Source: Tsukamurella sp. TY48
Lineage (GTDB): Bacteria; Actinomycetota; Actinomycetes; Mycobacteriales; Mycobacteriaceae
Assembly: GCF_019656655.1 (NCBI RefSeq)
Contig: NZ_BPMV01000001.1
Coordinates: 682,001-746,000 of the forward strand
Reading direction: 5' to 3'
Length of the DNA stretch: 64,000 nt
Shown: in pieces, positions 1-64,000 of the stretch
Numbering within the stretch: the first letter of the stretch is position 1
Layout of the letters: each line of letters begins with the position of its first letter
The notes under the pieces: generated by a model
Database searches by the model: none
Told to the model about the DNA's origin: nothing
The model's input: only the letters and a program-made list of their open reading frames with translations
Made by a program: the position numbers and the translations under genes

Positions 1-935
1 TCGGCATCATGGCCAGCTCGCTGGCGCTGATCACCGACGCCGCGCACATGCTCACCGACGCTGCGGCGATCGTCCTGGCACTGTTCGCGATCAAGATCGC
101 GGCCAAGCCCGCCCAGGGCGGCTACACCTACGGCCTCAAGCGGGCCGAGATCCTCTCGGCGCAGGCCAACGGCATCACGCTGCTGCTCCTGGCGGTGTAC
201 TTCGTCTACGAGGGCATCTCCCGCATCATCGATCCGCCGAACGTGGACGGCAAGCTGGTGTTCTTCACCGCGCTCGCCGGCTGCGCGGTGAACATCGCGG
301 CCACGATGTGCATCCGCCGCGCGAACCGGGAGAGCCTCAACGTGGAGGGTGCGTACCAGCACATCCTCAACGACCTCTACGCCTTCATCGCCACGGCGAT
401 CGCGGGCGCCATCATCTGGGCCACCGGCTGGGGCCAGGCCGACGCGATCGCCGCGCTGGTCGTGGCCGCGCTCATGTTCAAGGCGGGCTGGGGATTGGTG
501 AAGGCCTCCGGGCGCATCTTCCTCGAGGCGGCGCCGGAGGGCGTCGATCCCTCGGCCGTGGGCGCCGACATCGCCTCCGTCCCGTCGGTGGAAGAGGTCC
601 ACGACCTGCACATCTGGGAGATCACCTCCGGCCAGGCCGCGATGTCGGCACACATCCTGGTGACGCCGGGAGCGGACTGCCACGCGGTCCGGGCGACGGT
701 GGCCAAGCGACTGCACGACGATTACGACATCGAGCACGCGACCCTGCAGGTGGATCACGTCGGCGACGAGGATCACTGCGATGAGCCGCACGGCGAGGCG
801 TACCGGTCGGCCGATCAGGCCGCGTCAGACGTGCCGACGGTGTCCGCACCGGCCGGAACGCCCACTCCCGCCGCCGCCCCCGCACCGGTCGCGAAGGCCG
901 ATGATCACGCGCCGAAGAACGGCGGCACCACGTAG
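1..935 (+). CDS. Cation diffusion facilitator (CDF) family metal exporter, 5' truncated by window edge
   Basis: Inner-membrane antiporter that exports divalent metals such as Zn2+ or Co2+ in exchange for protons. The reading frame is open to the window edge, and the first in-frame ATG (position 9) falls inside the first conserved helix, so the true start lies outside. Counting from that ATG, the two family HxxxD metal-site motifs are visible (H13/D17 and H118/D122), followed by the cytoplasmic C-terminal domain with the WEITSGQ-type segment near residues 200-210. The tail is rich in His, Asp, Pro and Ala, and could be an extra metal-binding extension. The last 31 bp overlap the 3' end of the convergent lipase gene. 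The exact metal cannot be read from the sequence. Confidence 0.9.
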   Translation, partial: GIMASSLALITDAAHMLTDAAAIVLALFAIKIAAKPAQGGYTYGLKRAEILSAQANGITLLLLAVYFVYEGISRIIDPPNVDGKLVFFTALAGCAVNIAATMCIRRANRESLNVEGAYQHILNDLYAFIATAIAGAIIWATGWGQADAIAALVVAALMFKAGWGLVKASGRIFLEAAPEGVDPSAVGADIASVPSVEEVHDLHIWEITSGQAAMSAHILVTPGADCHAVRATVAKRLHDDYDIEHATLQVDHVGDEDHCDEPHGEAYRSADQAASDVPTVSAPAGTPTPAAAPAPVAKADDHAPKNGGTT

Positions 936-1855
936 CACGGCACCGCCCGCGGGTGCTGCGGGTCGAGGGCGTTGAGTACGAAGTAGGCGGCGCGGCGGGA
1001 ACCGGCGATCGCGAGGTGGTCGGAGAAGTCCTGCCCGCACGTGTCCTGGACGACGATGTTGGTGACCCTGGTTCCGGCAGGACCCTGAAGCTGTCCACTG
1101 GTGTACGGGAGCACGAGTTCGTCGTAGCGGGTGGAGATGTTGGTGTACTCGATGCCGGCGGCGTAAGGCGTTCCGCCGGTCCAGATCTTGTCGAGGAAAC
1201 GCGATCCCGGCAGCATGTCGCCGATCGATTCGAAGACCGGGACGTACGGGTCGCGCACGTTCAGCCCGCGCACGAACGCTGAGACCGCGCGCCCCACGTC
1301 CGCACTCGTTCCGCGCCACAGCGGGGCGAGGGAGACGTACCGTCCCACCTTCGCGGCGCCGCCGAGGTACTTCACGAAGTACGACGGCATCAGCGTGCCC
1401 TGCGAGTGGCCGATCAGGTCGACCTTGCTCGCACCGGTCGATTGCAGAACACGTTCCACGACCGACTTGAGCTGTTCGGCGCTCGCCGCCAACGGCCTGG
1501 TGCCGCCGATCTGATTCGCCGGCCACGGGGCGCCGGGGAGCGCCCCGTAGGTGAAGCTGAAGACGCAGTAGCCGTTGTTCTTCAACAGCGGGGCGTAGGC
1601 GCCCCAGTTGGTCTGCGAGCCACCACCCGTGCCGTGCACCAGGACGACGGGGTTGGGGTGTCGCGCAGTGGGTTTGCAGGCGTAGTCGTTGGTTCCGGGG
1701 AGCGAGCCGTTCGGATTGGTCAGCTCGAACGGGATGCCGCCGAAGAAATTGAAGTTCTCCGGCAGCGGTGCGGCCTGCGCCGGAGTCGCGGCGACCAGGA
1801 GCGCGATGGCCGCGACGGCGGCGGATGCGCTGCGACGAAGTGAACGAAGCTTCAT
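905..1855 (-). CDS. Secreted alpha/beta-hydrolase lipase (EstA/class 2 lipase type)
   Basis: Predicted exported lipase/esterase of 316 residues. It has a basic N-terminus, a hydrophobic core at about residues 10-25 and an Ala-x-Ala cleavage site near residue 28, which fits Sec export. The oxyanion-type HGTGGG is at 74-79 and the nucleophile elbow GHSQG has its serine at 151. I chose the ATG at 1855 rather than the ATG at 1894 because it begins directly at the signal peptide. A TACCGT -10-like hexamer sits 8 nt upstream, and a perfect KstR-like palindrome lies 46 bp upstream. This suggests control with the sterol/cholesterol regulon and a substrate that is a lipid or steryl ester (inference). 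The 3' end overlaps the convergent CDF gene by 31 bp. Confidence 0.88.
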   Translation of the reverse strand: MKLRSLRRSASAAVAAIALLVAATPAQAAPLPENFNFFGGIPFELTNPNGSLPGTNDYACKPTARHPNPVVLVHGTGGGSQTNWGAYAPLLKNNGYCVFSFTYGALPGAPWPANQIGGTRPLAASAEQLKSVVERVLQSTGASKVDLIGHSQGTLMPSYFVKYLGGAAKVGRYVSLAPLWRGTSADVGRAVSAFVRGLNVRDPYVPVFESIGDMLPGSRFLDKIWTGGTPYAAGIEYTNISTRYDELVLPYTSGQLQGPAGTRVTNIVVQDTCGQDFSDHLAIAGSRRAAYFVLNALDPQHPRAVPCYVVPPFFGA

Positions 1856-1900
1856 GCGTTCGCACGGTAACCGAGGTGGCGGTTTCAGAAACACATTTTG

Positions 1901-1914
1901 TAGAACTTGTTCTA
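1901..1914. promoter_or_regulatory. KstR-type operator palindrome upstream of the lipase gene
   Basis: Perfect inverted repeat TAGAAC-TT-GTTCTA. It matches the AACnnGTT core with TAG/CTA flanks described for KstR, the TetR-family repressor of cholesterol catabolism in mycobacteria and rhodococci. It is not a LexA box, because the half-sites are 2 bp apart rather than 4. It lies 46 bp upstream of the lipase ATG. The rest of the 1856-2180 gap holds no gene I can support. Confidence 0.65.
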
Positions 1915-2063
1915 ACTTGTCGGGTTGCCCGGAGCGGTCGAATTCCGGGATCGCGCCGGACGAAGGCGGCCATGGTCATCGACATCGACGACGTCGACTC
2001 ACCGCGAACCCTGGGTCCACCAGAGGTCCAGGATCGCACATTCTGATACGACCGTCTCGTGCG

Positions 2064-2091
2064 CGAATCTCATTAGCATCACCCGAGATTC
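2064..2091. repeat. Inverted repeat upstream of the Excalibur gene
   Basis: Arms GAATCTC and GAGATTC are separated by about 13 bp. The repeat sits about 90 bp before the start of the small secreted protein. It could be an operator or only an mRNA hairpin; no regulator is identified. Confidence 0.35.
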
Positions 2092-2180
2092 ATGGTGCAC
2101 CCGCAAAGGCATAAACAGGTGTACGCGTCAGGAAATGGGCCGTCCGGGCGCCGTCGATCCCCCGGTCTGTAGGAGTCCCC

Positions 2181-2390
2181 ATGTCCATCTCCCCCACCCG
2201 CGTCCTCACCGCCGTCGTCGCCGCGATCGCCGTCGCCGGCATCGCCGCTCCGATCACCGTCGCCTCGGCGGATCCGAGCTACAAGAACTGCACTGAGGTC
2301 CGCAAGGCCGGCAAGGCGCCACTGCTCAAGGGGCAGCCCGGCTACAGCTCGAAGCTCGATCGCGACGGAGATGGTGTGGCCTGCGAGTAA
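2181..2390 (+). CDS. Small secreted Excalibur calcium-binding domain protein
   Basis: A 69-residue protein with a signal peptide (hydrophobic segment about 8-28, Ala-rich, cleavage near residue 31). The mature part is a single Excalibur domain: NCTEVRKAG at its start and the DRDGDGVACE calcium-loop signature at the extreme C-terminus, with the two cysteines expected for the family. Such domains are extracellular and calcium-binding, often in cell-wall-associated nuclease or adhesion proteins; here the domain stands alone. A clear AGGAG ribosome site precedes the ATG. A strong hairpin terminator follows the stop codon. Confidence 0.88.
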   Translation: MSISPTRVLTAVVAAIAVAGIAAPITVASADPSYKNCTEVRKAGKAPLLKGQPGYSSKLDRDGDGVACE

Positions 2391-2405
2391 TCACCGGAGA
2401 AAGAG

Positions 2406-2437
2406 AAGTGCCCCCGGCCTGATGGCCGGGGGCACTT
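2406..2437. terminator. Bidirectional hairpin terminator between the Excalibur gene and ssrA
   Basis: Perfect 14-bp stem (AAGTGCCCCCGGCC and its complement) with a TGAT loop. The A/T pairs at the stem base act as a short U-tract on both strands. It lies between the convergent Excalibur gene and the tmRNA gene, so it can serve both. Confidence 0.85.
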
Positions 2438-2441
2438 TCCG

Positions 2442-2809
2442 TGGAGCCGCCGGGAATTGAACCCGGGTCCTCCGTCATTTCTACGGGGCTTCTCCGTGCG
2501 CAGTCCGCTGTGTCTCTACTCGGATCTCCTAGTCTCGCGAACAAGCCAGGATGACGATCCCAGTCGCTGTTTGATGTCCCTCACGATGCCGCGACCGCAC
2601 CGTGAGGTGAATCCCTCTAGCTGATGCCAGGAACCGGGCCGAGGGCGAACCCGGGCTGACAGACTCGCTTTGCTACTTAGGCAGCAAGAGCGAAGTCGCG
2701 CTGATTGGAATCGGCGCTTAATTGGTTGCCGCGACGCTTACGGTGGTCTCCAGCCTGCACCGGCACGCTTCCCCCGCGTCAACAAACGAAGTCGAAACCG
2801 ATCGGCCCC
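2442..2809 (-). ncRNA. ssrA: Transfer-messenger RNA (tmRNA)
   Basis: One-piece tmRNA of about 368 nt. The 5' end GGGGCCG pairs with the 3' CGGCTCC to form the acceptor stem, followed by discriminator A; CCA is not encoded. The T-arm GGTTCAATTCC and the 5' GGTTTCGACT segment are canonical. The resume codon is GCC at 2715-2713, and the frame reads ADSNQRDFALAA then TAA (stop at 2677-2679), the mycobacterial-type proteolysis tag. The tRNA-like part ends 5 nt from the shared terminator. smpB, its protein partner, lies about 340 bp upstream on the same strand. Confidence 0.96.
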
Positions 2810-2919
2810 TTATCGTCTGCCTCAGCAGAAGCCCATCCCTTACGGGGTGGAGACTCCAGAGTACCCCACCCCGGGGGCCGCCCGTCCACCGGTTTTCCCG
2901 CCGGCGAACACCGGGCGGC

Positions 2920-3039
2920 CTAGGTCAGGCGCACTCTCGTCCCCGTCGACGAGGCGCTCATGTTGGCCAGCACGGTGAGCAGCACCGTCCCGGCGCGTCG
3001 CGCCCACGACTTCATCTTGGCCTTGTTCTCAACGCTCAT
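2920..3039 (-). CDS. Hypothetical 39-residue peptide between smpB and ssrA
   Basis: Short ORF with a strong ribosome site, GGAGG placed 6 nt before the ATG at 3039. The product is basic (MSVENKAKMKSWARRAG at its start), followed by a short hydrophobic stretch TVLLTVLANM that could be a weak membrane segment. I do not recognise a family. It lies between smpB and ssrA on the same strand, so it could be read through into ssrA. The rest of 2810-3148 shows no gene. Support is the ribosome site only, so it may be a chance ORF. Confidence 0.4.
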   Translation of the reverse strand: MSVENKAKMKSWARRAGTVLLTVLANMSASSTGTRVRLT

Positions 3040-3148
3040 CGGACACCTCCACCCGAGTCACAGGAGTCACATCAGTAACTCTGATTCAAGTGAACGCCGG
3101 TCCGGGGGCCGGAGCAACGCGCCACGCCCAACGGCGGACGCTGAATAT

Positions 3149-3628
3149 TTATCCGCGCATGCCCTTGACGCGGCGGCCCAGCTCACGCACCAGCTCACGC
3201 TCGGCGGTGCGGCGGGCGATGTCGTGTCGCTTGTCGTAGTCCTGCTTACCCTTGGCCAGCGCCAGCTCCACCTTCACGCGACCGTCGTTGAAGTACATCG
3301 ACAGCGGCACCAGGGTCTGGTTGCCCTCGCGGATCTTGCCGGTGAGCGAATCGATCTCGCGACGGTGCATCAGCAGCTTGCGAGTACGGCGCGGGGTGTG
3401 GTTGGTCCACGAGCCGTTGCCGTACTCCGGGATGTGCAGCCCGCGCAACCACACCTCGCCGTCGTCGATGGTGGCGTACGCGTCGACCAGCGAGGCCTTA
3501 CCCTCTCGGAGCGCCTTCACCTCGGTGCCCACCAGCACCACACCCGCCTCGAAGGTGTCGAGGATGGCGTAGTTGTGGCGCGCCTTGCGGTTGCTCGCGA
3601 TCACCGAGCGCCCCTTCTCCTTCGCCAT
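3149..3628 (-). CDS. smpB: SsrA-binding protein SmpB
   Basis: The 159-residue partner of tmRNA. It binds the tRNA-like domain and lets tmRNA enter stalled ribosomes in trans-translation. The N-terminal [10 protein letters not shown] and [14 protein letters not shown] blocks are characteristic of the family, as is the basic C-terminal tail ([15 protein letters not shown] onward) that acts in the empty mRNA channel. Length is normal. It lies 101 bp after ftsX in the prfB-to-smpB block, close to its RNA partner ssrA. Confidence 0.97.
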
Positions 3629-3729
3629 CTCGTCTTTCCTTTCGATCTCACACGGACGTGTCCCACAGCGGACAACCAGTCCATTCTACGGGCGGCCGAT
3701 AACGGCGGGAAAGCGAGTTTCGCGCGCGG

Positions 3730-4635
3730 CTATTCGCGGACGTAGAAGCGGAGCGTGAGGTACGCGGTGAGGCCGGCACCCACGGCACCGGTCAGGATGA
3801 GCCACGGCGACACCAGCCACACGTCGGTGTTGGTGATCCGGGCCAGGATGTTGACCCCGTAGAACTCGCGCAGCGCCCGGTCGAAGAAGAAGGTCTTCCC
3901 GGCGAACAGGCCGCCGATGGCGAGCACGGCGCCGATCACCGCGGCGAACATCGCCTCCAGCAGGAAGGGCAGCTGCGTGTACCAGCGGCTCGCGCCCACC
4001 AACCGCATGATCGACACCTCGGTTCGGCGGGTGTACGCCGCCACCTGCACCATGTTCGCGATCAGCAGCACCGCGGCGACGGCCTGGATCAGCGCGATGA
4101 AGAAGGCCGCGTTGCGGGCGCCGTTGAGCACCGAGAAGACGCGTTCGACCAGCTTGCGCTGATCCTGCACATCGGTCACGCCGGGCTGCGCCTTGGCCAC
4201 GTCGATCACGGACGCGAACTTGGAGTCGTCGTTCACCCGCACCTTGAACGAGGCGGGGAGCACGCCGGGGCGCACCAGTTCGGCGAGATCGGGCTGCTCG
4301 GCGAAGGTCTTCGTCTTCGCCGTGTTCAGCGCCTGCTCCTGGGAGATGAAGTCCACGGAGTCGACGCCCGCCTGCTGTTTGAGCGTGGTCTCGATCGCCT
4401 GGCACACCGCCTTCTGGCAGTTCGGATCGTCGGCCGCGACCTTGTCGTCGACGAACACCTGGATCTCGACGCGCTGCAGGAAGATGTCCTGGCTCTTGTC
4501 GGCCATTCGCACCACGAGCAGGCCGCCGCCGAACATGCCGAGCGAGATGGCGGTGGTGAGGATCATGGCGATGGTCATGCTCACGTTCCGGCGCAGGCCG
4601 GTGGCGACCTCGCTGGTGATGAAGCTGGCACGCAC
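3730..4635 (-). CDS. ftsX: Cell division ABC transporter permease FtsX
   Basis: A 301-residue membrane subunit of FtsEX, which couples ATP hydrolysis to activation of septal peptidoglycan hydrolases (RipC-type in mycobacteria). Topology matches FtsX: a short cytoplasmic N-terminus, one membrane helix at about residues 20-43, a large extracytoplasmic domain to about 170, then three helices in the C-terminal half, with the typical RRTEVSIMRLVGAS segment between two of them. The gene starts 39 bp after the ftsE stop. Confidence 0.96.
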   Translation of the reverse strand: MRASFITSEVATGLRRNVSMTIAMILTTAISLGMFGGGLLVVRMADKSQDIFLQRVEIQVFVDDKVAADDPNCQKAVCQAIETTLKQQAGVDSVDFISQEQALNTAKTKTFAEQPDLAELVRPGVLPASFKVRVNDDSKFASVIDVAKAQPGVTDVQDQRKLVERVFSVLNGARNAAFFIALIQAVAAVLLIANMVQVAAYTRRTEVSIMRLVGASRWYTQLPFLLEAMFAAVIGAVLAIGGLFAGKTFFFDRALREFYGVNILARITNTDVWLVSPWLILTGAVGAGLTAYLTLRFYVRE

Positions 4636-4674
4636 GGTAATCAGTCCTTCGGATTCGTCTCGATCAGCGGGCGG

Positions 4675-5364
4675 TCAGCGGCCGAGGCCGTACACACCGG
4701 TGGCGTCGTCGCGCACGATGTCGCCCATGCGGAACTCGATCACGCGGCGGCGCATCGAGTCCACGATGTGCCGGTCGTGCGTGGCCATGACCACGGTGGT
4801 CCCGGACCGGTTGATGCGGTCGAGCACGTCCACGATCTCGGCGGAGGTGTCGGGATCGAGGTTGCCGGTGGGCTCATCGGCCAGCAGCAGCAGCGGCCGG
4901 TTGGCGATCGCGCGGGCGATCGCGACGCGCTGCTTCTCGCCGCCGGAGAGCTCGTTGGGCATCCGGTTGGCCTTGCCGCCCAGCCCCACGTAATCGAGGA
5001 CCTGCGGCACGGTGCGGTCGATCACGTTGCTCGGCTTGCCGATCACCTCGAGAGCGAAGGCCACGTTCTCCGCCACGGACTTCTGCTGCAGCAGCCGGAA
5101 GTCCTGGAAGACGCAGCCCAGCGACTGCCGCAGCTGCGGCACCTTCCGCCCGGACAGCTTGTTGACGTGGAAGTCGCCCACGTAGACATCGCCGCTGGTG
5201 GGCTTGTCCTCCTTGAGGAGCAGCCGGAAGAACGTCGATTTGCCCGATCCCGAGGGACCGATCAGAAAGGCGAACTCACCCTTGCCGATGCTCAGCGACA
5301 GGTCGTTCAGCGCAGGCCGGGCCGACGCCTTGTATTTCATCGTGACGTTCTGGAGCGTGATCAC
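4675..5364 (-). CDS. ftsE: Cell division ATP-binding protein FtsE
   Basis: A 229-residue ABC ATPase that partners with FtsX at the division septum. Walker A GPSGSGKS is at 36-43, the signature LSGGEKQR at 139-146, Walker B LLLLADEP at 158-165, and the switch histidine in ATHD near 197. Length and motifs are normal. It sits in the block prfB - mscS - membrane protein - ftsE - ftsX - smpB. Confidence 0.97.
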
Positions 5365-5391
5365 GGTCGCCCAGTGTACTGACGCCCCGGC

Positions 5392-5895
5392 CTAACCCGG
5401 TGCAACTGTCGTTGTCGGTGCGCCGCCGGGCGATGTAGTGCCGGTTTCCGGCCCTCCCGGCTGCGGCACCGTGGGGGCGGTCGGGCTCGGGATGGTCACC
5501 GTCGTGGTGCCCGACGGGACCTGTCCGCTCGCCGTCGGCTGCCCGGGGCGGGGCGCAGCGCTGCCCGATACGGACGGCCCGGACGACGGTGCGCCGGACG
5601 ATCCCGAGGGCGTCGTGGACGGCATGGTCGTCGAACTGGGCGGCCGGGTGAGCGTGGTGGTACCGGACACCCAGGGCTGATTGGCCGCGGGCGGCGTCGT
5701 CTCCGTCGGTCCGGCGGTGGGGCCGTACCTGCGCTCCTCCTGCGGCACGAACTGCTGCCGCAGGTCCTGGTACCAGGCCATCAGCACCACGAACAGCACG
5801 ACCAGGATCGCGGTGCTGGTGCGGATGCGGGTGCCGCGGATGTACTTCGGCAGTCGATCCCAGAGGGGTGGGGAGACGGGCTTGTCGTCGGTCAT
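5392..5895 (-). CDS. Single-pass membrane protein with Pro/Ser/Thr/Gly-rich C-terminal region
   Basis: A 167-residue protein of unknown function. A cytoplasmic N-terminus (about 28 residues) is followed by one membrane helix (about 29-46, STAILVVLFVVLMAWY) and then about 110 residues of low-complexity Pro, Thr, Ser and Gly, probably extracytoplasmic and disordered. Its start ATG overlaps the stop of the mscS-like gene (ATGA), which indicates translational coupling. A proline-rich membrane protein sits at the same place in M. tuberculosis (Rv3103c region, from memory). A septal or wall-spanning role next to ftsEX is only inference. Confidence 0.75.
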   Translation of the reverse strand: MTDDKPVSPPLWDRLPKYIRGTRIRTSTAILVVLFVVLMAWYQDLRQQFVPQEERRYGPTAGPTETTPPAANQPWVSGTTTLTRPPSSTTMPSTTPSGSSGAPSSGPSVSGSAAPRPGQPTASGQVPSGTTTVTIPSPTAPTVPQPGGPETGTTSPGGAPTTTVAPG

Positions 5896-6821
5896 GTGGC
5901 CGCCTTGTCGTCACTCTGGGCGGTCTCGGTGCGCGGGTCGACGGTGTCGGTGCGCGGATCGACCGAGATGCCGGCGGTGGCGAGGCTGCGCACGATGCGT
6001 TCGCGCAGGTTGCGGCCCACCTCGAACTGCTTACCCGGGAGGGTACGCGCCACCATCCGCATGTTCACCTGGTCGAGGTCGATCGATTCGACGCCCATCA
6101 CGCTGGGCTCGTCGAGCAGCAGCGTGGACATGTACGGGTCCTGGTACGCCCGCTCCCCCACGGTGTGCAGGAGCGCGTTCACCTTGCCGATGTCCACGGT
6201 GGTGGGCAGCGGGATGTCGACGACGGCGCGGGCCCAGTCCTTCGACAGGTTGGTGGCCTTGACCACCTGCCCGTTCGGGACGGTGATCACCTCGCCGTCG
6301 GTGTTGCGGAGCTTGGTGACGCGCAGGGTGACGTCCTCGACGGTGCCCTCCGCCGTCGAGCCTCCGGTCAGCGTGAGCGCGACGACGTCGCCGAAGCCGT
6401 ACTGCCGCTCGGTGATCAGGAAGAACCCGGCCAGTAGGTCCTGCACTACGCGCTGCGCGCCGAAGCCCAGCGCCGCACCGATCACGGTGGCGGGTGCGAC
6501 CAGCGCGGTGATCGGGACGCCCAGCGCCACGATGATCTGGTAGCCGGCGAACAGGTAGATCGCGGCGATGGCCACCCAGCTGATCACCTGGATCACGGCG
6601 TGCTGGTGCTTCGCGGACTCCGAGCGCACCAGCGAATCGCTGTTCTTGAACTCGGCGTCGATCCGGCGGGTGACGCGCGCGGAGGCCCAATTGACGAACC
6701 GGTTGGCCAGGACGGCGGCGATCGACCAGAGGGCGATCGGCAGCACCCGCTCGAACATCAGCAGTCGCCACCCCGTCGTATCGAACGAGGTGAACGAGAG
6801 TGCGAGCGTGCTACTCGTCAT
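5892..6821 (-). CDS. Small-conductance mechanosensitive channel (MscS) family protein
   Basis: A 309-residue integral membrane protein. Several N-terminal helices are followed by the pore-helix region near [18 protein letters not shown] and [22 protein letters not shown], and by the MscS beta-domain with the hallmark [12 protein letters not shown]. The C-terminus ends in a repeated hydrophilic segment (two DTVDPRTE-like copies). I chose the ATG at 6821, which overlaps the end of prfB by 11 bp; the longer frame to 6872 lies inside prfB. Likely role: osmotic safety valve. Confidence 0.88.
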
Positions 6822-7926
6822 CGCCGCGCATCCGCCAGCGGATGCCGGCCTCGATGAAGCCGTCCAGGTCACCGTCGAGCACGGCCGACGGGTTGTTGAC
6901 CTCGTAGTTCGTCCGCAGGTCCTTGACCATCTGGTACGGATGCAGCACGTAGGAGCGCATCTGGTTGCCCCACGACGCGCCCTCGTTGGTCTTGAGCGCG
7001 TCCATCTGGGCCCGCTCCTCCTGGCGCTTGCGCTCCAGCAGCTTGGCCTGCAGCACCTTCATGGCGGAGACCTTGTTCTGCAGCTGGCTCTTCTCGTTCT
7101 GACAGGTGACCACGATGCCGGTCGGGATGTGCGTGAGGCGGACCGCGGAGTCGGTGGTGTTGACCGACTGGCCGCCCGGGCCGGACGAGCGGTACACGTC
7201 CACGCGCACCTCGTTCTCGTCGACGTCGATGTGGTCGGTGGTCTCCACCACGGGCAGCACCTCGACCTCGGCGAAGGAGGTCTGGCGGCGGCCCTGGTTG
7301 TCGAACGGGCTGATCCGCACGAGGCGGTGGGTGCCCATCTCCACGGAGAGGGTGCCGTAGGCGTAGTCGGTCTTCACGGCGAAGGTCGCGGACTTCAGGC
7401 CCGCCTCCTCGGCGTAGCTGGTGTCGTAGACCTCCACGCCGTAGCCGTGCTTCTCGGCCCAGCGGATGTACATGCGCATGAGCATCTCGGCCCAGTCCGC
7501 GGCGTCCACACCGCCGGCGCCGGAGCGGATGTTGATCAGCGCGTCGCGGCTGTCGTACTCGCCCGAGAGCATGGTCTTGACTTCCATCGCCTCGATCTCG
7601 GTGCGCAGCTTCGCGCGATCGGCGTCGGCGTCCTCCAGGGCGGCGGCCAGGTCGTCGCCCTCCTCGGCCTCGGCGAGCTCGTAGAGCACCGGCAGATCGT
7701 CGAGCCGCTGCCGCAGGTCGGTGACCCGGCGCAGCTCGGACTGGGCGTGCGAGAGCTGGCTGGTGACCTGCTGGGCATTGGCCTGGTCGTTCCACAGCTC
7801 CGGATCCGAGGCCTTGTGCTCCAGCTCGTCGACGCGGCGGCGCAGCTCGTCGAGGTCGATCACCTTCTCCACCGTCTGGAGGGTGGTCTCGAGGCTCTCG
7901 ATGTCTGCGATCACGTCAGGTTGCAC
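6811..7926 (-). CDS. prfB: Peptide chain release factor 2
   Basis: RF2, which recognises UGA/UAA and triggers peptide release. The start is taken as GTG at 7926, giving 371 residues; the N-terminus aligns with mycobacterial RF2, and a longer frame runs into the upstream gene. The stop-codon-reading SPF tripeptide is at 206-208 and the catalytic GGQ at 251-253. There is no programmed frameshift, as expected for actinobacteria. It starts 2 bp after the upstream membrane-protein gene. Confidence 0.96.
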
Positions 7927-7928
7927 AG

Positions 7929-8321
7929 TTATCCAGGATACTGCTCGGGCGGCCCGGCGGAGTCCGGCGGCGGGGTAAGGCTGCCGAGCTGCCAGGAGCT
8001 GTCGACCTTGCCCACCTTGTAGTAGACGGGCCACTGGTCACCCACCTCGGGCCAGCGCTGCGAGAAGTCCACCACGAGTTGCCGGTACACGGCAGTGGGT
8101 GCGGTGGTGGGGCCGGCGATGCTGCCGGACACGGTGACGAAGGCCTGTCCCTTCTGATCCGCCTCCAGGGGCCGCGGGCTGACGCCGCTGAGGGTGAGGA
8201 CGCCGTCCTCGAGGCCCGGGCCGGCGGGGGCGGTGCCCACCGCCGTCTTCTTCGAGCGCTGCCAACCGATGATCAGCGCGGCGACCACCACGGCCAGGAA
8301 CGCGATCCAGATGAACTCCAT
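7929..8321 (-). CDS. Small membrane-anchored hypothetical protein upstream of prfB
   Basis: A 130-residue protein with one N-terminal membrane helix (about residues 4-20, [17 protein letters not shown]). A basic KK turn follows, then a soluble domain of about 95 residues with no motif I recognise. The ATG at 8321 has a TAATCT -10 element exactly 7 nt upstream, so a leaderless mRNA is likely. It is divergent from hisN (79 bp apart) and 2 bp from prfB, so it is probably the first gene of the prfB operon. Confidence 0.7.
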
Positions 8322-8400
8322 GATGTCCAGATTACCGACGGTGGGCACTGCTGTGGGGCGTGCGACGAACCGGGGCCGCGGGCTCGATTACCGTGCAGCT

Positions 8401-9198
8401 ATGTCGAGCGCACCGTCGAACCCGAATCCCGACCTCCAGCTGGCCCTGAGCCTCGCCGATGCCGCGGACGAGCTGACCATGGCGCGGTTCGGCGCGCTGG
8501 ACCTGAAGGTGGACGCCAAGCCGGACCTGACCCCGGTCTCCGATGCCGATCTCGCCACCGAGACCCTGATCCGCGAGCGTCTGGCCGCCGAGCGCCCCGG
8601 CGATGCGGTACTCGGCGAGGAGTTCGGCGGCGAGCCCGTCTTCTCCGGGCGGCAGTGGGTGCTCGATCCCATCGACGGCACCAAGAACTTCGTGCGTGCG
8701 GTCCCGGTGTGGTCCACGCTCATCGCGCTGTTGGAGGACGGCGTGCCCACAGTGGGCGTGGTCTCGGCGCCCGCGCTGCGCCGCCGCTGGTTCGCCTCGG
8801 CCGGCTCGGGTGCGTTCGTCCAGTTCGACGGTGGCGAGCCGGTGCGGATCTCGGTCTCGGCGGTCCGGGAGATCGCGGACGCGAGCATCTCCTTCTCCGA
8901 CCTGTCGTATTTCGCGGACCGCGCCGGGCGCGACCGTTTCCTGGCCCTGGCCGATGATGCCTGGCGGCTGCGGGGCTACGGCGACTTCTGGAGCTACTGC
9001 CTGGTGGCCGAAGGATCGGTGGACGTCGCCGTGGAACCCGAAGTCTCCCTGTGGGATCTGGCCGCGGTGGAGATCCTGGTGCGCGAGGCCGGCGGCCTGT
9101 TCACGGGCACCGACGGTACGCCCGGGCCGCACGCGGGGTCCGCCGTCGCGGCCAACCCCGCGCTGCATCCCCAGGTGCTCGCGCGTCTCACCCCCTGA
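8401..9198 (+). CDS. hisN: Histidinol-phosphatase (inositol monophosphatase family)
   Basis: A 265-residue Mg2+-dependent phosphatase; in actinobacteria this clade dephosphorylates histidinol phosphate in histidine synthesis. Metal-binding motifs are LGEEFGG (about 71-77) and DPIDGTKNF (89-97), with the second motif [11 protein letters not shown] near 220-230. TACCGT lies exactly 6 nt before the ATG, which predicts a leaderless transcript. The neighbouring fadE24/fadE23 order is the same as in M. tuberculosis (from memory). Activity on other phosphomonoesters (inositol-P) cannot be excluded. Confidence 0.88.
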
Positions 9199-9237
9199 CA
9201 CAACGAGACACATTTCGTCCCACCTCTTGGCACCGAT

Positions 9238-9276
9238 CTTACTGCGGAGTAAGGTCGCTCCTGACTCAAGAGTAAG
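9238..9276. promoter_or_regulatory. Candidate operator upstream of the fadE24-fadE23 operon
   Basis: Perfect inverted repeat CTTACT-GCGG-AGTAAG at 9238-9253, followed 24 bp later by another GAGTAAG (9270-9276). The arrangement resembles tandem sites of a TetR/FadR-type fatty-acid regulator. It sits between hisN and the first acyl-CoA dehydrogenase. The regulator is not identified. Confidence 0.5.
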
Positions 9277-9332
9277 TTGGCGATCGACGGGCCCGGAATC
9301 TCTCCGCGCAGCGAGGTCGCCACGACGACAAG

Positions 9333-10709
9333 ATGGTGGAGATGAGCACGTCAACCGACCCCCGGGACACCAGCGCCGTCGGGAAGAACCCGATCCGGCG
9401 GAACCCGACCGGACAGCTGATCCGCGCCCTGATGGCCGTGGTCCAGACCCCGTTCGTGCAGAACCGCGGCCTCCAGGGCCTCGTGAACCGCGTCGCCTAC
9501 GAGGGCACCAAGACCGGCTTCAAGGCACTCGGCGCCGCCAACCGCACCTTCCAGGTGGTCACCAGCACCGGCAAGCCCAAGCGCCTCGGCTCCTCGTCGA
9601 AGTCGAACTACGACCTCACGCCCGACGATGAGCAGAAGATGATCGTGGACACGGTCAAGGACTTCGCCGCCGAGATCATCCGCCCCGCGGCCTTCGAGGC
9701 CGATGCGGCCACCGCCGCCCCGGATTCGCTCCTCGAGCGCGCCACCGAGCTGGGCATCACGATGATCAACGTGCCGGAGGAGCTCGACGGTGCCGGCAGC
9801 GACCGCGGTGCCGTGACCAACGCCCTGGTCGCGGAGGCACTCGCCTACGGCGATATGGGCCTCGCGCTGCCGATCCTGGCGCCGAGCGGCGTGGCGGTCA
9901 CGCTGGCGCAGTACGGCTCCGACGGCCAGCAGCAGACCTACCTCAAGGAGTACGCGGGCGAGCAGGTGCCGCAGTCCTCCGTGGTGATCGCCGAGCCGGG
10001 TGCGCTGTTCGACCCGTTCGCGCTGTCCACCAAGGCCACTCGCACCTCGGGCGGCTACGTGCTGACCGGCGTGAAGTCGCTGGTCCCCCAGGCCGCCACC
10101 GCCGAGCTCTTCGTGGTGGGCGCCGAGCTGGACGGCAAGCCCGCCCTGTTCATCGTGGAGTCGGGCACCAACGGCGTGATCGTCGAGGGCGATCCCAGCA
10201 TGGGCCTGCGCGCCGCCGCACTGGGCCGGCTGAACCTCAACAACGTCAAGGTCCCGTCGACCGCGCTGCTGGGTGAGGTCGACCTCGACACCGCCGTGCA
10301 GAACTACACCGACGTGGTGCGCCTGGCCCGCCTCGGCTGGTCGGCGCTGGCGCTGGGCACCTCGCGCGCCGTGCTCGACTACGTGACGCCGTACGTCAAG
10401 GAGCGCGAGGCCTTCGGTGAGCCGATCGCGCACCGTCAGGCCGTCGCCTTCGCGGTGGCCGATATGGCGACCGAGGTGGACGGCCTGGAGCTACTGGTGT
10501 GGCGCGGCGCCTCACGCGCCGAGCAGGGCCTGTCGTTCGGCCGGGAGGCCGCGCTGGCACGGAAGTTCGCCACCGACAAGGGCATGCGCATCGGCCTCGA
10601 CGGTGTGCAGCTGCTCGGCGGCCACGGCTTCACCAAGGAGCATCCGGTGGAGCGCTGGTACCGCGACCTGCGCGGTGTGGGCATCGCCGAGGGCGTCGTC
10701 GTCCTCTAG
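9333..10709 (+). CDS. fadE24: Acyl-CoA dehydrogenase (FadE24-like)
   Basis: A 458-residue FAD-dependent acyl-CoA dehydrogenase for the first step of beta-oxidation. About 95 residues precede the family core, which begins near DDEQKMIVDTVKDFAAEIIRP. The central beta-domain and the C-terminal flavin segment QLLGGHGFTKEHPVERWYRDLRG are typical. The pair with the next gene matches the M. tuberculosis fadE24-fadE23 order (from memory). The start could be ATG 9333 or ATG 9342. Substrate chain length is not evident. Confidence 0.87.
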   Translation: MVEMSTSTDPRDTSAVGKNPIRRNPTGQLIRALMAVVQTPFVQNRGLQGLVNRVAYEGTKTGFKALGAANRTFQVVTSTGKPKRLGSSSKSNYDLTPDDEQKMIVDTVKDFAAEIIRPAAFEADAATAAPDSLLERATELGITMINVPEELDGAGSDRGAVTNALVAEALAYGDMGLALPILAPSGVAVTLAQYGSDGQQQTYLKEYAGEQVPQSSVVIAEPGALFDPFALSTKATRTSGGYVLTGVKSLVPQAATAELFVVGAELDGKPALFIVESGTNGVIVEGDPSMGLRAAALGRLNLNNVKVPSTALLGEVDLDTAVQNYTDVVRLARLGWSALALGTSRAVLDYVTPYVKEREAFGEPIAHRQAVAFAVADMATEVDGLELLVWRGASRAEQGLSFGREAALARKFATDKGMRIGLDGVQLLGGHGFTKEHPVERWYRDLRGVGIAEGVVVL

Positions 10710-10742
10710 GCCAATCGACTTCTGACAGACGAAAGAACCATC

Positions 10743-11981
10743 ATGGCAATCAATCTGGAACTTCCCAAGAAGCTGAAGGCGTCGGCCGAGATGTCGCACC
10801 AGGGTGCGGCCGAGATCTTCCGCCCCATCTCGCGCAAGTACGACCTCGCCGAGCACGAGTACCCCAAGGAGCTCGACACCATCGCGGCGCTGTACGACGG
10901 GCTGGCCGACGCCGGCCAGGCACCGTCGGCGGCGAGCGGCGACCGCAAGAAGGGTGAGGGCGACGAGGCCCCCAAGCCCGAGCCCGAACTGCCGCTGGGC
11001 ACCCGCAACGGCGGCACCATGGAATCGATCATCAACGCGATCGAGATGTGCTGGGGCGATGCGGGCCTCATGCTCGCCTTCCCGTACCAGGGCCTCGGTA
11101 ACGCCGCGATCGCCGCGGTGGCCACCGACGAGCAGCTGGAGCGCTTCGGCAAGGTGTGGGCGTCGATGGCGATCACCGAGCCCTCCTTCGGCTCGGACTC
11201 GGCGGCCGTGACCGCCACCGCCACCCGCGACGGCGACGAGTGGGTCCTCAACGGCACCAAGATCTTCGTCACCTCGGGCTCGCGCGCCGACCACATCGTG
11301 GTGTGGGCGACCGTGGACAAGAGCGCGGGCCGCGCGGCGATCAAGTCCTTCGTGGTGCCGCGCGAGCACCCGGGCGTTACCGTGGCGCGCCTCGAGCACA
11401 AGCTGGGCATCCGTGCCTCCGATACCGCGGAGATCCGGTTCGAGGACTGCCGCATCCCCTTCGAGAACATCCTCGGCAGCCCCGAGGTGAACGTCGAGAA
11501 GGGTTTCGCGGGGGTCATGCAGACCTTCGACAACACCCGCCCCCTGGTGGCCGCCATGGCCATCGGTGTGGCGCGGGCGTCGCTCGAGGAACTGCGCACC
11601 GTCCTCGAGGACGCCGGCATCACCATCGATTACGACGCCCCGGTGAACACGGTCCCGCACGCGGCCGCCGAGTTCATCCGCCTGGAGTCCGATTGGGAGG
11701 CCGCCTACCAGCTGACGCTGAAGTCGGGCTGGATGGCCGATAACAAGATCCCCAACTCGAAGAACGCGTCGATGGCCAAGGCCAAGGCCGGCCGGGTGGG
11801 ATCGGATGTCACCCTCAAGGCCGTGGAACTCGCGGGGGCGCTGGGCTACTCGGAGCGCACCCTGCTGGAGAAGTGGGCGCGCGATTCGAAGATCCTGGAC
11901 ATCTTCGAGGGCACCCAGCAGATCCAGCAGTTGATCATCGCCCGCCGCCACTTGGATCTGAACAGCTCGCAGCTGAAGTAG
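10743..11981 (+). CDS. fadE23: Acyl-CoA dehydrogenase (FadE23-like)
   Basis: A 412-residue second acyl-CoA dehydrogenase starting 33 bp after fadE24, with a GACGAAAGAA ribosome site. The flavin-binding segments WASMAITEPSFGSDSAAVTATA and the C-terminal KILDIFEGTQQIQQLIIARR are conserved. A short charged insertion rich in Lys/Glu/Pro lies near residues 65-80. The two enzymes may form a hetero-oligomer, as paired FadE proteins of actinobacteria often do (inference). Confidence 0.87.
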   Translation: MAINLELPKKLKASAEMSHQGAAEIFRPISRKYDLAEHEYPKELDTIAALYDGLADAGQAPSAASGDRKKGEGDEAPKPEPELPLGTRNGGTMESIINAIEMCWGDAGLMLAFPYQGLGNAAIAAVATDEQLERFGKVWASMAITEPSFGSDSAAVTATATRDGDEWVLNGTKIFVTSGSRADHIVVWATVDKSAGRAAIKSFVVPREHPGVTVARLEHKLGIRASDTAEIRFEDCRIPFENILGSPEVNVEKGFAGVMQTFDNTRPLVAAMAIGVARASLEELRTVLEDAGITIDYDAPVNTVPHAAAEFIRLESDWEAAYQLTLKSGWMADNKIPNSKNASMAKAKAGRVGSDVTLKAVELAGALGYSERTLLEKWARDSKILDIFEGTQQIQQLIIARRHLDLNSSQLK

Positions 11982-12000
11982 ACCGGGGTGGAGGACCTAC

Positions 12001-12026
12001 GGGGCGTCGCCGGATGGCGGCGCCCC
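12001..12026 (+). terminator. Probable weak terminator after fadE23
   Basis: Stem GGGGCGTCGCC / GGCGGCGCCCC (11 bp, one G-T pair) with a GGAT loop, followed by a U-poor tail (GTTCGT). It lies 20 bp after the fadE23 stop, ahead of the photolyase promoter. Confidence 0.5.
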
Positions 12027-12051
12027 GTTCGTCGTCGGTAGCGTGGCCGTC

Positions 12052-12078
12052 ATGCGCACACGGAACTCGACCCGATGA
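12052..12078 (+). CDS. Leaderless 8-residue upstream ORF coupled to the photolyase gene
   Basis: ATG at 12052 begins MRTRNSTR and stops at a TGA that overlaps the photolyase start as ATGA (12075-12078). A TAGCGT -10 hexamer (12039-12044) ends exactly 7 nt before this ATG, so transcription would begin at or next to it and the mini-ORF would be leaderless. The photolyase start itself has no good ribosome site, so re-initiation after the mini-ORF is the likely route of its translation (inference). Confidence 0.5.
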   Translation: MRTRNSTR

Positions 12079-13436
12079 CGGTGCTCTGGTGGGCCCGGCG
12101 CGATCTGCGACTGCGCGACAATCCCGCGCTGTGCGCGGCGGCCGCGGACGGCCCGGTGGTCCCCCTGGTCGTGATCGACCCCGCCCTCTTCGGCGACGGT
12201 GCCCGCCCGCGCGACGCCTGGTACGCCGCCTCGGTCCTCGCACTCGACGCACAGCTGGACGGCGGCCTGCACCTGCGGACCGGCACCCCCGCCGACGCGG
12301 TCCTCGATGCCGCCCGGGAGGCCGGAGCCACCGCGGTGCACGTGAGCCGGGAGACCACCCCGTTCGGGCGGCGCCGGGATGCCGCCGTGCAGTCCCGGCT
12401 GGCCGAGCACGGCATCGACTGGGTGGAGACCGGATCGCCGTACGCGGTGACTCCGGGCCGGGTGACCAAGGCCGACGGCAGCCCCTACCGCGTCTTCGGC
12501 GCCTTCCAGCGCGCCTGGCACGAGCACCGGTGGCCGGCACCCGCACGGCCCGCGACGCCGCTGCGCTGGGGAGCGCCCGCCGGCGCCGCGGAGCCGGTTC
12601 GGCGATCGCTGCGAGAAGCGGTGGACGCCTGCACGGTTCCCCTCCCACCCGCGGGTGAGGACGCCGCGGCGCGAGCCTGGGACCGCTTCCGCGCGGACGA
12701 CCTGCCGCGCTACGCCGACGACCGCGACCGCCCGGATCTGGACACCTCGTCGCGCCTGTCGCCCTATCTCAAGGTGGGAGCGGTACATCCGCGCACGCTA
12801 CTCGCGGACCTGCGGGACACCGGCGGCGAGGGCGCCGCGAAGTTCGTCTCCGAGCTGTGCTGGCGCGAGTTCTACGCCGACGTCCTGCACCACCATCCGC
12901 GGTCGCTGCGCCACGATCTGACCGATGCCCTCGCCGGGCTGGAGTACGACGCCCCGGGTGACGACTTCGCCGCCTGGCAGCGGGGCGAGACCGGCTTCCC
13001 CCTGGTCGACGCCGGCATGCGACAGCTGCGCGCCGAGGGCTGGATGCACAACCGGGTGCGGATGGTGGTGGCGAGCTTCCTCGGCAAGGACCTGCACCAC
13101 TGGTGGCCGCACGGCGCAGCGCATTTCCTCGATCTGCTGATCGACGGCGATCCGGCGTCGAACGCCCACGGCTGGCAGTGGGTGTCGGGCACCGGCACCG
13201 ATGCCGCACCCTACTTCCGGGTGTTCAACCCCACCGCGCAGGCGGAGAAGTTCGATCCGCGCGGCGATTACGTGCGCCGCTACGTGCCGGAGCTGCGCCA
13301 CCTGGACGGCTCCGCGGCGCTGCATCCGTGGAAACATCCGGACGGGTACGCGCACGGCTATCCCACCCGCATCGTCGACCATGCGCAGGAACGCGAGGAG
13401 ACGCTGCTGCGGTACCGCAGGGCTCGCGGGAAGTAA
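12075..13436 (+). CDS. phr: Deoxyribodipyrimidine photolyase (CPD photolyase)
   Basis: A 453-residue flavoenzyme that splits UV-induced pyrimidine dimers using blue light. It has an N-terminal antenna-binding alpha/beta domain (TVLWWARRDLRLRDNPAL at the start) and a C-terminal FAD domain. Family blocks WREFYADVLHHHP, TGFPLVDAGMRQLRAEGWMHNRVRM, FLGKDLHHWW and DGDPASNAHGWQWVSGTGTDAAPYFRVFNP are all present. Length is normal. Its ATG overlaps the stop of an 8-codon leaderless ORF. Confidence 0.95.
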   Translation: MTVLWWARRDLRLRDNPALCAAAADGPVVPLVVIDPALFGDGARPRDAWYAASVLALDAQLDGGLHLRTGTPADAVLDAAREAGATAVHVSRETTPFGRRRDAAVQSRLAEHGIDWVETGSPYAVTPGRVTKADGSPYRVFGAFQRAWHEHRWPAPARPATPLRWGAPAGAAEPVRRSLREAVDACTVPLPPAGEDAAARAWDRFRADDLPRYADDRDRPDLDTSSRLSPYLKVGAVHPRTLLADLRDTGGEGAAKFVSELCWREFYADVLHHHPRSLRHDLTDALAGLEYDAPGDDFAAWQRGETGFPLVDAGMRQLRAEGWMHNRVRMVVASFLGKDLHHWWPHGAAHFLDLLIDGDPASNAHGWQWVSGTGTDAAPYFRVFNPTAQAEKFDPRGDYVRRYVPELRHLDGSAALHPWKHPDGYAHGYPTRIVDHAQEREETLLRYRRARGK

Positions 13437-13439
13437 CGC

Positions 13440-13480
13440 GACGAAAGTCGTACGCCGCGGACGCACCGCCGCGACCTTCG
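13440..13480. promoter_or_regulatory. Response-regulator-type motif pair upstream of the sensor kinase gene
   Basis: GACGAAAGTCGTA (13440-13452) is one mismatch from the palindrome TACGACTTTCGTA. It is followed by CCGCGACCTTCG (13469-13480). The same two motifs in the same order occur upstream of the transporter gene at 15545. The CGACYTTCG core appears in each. A TACCGT -10 element (13509-13514) lies 7 nt before the kinase ATG. Confidence 0.55.
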
Positions 13481-13521
13481 GGGCATGCCCCGCGCTCGGG
13501 TCGCGCAGTACCGTGATCGGC

Positions 13522-14676
13522 ATGGGTATGAGCGTCTCGACGCAGCGGCTGCAGCGGTGGTGGACCGCCCCCGCCCTGCGAGACGCGGGTTTCGTCGCGC
13601 TGTCCGCCGCGGTGGCCGTGGCCATCGCCGTGACGGAGTGGCGGACGCGGGGCTCGTTCGCGGGCGCGGTGTACCTCGTACTCGGGTTGGCGGGCTCGAT
13701 CGCGCTGTGGTGGCGCCGTCGGTGGCCCCTGGAGGTCACCGTGCTCGGCGGCCTGCTGACGGTGGCGATCGGATTCTGCGCCGCCTCCCTGCTGGGCCTG
13801 TTCACACTCGCGGTCCGCAGGCGGGACCGGGTCCTGATCTTCGCGACGCTGTTCATCACGGCGTGCATCGGCCTTCCCCACCCGTGGACGAGTGCGTCCT
13901 GGGCACCGCGAGACCTGTTGGCCGGAGCGGCCTTCACCGTGGTCTTCGCGCTCTGGGGCTCCTACGTGGGCGCCCGCCGCGACCTGCTGGAATCGCTGCG
14001 CGAGCGCGCGATCCGGGCGGAGGAGGAACGTGAGCTGCGCGCCGCGCAGGCGCGGACGGCGGAGCGCTCGCGCATCGCGCGGGAGATGCACGACGTTCTG
14101 GCCCACAAGGTCTCGCTGATCGCACTGCAGGCGGGCGCGCTCGAGGTGAACGCGGGAGCCGCCGCGCCGAGGGTCGAGCTCGCCGCCGCCGAAATCCGCA
14201 GCACGGCGCACCAGACCCTCGAGGACCTGCGCGGCGTCCTGGGGGTGTTGCGCGGCTCGGAGAGCGAGCCCCTGGTCCCGCAGCCCGGAATCGACGATCT
14301 CCCGCGGCTCGTGGAGCAGTCCCGGGTGGCCGGCACCGAGATCGCGTTGGAGACCGAGCTCGACGGCGGGCAGGTGCCGGACGCCCTGGGCCGCACGGCC
14401 TATCGCATCGTCCAGGAGAGCCTGACGAACGTGCGCAAGCACGCCGGGCCGGCCGTGACCGTGGTCGCTGTCCGGTTGGTGCGGCGGGTGCTCTCCGTGG
14501 AGGTGACCAACGGCCCGTCCCTGGGCGGGGCCGCACATCCGCTCCCCGGTTCGGGCGCCGGCCTGATCGGCCTCTCGGAGCGGGTGCAACTCGCGGGCGG
14601 GTGGATGACCTCCTCCGGTACGCCCGACGGCGGCTGGCGGGTGTACGCCGAACTGCCCGTCCCGGAATCGGACTGA
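13522..14676 (+). CDS. NarL-family sensor histidine kinase
   Basis: A 384-residue membrane sensor kinase. The N-terminal half has about five membrane helices (residues 20-160) with almost no extracytoplasmic domain. A short linker coiled coil leads to the HisKA_3 box with RIAREMHDVLAHKVSLIA (phospho-acceptor H190) and a C-terminal ATPase domain with the GxGLIGLSERV G-box. TACCGT sits 7 nt before the ATG, so the mRNA is probably leaderless. It is followed 52 bp later by its response regulator and then by an RND transporter whose promoter carries the same motif pair. The compact sensor suggests it detects membrane or envelope stress (inference). Confidence 0.9.
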   Translation: MGMSVSTQRLQRWWTAPALRDAGFVALSAAVAVAIAVTEWRTRGSFAGAVYLVLGLAGSIALWWRRRWPLEVTVLGGLLTVAIGFCAASLLGLFTLAVRRRDRVLIFATLFITACIGLPHPWTSASWAPRDLLAGAAFTVVFALWGSYVGARRDLLESLRERAIRAEEERELRAAQARTAERSRIAREMHDVLAHKVSLIALQAGALEVNAGAAAPRVELAAAEIRSTAHQTLEDLRGVLGVLRGSESEPLVPQPGIDDLPRLVEQSRVAGTEIALETELDGGQVPDALGRTAYRIVQESLTNVRKHAGPAVTVVAVRLVRRVLSVEVTNGPSLGGAAHPLPGSGAGLIGLSERVQLAGGWMTSSGTPDGGWRVYAELPVPESD

Positions 14677-14728
14677 TCGGCCTTCCCCGGCCGTGGCAGG
14701 ATGAAGGCCGATCCTGTCAGGAGGCCGT

Positions 14729-15382
14729 GTGACCCGCATCGTGATCATCGACGACGACCCGCTCGTGCGTTCCGGCCTCCGGATGATCATCGAATCCGCG
14801 GAGGATCTGGAGATCGTGGGCGAGGGCGGCGACGGCGACGAGGCGGTCGGCCTGGTGCGCGCCCTGCACCCCGACGTGGTCCTGATGGACATCCGGATGC
14901 CCTCCACCGACGGGCTGACCGCAACAGCCGCGGTGCGCGCCGAGCCCTCTCCGCCGCAGGTCATCGTGCTCACCACCTTCGACCTCGACGACTACGTGAT
15001 GCGCGCCCTGCAGGCCGGGGCCGCGGGCTTCATGCTCAAGGACACCCCACCCCGGCAGTTGCTCGACGGTGTCCGGGTGGTCGCCTCGGGCGAGGCGATG
15101 CTCTCCCCCAGCGTCACCCGCAAGCTGATCGACCGGTTCGCCGCCGATCCGCGGGAGGACCGCCGCAAGGCTGCCGTGGACCGCATCGCCGGGCTCACCG
15201 ACCGGGAGCGTGAGGTCTTCCTCGGCGTGGCCGCCGGTTCGTCCAATGCGCAGATCGGCCGCGAGCTGTTCATGAGCGAGGCCACCGTCAAGACGCACGT
15301 CTCCCGCCTCCTGGACAAGCTCGACGCCGCGAACCGGGTGCAGCTCGCGATTCTCGCGCACGACGCCGGCCTCACGAACTGA
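14729..15382 (+). CDS. NarL/LuxR-family response regulator
   Basis: A 217-residue regulator with an N-terminal receiver domain (acidic pocket D8-D10, phospho-acceptor D54, conserved Thr and Lys further on) and a C-terminal LuxR-type helix-turn-helix (LTDREREVFLGVAAGSSNAQIGRELFMSEATVKTHVSRLL). The start is GTG at 14729 with AGGAGG upstream. It pairs with the kinase 52 bp upstream. Motif pairs shared by the kinase promoter and the downstream transporter promoter are its likely binding sites, so autoregulation and control of the transporter are inferred. Confidence 0.93.
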   Translation: MTRIVIIDDDPLVRSGLRMIIESAEDLEIVGEGGDGDEAVGLVRALHPDVVLMDIRMPSTDGLTATAAVRAEPSPPQVIVLTTFDLDDYVMRALQAGAAGFMLKDTPPRQLLDGVRVVASGEAMLSPSVTRKLIDRFAADPREDRRKAAVDRIAGLTDREREVFLGVAAGSSNAQIGRELFMSEATVKTHVSRLLDKLDAANRVQLAILAHDAGLTN

Positions 15383-15422
15383 CGCACTCCCCACCTTCCG
15401 TCCCCCTCCGCGGCGGGCGCGG

Positions 15423-15466
15423 TACGACTTTCGTATGACCCCGGCTGCCGGGCGCCGCGACCTTCG
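15423..15466. promoter_or_regulatory. Response-regulator-type motif pair upstream of the MMPL-TGT gene
   Basis: A perfect palindrome TACGA-CTT-TCGTA (15423-15435) is followed by CCGCGACCTTCG (15455-15466). Both motifs recur, in the same order, before the sensor kinase gene about 2 kb upstream. They lie 79-122 bp before the transporter ATG. Confidence 0.6.
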
Positions 15467-15544
15467 TCTACTCCTCCGATAGCGCTCGTCCACAACCTCT
15501 TTCAGCGTGCCCATCCGCGCTTCGGAGCGGGCCACACTGGGAGC

Positions 15545-18500
15545 ATGGCATCGTTTCTGTACAAGGTCGGCAGCTTCTGCTACCGCAAGTGGTGGATGGT
15601 CCTCTCGCTGTGGATCGTCGCGCTCGTGGGCATCGGGATCGCGGGATCATCACTGTCGGAACCCTTCAAGGACGATTTCAACCTGCCCGGCAGCCAGGCG
15701 GTGAAGGCGCAGGAGGTACTGCAGAAGAACTTCCCGCAGACCGCCGAGACACAAGCACCCACCGCCACCGTCGTCTTCCAGTCGAAGGACGGACAACGCC
15801 TCGATCAGGGGCACAACGCCACCGCGATCAACACGGTCGTGGCGAAGCTGCGCGAGGTACCCCAACTCCCCGAGGCCGAGCGCGCCGCGCTCACCAACCC
15901 CGCCGTAGGCGCGGCGGCCGCGGAGAACCTCAGCGGTGACGGCCGGGTCGCCCAGCTCCGCCTCACCTTCGACGGCGTCAAGACGGTCTCCCAGGAATCC
16001 AAGGACGCGGTCGCCGCGGCGAAGCAGGCGGGTGCCGACGCCGGGCTCACCGTGGAAACGGCGGGCGCGGCGAACGAGCATCCGGCCGAACCGCCCGCCG
16101 AAATGATCGGCATTGTCGTGGCGGTCATCGTCATGATCATCACCTTCGCGGCGCTGCTCGCGGCGCTCATGCCGCTCGTCTCCGCGCTGATCGGCATCGC
16201 GCTGTCGACCTCGGTGATCGCGATCGGTACGTCCTTCCTCACGCTGGGCACCTCGACCACCGGACTGTCGATGATGATCGGGCTCGCCGTCGGTATCGAC
16301 TACTCACTGTTCGTGATCTCGCGATATCGGCAGGAGCTGCTGCGTACCGACGACCGGGCGCACGCCGCCGGCCTCGCGGTGGGGACGGCCGGCAGCGCCG
16401 TGGTCTTCGCCGGTGCGACGGTGATCATCGCGCTGTGCGGCCTGTCCATCACCGGCATGTCCTTCCTCAGCCAGATGGGGCTCGGCGCCGCGGTGACCGT
16501 CGCGCTGGCGGTGCTGGTGGCGCTCACGGTGCTGCCCGCGCTGCTCGGTGTGTTCAAGTCCGCGGTCTTCACACCGCGACTGCCCTTTCTGTGGACACCG
16601 GATCAGACCGAGCGCCGCCCGATGGGACAGCGCATCGGCGAGCTGCTCACCAAGCGTCCGCTCCCCTTCCTCATCGGCGCCGTCGCGGTACTCGCGGTGG
16701 CGGCGATCCCGATCGGCAAGATCGAGCTCGGCCTGGACGTGACCTCGCCCTCGGACAAGGCCGCCACGTCGATTCAGAGCGAGGCCTTCGGCGCGGGCAA
16801 GTCCTCCCCGCTCGTCGCGGTGATCGACGATGAGGGCAAGGGCGATCGGAAGGCCGCGGAGACGCGCTTCGCGGACGAGGTGCGCAAGCTCGACGGCCTC
16901 GGCCCGGGCGGGATCATCGGTCCCGTGCCGAACGCGACCGGCAACGCCTCCCAGTTCATCATCGTCCCGGCCTCCGGGCCGTCGACGAAGCAGACGGCGG
17001 ACCTGCTCGCGGAGGTCCGCGATCACGCCGACGCCATCGGCACGGCCACCGGGACGTACGTCGGCATCGGTGGTGCGGCGGCGATCAACGCCGACTTCTC
17101 CGACGCACTGACCTCCAAGCTGCCCCTGTACCTCATCGTGGTGGTGGGACTGGCGATCATCCTGCTGATGATCGTCTTCCGGTCGGTGATCATCCCGGTG
17201 ATCGCCTCGCTCGGCTTCCTGCTGTCGATCGCGGCGACCTTCGGTGTGACGGTCGGCTTCTTCCAGGAGGGCTGGCTCGGCTGGATCAGCCCCGAGGAGC
17301 GCGGCCCGATCCTGGTGTTCATGCCGATCTTCCTGATCGGCATCGTCTTCGGGCTCGCAATGGACTATCAGGTCTTCCTCGTCAGTCGGATGCGCGAGGA
17401 GCACCACCACGGCGCCGAAGCGCAGGAGGCGATCCGCATCGGCTACAGCTCGGGGGCCCGCGTGGTCACCGCAGCGGCGATCATCATGATCTCGGTGTTC
17501 GCCGGGTTCACCCTGTCCACGGAGACCTTCCTCAAGCTCATGGGCTTCTCCATGGCCGCGGCGATCGTCTTCGACGCCTTCCTGGTGCGGATGATCATCA
17601 TGCCCACCACGATGTCGCTCCTGGGCGAGAAGGCCTGGTGGATGCCGCGCTGGCTGGACCGGATCCTGCCCCGGATCGATGTGGAGGGCGATGCGCTGCG
17701 CACCGCCGATGCCGATGCGCCCGTCGCGGAGCACGAGACCGAGGAGATCGCGGCGCCCGCACGCGTCGCCGCCGCTGCGCCCCCGGCACCGGCACCGGCA
17801 CCGGCACCGGCACCGGCACCGGCACCACGCAAACCCGCTCCGGCGCTGCAGGGTTCCCGGAACCAGTCCGTTCTCGACGAGCTCCGCGCCAGCAATCGGG
17901 CATTGGTCGCCGAGCTCTCGGAGCTGCGCTCGGACTACCGCTCGATCGCCGCGCACACCCGACTGCAGGCGGGATCCGTCGTCGATCCGGTCCGCTTCGA
18001 CTCGTCCGGCACCGCGGGCCCCGGGCCCCGCACGGGCACCCTGCACACCCCGCACGGGACCGTCGAGACGCCCGCGTTCGTCGCCCTCGCGCCACTCGCC
18101 GCCGCTCCCGGCATCGATCCGGCATCGATCGGATCCGCGGGCGCACAGGCGATCACGGTCGACGGGGTGCTCATCGACCGCACCACCGGCGCCGAACTGA
18201 TCGACGAGGCGGGCGGATTGCACGGCTTCGCCCGGTGGGACGTCCCGCTGTTCGTGGACGTCTCCGGGGTCGCCGATCCCGCGGCCGCGCTCGCCGCGGC
18301 GCACCGGCTCGGCGGCGACATCGCCTTCGGGCCCGCGGGCGCCGCGATCGCCCGGCGCGCACTGGCGGAACACAATTGGCTCAGTTCGACGCGCAGCGCC
18401 GGTACCTCGCTGTGGCCCACGCTCGGCTCGGACGCCGACGCCTCTGCCGTTCGCGAGTTGCAGCAGCGGCACGACGAGGACCGCGCCTCCGGCGGTCTGG

Positions 18501-19048
18501 GATTCGGCGGATACCGCATCGTGGGTGCCGCCGGCACCGCTCCGGCGAGCCTGATCGACGAACTGGATTCCAGTCGGCCGCGATACCTCAGTGGTGCGCG
18601 CGGCCCCGCGGACCTGTTCGCCGCGGTCGACGCCGGAGTCGACCTGGTCGATTCCGCAGCACCGCTCGAACTCGCGCGGCACGGCATCGTCCTGACCACG
18701 ACGGGCCCGCTGGCGGTGTCCGCACCGCAGCACCGCGGCGACACCCGCCCGCTCGATCCCGCCCCGGAGGCGTGGCCCGCGCCCGGCACGACTCCGATGC
18801 GCGCCTATCTGCACCACCTCTACCGGGTCGACCCGGTAGCCGCGACCGCTATCGCCGCTCGACACAACACCTGGTTCCTCACGAGCCTGGTCGCGCGGAT
18901 GCGGGACGCCCTGATTGCGGGCCGCTACCCGGCGTTCCAGGAGGATTTCCTGGGCCGGTACGGCGCGGCAGCGCCGGGAACCCCGTCACCCCGGCGGATC
19001 CCCGCTCCGGCGGTCCCGGCGCGGACCGATGCGGATTCACACGCCTGA
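15545..19048 (+). CDS. RND/MMPL transporter fused to a degenerate tRNA-guanine transglycosylase-like domain
   Basis: An unusual 1167-residue fusion. Residues 1 to about 700 form a complete MMPL-type RND transporter: one helix near 17-37, a first extracytoplasmic domain, five helices (about 183-340), then the second repeat with a helix near 375, its domain and five helices (about 525-690). An Ala-Pro linker (about 740-765) and a short coiled coil (about 778-810) follow. From R829 the sequence matches TGT: RTGTLHTPHGTVETPAF, AGGLHGFARWDVPLFVD, PRYLSGARGPADLFAAVDAG, ELARHG and RAYLHHLYRVDP. The two catalytic-type Asp positions appear kept (D905, D1036), but the zinc cysteines normally after RPLDP are all absent. 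The stop at 19048 leaves the TGT C-terminus almost full length. Mycobacterial MMPL proteins usually export envelope lipids; the TGT-like part may be a regulatory or scaffold domain (inference). Confidence 0.85.
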   Translation: MASFLYKVGSFCYRKWWMVLSLWIVALVGIGIAGSSLSEPFKDDFNLPGSQAVKAQEVLQKNFPQTAETQAPTATVVFQSKDGQRLDQGHNATAINTVVAKLREVPQLPEAERAALTNPAVGAAAAENLSGDGRVAQLRLTFDGVKTVSQESKDAVAAAKQAGADAGLTVETAGAANEHPAEPPAEMIGIVVAVIVMIITFAALLAALMPLVSALIGIALSTSVIAIGTSFLTLGTSTTGLSMMIGLAVGIDYSLFVISRYRQELLRTDDRAHAAGLAVGTAGSAVVFAGATVIIALCGLSITGMSFLSQMGLGAAVTVALAVLVALTVLPALLGVFKSAVFTPRLPFLWTPDQTERRPMGQRIGELLTKRPLPFLIGAVAVLAVAAIPIGKIELGLDVTSPSDKAATSIQSEAFGAGKSSPLVAVIDDEGKGDRKAAETRFADEVRKLDGLGPGGIIGPVPNATGNASQFIIVPASGPSTKQTADLLAEVRDHADAIGTATGTYVGIGGAAAINADFSDALTSKLPLYLIVVVGLAIILLMIVFRSVIIPVIASLGFLLSIAATFGVTVGFFQEGWLGWISPEERGPILVFMPIFLIGIVFGLAMDYQVFLVSRMREEHHHGAEAQEAIRIGYSSGARVVTAAAIIMISVFAGFTLSTETFLKLMGFSMAAAIVFDAFLVRMIIMPTTMSLLGEKAWWMPRWLDRILPRIDVEGDALRTADADAPVAEHETEEIAAPARVAAAAPPAPAPAPAPAPAPAPRKPAPALQGSRNQSVLDELRASNRALVAELSELRSDYRSIAAHTRLQAGSVVDPVRFDSSGTAGPGPRTGTLHTPHGTVETPAFVALAPLAAAPGIDPASIGSAGAQAITVDGVLIDRTTGAELIDEAGGLHGFARWDVPLFVDVSGVADPAAALAAAHRLGGDIAFGPAGAAIARRALAEHNWLSSTRSAGTSLWPTLGSDADASAVRELQQRHDEDRASGGLGFGGYRIVGAAGTAPASLIDELDSSRPRYLSGARGPADLFAAVDAGVDLVDSAAPLELARHGIVLTTTGPLAVSAPQHRGDTRPLDPAPEAWPAPGTTPMRAYLHHLYRVDPVAATAIAARHNTWFLTSLVARMRDALIAGRYPAFQEDFLGRYGAAAPGTPSPRRIPAPAVPARTDADSHA
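17785..17826 (+). repeat. Seven tandem GGCACC hexamers in the transporter linker
   Basis: Perfect 6-bp repeat, 7 copies, encoding an alternating Ala-Pro stretch between the transporter and the TGT-like domain. Copy-number change by slippage would keep the frame and only alter linker length. Confidence 0.9.
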
Positions 19049-19949
<901 letters not shown>

Positions 19950-19960
19950 GAGCTTCGCCC

Positions 19961-20009
19961 AACGCCTGTGGCGGCCGATTCCTCGTGAATCGGCCGCCAC
20001 AGGCGTTTT
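19961..20009 (+). terminator. Strong intrinsic terminator after rpf
   Basis: Perfect 21-bp stem (arms 19961-19981 and 19987-20007) with a CTCGT loop and a short T-run at the end. It separates rpf from the following transporter gene. Confidence 0.9.
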
Positions 20010-20032
20010 CGTGACCTGACACAATCGTCGGC

Positions 20033-21259
20033 GTGCTCCGTTCCGGCGTTCTGATCCTGCTGACGAGCCTGTACTTCGCGCAGGGTCTCCCGTTCGGCTT
20101 CTTCACCCAGGCCGTCCCCGTGGTGCTGCGCGACGAGGGCTACTCCCTCACCGCGATCAGCATCACCTCGCTGCTGTACCTGCCGTGGGGCGTGAAGTTC
20201 CTCTGGGCACCCGCGGTCGACCGGCTGGGCACCCGCCGCCGCTGGCTGCTCGGCACCCAACTCGGGGCGGCCGGCACCGCCCTCCTACTGGCCACCGCCG
20301 ACCTCTCCACATCGCTGCGGTGGCTGTTCGTGGCGATCGCCGTGATCAACCTCCTCTCGGCCACGCAGGACGTGGCGACCGACGGTCTGGCCGTACGGAT
20401 GCTGGGCCCTCGCGAACGCGGCCTGGGCAATGCAATCCAGACCGGCGCGTACCGGGTCGGCATGATCGTGGGCGGCGGCGTGCTGCTGTGGGTCTACGCC
20501 GAGGCCGGGTGGCGCGTGCTGCTGCTGAGCCTGGGCGGCCTGATCCTGGTGTGCACCGTGCCCGTGGTGCTGCTGGTGCGCGACGATCCCGCGCCCGCAG
20601 CGGGGCCCGCGCCTGCGCGAGGAGCCCTCATCACCGCCTGGGTGGAGCGCCTGCGCCGTCCCGGGGTGATCGCCCTCATCGCACTTCTGGCGGCCTACAA
20701 GTTCGGCAATGCGATGGCCTCGTCGATCGCCGGGCCCTTCCTCAAGGACGCCGGGCTCACCCTCAAGGAGATCGCGCTCGTGAACGGCGGCCTCAGCTCC
20801 GCGGGCGCACTGCTGGGCTCGGCCGCGGGCGGCTGGCTGGCCTTCCGGTACGGCAGGCGCCCCGCGCTCGTCTTCGGCGGCGTCGCGCAGACCCTCGCGA
20901 TCCTGTTGTACGTGGCCGCGGCGGTGGGGATCGGCGGGTACGGACTGGTGATCACCGCCTCGCTGGCCGAGCACATCCTGGGCGGCGCCGCGACGGTCGC
21001 GCTGTTCACCCTCATGATGGACGCCTGCGAGGAGGAGCACGCGGGTGCCGATTACACCCTGCTCGCGTGCGCCGTGGTGGGCGCGCAGGGCGTGGCGGGG
21101 TTCGCCGCCGGGGCGCTCGGCGATGCCTTCGGCTACCCGACGGTGTTCCTCGTGGCCACGGTGCTGTCCGGGCTCGGCTGCGCGGTGTTCGTGCGGGCCC
21201 TCGACCGCGGAGAGGGACCCACCTCGCTCACGACGTGGATCCCGCGGCCCACGCGCTGA
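20033..21259 (+). CDS. MFS transporter of the AmpG-like type
   Basis: A 408-residue, 12-helix major facilitator. The N-terminus (LTSLYFAQGLPFGFFTQAVPVVLRDEG) and the WGVKFLWAPAVDRLGTRRRW loop are typical of AmpG-like permeases that carry muropeptides or related solutes. The central cytoplasmic loop is Ala/Pro-rich. The start is GTG at 20033, with CACAAT exactly 7 nt upstream, so the mRNA is probably leaderless. Its position after rpf hints at cell-wall fragment uptake, but the substrate is not proven. Confidence 0.8.
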   Translation: MLRSGVLILLTSLYFAQGLPFGFFTQAVPVVLRDEGYSLTAISITSLLYLPWGVKFLWAPAVDRLGTRRRWLLGTQLGAAGTALLLATADLSTSLRWLFVAIAVINLLSATQDVATDGLAVRMLGPRERGLGNAIQTGAYRVGMIVGGGVLLWVYAEAGWRVLLLSLGGLILVCTVPVVLLVRDDPAPAAGPAPARGALITAWVERLRRPGVIALIALLAAYKFGNAMASSIAGPFLKDAGLTLKEIALVNGGLSSAGALLGSAAGGWLAFRYGRRPALVFGGVAQTLAILLYVAAAVGIGGYGLVITASLAEHILGGAATVALFTLMMDACEEEHAGADYTLLACAVVGAQGVAGFAAGALGDAFGYPTVFLVATVLSGLGCAVFVRALDRGEGPTSLTTWIPRPTR

Positions 21260-21262
21260 CGA

Positions 21263-22222
21263 TCAGGCGGGGACGGTGGCCTTCTCGTCACCCGCGCGCC
21301 GATCCTCGGCATTGCGCTCGGCGAGCTCGGTGATCGAATCGGCGGACTCGAGGTTCGCGTCGCGGCGGTACTGCACGAAGGAGTACGCGAAGGCGGCGAT
21401 CCAGCCCGCGACGATCAGGACGTAGACGATGCGCTGCACGCCCGGGTCGAGCGCGAGTCCGCTCTTGCCGATCAGGGTGCGGGCGTTCGTGAGGATGATG
21501 AGGCCGCCGACGGAGGCGCCCAGCAGGCGGGGCGGGAAGTGCCGCACGAGCCAGGCGGCGATCGGTGCGGCGATCACGCCACCGGCGAGAATCGCTCCGG
21601 CGTAAGCGAAGTTGACGCTCTCACTACCCAGGTTCGCCAGGAAGCCGAGGGAGGCCGCGAGCGCGATGAGGAACTCGCTGGTGTCGATGGTGCCGACCAC
21701 CTTGCGCGGCTCCATCCGGCCCGATGCGAGGAGCGCGGGAGTGCCCACGGGCCCCCAGCCGCCGCCACCGGTGGCGTCGACGAAGCCGCCGAACAGCCCG
21801 AGCGGGGCGAGGAAGCGGGACTTGAGCGGGCGGCCCAGGTTCTTGGTGTCGATGCCGCGGAAGGTGAAGCGCAGCAGCACGTAGAGCCCCAGCAGCAACA
21901 GGATCACCGACATCAGCGGCTTGGCCACCTCCGTCGAGAGGTTGGACAGCACCGTGGCACCGGCGAAGGCGCCGACCGCGCCGGGAATACCGATGCGGCG
22001 GACCACCTTCCAGTCGACATTGCCGAACCGCCAGTGCGAGGCACCCGATACCGCGCTGGTGCCGATCTCGGCGAGATGGATCGTGGCGCTGATCGCCGCG
22101 GGCGACAGCGTGGTGAGGGCCACCAGGAAGGTGGTGGCGGTGACGCCGAAGGCCATTCCGAGGCTGCCGTCCACGAGCTGGCCGAGCAATCCCACGAAGG
22201 CGACGATGAGCAGGGTGGGCAT
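21263..22222 (-). CDS. TSUP family permease (TauE/SafE type)
   Basis: A 319-residue membrane protein with about eight helices, of the family that moves sulfite, sulfoacetate or related anions. The family pattern of two internal halves is visible (GLLGQLVDGSLGMAFGVT near the start and GGFVDATGGGGWGPVGTPALL in the middle). I chose the ATG at 22222, preceded by GAGGAG, rather than the longer frame. The charged tail is cytoplasmic. It is convergent with the MFS gene, stops 3 bp apart. Confidence 0.85.
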   Translation of the reverse strand: MPTLLIVAFVGLLGQLVDGSLGMAFGVTATTFLVALTTLSPAAISATIHLAEIGTSAVSGASHWRFGNVDWKVVRRIGIPGAVGAFAGATVLSNLSTEVAKPLMSVILLLLGLYVLLRFTFRGIDTKNLGRPLKSRFLAPLGLFGGFVDATGGGGWGPVGTPALLASGRMEPRKVVGTIDTSEFLIALAASLGFLANLGSESVNFAYAGAILAGGVIAAPIAAWLVRHFPPRLLGASVGGLIILTNARTLIGKSGLALDPGVQRIVYVLIVAGWIAAFAYSFVQYRRDANLESADSITELAERNAEDRRAGDEKATVPA

Positions 22223-22463
22223 GGGCTGGTCTCCTCGCGATGCGCGCCGGACGAGGGGACTCGTCCGTGTATGACAGGCCACTCTGCCGCGGGCGCGAAC
22301 GGATCGGAACAGTCCGCCTCACCGTGAACGAAATCACCCTCCCACCTGGTGTTTAGCCTGCGCAATGACTCGGAGAGTTTCCCTCTGCGGACCCAGCTCC
22401 GCTGGTAGTGTCCGATTCGCCGTTTCCGCGGCTTTCGTCCCATCCCGGAAGGATGTCACCGTC

Positions 22464-22853
22464 ATGCGCACTCGCGCCCTGATCGCACTCACCACCGCGA
22501 CCCTCGCAGCCGGATCCCTCGCCGTCGCACCGGTGGCATCGGCGGAGGTCACCATCGTGGGAAGTGACACCACGCGCACCCTGTCGTGCAACAACGACGA
22601 CCTCGTGGTCGCCGGCTCGGACAATGCGCTCGTTCTCACCTCGAATTGCAAGCGGGTCCGGATCAGCGGCAGCGACAACACCATCACCCTCCGGGACGCC
22701 GGCCGCCTCGAGATCGTGGGCTCCGGGAACGCCGTCACGCTGGGCGCCACCCCGGCCGTGGAGATCAGCGGCAGCGATAACTCCATCCGCTGCGCGTCCG
22801 GCGGCAAGGCGAAGGTCCGTACCGCCGGCGTCGGGAACGCGATCAGCTGCTGA
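22464..22853 (+). CDS. Secreted DUF3060 protein with short beta-repeats
   Basis: A 129-residue secreted protein: signal peptide about 1-28, then four or five imperfect repeats of about 20 residues with the pattern (S/G)SGSDNxIxL, as in DUF3060. The repeats probably stack as a small beta-solenoid on the cell surface. Two cysteine pairs are possible. Function is unknown. The last 11 bp overlap the convergent acetyltransferase gene. Confidence 0.82.
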   Translation: MRTRALIALTTATLAAGSLAVAPVASAEVTIVGSDTTRTLSCNNDDLVVAGSDNALVLTSNCKRVRISGSDNTITLRDAGRLEIVGSGNAVTLGATPAVEISGSDNSIRCASGGKAKVRTAGVGNAISC

Positions 22854-23421
22854 CGGGCTCCTGCGGGAGCTCCCGCACCACCCGGCACGGGTTGCCGACG
22901 GCGGCCACATGGTCGGGCAGATCACGGGTCACCACACTGCCCGCCCCGACCACCGTGTTGCGGCCGATGCGCACGCCGGGGCACACGATCACTCCCCCGC
23001 CGAACCACACGTTGTCGCCGATCACGATCGGCCGGGCGGTCTCCCAGCGGGCGCGGCGCGCGGCGTGGTCGTCGATCGGATGCAGCGCGGTGAGCAGCTG
23101 CGTGCGAGGCCCGATGGAGACGTCGTCGCCGATCGTGATCGGTGCACAGTCCATGAGGATCGCGTCGTAGTTCAGGAAGCTGTTGGCTCCGATGGTGATG
23201 TTCGTGCCGTAGTCGCATTGGAAGCGCGGCATGATCCACGATCCCTCGCCGATGCCGCCGAGAAGCTCGTGGAGGATCTGGCCGCGTTCGGCGTCGTCAT
23301 CGGCGGACGTCGCATTGAACCGGTCCAGGAGGCGCCCACAGGCCTTCCGCATGGCCACGAGTTCCGGATCGCCGTCCCGGTAGAGCTCACCACCCAGCAT
23401 CCGCTGCAGTTCGCTGGTCAC
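22843..23421 (-). CDS. Hexapeptide-repeat O-acetyltransferase (maltose/galactoside acetyltransferase type)
   Basis: A 192-residue acetyl-CoA-dependent sugar O-acetyltransferase. The N-terminal Mac domain (ELQRMLGGELYRDGDPEL) is followed by left-handed beta-helix hexapeptide repeats (ITIGANSFLNYDAI, PITIGDDVSIGPR, VVGAGSVVTRDLPD). The catalytic His lies in TALHPIDD. The start is GTG at 23421 because TATCGT is exactly 7 nt upstream and the alignment to Maa-type proteins begins there. The biological acceptor is unknown. Confidence 0.88.
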   Translation of the reverse strand: MTSELQRMLGGELYRDGDPELVAMRKACGRLLDRFNATSADDDAERGQILHELLGGIGEGSWIMPRFQCDYGTNITIGANSFLNYDAILMDCAPITIGDDVSIGPRTQLLTALHPIDDHAARRARWETARPIVIGDNVWFGGGVIVCPGVRIGRNTVVGAGSVVTRDLPDHVAAVGNPCRVVRELPQEPVSS

Positions 23422-23462
23422 CCGCCCGACGATACCCACGGCGCCCAGCATCCCGAGAAACG

Positions 23463-23494
23463 CGAAGACCCCCGGATTTCTCCGGGGGTCTTCG
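23463..23494 (-). terminator. Terminator after tRNA-fMet
   Basis: Perfect 14-bp stem (CGAAGACCCCCGGA and complement) with a TTTC loop, immediately downstream of the tRNA on the minus strand. Confidence 0.8.
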
Positions 23495-23500
23495 ACCTAG

Positions 23501-23574
23501 TAGCGGGGACAGGATTTGAACCTGCGACCTCTGGGTTATGAGCCCAGCGAGCTACCGAGCTGCTCCACCCCGCG
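23501..23574 (-). tRNA. Initiator tRNA-fMet (CAT)
   Basis: 74 nt without encoded CCA. The anticodon is CAT within GGGCTCATAACCC, giving the run of G-C pairs in the anticodon stem that marks initiators. The 5' C faces a T at the end of the acceptor stem, an unpaired 1:72 position as required for formylation. D-arm AGCAGCTCGGTAGCTC and T-arm GGTTCAAATCC are standard. Confidence 0.95.
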
Positions 23575-23685
23575 TTGGGTGAACACCACGTTACTGGAAC
23601 CTGCTCGCGAAGTGCAAATCGTTTGAACGTGATGCCCGTCTCCCCGGCCGGCGTGCCGATGCGCACGCCGGACCGGGAGCCGGAA

Positions 23686-26637
23686 TCAGTTGCCGCCCCG
23701 CGACTTCGCCTCGGCGTCCTGCAGCTTCTTGACGGAATCACCGAGCCGCTGCATCGCCTGGCCCACGGCCACCTGATCGCCGTTGCGCTGCGCAGTGAGC
23801 ACCGCGCCCCAGGCGTCCGAGACGGCCTTCACGGCGGCCTGGATCTCCGGGGTGTCGCCGCCCGGGACGATCGCGGGAACCGGCGGCGCTCCGGGCCCAG
23901 CGGGGGTGCCGCCCGGCACCGTCGCCTCGTTCGGCCCACCGGAGACACCCGGCGCGGCCGCGGCGAGCGCGGTCTCGACACCGCGGAAACCGGCCTGCGT
24001 GAGCGAGGCCGCCACCGTCGGCTGGTAGCCGGCACCGGAGGTGACCGGGTTCAGCGTGAGCACCTTGATCAGCTTCGGCGGAGTGTTCCGCTCGCTGCTC
24101 TGCGCGTACATGGGCCACACGTACACCTGGCCGCCGTTCGACAGCCCCAGCGCCTGGAGATTGCCGAACTTCGGGTTGAGCGCGCTGATGTTGGCGTTAT
24201 CGGCCGTGTACGGCGGCGAACCCTTGATCAGGTCGGCCGCCTGGCTCGGTCCGGGCGTACGACGGGGCATGTCCCGCACGATGATCCGGCCGGCGTCCTC
24301 GCCGTCGGAGGACACCGAGACACGCGCCGCCACGTACGGCTGATCACGCGGCTGCAGCAGCGTGGCGAGCTGGAACTGCGTGGCACCGCCGCCCGGGGCC
24401 GCGGCCACCGAGTAGTAGGGCGCCTGCAGGCCGTCCTTGTCCGGGGTATCGGCCGGAGCGCCCGCCACCTGCCACACGTCGTTCTGCTGGCGGTACGTGT
24501 TCGGATCGCTGGTGTGGTACTTCTGCAGCAGGAATCGCTGCACCTCGAACAGGTCCTGCGGGTAACGGAAGTGCTGGCGGATCTCCGAGGGCACCGCGTC
24601 GCCGTTCTCGATCACGCCGGGGAAGATCTTCTTCCAGGCGTTGAGCACCGGATCGTCGTTGTCCACCTGGTACAGGCGCACCGAACCGTCGTAGGCGTCG
24701 ACGGTGGCCTTCACCGAGTTCCGGATGTAGCCCACCTTCTCGTCGGGCTGGCGGCGCTGCTGCGGCTGCCCCGGCGCCACCTGCTGGCGCGAGCCCGTGG
24801 CGTCCGACAGCGAGGTCTGCTGCGCGTACGGGTACTTCGGCAGCGTGGTGTAACCGTCGACCACCCAGACGATGCGGCCCGACTTCGAATCGACCACCGG
24901 GTAGGTCTTGGTGTCGACCGTGAGGAAGGGAGCGATCTGCTTGATCCGGTCGCGCGGATCGCGCTGATAGATGATCTTGGAGTCCTCGCCGATGTTCGGG
25001 TTCAGCAGGATGTTCCGCTCGGTGAACTTGATCGCGTACGCCAGGCGCGGCAGCCACGATCCGACGTTCACGCCGCCGTCACCGTCGTACCGGGACTTCG
25101 CGGTGTCGCTGTCGTACTCGCGCGGCTCGCCCTTGCTGCCGACGATCGAGTAGAAGTTCGGGTCCGACCCGATGATCTCGCCGTAGTAGATGCGGTTCTG
25201 CTTGACGGTCTGCTGCTTGCCGACGCCGTCGCGGGTGAACACCGGCTGGCCGCCCGCGGTGTTGTTCACCGCATCGCGATTGCCCTCGGTGACCACCTGA
25301 TCGACCTCGCCCGCGGGCGCGGTGATGAGGCCGTTGCCGTGGGTGTAGACCATGTGCCGCGACGTCCAGTCCGTGGGCGTCTTATCGGGATTCAGCTCGA
25401 TCGGCGCCATCAGCACGTTGGTCTGGCGACCGCCCACGTCGTACCGGTCCACCGCCAGCTGATCGGGCAGCTTGTAGTACTCCTTGAGCTGGTTCAGCGT
25501 GGAGAAGGCCCGCGAGACCACGTTCGGATCGAGCAGGCGCACGTTCTGCAGCGAGGGCGCGTCCTTCGCCGTCAGGGTCTGCAGCACCTCGTCGGAGACC
25601 TTCGCGTCGGTCTCCTCGTACTTGGCGTCGGTGAGCCCGTAGGCCTGTTTCGTGGCCTCGAGGTTGCGCGCGATGTACGGCAGCTCCCGCTCGGTGTTGG
25701 GGCCCACGGTGAAGGTCTGCACGGCCTTCGGCCAACCGACACCCACCACCAGCGAGGAGAACAGCATGAGCACCGTGGCGATGGCGGGCACCCGCAGATC
25801 GCGCATCACGATGCCGGCGAAGAAGGCGGCGGCGCAGATGATCGCGATGCCCGTGAGAATCGCCTTCGCCGGGAGCATGGCGTTGATGTCGGTGTAGCCG
25901 GCACCGGTGAACATGTTCGACCGCTCCGAGTAGACCAGCGCGTACCGGTCGAACCAGTAGGCCACGGCCTTCGCGAGCAGGAAGACCCCGGCGATCGACG
26001 CCAGCTGGATACGGGCTCCCCGCGAGAGCGAACCGTCGCGCCCGGCCAGGCGGATACCGCCGAAAACGTACTGCGCCAGGATGTTCGCCAGGAACATCAC
26101 CACCAGGCCGGCGAAGACGAAACCGAGCACGAACTCGATGAAGGGCAGGGTGAAGGCGTAGAAGCCGATGTCCTTGCCGAACTCGGCGTCCGTGCTGCCG
26201 AAGGGCTGCCGGTTGAAGAACAGCAGCACCTCCTTCCAGGACGCCTGCCCGAAGATGCCGCTGATCAATCCCACCAGCAGCGGCGGGACGATCGCGAAGG
26301 TCTTCAGCTTGCTGGTGACCACCGCGCGGTAGCGGACCACCGGGTCGTCGGTGGACGAGGGCAGGAAGGCGGGGCGCACCCGGTACGCCAGCCACAACCC
26401 GGCGAACGTGAAGGCCGCCATGATCAGGCCCGTGACCAGGAACAAGGCGATCCTGGTGAGCAGCACGGTGCGCAGCACGCCCGCATGTCCGAGGGAGGAG
26501 AACCAGAGGAAGCCGGTGTACACATCCACCACTCGGGGCCCGATCAGCAGCAGCGCCAGCAGCGCCACCGCGATCCCGATGAGGATTTTGGCCCGCCTCG
26601 ACAAGGAGGGGATGCCCGCAGCACGAGGAGTCGTCAC
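23686..26637 (-). CDS. UPF0182 family large membrane protein
   Basis: A 983-residue protein. The N-terminal third carries about seven membrane helices (TM1 near 15-35, LLIGPRVVDVYTGFLWFSSLGH following); the rest is a large extracytoplasmic part with YTHGNGLITAPAGEVD and a Gly/Pro/Ala-rich C-terminus. The family is conserved in actinobacteria and cyanobacteria with unknown function. The start is GTG at 26637, with TACAGT exactly 7 nt upstream, so the mRNA is probably leaderless. It is divergent from the PPA1309-family gene. Confidence 0.9.
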   Translation of the reverse strand: MTTPRAAGIPSLSRRAKILIGIAVALLALLLIGPRVVDVYTGFLWFSSLGHAGVLRTVLLTRIALFLVTGLIMAAFTFAGLWLAYRVRPAFLPSSTDDPVVRYRAVVTSKLKTFAIVPPLLVGLISGIFGQASWKEVLLFFNRQPFGSTDAEFGKDIGFYAFTLPFIEFVLGFVFAGLVVMFLANILAQYVFGGIRLAGRDGSLSRGARIQLASIAGVFLLAKAVAYWFDRYALVYSERSNMFTGAGYTDINAMLPAKAILTGIAIICAAAFFAGIVMRDLRVPAIATVLMLFSSLVVGVGWPKAVQTFTVGPNTERELPYIARNLEATKQAYGLTDAKYEETDAKVSDEVLQTLTAKDAPSLQNVRLLDPNVVSRAFSTLNQLKEYYKLPDQLAVDRYDVGGRQTNVLMAPIELNPDKTPTDWTSRHMVYTHGNGLITAPAGEVDQVVTEGNRDAVNNTAGGQPVFTRDGVGKQQTVKQNRIYYGEIIGSDPNFYSIVGSKGEPREYDSDTAKSRYDGDGGVNVGSWLPRLAYAIKFTERNILLNPNIGEDSKIIYQRDPRDRIKQIAPFLTVDTKTYPVVDSKSGRIVWVVDGYTTLPKYPYAQQTSLSDATGSRQQVAPGQPQQRRQPDEKVGYIRNSVKATVDAYDGSVRLYQVDNDDPVLNAWKKIFPGVIENGDAVPSEIRQHFRYPQDLFEVQRFLLQKYHTSDPNTYRQQNDVWQVAGAPADTPDKDGLQAPYYSVAAAPGGGATQFQLATLLQPRDQPYVAARVSVSSDGEDAGRIIVRDMPRRTPGPSQAADLIKGSPPYTADNANISALNPKFGNLQALGLSNGGQVYVWPMYAQSSERNTPPKLIKVLTLNPVTSGAGYQPTVAASLTQAGFRGVETALAAAAPGVSGGPNEATVPGGTPAGPGAPPVPAIVPGGDTPEIQAAVKAVSDAWGAVLTAQRNGDQVAVGQAMQRLGDSVKKLQDAEAKSRGGN

Positions 26638-26718
26638 GGGCTCCACTGTACGGATTTGACGGAATTGAAGAAGGGGCGGCTCCGGGCCCCATCGGCGTCA
26701 GGATGCGATCATGGGGAC

Positions 26719-27321
26719 GTGACGGGCGACGAGACGGACCAGGTATTCGGCGAGGCGGCTCTGGGGCGCGCGGCGCAGGAGGCGATCGAGTTCGTGGAGC
26801 CGCAGGGATGGGGCCAGCCGCCGCAACTGTTCGGCCTGGTCCCCACCAGCCTGCTCGCGACCAGCCAGCCCGAGTGGGCGGACATGCTGGACGACGGTGC
26901 CACGCTCACCGTGATCGAACAGGAACCGCTCCCCGGTGACCCCACCGGCGGCAGCGCCGAACTCGACCACGTGCTCGCCACCACCACCTGGCCGGAGGAG
27001 GTGGTCGGCTGCGCCCTGGTGCAGGAGATCATCGTGCTCCCGCCGAACGCCGAGTCCGATCTCGACGGTGCGCTCGAACCGCACCTCGCCGACAAGGAGG
27101 CCTCGGACCGGGCCGGACGGGCCGCCGCCGAGAGTCATCCCGAGCGCCGCACGGCGCGGATGGTGGCCGCGGTGCTGCGCGACGGCCACCGGATCACGCT
27201 GCTCACGCTGCGCCCTGACGACGAGGACGACGACCCCTTCGCCGCGAACGAACTGCTGCGCGCCGATCAGTTGGCGCCCGGCCTGATCCAGGGCCTACTG
27301 GCGACCTTCGACGAGGACTGA
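26719..27321 (+). CDS. PPA1309 family protein
   Basis: A 200-residue acidic cytosolic protein of a family conserved in actinobacteria, function unknown. The recognisable blocks are EPQGWGQPPQLFGLVPT, an LxxVLATTTWPEEVVGCALVQEIIVLPP segment and the C-terminal DDDPFAANELLRADQLAPGLIQ. The start is GTG at 26719, with GATCAT exactly 6 nt upstream. It is convergent with the PDZ-Lon gene, the stop codons directly abutting. Confidence 0.8.
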   Translation: MTGDETDQVFGEAALGRAAQEAIEFVEPQGWGQPPQLFGLVPTSLLATSQPEWADMLDDGATLTVIEQEPLPGDPTGGSAELDHVLATTTWPEEVVGCALVQEIIVLPPNAESDLDGALEPHLADKEASDRAGRAAAESHPERRTARMVAAVLRDGHRITLLTLRPDDEDDDPFAANELLRADQLAPGLIQGLLATFDED

Positions 27322-28338
27322 TCAGCAGGACGGGGCGGGACGCCCCTCGCGGACGTCCGACAGCGCGGTGATCGCGCCGTCGAGGTTGTCCACCTTCACC
27401 AACTGCAGATCCGCGGGCGGGGAGGTCTTCGCCTCGGCGCAGTTGCGCGCGGGCACGAGGAAGATCGTGGCACCGTCGCGCTTGGCGCCCTCGAGCTTGT
27501 GGCTGATCCCGCCGATCGGGCCCACGGCACCGTCGGACCCGATCTCGCCCGTGCCGGCCACGACGCGCCCACCGGTGAGATCGCCCGGTTCGACCATGTC
27601 GATGATCCCGAGGGTCAGCATGAGGCCGGCCGACGGGCCGCCCACCTGATCGACGCCGAAGCCGACCTCCACCTTCGGGTCGGCGGGCACCTGGCCCACC
27701 AGAACACCCAACCGCGGCTTACCGTCCTTGTCGGCGAGGACGACCGGAATCTGGGCCGGGCCGTCGGCGCGGAGCACCGAGAGGGTCACGGTGTCGCCGG
27801 CCTTCTTGCCCTCGATCGCCTTCGAGACGGTGTCGGGCGCGGTGACGGGCGCACCGTCGACGGCCTGGAGCACGTCGCCGCTGCGCAGCTTGCCGTCGGA
27901 CGGCCCGCCCTTGACGAGGCCGGTCACGCCGATCGCGGTGGGCACCTTGAGATAGCGCAGCGCGGCCACCGTGGCGGACGACTCGGAGCCCACGAACTGC
28001 TCCCGGTTGCCCTCCTCGATCTGCTCGCGCGACTGTCCCGGGCGGTAGTAGGCGTCGCGCGGCGCGAGCTGATTCCCCTTGAGCCACATGCCCAGCGCGC
28101 CGTACAGGTTCAGCCCGTCGGTCACCGCCACGGTGGTGAACCGCAACTGCCCAGCCGGACGGTGCACGGGCAGCCCCTTGACGGTGACCACCTGCTTGCC
28201 CCTGTAGTCGCCGAGGGTGTCGGCGGTGTCGCCGGGGCCCACGGCCACGTAGGGCACCGTCACGAACATCCCGAGCAGCGCGAGCACCAGCAGCGGTATC
28301 AGTGCTGCGAGTACCGTGGTGATCCTGCGTTCCGTCAC
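27322..28338 (-). CDS. Membrane-anchored PDZ and Lon-type serine protease
   Basis: A 338-residue protein: a short basic N-terminus, one membrane helix (about 8-28), a PDZ domain (about 125-200, with LVKGGPSDGKLRSGDVLQAVDG) and a C-terminal S16 (Lon) peptidase domain. The Lon catalytic Ser lies in GGPSAGLM and the Lys in GISHKLEGAK. No ATPase domain is present. The start is GTG at 28338 with TACTGT exactly 7 nt upstream. An equivalent gene (Rv3194c, from memory) lies in the same place in M. tuberculosis. Likely an envelope quality-control protease. Confidence 0.88.
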   Translation of the reverse strand: MTERRITTVLAALIPLLVLALLGMFVTVPYVAVGPGDTADTLGDYRGKQVVTVKGLPVHRPAGQLRFTTVAVTDGLNLYGALGMWLKGNQLAPRDAYYRPGQSREQIEEGNREQFVGSESSATVAALRYLKVPTAIGVTGLVKGGPSDGKLRSGDVLQAVDGAPVTAPDTVSKAIEGKKAGDTVTLSVLRADGPAQIPVVLADKDGKPRLGVLVGQVPADPKVEVGFGVDQVGGPSAGLMLTLGIIDMVEPGDLTGGRVVAGTGEIGSDGAVGPIGGISHKLEGAKRDGATIFLVPARNCAEAKTSPPADLQLVKVDNLDGAITALSDVREGRPAPSC

Positions 28339-28421
28339 GCAGCACACAGTAGTCGCGGCTGTTCGCGCAGAGCGTGACGGAGCCGGAGGCAGCGGGGCGC
28401 TCCGGGCAGTACCGTGGGGTT

Positions 28422-29759
28422 ATGAACGATGTGCCCTTCGGTTTCTCCCAGCGGGATGACGACGGCGACGGTCGTGACAAGCCGTTCGGCGCCAATCAGC
28501 CCTTCGACATGAGCCAGCTCGGCGACATGCTGAGCCAGCTCGGCCAGATGATCTCCGGCATGGGGACCGGGATGACCGGTCCCGGTGCCACCGGCGGTGA
28601 TCCGGTGAACTACACCGTGGCCTCCCAGCTCGCCCGCCAGACCCTCGGCAAGCACGAGCCGGTCTCCGACGGTCAGCGTCGCGCGATCGACGAGTCCATG
28701 CACCTCGCCCAGCTCTGGCTGGACGAGGCCACCGTGCTGCCCGCCGGTCCGCAGAAGACGGCCGCGTGGACGCCCGTGGACTGGCAGGAGAAGACCCTGC
28801 CCACCTGGAAGCGGCTCGTGAATCCCGTGGCCGAGAAGGTCTCCGGCGCATGGCTCAGCGGCCTGCCCGAGGAGGCCCGCGAGGTCGCGGCGCCGATGCT
28901 GGGCATGTTCAGCCAGCTCGGCTCGATGTCCTTCGGCACTCAGCTCGGCCAGGCCCTCGGCACGCTGTCGAAGGAGGTGCTCACCAGCACCGACATCGGC
29001 CTGCCCCTGGGCCCCGACGACACCGCGGCCCTGCTGCCCGAGGCGATCGAGGCCTTCGGAAAAGACCTGGAGCAGAAGGATCAGGAGATCCTGGTCTTCC
29101 TCGCCGCCCGCGAGGCCGCCTACCAGCGGCTGTACTCGCACGTGCCGTGGCTGCGCGCCCGGGTGCTCGACACCGTCGAGCAGTACGCCCGCGGTATCCA
29201 GTTCGACATGTCGGGCATCGAGGAGATGTCGCGCAATCTGGACCCCTCGGCGCTGTCGGACCCGGCGCAGCTGGAACAGCTCATGGCGCAGCAGAGTTCC
29301 GCGCTGCAGCCGAAGGCCACGCCGGAGCAGAAGGCCGCCCTGGAGCGGCTCGAGACGCTGCTCGCGCTGATCGAGGGCTGGGTCGAGACGGTGGTGCACG
29401 CCGCCATCGCCGATCGGTTGCCGAGTGCGGGTGCCCTGCGGGAGACGATGCGTCGTCGCCGCGCGTCGGGCGGTCCGGCGGAGCAGACCTTCGCCACCCT
29501 GGTCGGCCTGGAACTGCGCCCGCGCAAGGTGCGGGAGGCCGCCGCGCTGTGGGAGAAGCTGCTCGCGGCCACCTCCATGGAGCAGCGCGACGGGGTCTGG
29601 GAGCACCCGGACCTCATGCCCGACTCCTCTGATCTGGACTCGCCCGCCGGGTTCATCGACCGCTTCCTCGGCGACGCCTCGGATCTGGACGATCCGATCG
29701 CCGCGCTGGAGCGCCAGATGCAGCGGGACGCGGACGAGGGCAAGAAGGACCAGGACTAG
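28422..29759 (+). CDS. DUF2342 / putative zinc-dependent hydrolase family protein
   Basis: A 445-residue cytosolic protein of the actinobacterial DUF2342 (TIGR03624) family. The N-terminus is polar with Gly/Met repeats; the middle contains EILVFLAAREAAYQRLYSHVPWLRARV; the C-terminal core contains ALIEGWVETVVHAAI, the region annotated as a metalloprotease-type motif, and an acidic tail. No classical HExxH is seen, so catalytic function is uncertain. TACCGT lies exactly 6 nt before ATG 28422. It is divergent from the PDZ-Lon gene. Confidence 0.82.
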   Translation: MNDVPFGFSQRDDDGDGRDKPFGANQPFDMSQLGDMLSQLGQMISGMGTGMTGPGATGGDPVNYTVASQLARQTLGKHEPVSDGQRRAIDESMHLAQLWLDEATVLPAGPQKTAAWTPVDWQEKTLPTWKRLVNPVAEKVSGAWLSGLPEEAREVAAPMLGMFSQLGSMSFGTQLGQALGTLSKEVLTSTDIGLPLGPDDTAALLPEAIEAFGKDLEQKDQEILVFLAAREAAYQRLYSHVPWLRARVLDTVEQYARGIQFDMSGIEEMSRNLDPSALSDPAQLEQLMAQQSSALQPKATPEQKAALERLETLLALIEGWVETVVHAAIADRLPSAGALRETMRRRRASGGPAEQTFATLVGLELRPRKVREAAALWEKLLAATSMEQRDGVWEHPDLMPDSSDLDSPAGFIDRFLGDASDLDDPIAALERQMQRDADEGKKDQD

Positions 29760-29877
29760 CCTGATCGCGCAGCGAATCGCCTGACGGCCTGTTTCCGCAG
29801 GTCGGCAGGTATGAAGGCCTGTGGATAAGTCGCTTTTCGGGGGCCGTGCGCGATAGTGCGCATGGCACAGTCCGGGC

Positions 29878-30771
29878 ATGGAGAACCGGCTGCGGCTCGA
29901 TCCGCACCTCACGCTGGTGGTGCGCCCACCCACCCTGGTGCAGCTGGGCGCCTCCGCGACGGGCGCGCCGGTGCTGCGACCGCCACCGTGGCTCACCCCC
30001 GATGCCACGGCCGGGCTGCTGCGATGGATGCAGACCTACCGCACACCCGTCGAGGTGCACCGGCGGGCGGCGGATGCCGGCCTGACCGACGGTGACGTGG
30101 CCGAGCTCCTGGAAGCCCTCCGCGAGCACGGCCTGCTGCAACCCGAGCCACGCTCGGCCGCCCTGCGGGTGCACCTGCACGGTCGCGGGCAGGTGACCGA
30201 CGCCCTGCTCGACGAGGTCGCCTCCCTGGACTGCGTCCAGGTGAGCGCGGGTACGTCCCGGAGCTGGACGCCCGAGGGCCGCGATGTGGACCTGGTGCTG
30301 CTCACCGACGCCCTCTCCCCCGACCCCGTGCTGGTGCGCCGGCTGATGCACGGCCGGGTGCCGCATCTGCCGGTGGTGATGCGCGACGGTGCCGGGGTGA
30401 TCGGGCCGTTGGTGCTGCCGGGCGCCACCGCCTGCCTGCGCTGCCTCGACCACACGCGCACCGACGCCGACCCCGGCTGGCCCACGCTGGCCTGTCAGTT
30501 GTTCGGCAGATCGGGGCGGGCGACGCCCCAGGTCCTGCGGATGACGGCCGCGGTGGCGGCCTTGCAGGTGGAGGCCGTCGCGGTGGGCGGATCGTCCGAT
30601 CCCGCCGACGCACCCGCCGACGCGGGTGGCGACACCGCAGTCCAAGGAGACGGTCCGGCGGTTCTCGGCTGTACGTTGGAGGTCGAACGCTGCGGTATCG
30701 CCGTCCGGCGATGGCTCATGCACCCCAGTTGCGGGTGCGGCAGGGCCTCCGCGGCCGACTCGACCGGATGA
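29878..30771 (+). CDS. ThiF/cyclodehydratase-like protein with zinc cysteines
   Basis: A 297-residue protein resembling the E1-like partner domain of thiazole/oxazole-modified peptide cyclodehydratases (TIGR03882-type). The C-terminal region carries CLRCLD (C186, C189) and a terminal CGC (C285, C287), a likely zinc site. The nucleotide-binding glycine motif of active E1 enzymes is not visible, so it is probably a degenerate homologue. No precursor peptide or YcaO gene is nearby. A similar gene precedes the AarF kinase in M. tuberculosis (Rv3196, from memory). It ends 16 bp before the kinase gene. Confidence 0.7.
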   Translation: MENRLRLDPHLTLVVRPPTLVQLGASATGAPVLRPPPWLTPDATAGLLRWMQTYRTPVEVHRRAADAGLTDGDVAELLEALREHGLLQPEPRSAALRVHLHGRGQVTDALLDEVASLDCVQVSAGTSRSWTPEGRDVDLVLLTDALSPDPVLVRRLMHGRVPHLPVVMRDGAGVIGPLVLPGATACLRCLDHTRTDADPGWPTLACQLFGRSGRATPQVLRMTAAVAALQVEAVAVGGSSDPADAPADAGGDTAVQGDGPAVLGCTLEVERCGIAVRRWLMHPSCGCGRASAADSTG

Positions 30772-30787
30772 CATCTCAGGAGGCCAG

Positions 30788-32104
30788 GTGTCCGAAATCA
30801 CCCGTGGCGGCGCGAAGCGCACCGCGAAGCTCGCCGGCCTGCCGCTGGGCATGGCCGGCCGCACCGCGGTCGGCTGGGGCAAGCGACTGGCCGGTGCCGA
30901 TAAGGACGATGTGAACGCCGAGCTGCAGGCCAAGGCCGCGGAGCAGCTGTTCGCGGTGCTGGGCGAGCTCAAGGGCGGCGCGATGAAGCTCGGCCAGGCG
31001 ATGAGTGTGATGGAGGCGGCGGTGCCGCCGGAGTTCTCCGAGCCGTACCGGGAGGCGCTCGCCAAGCTGCAGAACGAGGCGCCGCCGATGCCGGCGGCGA
31101 CGGTGCACAAGGTGCTCAGCCAGCAGTTGGGCACCGGCTGGCGCGACCGTTTCCAGTCCTTCGACGACACCGCTGCGGCCTCGGCGTCGATCGGGCAGGT
31201 GCACCGCGGGGTGTGGGGCGACGGCCGCGAGGTGGCCGTGAAGGTGCAGTACCCGGGCGCCGACGAGGCGCTGCGCGCCGACCTCAAGGCGCTGGGCCGG
31301 CTCAGCTCGGTGATCAAGCCGCTCACGCCGGGAGCCGACATCAAATCGCTGGTGCAGGAGCTGACCGACCGCACCGAGGCCGAGCTCGACTACCGGTACG
31401 AGGCCACCAATCAGCGCAAGTTCGCCAAGGCCTTCGACGGCGACCCGAACGTGCTGGTGCCCAAGGTGATCGCGAGCGCACCCAAGGTGATCATCAGCGA
31501 GTGGGTCACCGGGCGGCCGCTGCGCGATGTGATCGCCCATGGCACCCAGCAGGAGCGGGACGATGCCGCCGCGAAGCTCACCGAGTTCGAGGTGAGCGCG
31601 CCGGCCCGCACCGGCCTGCTGCACGGCGATCCGCACCCGGGCAACTTCATGATCGCGCCGGACGGCCGCCTCATCGCCCTCGATTTCGGTGCCGTCGCCG
31701 AGTACCCCGGCGGCATTCCTCCGGCGGTCGGCCAGATCCTGCGATTGGCGCGGGACGAGGACTACGAGGCCCTGTTCCCGCTGCTCCGCAGCCAGGGTTT
31801 CATCCCGCCGCGGCTGGACATCACACCCGAGGAGATCCGCAGCTACCTGGCGCCGTACGTGGATCCGCTGCGGTCGGAGAGCTTCCACTTCACCCGCAAG
31901 TGGCTGATGCGGGTGGCGAACACCTCCACCGATGTGCGCAGCGAGCAGTTCCAGACCGGACGCAAGCTGTCGCTGCCGCCGGAGTACGTGATGCTCTTCC
32001 GCGTGCTCTTGGGCATGGTGGGCATCTGCTCGCAGATGGAGGCGGAGGCCCCGTACCGGGGCATCGTCGAGCACTGGGTCCCGCTGCTCGACTCCGAGGA
32101 CTGA
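30788..32104 (+). CDS. ABC1/AarF (UbiB-type) atypical kinase
   Basis: A 438-residue atypical kinase or ATPase of the ABC1 family. KGGAMKLGQAMSVMEAAVPPEFSEPYREALAKLQNEAPPMP carries the KxGQ signature and the Ala-rich loop AAASASIGQVHRG. The kinase-like HGDPHPGNFMI and LDFGAVAEYP motifs follow. The start is GTG at 30788 with AGGAGG upstream, overlapping nothing. Mycobacteria use menaquinone, so a ubiquinone role does not apply directly; lipid or quinone handling is inferred. Confidence 0.92.
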   Translation: MSEITRGGAKRTAKLAGLPLGMAGRTAVGWGKRLAGADKDDVNAELQAKAAEQLFAVLGELKGGAMKLGQAMSVMEAAVPPEFSEPYREALAKLQNEAPPMPAATVHKVLSQQLGTGWRDRFQSFDDTAAASASIGQVHRGVWGDGREVAVKVQYPGADEALRADLKALGRLSSVIKPLTPGADIKSLVQELTDRTEAELDYRYEATNQRKFAKAFDGDPNVLVPKVIASAPKVIISEWVTGRPLRDVIAHGTQQERDDAAAKLTEFEVSAPARTGLLHGDPHPGNFMIAPDGRLIALDFGAVAEYPGGIPPAVGQILRLARDEDYEALFPLLRSQGFIPPRLDITPEEIRSYLAPYVDPLRSESFHFTRKWLMRVANTSTDVRSEQFQTGRKLSLPPEYVMLFRVLLGMVGICSQMEAEAPYRGIVEHWVPLLDSED

Positions 32105-32119
32105 CGCCCCGAAAACGAA

Positions 32120-32149
32120 TGAGCCCCGACCCTTTCGGGTCGGGGCTCA
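32120..32149. terminator. Terminator between the AarF kinase gene and whiB7
   Basis: Perfect 13-bp stem (TGAGCCCCGACCC and complement) with a TTTC loop between convergent genes; it may serve both. Confidence 0.85.
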
Positions 32150-32155
32150 ATGCCG

Positions 32156-32455
32156 TCAGGCCGCATTCTTGCGCGGGCGGCCGCGGGGCCGCTTGCGGGC
32201 GATCACGACGCCCTGATCGAAGATCTGTCCACCCCACACGCCCCAGGGCTCGGCGCGCTCGAGCGCGGCGGCCAGGCAGGCACGCTGGAGGGGGCAGGTC
32301 TCGCACAGCTGCTTGGCGCGCTCGAGATCCGTCGGGGTCTCGGCGAACCACAGGTCGGGATCCCCTGCGCGGCAGGGGATGCGGCCCTTGCCGGTGATGT
32401 TGACATTGATCGATTCTACGGAGCAGACGGGTCTGTCATCCAGGATGGTCGGCAC
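32156..32455 (-). CDS. whiB7: WhiB7 iron-sulfur transcriptional regulator
   Basis: A 99-residue WhiB-family protein that binds the primary sigma factor region 4 and turns on intrinsic antibiotic resistance genes. The four cluster cysteines are C28, C51, C54 and C60; the GVWGG turn is at 72-76. The C-terminal AT-hook RGRPRK (91-96) is specific to WhiB7 and distinguishes it from other WhiB proteins. It sits next to uvrD2 as in M. tuberculosis. The start is GTG at 32455. The approximately 490-nt leader, with a uORF, a terminator-like hairpin and an AT-tract-preceded promoter, fits the known autoregulated, attenuated control of whiB7. Confidence 0.95.
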   Translation of the reverse strand: MPTILDDRPVCSVESINVNITGKGRIPCRAGDPDLWFAETPTDLERAKQLCETCPLQRACLAAALERAEPWGVWGGQIFDQGVVIARKRPRGRPRKNAA

Positions 32456-32604
32456 TTCTGGTCACCATTCCACCTGCTGTTCAGGTGGCCTCGGTAGCGG
32501 CGCCCGATGGGGCGCTCGGGATGTTCTTGGTCGAGTGCGGAGACCGTGTGTGGCGGTGGCCTGGCGAAGACCCCGACGATGCGGGGCTGCTCAGGTACCG
32601 TGAA

Positions 32605-32638
32605 ACCACGGGTTCCGCGCGGCTGCGGGTCCCGTGGT
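32605..32638 (-). terminator. Attenuator hairpin in the whiB7 leader
   Basis: 8-bp stem ACCACGGG/CCCGTGGT with an inner CCGC/GCGG stem. On the minus strand it ends in UUUC. It lies between the uORF stop (32665) and whiB7. The U-tract is short, so termination would be partial. A mycobacterial whiB7 leader is known to carry a uORF followed by an intrinsic terminator. Confidence 0.6.
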
Positions 32639-32664
32639 GAATGTGAAGAAGGTGGGTCTGAGAC

Positions 32665-32862
32665 CTAACCTCGTCGCATGTGACACACGGGGCGCTGGAG
32701 CGGTTCGTGATCGACGCCGCGGATCGGCTGCTCACGGAGACGCCACAGTCGAGGCGACATTCCGGGCAGCGTGTGGGAGGCACCGTCACGAACCGCTGTT
32801 GCAGCGAACACTCCACCCTTTGCTGCGGTGAACTGGTCTGCGTTGATTACTGCGTTGTTCAT
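32665..32862 (-). CDS. Regulatory upstream ORF in the whiB7 leader
   Basis: 65 codons beginning MNNAVINADQFTAAKGG, with AAAGGAGG 9 nt before the ATG, the strongest ribosome site in this stretch. The stop TAG is 27 nt before the attenuator hairpin. Ribosome position on this ORF would decide which leader hairpins form, in line with antibiotic-sensing attenuation (inference). The peptide is basic toward its end and matches no family I know. The start is well placed about 80 nt after the predicted transcription start. Confidence 0.65.
   Translation of the reverse strand: MNNAVINADQFTAAKGGVFAATAVRDGASHTLPGMSPRLWRLREQPIRGVDHEPLQRPVCHMRRG
32699..32797 (-). repeat. 12-bp inverted repeat within the whiB7 uORF
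   Basis: AGCGGTTCGTGA (32699-32710) and its exact complement TCACGAACCGCT (32786-32797) can pair across 75 nt, inside the uORF. A translating ribosome would disrupt this pairing, so it is a plausible sensing element. Confidence 0.65.
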
Positions 32863-32949
32863 TTCGTTTGCCTCCTTTCGCGCGATGGTCAATCACGTTC
32901 CGACTGGCGAAGGCGTACCCTCGCGCGTCATCCCGTGCGGTCGAGATCC

Positions 32950-32987
32950 ACAGTATGCCGAAGAAAGATCGAGCACAAGTTATTTTT
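32950..32987 (-). promoter_or_regulatory. whiB7 promoter with WhiB7-type AT tract
   Basis: On the minus strand: -35 TTGTGC (32978-32973), 17-bp spacer, -10 TACTGT (32955-32950). AAAAATAA (32987-32980) lies directly upstream of the -35 box, the placement of the AT-hook contact in WhiB7-activated promoters. Located between the uvrD2 stop and the uORF. Confidence 0.7.
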
Positions 32988-33019
32988 GACCTGCGGTTTT
33001 CCGACTTTCGCGACCGGGC

Positions 33020-35113
33020 TCAACTGTGTTCGGCGACGAGGGCGAGTACCTCGTCGCCGTACTTCTCCGCCTTGGTGGCGCCGATGCCGTTGATCCGCAC
33101 CAGCTGGGCGCGGCTGCGGGGCTGGTGCTCGGCGATCGCGAACAGGGTGGCGTTGGAGAAGATCGTGTACGGCGGGATCTGCTGATCGCGGGCCTGCCCC
33201 GTCCGCCAGATCTTGAGCGCCTCCACCAGTGCGTCGTTGAGGTCGGACGGGCAGTCCTCGCAGCGCGAGCGCAGCTTCTCCTCGCGGGTGTCGAGGATGC
33301 CGCCGCACACCCGGCAGATGTCCGACGAGCGGCGCTTGCCCTTCGACGGTCCCGCATCCGCGACCCGTGGACGGCCGGCATCGGCCTGCGCGGAGACGAC
33401 GTCGAGGAATCGGGTGCGCTTGCGCGTCTTGCGGCCGCCCTCGTTGCGCGCCAGGGCCCACGACAGGTGCAGGTGCTCGCGGGCGCGGGTGACGCCCACG
33501 TACAGCAGGCGGCGTTCCTCCTCGATGGGCTCGGGATCGCCCTTCGCGATGGCCTGCGCGATCGGCACCGAGCCCTCGGTGAGGCCGACCAGGAAGACGG
33601 CGTCCCACTCCAGGCCCTTGGCGGCGTGCAGCGAGGAGAGCGTGACCCCCTCCATGGTGGGCGGGTGCTTGGCCTCGGCGCGGGCACGCAGCTCGCCGAT
33701 CAGTTCGGCGAGGGTGAGCCCGGGACGCTGTGCGGACAGGTCGGCCGTGAGGTCGACGAGCGCGTTGAGCGCCTGCCACCGCTCCAGGGCACGGGCACCG
33801 TCGGGCGGCTCCGCGGTACGGCCGAGCGGTTCGAGCGCACCCTCGACCATCGACATCAGTTCGGCACCGGAGACGCCGCCGAACTGCCCCGCGCGGGAGG
33901 TGAGCTCACGGACGGCCTGGCCGATCTCGGGACGCTCGAAAAAGGCGCTGCCGCCGCGCACCTGGTACGGGATACCGGCCTCCGTGAGCGCGGCTTCGTG
34001 GACGGCCGATTGGGCGTTGATCCGGTAGAGGATGGCGATCTCGCTGGCGGGGACGCCCGAGGCCATGAGCTCGCGGATCCGCTTGGCGACCAGTTTGGCC
34101 TCGGCGGGCTCGTCGTCGGCCTCGGCGTAGATCGGTGCCGGACCGTCGGGACGCTGGCCGATGAGTTCCAGCCGGGTGCCGGCCACGCGCCCCTGCGCCG
34201 CGCCGATCACCTTGTTGGCCAGCGAGACCACCTGCGGTGTGGAGCGGTAGTCGCGCTGCAGCCGCACGATCACGGCGTCCTCGAAGCGGCGGGTGAAGTC
34301 GAGCAGGTAGTTCGGGGTGGCGCCGGTGAAGGAGTAGATGGTCTGGTTCGCGTCTCCCACCACGGTGAGATCGTCGCGGTCGCCGAGCCAGGCGTTGAGG
34401 AGTTGCTGCTGCAGCGGGGTGACGTCCTGGTACTCGTCGACCACGAAGCTGCGGTAGCGATCGCGGAACTCGTCCGCCACCACGGCGTTGTCCTCCAGGA
34501 TGGCGGCGGTCACCAGGATGAGGTCGTCGAAATCGAGGAGGCGGTTGCCGTCCTGGTCGGTCTTGCGGCGCTCGTAGGCGGCGTACACGTCGGCGACGGT
34601 GGCCGGGGCCAGCGGCGCGGTGCGGCCCGCCTGTTCGACGGCCAGCGCGTAGGTCTCCGGGGTGACCAGCGAGGCCTTGGCCCAGTCGATCTCCGCGAGC
34701 AGATCGCGCACCGTGTCCGTCTCCGGGCGCAGGTCGCAGTCGCGTGCCGCCCGGCCGACGATGGGGAACTTGTTGTCCAGCAGTTCCCAGCGGGTGTCGC
34801 CGATGGCACGCGGCCAGAAGTAGCGCAGCTGCCGCATGGCGGCGGCGTGGAAGGTGACGGCCTGGACACCGGGCGTCCCGTCGCCCCCGCCGATGCCGAG
34901 GTTGCGCAGCCGGGCGCGCATCTCCCCCGCCGCGCGGGAGGTGAAGGTGACGGCGAGCACCTGGCCCGCAGCGACGTGACCGGTTTCCACCTGGTGTGCG
35001 ATGCGGTGGGTGATCGTGCGCGTCTTGCCCGTGCCCGCACCCGCCAGCACGCACACCGGTCCGCGCGGTGCGAGTACCGCTTCCTGCTGCTCCGGGTCCA
35101 GTGCTTCGATCAC
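33020..35113 (-). CDS. uvrD2: UvrD2 DNA helicase with tetracysteine and HRDC domains
   Basis: A 697-residue superfamily 1A helicase. Walker A GAGTGKT is at 25-31; helicase motifs include FVVDEYQDVTPLQQQLL, GDANQTIYSFTGA and VTRAREHLHLS. After the core comes a tetracysteine segment (CRVCGG...CEDC, probable zinc site) and a C-terminal HRDC domain. This layout is specific to actinobacterial UvrD2, essential in M. tuberculosis. I chose GTG at 35113 because AATACT is exactly 7 nt upstream and it places the Walker A motif at the family position. Divergent from mrx1. Confidence 0.95.
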   Translation of the reverse strand: MIEALDPEQQEAVLAPRGPVCVLAGAGTGKTRTITHRIAHQVETGHVAAGQVLAVTFTSRAAGEMRARLRNLGIGGGDGTPGVQAVTFHAAAMRQLRYFWPRAIGDTRWELLDNKFPIVGRAARDCDLRPETDTVRDLLAEIDWAKASLVTPETYALAVEQAGRTAPLAPATVADVYAAYERRKTDQDGNRLLDFDDLILVTAAILEDNAVVADEFRDRYRSFVVDEYQDVTPLQQQLLNAWLGDRDDLTVVGDANQTIYSFTGATPNYLLDFTRRFEDAVIVRLQRDYRSTPQVVSLANKVIGAAQGRVAGTRLELIGQRPDGPAPIYAEADDEPAEAKLVAKRIRELMASGVPASEIAILYRINAQSAVHEAALTEAGIPYQVRGGSAFFERPEIGQAVRELTSRAGQFGGVSGAELMSMVEGALEPLGRTAEPPDGARALERWQALNALVDLTADLSAQRPGLTLAELIGELRARAEAKHPPTMEGVTLSSLHAAKGLEWDAVFLVGLTEGSVPIAQAIAKGDPEPIEEERRLLYVGVTRAREHLHLSWALARNEGGRKTRKRTRFLDVVSAQADAGRPRVADAGPSKGKRRSSDICRVCGGILDTREEKLRSRCEDCPSDLNDALVEALKIWRTGQARDQQIPPYTIFSNATLFAIAEHQPRSRAQLVRINGIGATKAEKYGDEVLALVAEHS

Positions 35114-35207
35114 ATCATCGAGTATTCCAGCCGGGTCCGACAGGTCGCGGTCCGCGGGCTCCGACGCCGTGGGAAGAACTGCGAACCGTGCATGGTTGAG
35201 TAACGGT

Positions 35208-35447
35208 ATGAGCCAGCTGACCATGTACACCACGTCGTGGTGCGGATACTGCAACCGCCTCAAGACCGGCCTGAAGGCCAACGGCATCGAGTGGACCGAG
35301 ATCAACATCGAAGAGGATCCCTCGGCCGCGGAGTTCGTGCAGGGCGTGAACGGCGGCAATCAAACGGTGCCCACCGTGAAGTACGCCGACGGCAGCACGG
35401 CCACCAACCCGTCGCTCGCGGACGTCAAGCGCAAGCTCGGGGTCTAG
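35208..35447 (+). CDS. mrx1: Mycoredoxin-1
   Basis: A 79-residue glutaredoxin-like protein that reduces mycothiol mixed disulfides. The redox motif CGYC is at 12-15, the cis-proline segment TVPTV at about 53-57 and the conserved DGS turn near 61-63. Length matches Mrx1. Its TAG stop shares the palindrome CTAG with the stop of the convergent nudC gene. Confidence 0.95.
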   Translation: MSQLTMYTTSWCGYCNRLKTGLKANGIEWTEINIEEDPSAAEFVQGVNGGNQTVPTVKYADGSTATNPSLADVKRKLGV

Positions 35448-36340
35448 TCGACTCCCGCCCACGCCTCGACGATGGCACGGGCGATGGAGATCGAGTTGGG
35501 TAGCAGGAGGGGCGCGTCGGGGGCGTCGGTGCTCCAGTCCCCCGCTGCCAGCGCGTCCCGCACCTCGCGGCGGCTGAACCACCGGGCCTCGGCGATCTCG
35601 CCGTCGCGGAAGTCGAGTTCGACTTCGCGGTCGGCGCGGGCGGTGAAGCCCAGCATCAGTGACCGCGGGAAGGGCCAGGGCTGACTGGCCACGTAGGTGA
35701 TCTCGTCGGCCGTGATGCCGATCTCCTCGTGCAGTTCGCGGGCCACGCACTGCTCCAGCGACTCCCCCGGCTCCACGAAACCGGCGAACAGCGAGAACAG
35801 CCGCTCGGGCCACTGGTGCTGGCGGCCCAGCAGGATCTGATCGGCACCGTCGTGCACCAGAGTGATCATGGCGGCATCGGTGCGCGGGAACTCCTCGCGG
35901 CCGTCGGAGGTCGCACGCACCCAGCCGGCCTTGCCCGCTGCGGTCGACGCGCCGTCGACGGGCGAGAAACCCGCTGCCGCGTGCCAATTGAGGATGCCGA
36001 GCGCCTCGGCGAGCAGCGCCGAATCGACCGCGGACAGCAGGTGTCCACGCATCCGCAGATCGGCACCGTCGAACTTCTCGACGCGCAGCGCGAAGATCAG
36101 CGCACCGTCCACCCGGCCGAGCAGCACGGCACCGGCCGGCCGCTGCGCCGCGACCTCGTGGCCGCGCGCGAACACCAGCTCGGTGTCGTCCAGATCGAAG
36201 CGGCCGCGCGGATCGACCCGGATCACCTTGGCGGTGGGCCAGGCCGCATCGAGCGCGGCGGCGTCGGCACGCAGTTCGTCGGCGCGGTCCACGTGATAGC
36301 GCGAGAGGAGCGGGGGCACGGTCAAGCTGAGCTTCGCCAC
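35444..36340 (-). CDS. nudC: NADH pyrophosphatase NudC (Nudix hydrolase), zinc-ribbon cysteines absent
   Basis: A Nudix hydrolase of 298 residues that cleaves NAD(H) and can remove NAD caps from RNA. The Nudix box is GFVEPGESLEQCVARELHEEIGI and the NADH-family SQPWPFPRSLM motif follows it. The zinc-ribbon cysteines of E. coli NudC, normally before the FPRTD motif, are replaced here by non-cysteine residues. I chose GTG at 36340 over the in-frame ATG 36349 because TACGAT lies exactly 7 nt upstream. The 3' end overlaps mrx1 by 4 bp. Confidence 0.9.
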   Translation of the reverse strand: MAKLSLTVPPLLSRYHVDRADELRADAAALDAAWPTAKVIRVDPRGRFDLDDTELVFARGHEVAAQRPAGAVLLGRVDGALIFALRVEKFDGADLRMRGHLLSAVDSALLAEALGILNWHAAAGFSPVDGASTAAGKAGWVRATSDGREEFPRTDAAMITLVHDGADQILLGRQHQWPERLFSLFAGFVEPGESLEQCVARELHEEIGITADEITYVASQPWPFPRSLMLGFTARADREVELDFRDGEIAEARWFSRREVRDALAAGDWSTDAPDAPLLLPNSISIARAIVEAWAGVD

Positions 36341-36363
36341 GCTCACCATCGTAGGCTGTGCGC
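36341..36363. promoter_or_regulatory. Back-to-back leaderless promoters for nudC and sseA
   Basis: The nudC -10 TACGAT (36353-36348, minus) and the sseA -10 TAGGCT (36352-36357, plus) overlap by 2 bp. Each ends 6-7 nt before its start codon, so the divergent transcripts would begin only about 24 bp apart and share promoter DNA. Confidence 0.55.
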
Positions 36364-37182
36364 ATGGTCGAGCCGATCGTGGACGCGGACTGGGTCCGGA
36401 ACAACCGAGACCGGGTGATCCTGGCGGACACCCGCTGCTATCTGGACGGCAGGTCGACGCGGGAGGCCTACGACGCCGGGCATCTGCCGGGGGCCGTCTT
36501 CGTGGACCTCGACGCCCATCTCGCCGCACCCGCCTCTGCCGCCGAAGGGCGGCACCCGCTGCCGGTCCCCGAGGTCTTCGCCGCCGGGCTCTCCGCGGCG
36601 GGGATCGGCGACGGTGCCACCGTGGTGGCGTACGACGACGAGGGCGGAGTGATGGCCGCGCGCCTGGTGTGGTTGCTGCGCGTGCTGGGCGAATCCGCCG
36701 CGTTGCTCGACGGTCCGCCCGAGGCGGTGGCGCCTCTGGTCACCGAGGCGGTGATTCCGGAGCCCGCCGCGTTCACGCCGCGCCCGTGGCCCGCCGATCG
36801 GCTCGCCTCGATCGACGAGACCGCGCGTTTCGCGGAAACCGGTGCGGCACCGGTGATCGACGCGCGGCCGGCCGAGCGGTTCCGCGGCGAGACGGAGCCC
36901 ATCGACGCCCGCGCCGGCCACATCCCGGGCGCACGGAGTGTGCCCTGCCGTGAGCACCTCGTGGACGGCCGGCTGCGCCCCGTGGATGCGCTGCAGGCTC
37001 GATTCACCGATGCGGGCCTCTCCCCCGACGGCGAGTACGTCGCCTACTGCGGCTCCGGCGTGACCGCGTGCCACAACCTGATCGTCGCCGAGCATGCCGG
37101 ATTCACCGGTGGGCGACTGTATCCCGGATCGTGGTCGCAGTACGCGGCGGACGGGACCCGCCCCGTCGCGACCGGCGACTGA
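36364..37182 (+). CDS. sseA: Thiosulfate/3-mercaptopyruvate sulfurtransferase
   Basis: A 272-residue two-domain rhodanese. The inactive N-terminal domain (about 1-125) is followed by the catalytic C-terminal domain with the cysteine in AYCGSGVTACHN (C229). The CGSGVT loop is nearer to the mercaptopyruvate-type group than to the CRKGVT thiosulfate type. ATG 36364 has TAGGCT exactly 6 nt upstream. It stops 4 bp from the convergent DUF222-HNH gene. Role: sulfane sulfur transfer or cyanide detoxification. Confidence 0.9.
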   Translation: MVEPIVDADWVRNNRDRVILADTRCYLDGRSTREAYDAGHLPGAVFVDLDAHLAAPASAAEGRHPLPVPEVFAAGLSAAGIGDGATVVAYDDEGGVMAARLVWLLRVLGESAALLDGPPEAVAPLVTEAVIPEPAAFTPRPWPADRLASIDETARFAETGAAPVIDARPAERFRGETEPIDARAGHIPGARSVPCREHLVDGRLRPVDALQARFTDAGLSPDGEYVAYCGSGVTACHNLIVAEHAGFTGGRLYPGSWSQYAADGTRPVATGD

Positions 37183-37186
37183 CATC

Positions 37187-38413
37187 TCAGGCCGCCTGGG
37201 GCGGTGCCGTGGATCGGTGCACATGCCCGGTGGGCGTACGGGTTTCGACGGTGTGCCTCGCGGTCGGGTCGGTGACGGTGCGGCTGGTCCAGCCGGCGGC
37301 TTCTTTGGCGTAGTTGCACGCCGCGCACAGCCCCTGCCCGTTCTCCACATTCGTGGGGCCGCCTTTTGTGTGCGCGACGATGTGGTCGGTGTGGGCGATC
37401 GGTGCCTCGCAGTACAGGGTGCGGCAATAGCGGTCGCGGGCGGCGATCACCTCCGCCAACCCCGCCGGGAACAACCGCGCCCGGGAATCCATCGCGACCA
37501 CCGCCCCGGACTCCGGCCGCACGTACAAGCGTTTGACCCAGGCCACGGCGTGCTCGGTAGCTGTCCCGATGAGGTGGCGGGCGATCTCCGCCGGGAGTGT
37601 GCCGCCGTTCGCGAGGTGCGCGGTACCGGGCTGGTCACCGAGGAGGACCGCCGCGGGGATGGTGAGATTCACGGTGACCGGTTGGCCGGCCGCGGCGTCA
37701 CGGCCGGTGAGCCGCGCGAATGCGGTGTCGGCCATGATTTGCGCCCGGCTCCGCGCCTCCCCTGGCGCACCGAAGACGGCGTCCGCAGTGGTTTTCAGTG
37801 CCGCGTACACGCCGACGGCCTGCGCGACCGGCAGCAGGATCGACACCCGCGCCATGCAGTCCGGCGCCGGACGGATGGTGACTCGCCGGTCCGTCGCTGC
37901 CTGCCCGATCCGGTCCACTGTGGCCCGCGCATCCAACCGGTACGCCGCCTGCCGAACCGTGTCCTGCAACCGCCGCAACCCCAACCCGCTCGCCTCGAAG
38001 ATCTCGCCGCACAGGGCGGTATCGGCCTCAGTGCGCAGTCGCGGTTCCAGATGCGAGAGGCCGGAGATGATCACCTCCACCGCCTCCGGCGAGACATCCC
38101 CATCGCGTAACCGCGCCGAGGTGGCGGGCAGATCCGCCGCCAACACCCGAGCGCGGTTGACCATGGAAGCGGCGCGATGCGGGGAGACCCGCAACGCCAA
38201 CCCGATCTCTGCCGCGACACCGGTCTCCCACCTGTCCTGTGCGACACCGGCAGCGATCCGCTCACACACCCGCACCCGCAACAACTCCGCGATCAACCGA
38301 TACTGATCGAAGATCACCCGCGCACGAGCCCGCTCCAACGCACCCAGGCCCGCAACCACATCACCGCCGACGTCACCGCCGACGGCGGCATCAGTTCCGT
38401 CTTCCTCGTCCAT
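37187..38413 (-). CDS. DUF222 and HNH endonuclease protein (13E12 repeat family)
   Basis: A 408-residue member of the multi-copy 13E12/REP family of actinobacteria. The N-terminal DUF222 helical region (about 25-300) is followed by an HNH nuclease domain with DRYCRTLYCEAPIAHTDHIVAHTKGGPTNVENGQGLCAACNYAKE; the catalytic His and the Cys pairs for zinc are intact. TAGTGT lies 6 nt before the ATG. These repeats act as phage integration targets in M. tuberculosis, so it may mark a mobile or recombination-prone locus. It stands between sseA and the LLM gene, breaking the nudC-K+ channel order of M. tuberculosis. Confidence 0.88.
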   Translation of the reverse strand: MDEEDGTDAAVGGDVGGDVVAGLGALERARARVIFDQYRLIAELLRVRVCERIAAGVAQDRWETGVAAEIGLALRVSPHRAASMVNRARVLAADLPATSARLRDGDVSPEAVEVIISGLSHLEPRLRTEADTALCGEIFEASGLGLRRLQDTVRQAAYRLDARATVDRIGQAATDRRVTIRPAPDCMARVSILLPVAQAVGVYAALKTTADAVFGAPGEARSRAQIMADTAFARLTGRDAAAGQPVTVNLTIPAAVLLGDQPGTAHLANGGTLPAEIARHLIGTATEHAVAWVKRLYVRPESGAVVAMDSRARLFPAGLAEVIAARDRYCRTLYCEAPIAHTDHIVAHTKGGPTNVENGQGLCAACNYAKEAAGWTSRTVTDPTARHTVETRTPTGHVHRSTAPPQAA

Positions 38414-38523
38414 ACCCGCACACTACGACCACCCACCGACAAGTTTCTGACTTGAAACCTCAACCGGGTCAATCGATTCGGAGACACCCCACAGCACGGT
38501 TCGCAACCTGATTCAATGGACGC

Positions 38524-39396
38524 ATGGCCATGGACTTCCGGTTCGGCGTCACCCTGCGATCGGTCCGCTCTCGCGCGGAGTGGATCGCGCAGTGCCGCAG
38601 GGCGGAGGCCCTCGGCTACGACGTGATCGGCGTCCCCGATCATCTGGGCACGATGGCGCCCTTTCCGGCCGTCGTGCTCGCGGCGGAGGCGACCGACCGC
38701 GTCCGGGTCAGCACCGTCGTCCTCAACACCCCGTTCTACAACCCGACCCTCCTGGCGCGAGAGGCGGCCACCGTCGACCGGCTCACCGACGGGCGGATCG
38801 AACTCGGGTTGGGTGCCGGATACGTCAAGGCCGAGTTCGACGAGGCCGGAATCGAATTCCCGTCCGCGCGGCAGCGGGTCGACCGCGTCGCCGAGACCGC
38901 CGCAACCCTGCGGCGAAGGTTCGCCGATCCGGATCACCGCCCACGCACCGTCCAACCCGGCGGCCCACCCCTCCTGATCGCGGGCTGGGGCGACCGGATG
39001 CTGGATGTGGCGGCGCGGTACGCCGATATCGTCGCCCTCACAGGCGCGAGCACCGACGACAGTGGTCATCTCACCCTGGCCACCGAGACCGACGCGGCGC
39101 GGCGGATCGCCCGGCTACGCGGGGCACTCGGCGAGCGCGCGGACACCGTCGAGATCAACATCCTGGTCCAGGCGCTCTTCGGCCCCGGTGCGGGCGATGA
39201 GCAGCTCGATCAGGTGCGGCCGCACTTGGCGCGGGGCGTCGACCGGCCGGAGGATCACCTCAGCCTGCTCGTCGGCACGCCGCGGGACATGGCGGACCGG
39301 CTCCGCACGCTGCGCGCGGAGTACGGGATCAACTACGTGACCGTGCTCGACAACAACATGGACGCCTTCGCGCCCCTGATCGCGTTGCTGCGCTAG
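38524..39396 (+). CDS. LLM-class F420-dependent oxidoreductase
   Basis: A 290-residue luciferase-like TIM-barrel enzyme using deazaflavin F420 (or FMN). Typical blocks are VIGVPDHLGTMAPFPAV, TVVLNTPFYNPTLLAREAATVDRLTDGRIELGLGAGY and the C-terminal VGTPRDMADRL. It resembles the TIGR03621 subgroup. The start could be ATG 38524 or 38530. The stop TAG shares a CTAG palindrome with the K+ channel gene stop. Substrate unknown. Confidence 0.87.
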   Translation: MAMDFRFGVTLRSVRSRAEWIAQCRRAEALGYDVIGVPDHLGTMAPFPAVVLAAEATDRVRVSTVVLNTPFYNPTLLAREAATVDRLTDGRIELGLGAGYVKAEFDEAGIEFPSARQRVDRVAETAATLRRRFADPDHRPRTVQPGGPPLLIAGWGDRMLDVAARYADIVALTGASTDDSGHLTLATETDAARRIARLRGALGERADTVEINILVQALFGPGAGDEQLDQVRPHLARGVDRPEDHLSLLVGTPRDMADRLRTLRAEYGINYVTVLDNNMDAFAPLIALLR

Positions 39397-40493
39397 CTCG
39401 AGACCTTCGCGTCCGCGTTGCGCACGTACAGCAGGCGGTCGCCGTTCTCGACCACGGAGACGGCCGGGGAATCGACGCGGTAAAGGTGCCCCTTGCGGAC
39501 CACGCCGAGCACGATGTTCGGCAGGTGCCGCGGCGAGCGGCCCACCTCGACGCGGGTCACTTCGCGCTCGGCGATGTTGAAGCCGTCGCCGGGCGAGAGC
39601 AGGTCCTCGATCATCTCCACGACCGACGGGGTGGTGGTCGCCATGCCCAGCAGTCGGCCGGCGGTCTCGGACGAGACCACCACGGAGTCGGCGCCGGACT
39701 GGCGCAGCAGGTGCGTGTTCTCGGACTCGCGGACCGAGGCCACGATCTTCGCCTTGGGCGCCAGCTCGCGCGCGGTCAGCGTGACCATCACCGCGGCATC
39801 GTCGCGGTTCGCGCCGATGATGATCGATTCCGCCCGCGGGGCGCCGGCGAGCCGCAGCACATCGGCCTTGGTCGCGTCTCCGCGGACCGTGACCAGGCCG
39901 TCGATCTCGGCGACCTCCAGGGCCGCCTGATCGGTGTCGACCACGACGATCTTGCCGGGCTCGATACCGTCGTTGATCATCGCGCTCACCGCGGTCCGAC
40001 CCTTGGTGCCGTAGCCCACGACGATCGTGTGGTTGTGCACAGCAGACCTCCAACGTTGGATTTTGAACGCCTGGCGGGACCGCTCCGTGAGCACCTGGAG
40101 CGTGGTACCGACCAAGACGATGAGGAACAGGATGCGCAGCGGCGTGACCAACAGGACGTTGATCAGGCGCGCGGACTGGCTGATCGGCGTGATGTCGCCG
40201 TAGCCGGTGGTCGAGAGCGAGACGGTGGCGTAGTAGAGGCAGTCCAGGAAGGTGAGCTGGGTCTTGCCCTGGTACCCGGTCTCGACGGCGGTATCGCGGT
40301 AACCGTCCCGTTCGAGGTAGACGATGAACACTGCGAGGAAGAGCGCGCCGAGGGCCACGAGGACACGCGCCCAGATGGCGCGCCACGGGTTGGTGTCGCC
40401 TGCGGGAATGCGCAGGACGTTGACCAGTGCGTGGTCGGGGAGGTCCGTGAGCTCGGATTTGCTCCGGCGCCGGAATGAGCTGCGTGCGGACAT
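39393..40493 (-). CDS. Potassium channel with RCK (TrkA-N/TrkA-C) domains
   Basis: A 366-residue two-helix K+ channel. TM1 lies at about 42-60, the pore with selectivity filter TTGYGD at 95-100, TM2 at about 110-130, then an RCK domain with the dinucleotide-binding VVGYGTKGRTAVSAM and a C-terminal TrkA-C domain. Matches Rv3200c by position and architecture (from memory). It probably controls K+ efflux or membrane potential in response to ligands bound by RCK. Confidence 0.92.
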   Translation of the reverse strand: MSARSSFRRRSKSELTDLPDHALVNVLRIPAGDTNPWRAIWARVLVALGALFLAVFIVYLERDGYRDTAVETGYQGKTQLTFLDCLYYATVSLSTTGYGDITPISQSARLINVLLVTPLRILFLIVLVGTTLQVLTERSRQAFKIQRWRSAVHNHTIVVGYGTKGRTAVSAMINDGIEPGKIVVVDTDQAALEVAEIDGLVTVRGDATKADVLRLAGAPRAESIIIGANRDDAAVMVTLTARELAPKAKIVASVRESENTHLLRQSGADSVVVSSETAGRLLGMATTTPSVVEMIEDLLSPGDGFNIAEREVTRVEVGRSPRHLPNIVLGVVRKGHLYRVDSPAVSVVENGDRLLYVRNADAKVSS

Positions 40494-40599
40494 ACCTACC
40501 TGGGCGATCCTTCGTCGATCCTTGAGTACCGCGGTTTGCGACTACACGTCCGGTTTAGCACGCTGCCGGAACCGACGTGGAATCTGCCACAATCTCACA

Positions 40600-41001
40600 A
40601 TGGTGTCCACTGCTGACCGACCCGCCCGCACAACCGACAAGGCGGCCCGCGCGATGGCGCTCTCGCTCGCCGGGATGGGAGTGGCCCACTTCGCCGCACC
40701 GAAGCCCTTCGACACGATCGTGCCGCCCAACCTCCCGTTCGGGCTCACGCCCCGTCGTGCGACCCACCTGTCGGGCGTCGCCGAGCTGGCCACCGCCGGC
40801 CTCCTCGCGGTGCCCCGTACGCGCCGGCTCGGCGGCCTGGCCGCGGCCGCCCTGTTCACCGCCGTCTTCCCCGCCAACGTGTACATGGCGCGGCAGTGGT
40901 CCGATAAGCCCCTGCCGCTGCGCCTGGGCGCCTACGGACGGCTGCCGCTGCAGTTGCCGATGATCGCGACCGCGGTGAAGATCGCCCGCGCCAAGGACTG
41001 A
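40600..41001 (+). CDS. DoxX-like membrane protein
   Basis: A 133-residue protein with about four membrane helices. The N-terminal GMGVAHFAAPKPFDTIVPPNLP and LSGVAELATAGLLAV segments are DoxX-like. CACAAT lies exactly 6 nt before the ATG, so it is probably leaderless. Divergent from the K+ channel gene; function unknown, possibly quinone/redox-linked. Confidence 0.75.
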   Translation: MVSTADRPARTTDKAARAMALSLAGMGVAHFAAPKPFDTIVPPNLPFGLTPRRATHLSGVAELATAGLLAVPRTRRLGGLAAAALFTAVFPANVYMARQWSDKPLPLRLGAYGRLPLQLPMIATAVKIARAKD

Positions 41002-41015
41002 CGCTCAGGCGCCGG

Positions 41016-43121
41016 TCAGTCCTTCGTGGCCGACGCCGATTCCTGCTCCGCGGACGTCGCCTTCTGCTCGCTCGCAGCGGGTTCCGATGCGGCGCTCGAT
41101 CCGGCGGACGCCTTCTCGGTCGTGGACGCCTTCTCAGTGGCCGGTTCGGTGACCGTCGGCGTGGACGCGGCCGAGTCCGTCGCGCCGGCTCCGGCGGCCG
41201 GCGTCTCGGTGGCGGTCCCGCTCGACGCGGCGGTCCCGCCCGACGTGGCGGTCGAGGTGGCACTCGACGACGCCGTCGCACCGGACGTCGTCGGAGCCGC
41301 CGTCGTGGCCGCCGCGGCAGACGTGGTGGCGGTCGAGGAAGCCGGCGATCCAGCCGCCGCCTGCGTCCCGGCGGACGCGGCGACGGGAACCTTCGTGGCG
41401 GCGGGGCTACCGGTGGGCGCGGGCGTCCGGTCGTCGGGGATCACGTACTTCCCGTCCTTGCCGAGGCTCGCCTCCGGGGCGGTGGTCACTGAGACGGTGC
41501 CGTCCTTCAAGTACTGCTTGACCGCGTTGTCGACCGTCGCCTCGCCCCGGCGGAACAGGCCGTGATCGCCGCCGCCCACGGAGATCAGATAGCCGCGCAC
41601 CGCATCCCGCATCGCCGCGGCACCCGGGTACGGGGTCGCCGGGTCGAAGTAGCTCTGCAGCAACAGCGGGGCGGTCGCGAGCTTCACCGAGTAGTCGGGC
41701 GCCCGGTTGGATCCGGCGAAGGCCAGGGTGTTGCCGAGCGTCCGCATGAACGCGCTGAGCGTGTACGCGGTGTCGGCGCCGGTCGCCGCGTTGAACAGGA
41801 ACGTGCCCGCCGACGCGAGGGCCGCGGGGAGGTAGCTGAGGTCCACCTTGCCGGTCTGCGCGGCCTTCGCGTCCGCGTCCACCACCGCCGGACCCATCCG
41901 GTCGTAGATGGTGACCTTGCCGTTGCTCGCGCCGATCGCGGCACTGGTACCCGGATAGTCGGAATCGGGCTTGCCCTGCACCGCCATGCCGTAGACCTGC
42001 GCGGACAGCGTGGTCCACTGCGCGCGGTTGTACAGCTTGCTGGTGGAGTTCTGCATGATGCTCGACGGTCCGCGGGTCTCCTGGATCACGTCGAGCGGCG
42101 TGAGCGCCCCCGTGATGAGCCCGGCCGTGAGCCGCACGTTGTAGGCGATCCGCTCGTACACCGACCGCGCGGTGTTGTACGCGGGCAGGATGACGGCGGC
42201 GAAGGGGCGCAGGTTCTCCGGGAGGTCCTCCGCGACCGCCGCGGGCGGAAGGTAGTTGGCCGCATAGGCCTTGGGCGAGGCCGAGAGCCGGGCCGTGTTC
42301 CACTTCTCGAAGACCTGCAGCGGGGTGGCGCCGAGCCGCACCGTGTCGTTGTTCGCGGCGGCCCACTCGAAGTACTGGCTCAGCCGCACCCGGAAGGCCT
42401 CGTTCTGCGCGGCACCGCCGAGCGCGCCGCCGCCCACGCCGATGGTCTTCGGATTCATGTTGGAGTCGAGGATGAGGCGATCGACGGACCCGGGGAACAT
42501 GCTCGCGAAGGCCGCGCCCAGGGAGGTCCCCCAGGAGGCGCCGTAGTAGGACACCGTGTCCAGCCCGGCCGCCTTGCGGAACTCCTCCATGTCCCGGGCG
42601 ATGTTCTCCGTGGTGAGGTTGGGCAGGTAGTTCGGGTTGGCGGCGATCACCGCATCGCACTGGGCGGTGGTCGAGCAACTCAGCGGCGTGGAGAATTCCA
42701 GGCCGCGCGGCTGGATCGCGATGAGCGCGTTGTCGTCGAACAACCACTTCCCGGACCGGCCCGCGGCGCCCCAGAAGTTGTACGCGTCGCCGCCCGGGCC
42801 GCCGGGGTTGCCGAGGATCACCCGGGTCGCGGGCCCGCTCTTGGGGAGGAAGCCGGACACCAGCAGATCGATCTTCCCCGCCGCGGGATTCGTGTAGTCG
42901 AGCGGAACCGAGATGGTGGTGCATCGCGCGCGCTCACCGTCGGGATTCGCCGCCGTCACCGCCGCCGGGCAGTCACCCCAGCTCAGATCCTCCACGGCCG
43001 CGTGCACGGCGCCGTACGCACCGGTGGCGACCAGTGCGGCCGCCGCCGCGCTCGCCGCGGTCACTCGCCGGATCAGAGTCGCCGTCTCCGGGCGACGACG
43101 GCGCATTTCGAGACCACTCAT
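41016..43121 (-). CDS. Secreted alpha/beta hydrolase (TAP-like peptidase type) with long disordered tail
   Basis: A 701-residue secreted hydrolase. The signal peptide covers about 1-42. The catalytic region runs to about 560, with PGGPGGDAYNFWG (oxyanion region), GASWGTSLG (nucleophile Ser) and a C-terminal TAP-like segment with LLLQSYFDPATPYPGAAAMRDA. The last about 140 residues are almost only Ala, Ser, Thr, Gly and Glu and are likely a wall-spanning linker. It is probably a tripeptidyl aminopeptidase-type or polyester-type hydrolase. The 15-bp palindrome at 43159-43173 is 38 bp upstream of the start. Confidence 0.85.
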   Translation of the reverse strand: MSGLEMRRRRPETATLIRRVTAASAAAAALVATGAYGAVHAAVEDLSWGDCPAAVTAANPDGERARCTTISVPLDYTNPAAGKIDLLVSGFLPKSGPATRVILGNPGGPGGDAYNFWGAAGRSGKWLFDDNALIAIQPRGLEFSTPLSCSTTAQCDAVIAANPNYLPNLTTENIARDMEEFRKAAGLDTVSYYGASWGTSLGAAFASMFPGSVDRLILDSNMNPKTIGVGGGALGGAAQNEAFRVRLSQYFEWAAANNDTVRLGATPLQVFEKWNTARLSASPKAYAANYLPPAAVAEDLPENLRPFAAVILPAYNTARSVYERIAYNVRLTAGLITGALTPLDVIQETRGPSSIMQNSTSKLYNRAQWTTLSAQVYGMAVQGKPDSDYPGTSAAIGASNGKVTIYDRMGPAVVDADAKAAQTGKVDLSYLPAALASAGTFLFNAATGADTAYTLSAFMRTLGNTLAFAGSNRAPDYSVKLATAPLLLQSYFDPATPYPGAAAMRDAVRGYLISVGGGDHGLFRRGEATVDNAVKQYLKDGTVSVTTAPEASLGKDGKYVIPDDRTPAPTGSPAATKVPVAASAGTQAAAGSPASSTATTSAAAATTAAPTTSGATASSSATSTATSGGTAASSGTATETPAAGAGATDSAASTPTVTEPATEKASTTEKASAGSSAASEPAASEQKATSAEQESASATKD

Positions 43122-43158
43122 GTTCCGCTACCTCTCGGGCATCACGATGGAATAGCAA

Positions 43159-43173
43159 ACTGACAACGTCAGT
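43159..43173. promoter_or_regulatory. TetR-type palindrome upstream of the secreted hydrolase
   Basis: Perfect ACTGAC-AAC-GTCAGT. It lies in the 122-bp gap between adnB and the hydrolase gene, 38 bp before the hydrolase start, where a repressor could act. No regulator gene is adjacent. Confidence 0.45.
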
Positions 43174-43243
43174 ATTCAACCAAAGTGGCGATCACGCCGA
43201 GGTTACAATCGATTACCGTAGCGAAACATTTTCCCGCCGGCTG

Positions 43244-46200
43244 CTACTCCTGCCCCGCGCTCGTGATGAGCAGTTCCAGGCCGGCGTGATCCAGCAGATC
43301 GGCAGGAGCGACCGTCTCGCCGGATCGGACGTAGAAGAACGCGGCCCGCACGTCGTCGACCGGCACGTCCCGCAACCGGGCCCAGGCCAGACGGTACGCC
43401 GCCAACTGCACCGCCGCAGCGCGCTCGTCGGCCGGTTCGGACGGCCGCACCCCGGTCTTCCAGTCCACCACGGTGAAGCCACCACCGGGATCGCGGAAGA
43501 CGGCATCCATCCGGCCACGAACCACGGTGCCTGCCGCGGCGATCTCGAAGGGCACCTCGATATCGACGGGTGTGCGCGCCGCCCACTCGCCGGCCTCGAA
43601 CATCCGCTGCAGCAGCGCGAGGTTCTCGTCGGCACCGGCGTCTCCATCAGCGGCGCCGGGCAGTTCATCGAGATCGAGCAATCGCGAGGCCCCGTACCGC
43701 CGCTCCAGCCAGGCGTGGAAAGCGGTGCCGCGCCGCGCATACGGGTTCGGCCGGAAGGGCACCGGCCGGCGCAACCGCCGGGCGAAAGCCTCCGGGCTGC
43801 GCCGTAGCTCCACGAGCTGACTCACCGAGACCTCGCGCGGCACAGCCACTTCCAGATCGAGCGCCGCCTGCCGCTCGCGCTCGGCGAGCAGCGCCGTGAC
43901 ATCCGCCGCCCAGCCGTGCGGATCGTGCTCCGCCGCCGCATCTACGGCCTCGACCTCGTCCGGTTCCGCGAGCGCGGCGAGCACCAGCGCAGCTCCGGCG
44001 TCCGCGGCCGGACGGTGCGCGGCCAGGAAGTCCCGCGGCCACGGTGCCTGGACCGGCTCAGCCTCCAACGGGTTCGTCGCGTCCTCGACCGGTGTCTGCG
44101 CCCACTGCCCCACCGCCTCCGGGGCGTGCTCCCGGGCGCGTTCGAGGAAGCGCGAGGGCGCCTTCGGCGTCTTGACGTCCTCGCTCCAGTAATGGCCGGA
44201 CAGCAGCAGCGTGCCCTGGGTACGGGTGACCGCCACGTAGAACAGGCGCTCATCCTCGTGCATGTTCATCGCCTTGAGCGACGCACGATGGCGATCGAGC
44301 GCGTCCTCGAGGTCCTTGCGGTTGTTGCAGTCCGCGAGGTCGAGCCGCGGCACACCATCGGACTCACCGGGTTCCGCGACATCGCCGCGCAGGTCCGGCG
44401 GCAGCTCCGCGGGCGTCGACAGCCACGTGGGCATGGCCCGATTCGAGGGGAAGATGCCCTCCGACAGGTGCGGGACGGCCACCACGTCCCACTCGAGGCC
44501 CTTCGCGGAGTGCACCGTGAGCACCTGCACCCGATCCGTGGCCACCTCCACATCACCCGGGGTGAGGCCGCCCTCCACCGCCTCGGCGGCCGCGAGGAAG
44601 GACAGCAGGCCCGGCAGGGTGGCCGTGGGCCGTTCCGCGTAGGAGACCACCACATCGGCGAAGGCGTCGAGATGCTCACGGCCGGTGGCCCGGCCGCCCA
44701 ATTGGCGCGCGGCCCGGATCCGGGTCTCGATGCTCACGCCCAGGACCCGCTCCGCCTCGGCCACGATCTCCGGCAGCGGATGCCCCAATCGCTCGCGAAC
44801 ATTGCGGATCTCGCGGTCCAGCGAGCGGATCTTCGCAAGGCCGGCGGCCGAGTAGTCGGCATCCGGCCCGGGATCGGCGATGGCGTCGCCGAGGCCCGCC
44901 GCGTCCAACAACTCCGCGGGCAGCGTGGCATCGAGTGCCGCGTCCAGCTGTTCCGCCGTGGTGACCAGGCCCGTGGCCGCCCGGCCGGTGCCGTGCGCGA
45001 TGCGCCGGGCCCGGTTCCACAACGCCCGGAGGTCGGCCGCGCCGAGCTGCCAGCGCGGCCCGGTGAGCAGGCGCATGGCCGCCGTGCCCGCGAGCGGCTC
45101 GACCGCCAGCCGCAGCAGCGAGACCACATCGCGCACCTCGGGCGTGTGCAGCAGGCCGCCCAGGCCCACCACCTCGACGGGCACGCCGCGCTCCCCCAGC
45201 GCCGCGGCCAAGCCCGCGGAATCGGCATTGCGCCGCACCAGCACCGCCACGGTGGGGGGCGGCTCCTGCGCGTCGATCCGTTCCCGCCACAGCGCTGCGA
45301 TCGCATCGGCCACCCAGGCGCGCTCATCGATCACCGTGGGGTGGAGGGCGATCCGCAGATCGCCCACGGGCGCATCCGGCCGGGCCTTGAGCTCGGACAC
45401 CGGGACACCGCGGCTGCGCAGGTCCTCGGACACGGCGTTCGCCAGGCTCAGCGCCCCGGTGGGATTGCGCCAACTGGTGAGCAGTTCGCGGCGCGGGGCG
45501 GGGGCGCCATCGGACTGCGGGAAATCCGTGGCGAAGCGCGGCAGGTTCGCCGCGGAAGCGCCGCGCCAGCCGTAGATCGACTGGATCGGATCGCCCACCG
45601 CCGTGACGGCGGCGGCGCCCTGCTCCCCGCCGAACAGTGAGGCCAACAGCATCCGTTGCGCGTGGCCCGTGTCCTGGTACTCGTCGAGCAGGACGGCGCC
45701 GAACCGCGCCCGCTCCAGCGCCGCCACATCGGGATTGGCGAGCGCGAGCTGCGCCGCGAGCCCCATCTGGCCGCCGAAGTCGAGCACCTCGCGCGCCCGC
45801 ATCTCCGCCGCGACCGCCCGTACCAGCGGGATCAGCGCGCGACGCTGCTCCTGCACCTCGGCCGCCTTGAGCAGTGTCGCGTTCGGGGTGGCCCGTTGTC
45901 GCGGCCCGGGCGGCAACAGCCCGATGAGGCGCTCGAGCTCGTCGTCGCTCGCCTCCAGCACATCGGGGGTCACCAGGTGGTCGGCGAGCGCCCCGGACAG
46001 CCCCAGCACCTGCTCGGTGAGGGTCGCCGGATTCTTCTCGGTCTCCAGCGCCTCGTCCCAGCCGGTGACCACGTCGAAGGCGATCTGCCACCGCTCCGTC
46101 TCCGAGACCAGGCGCACCGTGGGCTCGACCGGCAGCAGCATGCCGTAATCGCCCAGCAGGCGCCCGGCGTAGGCGTGATAGGTGCTGATCTCGGGCTCGA

Positions 46201-46567
46201 CGGTGCGCAGCAGCACCCGAAGCTCGCCGGTGGGGTCGATCCGCTCCAGCGCGGGGGCCGCGCCGAGCCGGGAGAGCCGCTTGCGCACCCGGATCATCAG
46301 CTGTTGCGCGGCCTTCCGGGTGAAGGTGAGGCCGAGCACCTGGTCGGGGGTGACGTACCGGTTGGCGATGAGCCACACCACGCGGCCCGCCATCGTCTCG
46401 GTCTTCCCGGCGCCGGCACCGGCCACCACGAGACACGGGCCCAGCGGCGCCTCGATCACCGCGCGCTGCTCCTCGGTGGGCGCGAAGGCCTGCCCCAGTT
46501 CGTGGGCGAGATCCTCCGCGGAGATCAGTGGCGCGTGGGGGAAGCCCCGGGGCACAGTCTCAGTCAT
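43244..46567 (-). CDS. adnB: ATP-dependent helicase-nuclease AdnB
   Basis: A 1107-residue lead subunit of AdnAB, the mycobacterial motor-nuclease that resects double-strand breaks. Walker A GAGAGKT is at 50-56; helicase motifs include LLDEYQDTGHAQRMLL, GDPIQSIYGWRGAS and YVAVTRTQGTLLLS. The C-terminal RecB-type nuclease carries GRMDAVFRDPGGGFTVVDWKTG. The ATG overlaps the adnA stop by 8 bp, so the subunits are translationally coupled. Confidence 0.95.
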   Translation of the reverse strand: MTETVPRGFPHAPLISAEDLAHELGQAFAPTEEQRAVIEAPLGPCLVVAGAGAGKTETMAGRVVWLIANRYVTPDQVLGLTFTRKAAQQLMIRVRKRLSRLGAAPALERIDPTGELRVLLRTVEPEISTYHAYAGRLLGDYGMLLPVEPTVRLVSETERWQIAFDVVTGWDEALETEKNPATLTEQVLGLSGALADHLVTPDVLEASDDELERLIGLLPPGPRQRATPNATLLKAAEVQEQRRALIPLVRAVAAEMRAREVLDFGGQMGLAAQLALANPDVAALERARFGAVLLDEYQDTGHAQRMLLASLFGGEQGAAAVTAVGDPIQSIYGWRGASAANLPRFATDFPQSDGAPAPRRELLTSWRNPTGALSLANAVSEDLRSRGVPVSELKARPDAPVGDLRIALHPTVIDERAWVADAIAALWRERIDAQEPPPTVAVLVRRNADSAGLAAALGERGVPVEVVGLGGLLHTPEVRDVVSLLRLAVEPLAGTAAMRLLTGPRWQLGAADLRALWNRARRIAHGTGRAATGLVTTAEQLDAALDATLPAELLDAAGLGDAIADPGPDADYSAAGLAKIRSLDREIRNVRERLGHPLPEIVAEAERVLGVSIETRIRAARQLGGRATGREHLDAFADVVVSYAERPTATLPGLLSFLAAAEAVEGGLTPGDVEVATDRVQVLTVHSAKGLEWDVVAVPHLSEGIFPSNRAMPTWLSTPAELPPDLRGDVAEPGESDGVPRLDLADCNNRKDLEDALDRHRASLKAMNMHEDERLFYVAVTRTQGTLLLSGHYWSEDVKTPKAPSRFLERAREHAPEAVGQWAQTPVEDATNPLEAEPVQAPWPRDFLAAHRPAADAGAALVLAALAEPDEVEAVDAAAEHDPHGWAADVTALLAERERQAALDLEVAVPREVSVSQLVELRRSPEAFARRLRRPVPFRPNPYARRGTAFHAWLERRYGASRLLDLDELPGAADGDAGADENLALLQRMFEAGEWAARTPVDIEVPFEIAAAGTVVRGRMDAVFRDPGGGFTVVDWKTGVRPSEPADERAAAVQLAAYRLAWARLRDVPVDDVRAAFFYVRSGETVAPADLLDHAGLELLITSAGQE

Positions 46568-49500
46568 CGGTCACGCTCCGACCCTTGTCGACCACGGGGC
46601 AGCACGCAGCGACAGCGCAGTGCTGGCAGGAGGCGTTGAGCGTGGCGGCGAACTCGGGCCCGCGGGTGCGCCGCGCCGCCTCGCGGATCACGCCGAGCCA
46701 TTCGTCGACGTCCGCCGGTGACAGGGCATCCTGTTCGCGCACGGTGGAGCCGGTCTTGTTGTGCGGCTTCGCGACGTACAGCAGTTTGCCGCCGCCCGGC
46801 GTCTCCGGAACGCCGCCGAGACCGCCGTGCGCGATGGCCACCTGGTAGGTGCGCAGCTGCGCGTGCGCCTGGCCGTCCGCCTGGCTCGGCAGCGTGCGCC
46901 CGGTCTTGACGTCGACGACCACGGTGCGGCCCAGGGCGTCCCGCTCCAGCCGGTCGACGCGGCCGCGGATCTGCACGTCCGGCGCACCGCCGTCCCCCTC
47001 GATCACCGCATCGATGGGCACCTCGACCCCGGCCTCGGTGAGCTCGGACCGGCTGCCCGCGAGCCACGCGCGGAAGGATTCGAGCATCTCCTCGGTGCGC
47101 ACCAGCTCCCGCCGGGCGAACCAGTCCGCCTCCAGATCGACCCGGTCCCAGACCTTCTCGAGGGAGTGGGTGACCTCATCCTTCGGGATGCGGCCGGCCA
47201 CCGCCTGCACCAGGGTGTGCACCAGGTTGCCCGTGGCCTGCTTCGCGGAATCGCCGTCGCTGCCGCCGAACCGCTCCAGCATCCACCGCAGCGCACAGGC
47301 CGACAGCGCCTCCACGTTCGAGGGCGAAAGCGCCACCGGGCCGTCGTCGGGCTGCCACAGCGGATCGTCGGTACTCGCCCCGGCGAGGCCGTACCAGGTG
47401 TCCGGATGGGCGCCGGGCACCCGGTCCGCCGCAAGGCGGGCGAGCTGCCGCGCCGCGTGCTCGCGCTCGGCTTCGTCGCGCTCCGGATCGCACACCGCGG
47501 CGCGGAGAGTGGCCACCAGGGTGCGCAGGTCGAGAGCGGCGGCGGGCTCCGATTCCACCGCGGGGGTGTAGGTCTCGGGGTCCTCGTCGCCCGACGGTGC
47601 GATGCCCTGCAGGAAGCGGGAGGGCACCAGGTCACCGTCGCCGTCGGCGGTGTCGACCGCGGTGATGAGCAGCGTGCGGCGGGCCCGCGAGCACGCCACC
47701 AGCAGCAGCCGGCGTTCCTCCGCGAGCAGCGGCAACGAACGCGAGACGGTGGGCAGCGCCACCGGATCGATCCCGTCGAGCGCGTCGAGCAGTTCCTCCG
47801 TGCCCAGCAGTCCGCCGCGGCGGCGCAGGTTCGGCCACCGGCCCTCCTGCACCCCGGCGACGGCCACCACGTCCCATTCGCGGCCGGCGGCGCCGTGCGC
47901 CGAGAGCAGCGTGACGCCGGGGGTGGTGGGCGCATCACGCCGGATCCCCGATCGTGGGATCTGCAGCTGTTCCATGTACTCGATGAACCGCGCAGGCGAG
48001 GCCGTGGGCAGCGTATCGGTGAAATCGGCTGCGGCGTCGAACAATCCCATCACCGCATCGAGATCGCGGTCGGCCTGTTCGCCGAGTCCGCCCCCGCGGA
48101 GCGCGAGCGCGCCCCACTTGGCGGCCAGGCCGGTGACCGCCCACGCCGCCCAGAGCACCTCCTCGACGGTGCCGTCCGCGGCGGCGGCGCGCGCCGCCCG
48201 CACCGCGGCGAGCACCCGCTCGACCGGTTCGGCCTCCAACTCGGTGAGCGCGGCGCGGTAGGGCGCGAAATCCAGGGTCCCAGCGATCACCGCGCCGAGG
48301 ATCTCCGCCGACCCGCGCTCGTCGGAGGGCTCCGCGCGGCGCACACCCCGGCGGACGCGGCGCAGGGTGAGCGGGTCTCCGCCGCCCACGGGACCGGAGA
48401 GCAGGGCCACCGCCTCGGCCGGGTCCAGCGCATCGGGATCGCAGGCGGCGCGGAGTACTGAGAGCAGGGCGTGCACGGCCCGCTGCCGGGCGAGCGGTAC
48501 GTCGTCGGCAGCGACGGTGACCGGCACCCCGGCATAGGCGAGGGCGCGGCGCAGCGGGGCGACCGCCGCCGATACCGACCGCACCACGATCGCCATGTCC
48601 TCCCAGGGCACCCCGCCGTGCACGTGCTCGCGGCGCAGCATCGCCGCGATCGCGTCGGCCTCCTTCGCGGGCGTGGAGAACAACCGGACCGCCGCCGATC
48701 CCGGGCGCGGCCGCTCGGGTGCGACGGCGGTGAACCGGTTCGGCAGCCGCGACGAGATCCGGTTCACGGCACCCGCCACCTCTTCCCCGAACCGGAAACT
48801 GCGTTCCAGCAGGATGTCCCGGGCGGCCGGTACATCGAGCGACTGCAGGAACCGGGTGCTGGCGCCGCGGAAGGAGTTGATCGCCTGATCGGGATCGCCC
48901 GCCACCACGGTGAGTTCGGTGCCGGTGCCCAGCAGCCGGATCAGCGCGGAGGCCAGCGGATCGAGGTTCTGCGCATCGTCGACCAGCAGGAACCGGATGC
49001 GTTCGCGCTGCTGCGCGAGCAGCGCCTCATCGGTGGCCAGCGCGGTGACGGCGGCGTCGATCAGCTCTGCGGCATCGACCGCCGGGGCCACCGCCTGCGG
49101 GCCGGCGAGCCCGACCGAACCGCGCAGCAAGGTGGTCTCCTGATACTCGCGCAGCGCCGCCGCGGCGGCGGCCCACTCCGGGCGCTGGTGCCGGGCCGCG
49201 AGCGCATCGATCTCCTCGGGCCCCGCGCCGCGCTGCGCCGCCTGCGCGAAGAGATCGCGCAGGGCGCCGGCGAATCCACCGGTCACGAGGGCCGGCCGCA
49301 GGCGCTCGGGCCAGAAGGCTCCGCCGTCGTCGACGTGGCCGCGCAGCAGCTCGCGCACCACCGCGTCCTGTTCCGAGCCCGTGATCAGCCGCGGCGGCGG
49401 CGAACCCGTGTGTGCGGCCTGCAGCCGCAGCACCGCGAAGGCCAGCGAGTGCACGGTGCGCACCAAGGGCTCCCCCGAGGCGTGCACACCCGCGCGGCCG

Positions 49501-49838
49501 TGCTCGGCCAGGACCCGCGCCGACAGTTCGCGGCGCAACGCCACCGCCGACCGCTTGCTGCCGGTGAGGATGAGCACCGACTCGGGCTCGACGAACGGAT
49601 CGGTGAGCTTGGCGACCGCGATGTCGATGAGCGCGGAGGTCTTCCCGGTGCCCGGCCCGCCCCGGATGCGGTACGGCGCCCAGCCGCCCACATCGAGCGG
49701 CAGGGCACCCGCCGCGGGGGCCACCAATTCCGCGATCGGCCCGCCCCACTCGCGGGCGGCCGGTGGCTGCGGCGCGGTGTACTGCAGCGACAGGCGCGGG
49801 CGACGGCTGCGCGCCGCACCACCACTCGCCTCCGCCAT
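46560..49838 (-). CDS. adnA: ATP-dependent helicase-nuclease AdnA
   Basis: A 1092-residue partner of AdnB. Walker A GGPGTGKT is at 60-67. The helicase core is less canonical than AdnB, and the C-terminal nuclease has GRTVVVDVKTGRTLPSQADGQAHAQLRTYQ. Cysteines in ALSACALRWML and near the end (CQHCAVAACC) likely bind an Fe-S cluster that staples the nuclease domain. I chose the ATG at 49838 with GGAGG upstream. It is divergent from lipV by 85 bp. Confidence 0.93.
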   Translation of the reverse strand: MAEASGGAARSRRPRLSLQYTAPQPPAAREWGGPIAELVAPAAGALPLDVGGWAPYRIRGGPGTGKTSALIDIAVAKLTDPFVEPESVLILTGSKRSAVALRRELSARVLAEHGRAGVHASGEPLVRTVHSLAFAVLRLQAAHTGSPPPRLITGSEQDAVVRELLRGHVDDGGAFWPERLRPALVTGGFAGALRDLFAQAAQRGAGPEEIDALAARHQRPEWAAAAAALREYQETTLLRGSVGLAGPQAVAPAVDAAELIDAAVTALATDEALLAQQRERIRFLLVDDAQNLDPLASALIRLLGTGTELTVVAGDPDQAINSFRGASTRFLQSLDVPAARDILLERSFRFGEEVAGAVNRISSRLPNRFTAVAPERPRPGSAAVRLFSTPAKEADAIAAMLRREHVHGGVPWEDMAIVVRSVSAAVAPLRRALAYAGVPVTVAADDVPLARQRAVHALLSVLRAACDPDALDPAEAVALLSGPVGGGDPLTLRRVRRGVRRAEPSDERGSAEILGAVIAGTLDFAPYRAALTELEAEPVERVLAAVRAARAAAADGTVEEVLWAAWAVTGLAAKWGALALRGGGLGEQADRDLDAVMGLFDAAADFTDTLPTASPARFIEYMEQLQIPRSGIRRDAPTTPGVTLLSAHGAAGREWDVVAVAGVQEGRWPNLRRRGGLLGTEELLDALDGIDPVALPTVSRSLPLLAEERRLLLVACSRARRTLLITAVDTADGDGDLVPSRFLQGIAPSGDEDPETYTPAVESEPAAALDLRTLVATLRAAVCDPERDEAEREHAARQLARLAADRVPGAHPDTWYGLAGASTDDPLWQPDDGPVALSPSNVEALSACALRWMLERFGGSDGDSAKQATGNLVHTLVQAVAGRIPKDEVTHSLEKVWDRVDLEADWFARRELVRTEEMLESFRAWLAGSRSELTEAGVEVPIDAVIEGDGGAPDVQIRGRVDRLERDALGRTVVVDVKTGRTLPSQADGQAHAQLRTYQVAIAHGGLGGVPETPGGGKLLYVAKPHNKTGSTVREQDALSPADVDEWLGVIREAARRTRGPEFAATLNASCQHCAVAACCPVVDKGRSVTDD

Positions 49839-49923
49839 GTGTCCTCCTTCGCGCCCGTCACATCCGATCCCATCACAGACCACCGACACCTCCGCGCGCG
49901 GCGCGGCGCGGCACAATGGGCTC

Positions 49924-50688
49924 ATGCTGAACGTGCACCAGTACGGCTCCCCCGACGCGCCCGCGGTCCTGGCGATCCACGGGGTCACCGGGCACGGAGC
50001 CCGATGGCGCCGGTTCGCCGACACCGAGTTGCCGGATGCCCGGGTCCTGGCCCCCGACCTGCGCGGGCACGGCCGCTCCCCCTGGACGCCGCCGTGGCAC
50101 CTGGAACAGCACGTGGCGGATCTGGTGAGCGTGCTGGAACGGCACGCCGTGCACGCGGAGGCACCCGCGCTGGTGATCGGGCACTCGCTCGGCGGCGCCC
50201 TCGCCTGCCGCCTCGCCACCGCCCGCCCCGACCTCGTGCGCGCGGTGCTCCTGCTCGACCCGGCGCAGGGCCTCGCACCGGAGCTGTGCGCCACCATCGC
50301 CGATCAGACCATCCGCTACTTCGACTTCACCTCCCCCGAGGAGGCGCGGCAGGAGAAGAAGGCGGGCGCGTGGGCCCGGGTGCCCGATGCGGTCCTGGAC
50401 GCCGAGATCGCCGAGCACCTGGTGCGCCGCGATTCCGGGCGCTGGGAGTGGGACATCAGCTGCGCGGCCGTCACCGCGCTCTGGGGCGAACTCGCGCGGA
50501 CGCCGGTCGGCGTACCGTCGGGCATCCCTGCGGTGGTGCTGCGCGCGGGCCGGGCGGACTACGTGACGCAGGCGCAGCTCGCCACCATGCCGCACGCCGA
50601 GGTGCACACGGTGGATTCGGATCACATGGTGGCGCAGGAGATCCCGGACGTGGCCGGAAGCTACGCCCGCGCCCTCCTGGAGCGGTAG
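49924..50688 (+). CDS. lipV: Alpha/beta hydrolase LipV-like
   Basis: A 254-residue cytosolic esterase/lipase. The HG oxyanion motif (AIHGVTGHG) is near the start, GHSLGG carries the nucleophile Ser, and a C-terminal SDHMVAQE His is likely catalytic. CACAAT is 6 nt before the ATG. It stands next to adnA as lipV does in M. tuberculosis (from memory). Substrate unknown. Confidence 0.85.
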   Translation: MLNVHQYGSPDAPAVLAIHGVTGHGARWRRFADTELPDARVLAPDLRGHGRSPWTPPWHLEQHVADLVSVLERHAVHAEAPALVIGHSLGGALACRLATARPDLVRAVLLLDPAQGLAPELCATIADQTIRYFDFTSPEEARQEKKAGAWARVPDAVLDAEIAEHLVRRDSGRWEWDISCAAVTALWGELARTPVGVPSGIPAVVLRAGRADYVTQAQLATMPHAEVHTVDSDHMVAQEIPDVAGSYARALLER

Positions 50689-50691
50689 GCG

Positions 50692-50982
50692 ATGGCCAAG
50701 GTCACCGAGGAGCAGGTGGAGGCGGTGCGCGAGCGGATCGCGTCGATCCCGCCCGGCCGGGTACGCACCTACGGCGACATCGCCGACGAGGTCGGACTCT
50801 CCTCGCCCCGGATCGTGGGCTGGGTGATGCGCACCGACGCCTCCGATCTGCCCTGGCACCGCGTGGTCCCGGCGTCCGGGCGGCCCGCGGCGCACATCGC
50901 CACCCGGCAGTTGGAGCTCCTGCGCGCCGAGGGCGTGCTCGCCGACGGTGACCGGATACCGCTGCGCGACTACCGGGTCTGA
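50692..50982 (+). CDS. Alkyltransferase-like protein (ATL)
   Basis: A 96-residue MGMT-fold protein lacking the reactive Cys. The usual PCHR is PWHRV (W55), so it binds O6-alkylguanine without transferring the alkyl group and probably hands lesions to nucleotide excision repair. It starts 3 bp after lipV. ATL proteins normally have Trp or Ala here, so the substitution is a family trait and not a defect. Confidence 0.9.
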   Translation: MAKVTEEQVEAVRERIASIPPGRVRTYGDIADEVGLSSPRIVGWVMRTDASDLPWHRVVPASGRPAAHIATRQLELLRAEGVLADGDRIPLRDYRV

Positions 50983-50986
50983 GCGG

Positions 50987-51673
50987 CTACCCGCTCCGGG
51001 CGTCGGCGAACCGGCGCACGATCAGGTCGATCACCTCGGGTGCCAGGCCGAGCGGCGCCGCGACGCCGTCGGCGCCGGCCTCGGCGAGCCGGGCGTGGAA
51101 CAGGCCGTCGGCCAGCTGATACGCGGCGAGGAACAGGCGGCGGCCGGGCTCGCGCACGCGGGCCACTTCGGCCGCCACCGTCGGGCTGCCGGCGGCGAGG
51201 AAGCCGGCCGGGACGTCGTCCCCGATCCGATCACCCAGGAGCGCGGCCATGGCGCGCACATCGTCGCGGGCACGGGGATCGGAGGAACCGGTGGAGCCGA
51301 GCACGACCCGGTCACCGGGTTGCCAGCCGGCCTCGCGCAGGCGGCGCAGCAACGCACCGACGAGGGCGGGATCGGGCCCCAGCGGGGCGGTGAGCACCGC
51401 CGCGGGATGACCGCTGTCGGCGATGTGCGCGGGGACATCGGTGTGCACGTGGTACCCGGCGGCGAGGAAGCAGGGCATCAGCACCGTCGGCCGGTCGGAC
51501 TCGGCCAACAGGTCCGACGGTGACGGCCCGAGCACGTCGACGAAGGCCACGTCGAGCGGGCCGGTGCGGGCGGCGACCGCCTCCGCGAGGGCGCGGATCA
51601 TCGCGACGCCGGGCGCCGAACGGGTGCCGTGCGCGACCAGGATCCGCCGGGGCGGCTCGGTCAGAGCAGCCAC
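50987..51673 (-). CDS. CbiX/sirohydrochlorin chelatase-like protein
   Basis: A 228-residue class II chelatase with two CbiX-like halves. The N-terminal His is in VAHGTRSAPG and the second in LAAGYHVHTDVPAHI, the pair that coordinates metal in CbiX/SirB. GTG at 51673 overlaps the upstream gene by 13 bp. It likely inserts Fe2+ or Co2+ into sirohydrochlorin. Convergent with the ATL gene. Confidence 0.83.
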   Translation of the reverse strand: MAALTEPPRRILVAHGTRSAPGVAMIRALAEAVAARTGPLDVAFVDVLGPSPSDLLAESDRPTVLMPCFLAAGYHVHTDVPAHIADSGHPAAVLTAPLGPDPALVGALLRRLREAGWQPGDRVVLGSTGSSDPRARDDVRAMAALLGDRIGDDVPAGFLAAGSPTVAAEVARVREPGRRLFLAAYQLADGLFHARLAEAGADGVAAPLGLAPEVIDLIVRRFADARSG

Positions 51674-52515
51674 CGGGCGATCTCGGTGATGTGCTCGAGA
51701 CCGGGCAGCGCATCGGCCTCCGACCGCGGGTGCACGGCGTGCACGGCGAGCCGGAAGATGAGCGCCCGCAACACCATCTGCGGCCACTCGGGCAGGTCTT
51801 TCCAGCGCAGGAGCAGGCCGTCGTCGGCGCCGCCCCAGGCCAGGCCGTCCACCGCGACCACGGCGGCGGCCCAGGTGGCGGGACGCCAGTAGGGCGTGAA
51901 ATCGGTGAGGCCCGGTGCCGCGGCACCGGCGAAGAGCACGGCGCCCGACAGGTCGCCGTGCACCAGCTGCGGTTCGGACTCGACGGGCCGGCGCAGTTCG
52001 GCCAGCTCGTTGACCAGTTCGAGGGCGCGCTCGCGGTCGTCCGTGGCGTCGTCGAGCACGCCGAGCTTGCGGGCCATCGCCAGCGGGTGCTCCTCCCAGG
52101 CCGCACGATCGGCGAACTGGAAGTAGTCGACATCGGTGAAGGGTGCCACCGGCGGCGCGATGAGGAACCGCGGCCGTTCCAGCTTCTTCGTGACCTCGTG
52201 CAGCCGGTTCGACATCGAGATGATCTCGTCGAACCGCGGCTCCAGCGAGCCCGCGATGAAGGTGTCGGCGCGCCAGCCCGAGACCACGTAGCGGCCGTCG
52301 GTGGCGCGGAACGGGCGGGCCAGCCGCATACCGTCGACGTACAGATCCTCGCGGACCTTCGCCGACCAGGCGGCGCGGGCGTGATCGGCGATCAGCGAGA
52401 GGACGACCTCGCCGCACCGCCAGCCGCCGTCCCAGTCCGCCCCCAGAGCGATCGGCTCGGTGCCGTCCAATCCGAAGGTGGCGAGGACGTGGGCGGGAGG
52501 TTCAACGGGGCTCAC
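51661..52515 (-). CDS. Actinobacterial TIGR02569 family phosphotransferase-like protein
   Basis: A 284-residue protein of a family confined to actinobacteria (TIGR02569). The segment QLVHGDLSGAVLF followed by LTDFTPYWRPA resembles the catalytic loop and DFG region of aminoglycoside-phosphotransferase-like kinases. The start is GTG at 52515, with TAGATT exactly 6 nt upstream. In M. tuberculosis the homologue (Rv3205c, from memory) is next to moeZ; here about 10.5 kb is inserted between them. Confidence 0.8.
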   Translation of the reverse strand: MSPVEPPAHVLATFGLDGTEPIALGADWDGGWRCGEVVLSLIADHARAAWSAKVREDLYVDGMRLARPFRATDGRYVVSGWRADTFIAGSLEPRFDEIISMSNRLHEVTKKLERPRFLIAPPVAPFTDVDYFQFADRAAWEEHPLAMARKLGVLDDATDDRERALELVNELAELRRPVESEPQLVHGDLSGAVLFAGAAAPGLTDFTPYWRPATWAAAVVAVDGLAWGGADDGLLLRWKDLPEWPQMVLRALIFRLAVHAVHPRSEADALPGLEHITEIARWLL

Positions 52516-52550
52516 ACCAAGAATCTACCCGCGACCGGCCCGAGACCGGG

Positions 52551-52991
52551 CTAGGCGCGGCCCGGCTCCACGAGGAGGACCGGGATCAGACGGTCGGTCT
52601 TCTCCTGGTACTCGGCGTAGGGCGGGTAGGCGGCGACGGCGCGCTCCCACCACTCCTCGCGCTCCGCGCCGTGGATCTCGCGCACCGGCCCGGACACCAC
52701 CGTGGTGCCGTCCTGCACCTCGACCTCGTCGTTCGCCAGCAGCGACGCGTACCAGACGGGGTTGTCGGGGGCGCCGCCCTTGGAAGCGACCGCGGCGTAG
52801 GCGCCGTCGTGCTCCACGCGCATCAGCGGGCGCCGGTACAGCTTGCCGGTCTTGGGACCGCGGTAGGTGAACAGCACGACGGCCATTCCCGCGACGTCCA
52901 CCGAGGCGGTGGTGCCCGTCTCGTCGATCTTCGCCAGCTGGTCCGCAACCCAGCCGGCCTTCTCCTGTGCGTACTCACCTTCGAGGGCCAT
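52551..52991 (-). CDS. Deazaflavin (F420)-dependent nitroreductase family protein
   Basis: A 146-residue DUF385/Ddn-type split beta-barrel protein. The core TYRGPKTGKLYRRPLMRVEHDGAYAAVASKGGAPDNPVWYASL is typical of F420H2-dependent reductases. TAGGGT lies exactly 6 nt before the ATG. Only 26 bp separate it from the divergent gene, so both promoters must overlap coding DNA or be leaderless. Likely quinone or nitro-compound reduction. Confidence 0.88.
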   Translation of the reverse strand: MALEGEYAQEKAGWVADQLAKIDETGTTASVDVAGMAVVLFTYRGPKTGKLYRRPLMRVEHDGAYAAVASKGGAPDNPVWYASLLANDEVEVQDGTTVVSGPVREIHGAEREEWWERAVAAYPPYAEYQEKTDRLIPVLLVEPGRA

Positions 52992-53017
52992 GACTCCACC
53001 CTAGGCCGCCCGCCGGG

Positions 53018-53635
53018 ATGATGGAGGGCGTGCAGTCCGATTCCGTCGCCCCCGTGGTCACCGTCTCCGTCCAATTCCCCGACCTCACCCCGCCGGAGTT
53101 CGAGCGGGTCCGGGCGGGCCTGACCGCGGGCCGACCGGGCCGGATTGTGGTCCCCCACGAGGCGCACCGGTGGTACGCCGCCGCATCGGACCCGGAGACG
53201 GTGCGCGGCCTGGTGGCCGCGCTGCGCGCGGTGATCGAATCCCGCGAGCTGTCCTTCGACGACGAGGAGGCGCTCGACGATCTGAGCCAGGAGTACGCCG
53301 ACTGGTTGGAGGAGTCGGCCGATATCGACGACGCCGATCCCGGACCCGTGGTCGCCTTCTCGGTGCACCTGCCCGCACTGGAGCTGGGCGAGTTCGCCGG
53401 GCTGCTGGAATCGCTGCGCGCCGAACACCCGCGGCGGATCGTGCTCGGCGAGCAGCGCGGACACAGCCATCACGAGCTGACCGACCGGCACACCGTGCAG
53501 GCGCGGCTGTCCGGCCTGCGCGCGGCGCTCCGGGGCGAGCCGGTGGGCACCGTCGACGCACTGCCGCTACTGGCTCTGCTCAACGATTACGCCACGTGGC
53601 TCTCCGACCCCGCGAACGGCCGCCCGGCCGACTGA
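53018..53635 (+). CDS. Hypothetical protein made of two internal repeats
   Basis: A 205-residue acidic cytosolic protein without a family I recognise. It consists of two copies of about 90 residues. Copy 1 (about 13-97) begins VVTVSVQFPDL and ends QEYADWLEE; copy 2 (about 108-198) begins VVAFSVHLPAL and ends NDYATWLSD. Each has a beta-rich start, a GRIVVP/RRIVLG strand and an amphipathic C-terminal helix. GTG 53030 is a possible shorter start (GATGAT 7 nt upstream). It stands divergent from the F420 reductase, 26 bp apart. Confidence 0.6.
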   Translation: MMEGVQSDSVAPVVTVSVQFPDLTPPEFERVRAGLTAGRPGRIVVPHEAHRWYAAASDPETVRGLVAALRAVIESRELSFDDEEALDDLSQEYADWLEESADIDDADPGPVVAFSVHLPALELGEFAGLLESLRAEHPRRIVLGEQRGHSHHELTDRHTVQARLSGLRAALRGEPVGTVDALPLLALLNDYATWLSDPANGRPAD

Positions 53636-53759
53636 GGCGGCGCATCGCGCCCGGTCCGAGGGGCTTTCGCGGGCGCTCGCGGGCGAATCGCCCTCATTCG
53701 GACACCAGGCCACCGCGGCGCCGCTACCGTGGGATCACCACAAGTAAGCGGAGGTTCTC

Positions 53760-55286
53760 GTGTATCCCGGTGCATTCGCAAAGACCACCCCGGACTGTCC
53801 TGCGGCGATCGACGCCGATACCGGGGAGATCCTCAGCTACGCCCGGCTCGATGCGCAGTCGACCCGGCTGGCGAACCACCTGCGCGCCGCCGGACTCGGG
53901 CGGGGCGACACCGTGGCGATCGTGGCGGGCAACGACCTGCGGATCTTCGTGGCCTACTGGGCGGCGATCCGCAGCGGAATGTACGTGGCGGCGGTGAACT
54001 TCCACCTCACACCCGCCGAGGTGAACTACATCCTGGCGGACTGCGAGGCGAAGGCCGTGTTCGCCGGTGCCGATGTGGCGGGGGCCGTCGCCGAGGCGCT
54101 GGACCTGCCCGATCTGCGCGCACCCGGCCGGGCCATCGCCTGGGGCGGACCGATCGAGGGCTTCGCCGATCTCGACGAGGTTCTGGCAACGGCGGATCCG
54201 TCGCCGCTCACCGATCAGCCCCGCGGCACCGACATGCTCTACTCCTCGGGTACCACCGGGCGCCCCAAGGGAATCCGGATCCCGCTCCCGGAGGGGCAGG
54301 TGGACGAGGCACCCGATGCCTACACGGCGACCTTCGCCCCCACCTACGGTATGGACTCCGGCACGGTGTACCTCTCCCCCGCACCGCTGTACCACGCTGC
54401 GCCCCTGCGCTTCTGCGGTGTCACGATGTCGGTGGGCGGCACCGTGATCATGATGCACCGGTTCGACGCCGTCGACGCGCTCGCGTTGATCGAGAAGTAC
54501 CGCGTGACGCACAGCCAGTGGGTTCCCACCATGTTCGTGCGCATGCTCAAGCTCGACCCGGAGGTCCGGGCGAAGTACGACACCAGCAGCCTCAAGGTGG
54601 CGATCCACGCCGCCGCACCGTGTCCTGCGGAGGTGAAGCGCTCGATGATCGAGTGGTGGGGACCGGTGATCCACGAGTACTACGCCTCCACCGAGGCGGC
54701 GGGCGCCACCTTCATCACGCCACAGGAGGCGCTGGAGCGCCCGGGATCGGTGGGCAAGGCCGGGCTCGGAGTGATCCGGATCTGCGACGACGACGGTGCC
54801 GAGCTCCCCGTGGGCGAGGTGGGCACGATCTTCTTCGAACGCGAGCAGATGCCCTTCCAGTACCACAACGCTCCCGAGAAGACCCGCGCCGCACAGCATC
54901 CCGATCACGCGAACTGGGCCACCACCGGCGACGTCGGTTACGTGGACGCCGACGGCTACCTCTACCTCACCGACCGCCGCGACTTCACCATCATCACCGG
55001 CGGGGTGAACGTGTATCCGCAGGAGTCCGAGAGCGCGCTGGTGATGCATCCGGCCGTGACCGATGTGGCGGTGATCGGCGTACCGGACGACGAGCTGGGC
55101 GAGGTCGCGATGGCGTGCGTGCAGCTGGCGCCCGGGTACCGGCCCTCCGACGAACTCGCGGCCCAGCTGATCGCGCACGCGGGCCGGGACCTGGCCCGCT
55201 ACAAGCTCCCCCGCTCGGTGCGGTTCGTGCCGTCGCTGCCGCGCACCCCCACCGGCAAGCTGGTCAAGCGCCTGATCAGTCTGTAG
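53760..55286 (+). CDS. Acyl-CoA synthetase (AMP-forming, FadD type)
   Basis: A 508-residue ANL-superfamily ligase that activates a carboxylic acid with ATP and CoA. The P-loop YSSGTTGRPKGI, the aromatic motif EYYASTEAAGATF, the YLTDRRDFTIITGG hinge and the C-terminal Lys in PTGKLVKR are all present. GTG at 53760 follows a GGAGG ribosome site. The N-terminus is shorter than in long-chain FadD proteins, which suggests a medium- or cyclic-acid substrate. It opens the accessory block. Confidence 0.9.
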   Translation: MYPGAFAKTTPDCPAAIDADTGEILSYARLDAQSTRLANHLRAAGLGRGDTVAIVAGNDLRIFVAYWAAIRSGMYVAAVNFHLTPAEVNYILADCEAKAVFAGADVAGAVAEALDLPDLRAPGRAIAWGGPIEGFADLDEVLATADPSPLTDQPRGTDMLYSSGTTGRPKGIRIPLPEGQVDEAPDAYTATFAPTYGMDSGTVYLSPAPLYHAAPLRFCGVTMSVGGTVIMMHRFDAVDALALIEKYRVTHSQWVPTMFVRMLKLDPEVRAKYDTSSLKVAIHAAAPCPAEVKRSMIEWWGPVIHEYYASTEAAGATFITPQEALERPGSVGKAGLGVIRICDDDGAELPVGEVGTIFFEREQMPFQYHNAPEKTRAAQHPDHANWATTGDVGYVDADGYLYLTDRRDFTIITGGVNVYPQESESALVMHPAVTDVAVIGVPDDELGEVAMACVQLAPGYRPSDELAAQLIAHAGRDLARYKLPRSVRFVPSLPRTPTGKLVKRLISL

Positions 55287-55303
55287 ATCCTCCGGTGCCT
55301 TCC

Positions 55304-55320
55304 TGACGAATCGGTGACGT
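55304..55320 (+). promoter_or_regulatory. Direct repeat TGACGA-N5-TGACG upstream of the epimerase
   Basis: TGACGA-ATCGG-TGACGT. Two half-sites spaced 11 bp start to start, the pattern of OmpR-family regulators. It is 50-66 bp before the epimerase ATG. The same repeat lies upstream of the polytopic membrane gene at 59556-59571. Confidence 0.6.
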
Positions 55321-55369
55321 CCCGCCCCCAGCCCTCGCGGGCGGGCCGGGGTCGGCGCAGGATCGAGGT

Positions 55370-56404
55370 ATGCGAGTACTTCTCACGGGCGGAGCCGGGT
55401 TCATCGGCTCGCACATCGCCGATCTGCTGCGCGCGGGCGGGGAGCACGAGGTGATCGCGATCGACGCGATGCTGCCGCAGGCGCACGGCGAGGTCACGCC
55501 GCCGGCGGGGGTGCAGCTCCTGGACCTGCTGGACGTGGACGGCCTCGATCGCGTCCTGGCCGGGGTGGACGCGGTGTGCCATCAGGCGGCGGCGGTGGGC
55601 GCGGGCGTGGACGCCGCGGACGCCCCACTGTTCGCGGCGAACAACGATCTCGGCACCGCCGAGCTCCTGTCGGCGATGGCCCGGGCGGACTGCCGGCGAC
55701 TGATCCTGGCCTCGTCGATGGTGGTGTACGGCGACGGCACCTACGTCGACGACGAGGGCCGGCCCGTGCATCCGGTACCGCGGACCGTCGAGGACCTGCG
55801 GGCGGGGCGATTCGAGCCCCGGCGGGCCGACGGCGGACCCGCGCACTGGGCGCCGACGCACGAGGACGCCCCCGTCCGGCCCACCGGTTTCTACGCGGCC
55901 TCCAAAGCGGCACAGGAGTTCTACGGCGCCGGGTGGGCACGCGCCACGGGCGGCTCCGTGACCGCCCTGCGCTACCACAACGTGTACGGCGCGCGCATGC
56001 CCCGCGACACCCCGTACGCGGGCGTGGCCTCGATCTTCCGGTCGGCGCTGGCGGCGGGCCGGGCGCCGCGGGTCTACGAGGACGGTGCGCAGACCCGCGA
56101 TTTCGTGGACGTCCGCGATGTGGCGCGGGCCAATCTCCTTGCGCTCGAACAGGCTCCGCGCGCACCGTTCCGCGCCTACAACGTGTGCTCGGGAACGCCC
56201 GTCACCATCGGCGAGGTGGCCGCCGCCGTCGCCGGGGCCACCCCCGGCGACGCGCCCGCACCGGAGGTGACCGGCGAGTTCCGGGCCGCGGACGTGCGCC
56301 ACATCGTGGCCTCACCGCAGCGCGCCGCGGCGGAGTTGGGATTCCGCGCCGAGATCACTCCGCAGCGCGGCCTGGCCGAGTTCGCGACCGCTCCGCTGCG
56401 CTGA
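55370..56404 (+). CDS. NAD-dependent sugar-nucleotide epimerase/dehydratase
   Basis: A 344-residue extended SDR enzyme. The dinucleotide motif GGAGFIGS is at residues 7-14; the catalytic YxxxK is FYAASKAAQ; the substrate segments [18 protein letters not shown] and [18 protein letters not shown] are typical of UDP-sugar epimerases. CAGGAT lies 6 nt before the ATG, so it is probably leaderless. The 3' end overlaps the convergent kinase gene by 50 bp. It probably supplies an activated sugar to the glycosyltransferases of this block. Confidence 0.88.
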
Positions 56405-57419
56405 TCTCTCCCACCGGCAGGCGCACCTCGAAGCGCGCGCCGGGCCGCAGATTCGCCGCGACCACCGTGCCGCCGTGCACATCCACCAGCCCGCGCGCGA
56501 TCGCGAGCCCCATTCCCGTCCCCGCGGGGAGCCCGTCGGCACCGGCGGGTGAACGGTGCTCGGTGCCGCGGAAGGCGAGATCGAAGATCCGGTCCAGATC
56601 GTCGTCGGGGATCCCGGTGCCCGTATCGTCCACGCGCAGTACCGCCTCGGTGCCGTCGCGGAGCACCGAGATGGTCACCCTCCCGCCCTCCGGGGTGTGC
56701 GCCAGCGCGTTGAGCACCAGGTTCCGCAGCACCCGCGCCAGTGCCGACACCCCGACGGGCGCCGGGACCGGTTCCGGGGCATCGAGTTCCAGCTCCACCT
56801 GCGAGCGGGCGGCCACCTGCGCCAGACCCGCGCGTACCTCGTCGGCCACCTCGCGCAGGTCGATGGTCTCGAGTTCCAGTGTGAGTGCACCCGAATGGAT
56901 GCGGGACATCTCGAACAGGTCGTCCACCATCGACGACAGCCGGATGGTCTCGCGATCGATCCGGTCGGCGAACTCGGTCACCTCCTCGGGTTCGGTGACC
57001 ACCGAATCCCGTAGCGCCTCGGACATGGCGCGGATCCCGGCCAGGGGCGTGCGCAGGTCGTGGCTGACCCACGCCACCAGATCACGCCGGGCCGCCTCCG
57101 CCGCCCGCTCCTGTTCCCGGATCTGCCTCTCCCACACCGTGCGCCGGGCCTGGAGGCGCCCCAGTGCCACCGCCGCCGGGACCGTGACCACCAGCACCAC
57201 GCCCAGCACCGCGCAGGTCCGGGCGAAGTCGGCCGTGAACATGAAACCGCTCACGCCGATCACGCCCGACAGCACGGCGAGCACCGGGATCAGCACCAGG
57301 ATCACCATCGACATCTGCAGCGATATCCGCCGCGCCCGCCACACCACCAAGCCACCCGCGAGCACCACCGGGCCCGACCACAGCAGCGCCAGCAGCGCGA
57401 TCTTCAGTACATCAGGCAT
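56355..57419 (-). CDS. OmpR-partner sensor histidine kinase
   Basis: A 354-residue sensor kinase: three N-terminal helices (about 5-27, 36-60, 66-87) with only short loops outside, a HisKA domain with [11 protein letters not shown] (H120) and a HATPase domain with a [19 protein letters not shown]-box. The ATG at 57419 overlaps the regulator stop by 8 bp. It likely senses a membrane or envelope cue. Its 3' end overlaps the epimerase gene by 50 bp. Confidence 0.92.
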
Positions 57420-58128
57420 CGTCGGCCCCCTCCTCGTCGCAGGCCCCCGGTCCCCAGCGGTACCCGCGCCCCCACACTGTCTCGATCCGGTGGTCGTCAC
57501 CGAGCTTGGCGCGCACCCGTTTGACGTGCACGGTCACGGTGGACAGATCCCCGAACTGCCAACCCCACACCTGTTCGAGCAGGTCCTCGCGGCTGAACAC
57601 CTCACCCGGATGCTCCAGGAAGTGCACGAGGAGGTCGAACTCCCGCCGGGTGGTGGCCACCGCGCGTCCGCGCACCGTCACGGCGCACGAGGACGCGTCG
57701 ACCGTGACGCCCTCGTGACTGACGGCCGCCGTCGCCGGCTCACGATGCGAGCGGCGCAGCACCGAGGCCACGCGCAGCGCGAGCTCGCGCGGGCTGAACG
57801 GTTTGGTCACGTAGTCGTCGGCGCCCGCGGCCAGGCCGGTGATCCGATCGTCCTCCTCACCGAGCGCCGTGAGCAGGATCAGGGGCAGGTCCGACGGTGC
57901 GCCGGACTCCCCACCCCGGACGCGGTGGCACAACTCGATCCCATCGGGCCCCGGCATCATCACATCGAGCACCGCGAGCCGCACCCGCCCGGCGGCGAGC
58001 CGCTCGGCCGCGCTCGCACCGTCGGCCACCACCTCGGTCGCCAGGCCCTCGCGTTCCAGATACCGGCGCACGACATCGCTGACCACCGGATCATCGTCCG
58101 CGATCAGCACGTACCTCTCGTCCGTCAC
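57412..58128 (-). CDS. OmpR/PhoB-family response regulator
   Basis: A 238-residue regulator with a receiver domain (D55 phospho-acceptor, [16 protein letters not shown]) and a winged-helix DNA-binding domain with [15 protein letters not shown] and WGRGYRW. It starts 10 bp after the membrane-protein gene and overlaps its kinase by 8 bp, so the three form one operon. Likely binds the TGACGA-N5-TGACG repeats at its two neighbouring promoters (inference). Confidence 0.94.
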
Positions 58129-58138
58129 TGCACGCCTC

Positions 58139-59494
58139 TCACTGGTAGATCATCAGCACGTGCGCGATCACCAGCGCACCCGCGACCTGTACCGCCAACC
58201 AGGCCCGGGCACCGCCGCCGGACCGCACGAGTCCCGCTCCGGCCGCGATCCATACTGTGAACGGTAGCCAAATCCGCTCGACCTCGGCTTTGCTCAGCGC
58301 CGAGAGATCGGCGGCCAGCATCATCAGCACGGCGGCCGCCACCAGCCCCAGCAGGGCCGCAGGCCGTCCGAGCAGGGGCGTTCGCCACCGACCGTCCCGG
58401 ATCCTGCCGATCGCCGCCGCACCGGCGGGCCCGAATGCGCACGCCGCCGCGGCGAGGTTCGCCCATCCCCAGTACGCGAAGGGCCGGAACGAGGCGATGC
58501 CCTGGTAGTACCGGACGACCACCGCGTTGTAGCCGTCGAGCCACCAGAAGCCCGCCACCGCGAAGGCCGCCACCACGAGCAGCGCCGCCGGAATCGCGGT
58601 GAGCAGCGGGCGCGGATTCCGGGCGATCAGCAGGACCGCGACCGCCATGACCCCCATCAGGATCAGGCCGTAGTTCAGGAAGATCGCCCAGCCCAGGATC
58701 AGGCCGGCCGCCACTCCGAAACCGACCGCCCGGCGCCCGCCGGAGGTCGCGGCCAGGGCGAGCGCCGCGATCCCCCACGCGGCCACCCCCGCGAAGTAGG
58801 CGTCGCCCGACGGGGCCATCCACAACGCGCCGGGGAAGACGGCCGCGAACGGCGCCACGGCCCGCGCGGTGTCGGCACCGGCGAGCGCGCGGACCGTCAC
58901 CAGGATGGCGGCGGCCGAGGAGGCGCCCGCGGCCACGCAGAACAGTGCCGCCCAGGTTCCGCCGCCCAGCCCGATGCGATCGAGCCAGACGAAGGTCAGC
59001 AGGGCGCCCGGCGGATGCCCGGAGACGTGCACCGTCCAGGAGTCGGGCTGGTAATCGGGTATGCGCCGGGCGAATTCGCGCACGGCACCGGCCACATCAC
59101 CGCGTGCACCGGGGACCTCGTGCAAGTACTGGTCGTAGCCCGTGAGTTTGGTGGCGAACCGCTGCCAGCCCGAAACCGTGCCGAGGCTGAGGGACCACAG
59201 GAACAGGACCACCGTCGACAGCGCGGCGAGCCGGCCCAGGGACAGTCTGCGTGCCGCCGCCGGACCCCACAGGACGACCACGGCACCGATCACCACGGCG
59301 GGCACGGTGCCGACTCCCACGTGGGGTTCGATCCGGCCGAAGAGCGGGGCCGCCTCCGCGACCAGACGGTCCCGGAAGTCCTTGCCCATCATGATGGGCA
59401 GGACGGCGGCCGCGGCGATCAGCGCGGCCCACACCAGCACCGACCGGCGGTCGCGGCGTGCATCGGCGGGCGGCGCCGGGGAATCGGACGGCAT
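58139..59494 (-). CDS. Polytopic membrane protein, glycosyltransferase-like
   Basis: A 451-residue protein with about 11 membrane helices and one short extracytoplasmic loop with HVSGHPPGALLTFVWLDRIG. Topology and the loop Asp/His residues resemble polyprenyl-phosphate-dependent glycosyltransferases (GT-C type), but I see no diagnostic DxD motif. The last hydrophilic loop contains SKAEVERIWLPF, seen in mannosyltransferase-like proteins of actinobacteria. I prefer ATG 59494 because TACGGT lies 7 nt upstream; ATG 59512 would add 6 residues. Confidence 0.75.
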   Translation of the reverse strand: MPSDSPAPPADARRDRRSVLVWAALIAAAAVLPIMMGKDFRDRLVAEAAPLFGRIEPHVGVGTVPAVVIGAVVVLWGPAAARRLSLGRLAALSTVVLFLWSLSLGTVSGWQRFATKLTGYDQYLHEVPGARGDVAGAVREFARRIPDYQPDSWTVHVSGHPPGALLTFVWLDRIGLGGGTWAALFCVAAGASSAAAILVTVRALAGADTARAVAPFAAVFPGALWMAPSGDAYFAGVAAWGIAALALAATSGGRRAVGFGVAAGLILGWAIFLNYGLILMGVMAVAVLLIARNPRPLLTAIPAALLVVAAFAVAGFWWLDGYNAVVVRYYQGIASFRPFAYWGWANLAAAACAFGPAGAAAIGRIRDGRWRTPLLGRPAALLGLVAAAVLMMLAADLSALSKAEVERIWLPFTVWIAAGAGLVRSGGGARAWLAVQVAGALVIAHVLMIYQ

Positions 59495-59555
59495 GTCTTC
59501 GACCGTAGCCATCGCGGTCCGCCGCGACCAGCGCGAACGCGATTCCCACGCACCC

Positions 59556-59571
59556 CGTCACACTTTCGTCA
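59556..59571 (-). promoter_or_regulatory. Direct repeat TGACGA-N5-TGACG upstream of the membrane protein
   Basis: On the minus strand: TGACGA-AAGTG-TGACG. It lies 62-77 nt before the preferred start of the polytopic membrane gene, between this gene and the divergent GT2 gene, so it could act on both. Same motif as at 55304-55320. Confidence 0.6.
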
Positions 59572-59618
59572 TCGCAATCACCTGTGCAGGAGCCCGCCGA
59601 GTTCCTAGCGTTGGCCCC

Positions 59619-60284
59619 ATGCCCTCCACCGATGAGCAGACCGTCACCGTGGTCATCCCGTGCCGCAACGAGGCCGAGTCGATCGCGCGCGTGATCGATG
59701 CGGTACCAGCGGGATTCACCGCCCTCGTGGTCGACAACGGCTCCACCGACGGAACCGCCGACGCCGCGCGGCGCGCGGGCGCCACGGTGATCGCTGAGCC
59801 GCGAGCCGGGTACGGCAGCGCGGTACACACCGGAATCGCCGCGGCCCGAGGCGATGTGGTCTGCACGATCGACGGTGACGGCTCGCTCGATCCCGCCGAT
59901 CTGCCGGCCCTGGTCGAGGCGGTGCGCCGCGGCGCCGATCTCGCCGTGGGGCGGCGGCGGCCGGCTTCGCCCGACGCCTGGCCCTGGCACGCACGACTCG
60001 GGTCCGCGCTCGTGGCGGCGCGACTGCGCGGTCGCTACGGGATCGACGTGCACGACATCGCACCGATGCGGGCCGCCCGCCGCGAACCGCTCCTCGCACT
60101 CGGGATCACCGACCGGCGATCGGGCTACCCAGTGGAACTGCTGGCCCGCGCAGGCGCCGCCGGCTGGCGAGTGGTGGAATCCCCGGTCCGGTACGGCAAG
60201 CGCACCGGTGGCCGATCGAAGGTCTCGGGATCGCCGGCGGGCAGCGCCCGCGCCACGATCGACTTCCTGCGGGCGGCACGATGA
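59619..60284 (+). CDS. Family 2 glycosyltransferase
   Basis: A 221-residue GT2 enzyme: CRNEAESIARVIDAVPAGFTALVVDNGSTDGTAD at the start and DGDGSLDPADLP as the metal-binding acidic motif. It resembles dolichyl-phosphate mannose synthase-like or rSAM-associated transferases. No membrane helix. TAGCGT is exactly 7 nt before the ATG. It overlaps the next gene by 4 bp, first gene of a five-gene overlapping operon. Confidence 0.88.
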   Translation: MPSTDEQTVTVVIPCRNEAESIARVIDAVPAGFTALVVDNGSTDGTADAARRAGATVIAEPRAGYGSAVHTGIAAARGDVVCTIDGDGSLDPADLPALVEAVRRGADLAVGRRRPASPDAWPWHARLGSALVAARLRGRYGIDVHDIAPMRAARREPLLALGITDRRSGYPVELLARAGAAGWRVVESPVRYGKRTGGRSKVSGSPAGSARATIDFLRAAR

Positions 60285-60952
60285 ACACCGTCCTCATCGT
60301 CGCGAAGGCACCGGTCCCGGGCCGCGTGAAGACCCGACTGATCGGCGCGATCAGTCCCCTCGACGCCGCCCGGCTGGCCGCGGCGTCGCTCGTGGACACG
60401 GTGGAGGCGGCACTCGCGGTGCGCGGCGCGCGCTGTGCGGTGGCGCTCGCCGGGCGGCTCGACGATGCCGTCGAATCCGATCGGCTACGGGCCGCGCTGG
60501 CGGAATGCGAGGTCTTCGAGCAGGTCGGCGGCGGGCTGGCCACCCGCCTGGTGGCGGCGCACCGGCGGGCCGCGGAGGCCGGCGGGCCGGTACTGCAGAT
60601 CGGCATGGACACCCCGCAGGTGAGCGCCGCGCTCCTGGCCTCCGGGCTCGACGCCGCCCGCGACGGGGCCGCCTTGGGTCCGGCCAGCGACGGCGGATGG
60701 TGGGCCCTCGGGGTGCCGCCGGGCGGCGCTGACGGGCTGGACTGCCTCCTGGACGTCCCGATGTCCACCGCGCACACCGGCGAGTGCACGCGCCGCGCGC
60801 TCCGAGCGGCGGGACTCGCCCCGGTGGAGCTACCGGAACTACGGGACGTGGACCGCCCCGACGACATCGCCGAGGTCGCCGCGCTCTGCCCCGCGGGATC
60901 CCGGTTCCGCCGCACCGCAGCCGCCGTCACCACGATCGGGGCGGGACGATGA
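60281..60952 (+). CDS. DUF2064/TIGR04282-like nucleotide-sugar transferase-fold protein
   Basis: A 223-residue protein: AKAPVPGRVKTRL near the N-terminus, the typical signature of the TIGR04282 group, with IGMDTPQVS and ALGPASDGGWWALGV in the middle. The fold is that of nucleotidyltransferases. Members of this group are paired with GT2 enzymes in several bacteria, some of them in arsenosugar pathways. It overlaps its neighbours by 4 bp on each side. Confidence 0.87.
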   Translation: MNTVLIVAKAPVPGRVKTRLIGAISPLDAARLAAASLVDTVEAALAVRGARCAVALAGRLDDAVESDRLRAALAECEVFEQVGGGLATRLVAAHRRAAEAGGPVLQIGMDTPQVSAALLASGLDAARDGAALGPASDGGWWALGVPPGGADGLDCLLDVPMSTAHTGECTRRALRAAGLAPVELPELRDVDRPDDIAEVAALCPAGSRFRRTAAAVTTIGAGR

Positions 60953-61575
60953 CCGCGGCACTGTGGGACGCCGTGCTCGCCGGACGACACGGCGAACTGC
61001 ACACCACGGACGGGGGTGTGCGCCGCCTGCCCGTGGCCCGCTGGCTCGGCCACGACCGCTCCGACCACCGGCTCATCGCCGCCGTCGCGGGGTGGTGCCA
61101 GGGCCCGACCGTCGACCTCGGATGCGGCCCAGGCCGGATGGTGGACGTACTCCTGCGACGCGGTATTCCCGCGCTGGGCGTGGATGATTCGCCGCACGCG
61201 GTACGGCTCGCCCGGGACCGGGGCGCGGCCGCCGTCCGAAGGGACGTCTTCGCCGCACTGCCCGGTGAGGGCCGCTGGTCGCACGCGATCCTGCTGGACG
61301 GGAACATCGGCATCGGCGGCGATCCGGCGCGGCTGCTGCGCCGGGCGTCCGCACTGGTCGAACCGGGCGGCACCGTGATCGTGGAGGTGGACCCCGCGAT
61401 CCACGGGATCGTCACCGAGGGGGTCCGGGTGCGATCCACCGGCGCCGTCTCCGACTGGTTCCCCTGGGCCCGTGTCGGATTCGACGCCATTGCCGCACTG
61501 TCCACCCAGGCCGGACTCGTCCCGCGCCGCCGCCTGGTACTGGGCGGCCGCACCTGCGTCGAGTTGCTGCGATGA
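60949..61575 (+). CDS. Class I SAM-dependent methyltransferase
   Basis: A 208-residue methyltransferase with the SAM motif VDLGCGPGRMVDVLLRRG and the acidic motif LGVDDSP. The C-terminal half is shorter than usual, as in the small-molecule methyltransferases. ATG overlaps the previous stop (ATGA). In this context a sugar, lipid or metalloid methylation is possible; the substrate is not shown. Confidence 0.85.
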   Translation: MTAALWDAVLAGRHGELHTTDGGVRRLPVARWLGHDRSDHRLIAAVAGWCQGPTVDLGCGPGRMVDVLLRRGIPALGVDDSPHAVRLARDRGAAAVRRDVFAALPGEGRWSHAILLDGNIGIGGDPARLLRRASALVEPGGTVIVEVDPAIHGIVTEGVRVRSTGAVSDWFPWARVGFDAIAALSTQAGLVPRRRLVLGGRTCVELLR

Positions 61576-62675
61576 GCGCCTCCCCGCCCACGACGCGTCC
61601 GGCACTGCGGCAGCCGGGGACGGCGGCCCGGCTGGGCGCGATGCTCGGCGTGTGCGTGGTGATCTGCTTCGCCACCGGCGTGTTCAGCCACTGGCTCCAG
61701 CATCCGCCGCAGTGGTTCACCGCCCCGCGCTCCCCCGCCTGGCTCTACCAGGCGACGCAGGGCCTGCACATCGCTTCCGGGGTCGCGGCGATCCCGCTGC
61801 TCCTGCTCAAACTGGCCGCGGTGTACCCGAAGCTGTTCGCCCGCCCCGTGATCGGATCGCCGGCCCGCCTCGCGGAGCGGATGGCCACCGCCGTCCTGGT
61901 GGCGTCCATGCTGTTCCAACTGTTCACCGGCCTGCTCAACATCGCGCAGTGGTATCCGTGGCGGTTCTTCTTCCCCGCCGCCCACTACGCGACCGCCTTC
62001 GTGGTGCTGGGCGCGGTCTCGGTGCACCTGGCGATCAAGCTGCCGCTGGTGGTCGAGGAGTTCCGCCGACGCACCGCACAGCCCGCGCCGCCCGGTGTAT
62101 CCCGCCGCGCCGTACTGGGCGCCGGGCTCGCGGCCGCCGGGATGTCGGTGCTCGTGGTGGGCGGTCAATCGATCCCGGCGCTGCATCGACTCGCGGTACT
62201 GGCGCCGCGCTCCGGAAAGGGCCCGCAGGGCATGCCCATCAACCGGACCGCCCGCGCCGCGGGCGTCGAGCAGCACGCGGCCTCCCCGGACTTCCGGCTG
62301 GTGCTGGACGGTCCGCGGCGCGTCGAGCTGAGCCTCGACCAACTGCGCGCGTTGCCGCAGCACACCGTCCGGCTGCCCATCGCCTGCGTCGAGGGCTGGA
62401 CCCAGTACGCCTGGTGGTCCGGTGTCCGGGTGGCCGACCTCGCCGCACTGGCCGGGCTCGACGGCGTCGACCTGCGGTTCCGGTCGCTGGAGCAGGGCCT
62501 GTACGCGCAATCGACGCTGGAGGTGGCGAAGGCGCAGGACCCGACCTCGCTGCTCGCGCTCCGGCTCAGCGGCGCCGATCTGGACCTCGACCACGGCTTC
62601 CCGTGCCGGCTGATCGCCGCGGCCCGGCCGGGCGTGGAACAGACCAAATGGGTCGCACGGATCGAGGCGGCATGA
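61572..62675 (+). CDS. Membrane-bound molybdopterin-dependent oxidoreductase (sulfite oxidase-like)
   Basis: A 367-residue fusion. N-terminal cytochrome b-like domain of four helices with histidines H66, H138 and H152 placed in helices as heme-ligand candidates; a fifth helix with an SRRAVLGAG stretch (about 177-195); then an oxidoreductase domain in which PIACVEGWTQYAWWSGV supplies the molybdenum Cys ligand C272. It lacks the SuoX dimerisation domain. The enzyme would pass electrons between quinone and its substrate. It overlaps its neighbours by 4 bp. Confidence 0.82.
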   Translation: MSASPPTTRPALRQPGTAARLGAMLGVCVVICFATGVFSHWLQHPPQWFTAPRSPAWLYQATQGLHIASGVAAIPLLLLKLAAVYPKLFARPVIGSPARLAERMATAVLVASMLFQLFTGLLNIAQWYPWRFFFPAAHYATAFVVLGAVSVHLAIKLPLVVEEFRRRTAQPAPPGVSRRAVLGAGLAAAGMSVLVVGGQSIPALHRLAVLAPRSGKGPQGMPINRTARAAGVEQHAASPDFRLVLDGPRRVELSLDQLRALPQHTVRLPIACVEGWTQYAWWSGVRVADLAALAGLDGVDLRFRSLEQGLYAQSTLEVAKAQDPTSLLALRLSGADLDLDHGFPCRLIAAARPGVEQTKWVARIEAA

Positions 62676-63124
62676 CCACACTGCGGATCCTGCTCACGCT
62701 CGCCGGCCTCGGCCTCGTCGGCTACGGCGCCGTGCTGCTCACCGACCTCCCGCCGCGCGACCTGCTCTCGGCGGCACTGTGGGCCGCCGCGCTCCTGGTG
62801 CTGCACGACGGGGTGTTCGCGCCACTGGCCCTGGCCGCCGGACACACCGCCGTGCGACTGCTGCCGCGCGCGTGGTTGCCCGGGGCGCTCGGCGGCGCCG
62901 TCGCCGCGGTGACCGCGCTCGCGCTGGCGGCGGCCGTCGCGCTACCGCGGCCCAGCGGTCAGGGCGCCGCGAATCCGACGGTCCTCGACCGTCCGTACGG
63001 CATCGCGCTCACCGCGCTGCTCGTGATCATCGCGGTCGCCTGCGCCGTGTCCGCGATCGTGCGGCGCCGCGCGGAGATCAGTACACCGGAAGCGACGGAT
63101 CCACCTGCCGCGCATAGGCGTTGA
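62672..63124 (+). CDS. Small membrane protein at the end of the operon
   Basis: A 150-residue protein with four membrane helices (about 5-24, 31-55, 69-92, 108-130) and a polar tail. No family I recognise. ATG overlaps the oxidoreductase stop by 4 bp, so a partner role with that enzyme is possible. The final 47 bp overlap the convergent moeZ gene. Confidence 0.65.
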   Translation: MTTLRILLTLAGLGLVGYGAVLLTDLPPRDLLSAALWAAALLVLHDGVFAPLALAAGHTAVRLLPRAWLPGALGGAVAAVTALALAAAVALPRPSGQGAANPTVLDRPYGIALTALLVIIAVACAVSAIVRRRAEISTPEATDPPAAHRR

Positions 63125-64000
63125 TGCCACCCTGCAGGTGCACCGCGTCGCGGTAACCCGCACCCTGCACGGCGGCGAGCACCTCGGCCGAGCGGATGCC
63201 GGTCTTGCAGTAGAGCACCAGCTTCTTATCCGCCGAGACCTGCGCCAGGCCCTCGCCGGTCTCGAACACCGACTTCGGCACCAGCTTGGCACCGTCGATG
63301 TGCACGATGTCCCACTCGACGGGCTCGCGCACGTCGATCAGCTCGTAGTCCACGCCCTGCTCGCCCAGCTCCACCAGCTCGGCAGGCGTGATGGTGCTGC
63401 CCGCGGCGGCGGCCTGCGCATCGTCCGAGACCACACCGCAGAACTCCTCGTAGTCGATCAGCTCGGTGATCGTCGGGGAGGCGGGGTCCTTGCGGATCTT
63501 GATGGTCCGGTAAGTCATGTCCAGGGCGTCGTAGACCATGAGGCGGCCGAGCAGGGAGTCGCCGATACCGGTGATCAGCTTGACGGCCTCGGTGCCCATG
63601 ATCGCGCCGATCGAGGCGCACAGGATGCCGAGCACTCCGCCCTCGGCGCACGAGGGCACCATGCCGGGCGGGGGCGCCACGGGGTACAGGTCGCGGTAGT
63701 TCAGGCCCTGCTTCTCGCCGTTCGGGCCGTCGGGTGCGTCCTCCCAGAAGACGGAGGCCTGCCCCTCGAAACGGAAGATCGAGCCCCACACGTAGGGCTT
63801 GTGCGCCAGTACCGCGGCGTCGTTGACGAGGTAGCGGGTGGCGAAGTTGTCGGTGCCGTCGAGGATCAGGTCGTACTGCTCGAAGAGCTCGACCGCGTTC
63901 TCCGGCTCCAGCCGGATCGGGTGCAGGTTCACGGTGACCAGCGGGTTGATCTCCGCGATCGAGTCGCGGGCGCTCTCGCCCTTGGGCCGGCCGAGGTCGG
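63078..64000 (-). CDS. moeZ: Adenylyltransferase/sulfurtransferase MoeZ, N-terminus beyond window
   Basis: C-terminal about 307 residues of an E1-like MoeB domain fused to a rhodanese domain. Visible are DGTDNFATRYLVNDAAV, the PPPGMVPSCAEGGVLG segment with its catalytic Cys, and the rhodanese active Cys in LYCKTGIRS. MoeZ adenylates and sulfurates small sulfur-carrier proteins such as MoaD/CysO for molybdopterin, cysteine and thiamine synthesis. The frame runs past the window edge, so the nucleotide-binding start is missing. The molybdopterin enzyme two genes away may be a beneficiary. Confidence 0.95.
   Translation of the reverse strand, partial: DLGRPKGESARDSIAEINPLVTVNLHPIRLEPENAVELFEQYDLILDGTDNFATRYLVNDAAVLAHKPYVWGSIFRFEGQASVFWEDAPDGPNGEKQGLNYRDLYPVAPPPGMVPSCAEGGVLGILCASIGAIMGTEAVKLITGIGDSLLGRLMVYDALDMTYRTIKIRKDPASPTITELIDYEEFCGVVSDDAQAAAAGSTITPAELVELGEQGVDYELIDVREPVEWDIVHIDGAKLVPKSVFETGEGLAQVSADKKLVLYCKTGIRSAEVLAAVQGAGYRDAVHLQGGINAYARQVDPSLPVY

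What the first reader, a model, noticed from the sequence alone, without database searches (positions are those of the whole stretch)
15545..19048. RND/MMPL lipid-type transporter fused to a catalytically suspect tRNA-guanine transglycosylase domain
Residues 829 to about 1150 align along the whole TGT core (start motif, GGLHGFARWD block, PRYLSGARGPADLFAAVDAGVD, RPLDP, RAYLHHL, the terminal helix). The two active-site Asp positions are apparently kept (D905, D1036), but all zinc cysteines are gone. A TGT fold on a membrane transporter is not an architecture I know. It could sense a nucleotide/queuine-like ligand or act as a cytosolic scaffold. The nearby two-component system appears to control it.
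Basis: partly seen in the sequence, partly recalled or inferred. Interest (0 to 1): 0.88.

Follow-up and report, generated by a model that had tools for sequence, protein, structure and literature searches.

The report
Lipid exporter with dead tRNA-enzyme tail
A membrane exporter in Tsukamurella bacteria ends in a broken-down copy of a tRNA-modifying enzyme that may be kept as a pairing handle rather than a catalyst, and related copies of this tail sit on several different exporters in the same genus.

Summary
ORF 15545-19048 (1167 aa) is an MMPL/RND transporter followed by a Pro/Ala linker, a coiled coil and a genuine but degenerate TGT domain (PF01702, 147.7 bits). The genus is Tsukamurella. 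This genome has three TGT genes, all transporter tails: A, catalytic-type TGT on an MMPL; B, degenerate TGT on an MFS; C, the finding, in 8 of 16 genus genomes. Fusions A and B are in print (PMC11130926, 2024); I found no report of C, of the degeneracy, or of the tail on five transporter kinds. A looks like a fused cmpL4-tgt gene pair. In C the pocket is gone, and D1036 is Glu in the 7 other homologues, as in eukaryotic QTRT2. Missing zinc cysteines mean little: 8 of 21 free-standing TGTs lack them. C keeps 13 of 16 near-invariant columns of the dimer subdomain (38 of 148 elsewhere) and a GCN4-like coil, but overall that subdomain evolves as fast as its neighbours in C. Best reading: a pseudo-TGT pairing tail, perhaps for catalytic tail A; a decaying passenger is the main rival. 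Partner and function are untested; structure prediction was off.

The parts
15545..17689 (+). MMPL/RND transporter part (residues 1-715), of the cmpL4-like family
   Evidence: Pfam MMPL E=2.3e-90; tree
17690..17869 (+). Pro/Ala-rich low-complexity linker
   Evidence: sequence; fast evolving, dN/dS 0.43
17870..17947 (+). conserved coiled coil (residues 776-801), a/d = L,L,N,L,L,L,Y,I in the window copy
   Evidence: dN/dS 0.106 for residues 776-815
17981..18967 (+). degenerate TGT domain (residues 813-1141): catalytic loop and pocket lost, old invariant columns of the dimer subdomain mostly kept
18257..18259 (+). D905, equivalent to Z. mobilis D102, kept in 8 of 8 class C
18650..18652 (+). D1036, equivalent to D280; Glu in the other 7 class C sequences
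13486..14676 (+). histidine kinase of the neighbouring two-component system (start approximate and inferred; the listed ORF starts at 13201 inside the photolyase gene)
   Evidence: HisKA_3; homologues align from about residue 96 in L163, somewhat earlier in L038
14729..15382 (+). NarL/LuxR-type response regulator upstream of the transporter
   Evidence: Response_reg + GerE; distribution

Best explanation
The protein is a cmpL4-like MMPL exporter whose C-terminus, cytosolic by MMPL topology (recalled), carries a pseudo-TGT. Origin (sequence evidence): an mmpL-tgt gene pair fused in the Tsukamurella lineage to give class A, the only intact-looking TGT I saw in the genus; copies of the coil + TGT tail are also found on other exporters, where they have lost the catalytic pocket but kept the coil and most of the old invariant residues of the dimer-forming subdomain. 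Mechanism (inferred): the tail dimerises, through the coil and what remains of the TGT two-fold interface, with itself or with the catalytic class A tail (and the class B tail), holding exporters together at the membrane and possibly tying TGT activity to exporter state, much as inactive QTRT2 partners QTRT1 in eukaryotes. Transcription is probably set by the adjoining two-component system (inferred from gene order).
For: Pocket lost: C keeps 51 of 164 near-invariant TGT columns but 1 of 14 pocket/tRNA columns (p=0.066, marginal). Zinc/dimer subdomain + C helix: 13 of 16 near-invariant columns kept in C (p=2e-5), 16 of 16 in B (p=3e-6) (bins drawn after seeing the alignment). Hot-spot F92 7/8, Y330 7/8, H333 8/8 in C; hot spot defined in PMC5395182 (passages). 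Coil with Asn at an 'a' position in 40 of 40 tails examined; coil dN/dS 0.106 in C, close to the transporter's 0.093; TGT 0.37, below 1. D280 to E as in QTRT2 (PMC6165067, passages). In class B the dimer segment is slower (dN/dS 0.152) than the segment before it (0.280). Tail on five host kinds: MMPL-A, MMPL-C, and MFS hosts nearest OtrB/Tcr3, EmrB/TcmA and LfrA. Same-locus C-type MMPL without tail in G012. Fusion origin: single stop codon between in-frame mmpL and tgt in two other genera; class A MMPL clusters with 6 of the 7 tgt-near MMPLs in the tree.
Against: No dimer, partner or expression was observed; structure prediction was off. In class C the dimer segment as a whole is not slower (dN/dS 0.440) than the segment before it (0.426), and the TGT C-half (0.511) is faster than the N-half (0.291). 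Hot-spot W326 is lost in 7 of 8 C rows (P5, A1, L1; one W) and F92 is Ala in all 14 class B rows, so neither class keeps the full hot spot. The C tail's dN/dS is four times its transporter's. G005's copy is broken by an insertion and 8 of 16 genomes lack the gene. Fold stability alone could explain retained columns. Class A might yield free TGT from an internal start; not tested.
Confidence: 0.42

Rival explanations
1. Decaying passenger: the tail was added by chance to a second exporter, does nothing, and is being lost.
For: TGT dN/dS 0.37 (C-half 0.51, dimer segment 0.44) against 0.093 for the transporter; tail-less relative in G012; IS-broken gene in G005; gene in only 8 of 16 genomes.
Against: Tail reading frame open in all 8 class C copies; coil as constrained as the transporter; old invariant columns of the dimer subdomain kept; similar tails on five exporter kinds.
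Confidence: 0.33
2. Q-precursor channelling: the transporters import queuine/preQ1 and pass it to the attached TGT (the reading behind PMC11130926's candidate list).
For: TGT fused to MMPL and MFS; no QueA found in 16 of 16 genus genomes, so salvage is likely; mmpL near tgt in other genera.
Against: C and B tails lack the pocket; a QPTR (PF02592) is present in 16 of 16; the MFS hosts are nearest to drug exporters; an MMPL of C. propinquum did not transport preQ1 in E. coli, expression not excluded (PMC11130926); C. glutamicum CmpL4 acts in envelope lipid biogenesis (PMC4287177, passages).
Confidence: 0.08
3. Residual ligand or RNA sensor: the degenerate barrel binds a base or tRNA without catalysis and gates the exporter.
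For: D102 kept in 8 of 8 and G230 in 6 of 8; TGT N-half dN/dS 0.29 in C, lower than the C-half.
Against: D156, Q203 and the 106/107 loop are lost in all 8, and R286 is acidic in all 8; pocket columns are the least kept group, though at marginal significance.
Confidence: 0.1
4. Assembly or annotation artefact joining two genes.
For: One relative's assembly breaks close to the linker (G003, contig-edge locus L044).
Against: 37 of 41 TGT loci in 16 genus genomes show tail and transporter in one frame; the other 4 are contig edges (L044, L054) or lie in one 83%-complete genome (L070, L071).
Confidence: 0.01

Closest known systems
Tpau_4044 (UniProt D5UNC0), MMPL-TGT fusion of Tsukamurella, PMC11130926
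   Same: MMPL + TGT architecture, same genus; corresponds to class A by architecture and position in G010 (inferred, record not fetched)
   Different: Class A TGT keeps all pocket residues examined; its MMPL is a different clade; the finding is a separate paralogue with a dead pocket
Tpau_0550 (UniProt D5USC3), MFS-TGT fusion, PMC11130926
   Same: transporter with degenerate TGT tail and the same coil (class B; correspondence inferred)
   Different: MFS host; TGT less degenerate; degeneracy is not mentioned in the sections I read (2.2, 2.3)
cmpL4 (NCgl0228) with downstream tgt in Corynebacterium glutamicum, PMC4287177 (passages)
   Same: MMPL gene directly upstream of tgt; likely ancestral arrangement of class A
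   Different: two separate genes; its sequence was not compared here
QTRT2, non-catalytic subunit of eukaryotic TGT (PMC6165067, passages)
   Same: pseudo-TGT, catalytic Asp to Glu, degenerate queuine pocket
   Different: not on a transporter, pairs with QTRT1; here the partner is unknown and the origin independent (inferred)
MmpL3 trehalose monomycolate exporter
   Same: MMPL fold; best PDB relatives of the transporter part
   Different: scores 219.8 bits against the MmpL3 equivalog cut-off of 1400; not MmpL3

Membership tests
TGT fold family PF01702 | score above the gathering cut-off | tested here: met
   147.7 against 26.3 bits
Functional Tgt (TIGR00430 equivalog) | score above the equivalog cut-off | tested here: not met
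   118.1 against 306.75 bits; class A passes with 379.3
Functional Tgt (TIGR00430 equivalog) | catalytic D102/D280 and pocket D156, Q203, Y/F106 | tested here: not met
   Class C: D102 8/8, but D280 1/8 (the window), D156 0/8, Q203 0/8, 106/107 absent in 8/8
Functional Tgt (TIGR00430 equivalog) | three-cysteine + histidine zinc site | tested here: not met
   cysteines absent, H349 kept in 8/8; not decisive since 8 of 21 free-standing TGTs also lack the cysteines
MMPL family PF03176 | MMPL stretches above cut-off | tested here: met
   303.3 against 20.5 bits, 2 stretches
MmpL3 TMM exporter (NF052608) | score above the equivalog cut-off | tested here: not met
   219.8 against 1400 bits
Published Tsukamurella transporter-TGT fusions | transporter + C-terminal TGT in one frame | tested here: met
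QTRT2-like pseudo-subunit (works-like) | lost pocket with Asp to Glu at the nucleophile | tested here: met
   class C E7 D1 at D280; the window copy itself keeps Asp, so for this copy only the lost pocket is met
QTRT2-like pseudo-subunit (works-like) | heterodimer with a catalytic TGT | not testable with these tools
   structure prediction off; needs biochemistry
Queuosine-precursor transporter | moves preQ0/preQ1/queuine | not testable with these tools
   a separate QPTR is present in 16 of 16 genomes

The most novel reading that the evidence does not exclude
Tsukamurella uses a duplicated tRNA-modifying enzyme as a portable pairing tag: catalytic and pseudo-TGT tails on MMPL and MFS exporters heterodimerise through a shared GCN4-like coil and the TGT two-fold, building mixed exporter assemblies and coupling tRNA queuosine modification to envelope export; a bacterial, membrane-bound counterpart of QTRT1/QTRT2 that arose independently.
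Probability: 0.2. Interest if true: 0.88.

Novelty: new variant of a known kind. Interest (0 to 1): 0.6.

Why it matters
It shows a housekeeping tRNA enzyme becoming, within one genus, a tail found on several exporters, with loss of catalysis on all hosts but one. If the tails pair, it would link tRNA modification to envelope and drug export and give a compact model of how pseudo-enzymes evolve. It also warns that fusion-based prediction of queuosine transporters from these proteins rests partly on dead TGT domains.

Tried and rejected
Structure prediction of the coil + TGT tail (alignment A2) was not accepted (tool off), so fold and interface claims rest on sequence alignment only. The QueC search gave matches of 53-56 profile positions in 15 of 16 genomes, mostly in ~690-aa frames; I read these as another protein that shares the nucleotide-binding start, not QueC (inference). 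The Qng1 search rang nowhere, controls included, so says nothing. Two free-standing TGTs with long frames in other genera (G202, G076; L110, L111) have no Pfam match besides TGT, so they look like chance high-GC frames, not fusions. The RNA-family scan found nothing at the gene. A rooted order of tail transfers is not claimed: long branches meet in the TGT tree. Literature: searches listed no paper that I recognised as describing class C, tail degeneracy or tail spread; of the listed papers I opened only PMC11130926, which mentions the fusions.

Rows left out of counts: dN/dS used 6 of 8 C (L044, L050 out), 13 of 16 A (L054, L064, L070 out) and 13 of 15 B (L056, L071 out). The TGT tree used 40 rows: 9 of 21 free-standing, 8 of 16 A plus L056, 13 of 14 further B, L057, L067 and 7 of 8 C (L044 out). 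Residue table: A 15 of 16 (L054 is a contig-edge fragment), B 14 of 15, with L056, L057 and L067 shown apart. The coil search pattern itself demands Asn and mostly Leu; it matched all 40 tails tried (15 A, 17 B-type and other MFS, 8 C; L054 was not tried). Host transporter not seen in frame for L044, L054, L070, L071.
Full report
What is there. ORF 15545-19048 (+) encodes 1167 aa: an MMPL transporter (residues 1-715), a Pro/Ala linker, a coiled coil (776-801) and a TGT domain (813-1141). Pfam scores both domains far above cut-off (MMPL 303.3, TGT 147.7 bits). The best PDB relatives are MmpL3 for the first part and bacterial TGT for the second (that these chains are Zymomonas mobilis TGT is recalled). 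The match to TGT comes in two stretches; the middle (the loop after D102 through the D156 region) is shortened or deleted.

Whose genome. The species of the window itself was not identified.

Three TGT genes, all tails. The window's genome has three TGT loci, each fused to a transporter. Across 16 genus genomes I count 41 TGT loci: class A 16; class B 15 (14 plus the less degenerate L056), on an MFS nearest OtrB/Tcr3; class C 8; and two more MFS hosts, L057 (nearest EmrB/TcmA) and L067 (nearest LfrA). The MFS hosts score below the curated cut-offs of the named drug transporters; L035, L056 and L057 pass the DHA2 subfamily cut-off and L067 does not, so these names give kinship only. Tail and transporter share one frame in 37 of 41; the other four are contig edges (L044, L054) or lie in one 83%-complete genome (L070, L071), and the class of L071 rests on its tail alone. 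I saw no certain free-standing TGT gene in the genus. In one search, 173 of the 175 matched genomes outside the genus have one TGT match and two (G206, G219) have two, 24 of 24 have one. Listed frames there run from 392 to 767 aa except 1066 and 872, which have no second Pfam domain. The match list was truncated.

Origin. Of 19 loci of other genera, 8 have an MMPL gene upstream of tgt on the same strand within about 6 kb, 5 of them immediately adjacent; some loci were cut by contig ends. In two (L104, L107) the frames are separated by one stop codon. In the MMPL tree (38 chosen rows) class A falls with 6 of the 7 tgt-near MMPLs (96/95; with four of them 92/81), the seventh (L091) being unresolved, whereas the class C MMPLs form a separate clade (100/100) in the same larger group. 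C. glutamicum cmpL4 has tgt downstream (PMC4287177, passages only). So class A is best read as a fusion of an old gene pair, and class C as a different MMPL carrying the same kind of tail.

Tail transfer. The coil + TGT tail is shared by all classes. In the TGT tree the degenerate tails B, C, L057 and L067 group together (100/100), with L056 on the side of A and the free-standing enzymes; L067's tail sits inside class B (98/89) although its host MFS is of another kind. Long branches meet in this tree (L057 with class C), so the order of events is uncertain. G009, G010, G011, G014 and G015 show no cassette between the flanking genes; G007 and G008 were not examined there. A response-regulator match at E<=1e-60 occurs in the 8 genomes with class C (85-100% identity) and otherwise only in G008 (53%).

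Is the TGT alive? Class A keeps every pocket residue examined in 15 of 15 rows. Class C keeps D102 (8 of 8) but has Glu at D280 in 7 of 8 (the window is the exception), none of D156 and Q203, and no 106/107 loop. It fails the Tgt equivalog cut-off (118.1 against 306.75) that class A passes (379.3). The zinc cysteines are no guide: 8 of 21 free-standing TGTs with intact pockets lack them. Human QTRT1 Asp279 is likewise replaced by Glu in QTRT2 (PMC6165067, passages).

What is kept. Of 164 columns near-invariant in 36 free-standing and class A TGTs, class C keeps 51 and class B 78 (kept = at least 85% of rows). Of 14 pocket/tRNA columns that I chose, C keeps 1 and B 3 (p=0.066 and 0.051, marginal). 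Of 16 columns in the zinc/dimer subdomain and C-terminal helix C keeps 13 and B keeps 16 (p=2e-5 and 3e-6). These bins were drawn after seeing the alignment, and columns are not independent. Against this, the dimer segment as a whole evolves in class C at dN/dS 0.440, no slower than the segment before it (0.426), while in class B it is slower (0.152 against 0.280). So class B fits a kept interface better than class C does. The aromatic dimer hot spot of bacterial TGT is F92 with W326, Y330 and H333 of the mate (PMC5395182, passages). C keeps F92 (7/8), Y330 (7/8) and H333 (8/8) but W326 in only 1 of 8; B keeps Y330, H333 and Phe at 326 but has Ala for F92. Each pseudo-tail thus keeps one half of the cluster, which would suit pairing with class A; this is a pattern, not a test. 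The coil has a/d residues I/L, L, N, L/I, L, L, Y in the 40 tails examined, with one Ile and one Met as exceptions; Asn at an 'a' position favours parallel two-stranded coils (recalled from GCN4). dN/dS, transporter/coil/TGT: class C 0.093, 0.106, 0.37; class A 0.286, 0.074, 0.094; class B 0.154, 0.138, 0.205 (NG86 pairwise medians).

Queuosine context. No QueA in 16 of 16 genomes (control rings in 9 of 14), QPTR in 16 of 16. So the genus probably salvages a Q precursor with its own QPTR, and class A is its only intact-looking TGT; this is inference. It weakens the idea that the MMPL or MFS parts are the importers.

Mechanism. I read class C as an exporter (the Asp-Tyr pairs of the MmpL3 proton relay, recalled, are present as IDYSLF and MDYQVF) with a pseudo-TGT pairing tail. 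Self-pairing or pairing with the A/B tails is inferred. A decaying passenger is the main rival: the tail is faster than its transporter, the gene is absent from 8 of 16 genomes, and the G005 copy is interrupted by an insertion carrying an ISL3-type transposase.

Known or new. Quaiyum et al. 2024 (PMC11130926; outline and abstract, sections 2.2 and 2.3, passages) list TGT fused to MFS (Tpau_0550) and MMPL (Tpau_4044) in Tsukamurella as transporter candidates. Those are classes B and A by architecture and by order in G010 (inferred). Sections 2.2 and 2.3 do not mention class C or the dead pockets; its supplementary tables were not seen. My searches listed nothing else that I recognised as on the subject in the held library, which lacks most subscription journals.

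Noticed in passing
L017, L019, L020, L021, L022, L024, L028, L032 (other genera of the same family): Free-standing TGTs with intact catalytic pockets lack all three zinc cysteines (8 of 21 examined): zinc-site-less TGTs in part of the family.
   Followed up: partly
L057 (G008) and L067 (G013): Two further MFS exporters (nearest EmrB/TcmA and LfrA) carry the same coil + degenerate TGT tail.
   Followed up: partly
L056 (G008): Class B orthologue with a less degraded TGT (Glu at D102, Asp kept at D156 and D280): looks like an evolutionary intermediate.
   Followed up: partly
L163 5411-9113 (G005): Class C gene interrupted by an insertion with an ISL3-type transposase and an AraC/DJ-1-type regulator ORF; the copy is broken.
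   Followed up: partly
L168 3953-6142 (G012): Tail-less C-type MMPL at the same locus, followed by a MerR-family regulator; no close match to the two-component regulator in that genome.
   Followed up: yes
window 13201-13486: The listed histidine kinase ORF starts inside the photolyase gene (12075-13436); homology begins about residue 96 in L163, so the true start is probably near 13430-13490.
   Followed up: no
window 19518-19949: Transglycosylase-like (resuscitation-promoting-factor type, name recalled) gene downstream, syntenic in relatives.
   Followed up: no
window 2439-2809 (-) and 23501-23574 (-): tmRNA and a tRNA gene.
   Followed up: no
window 43244-50297 (-) and 33020-35359 (-): Two adjacent UvrD helicase + PD-(D/E)XK nuclease proteins (AdnAB-like, name recalled) and a UvrD-HRDC helicase.
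   Followed up: no
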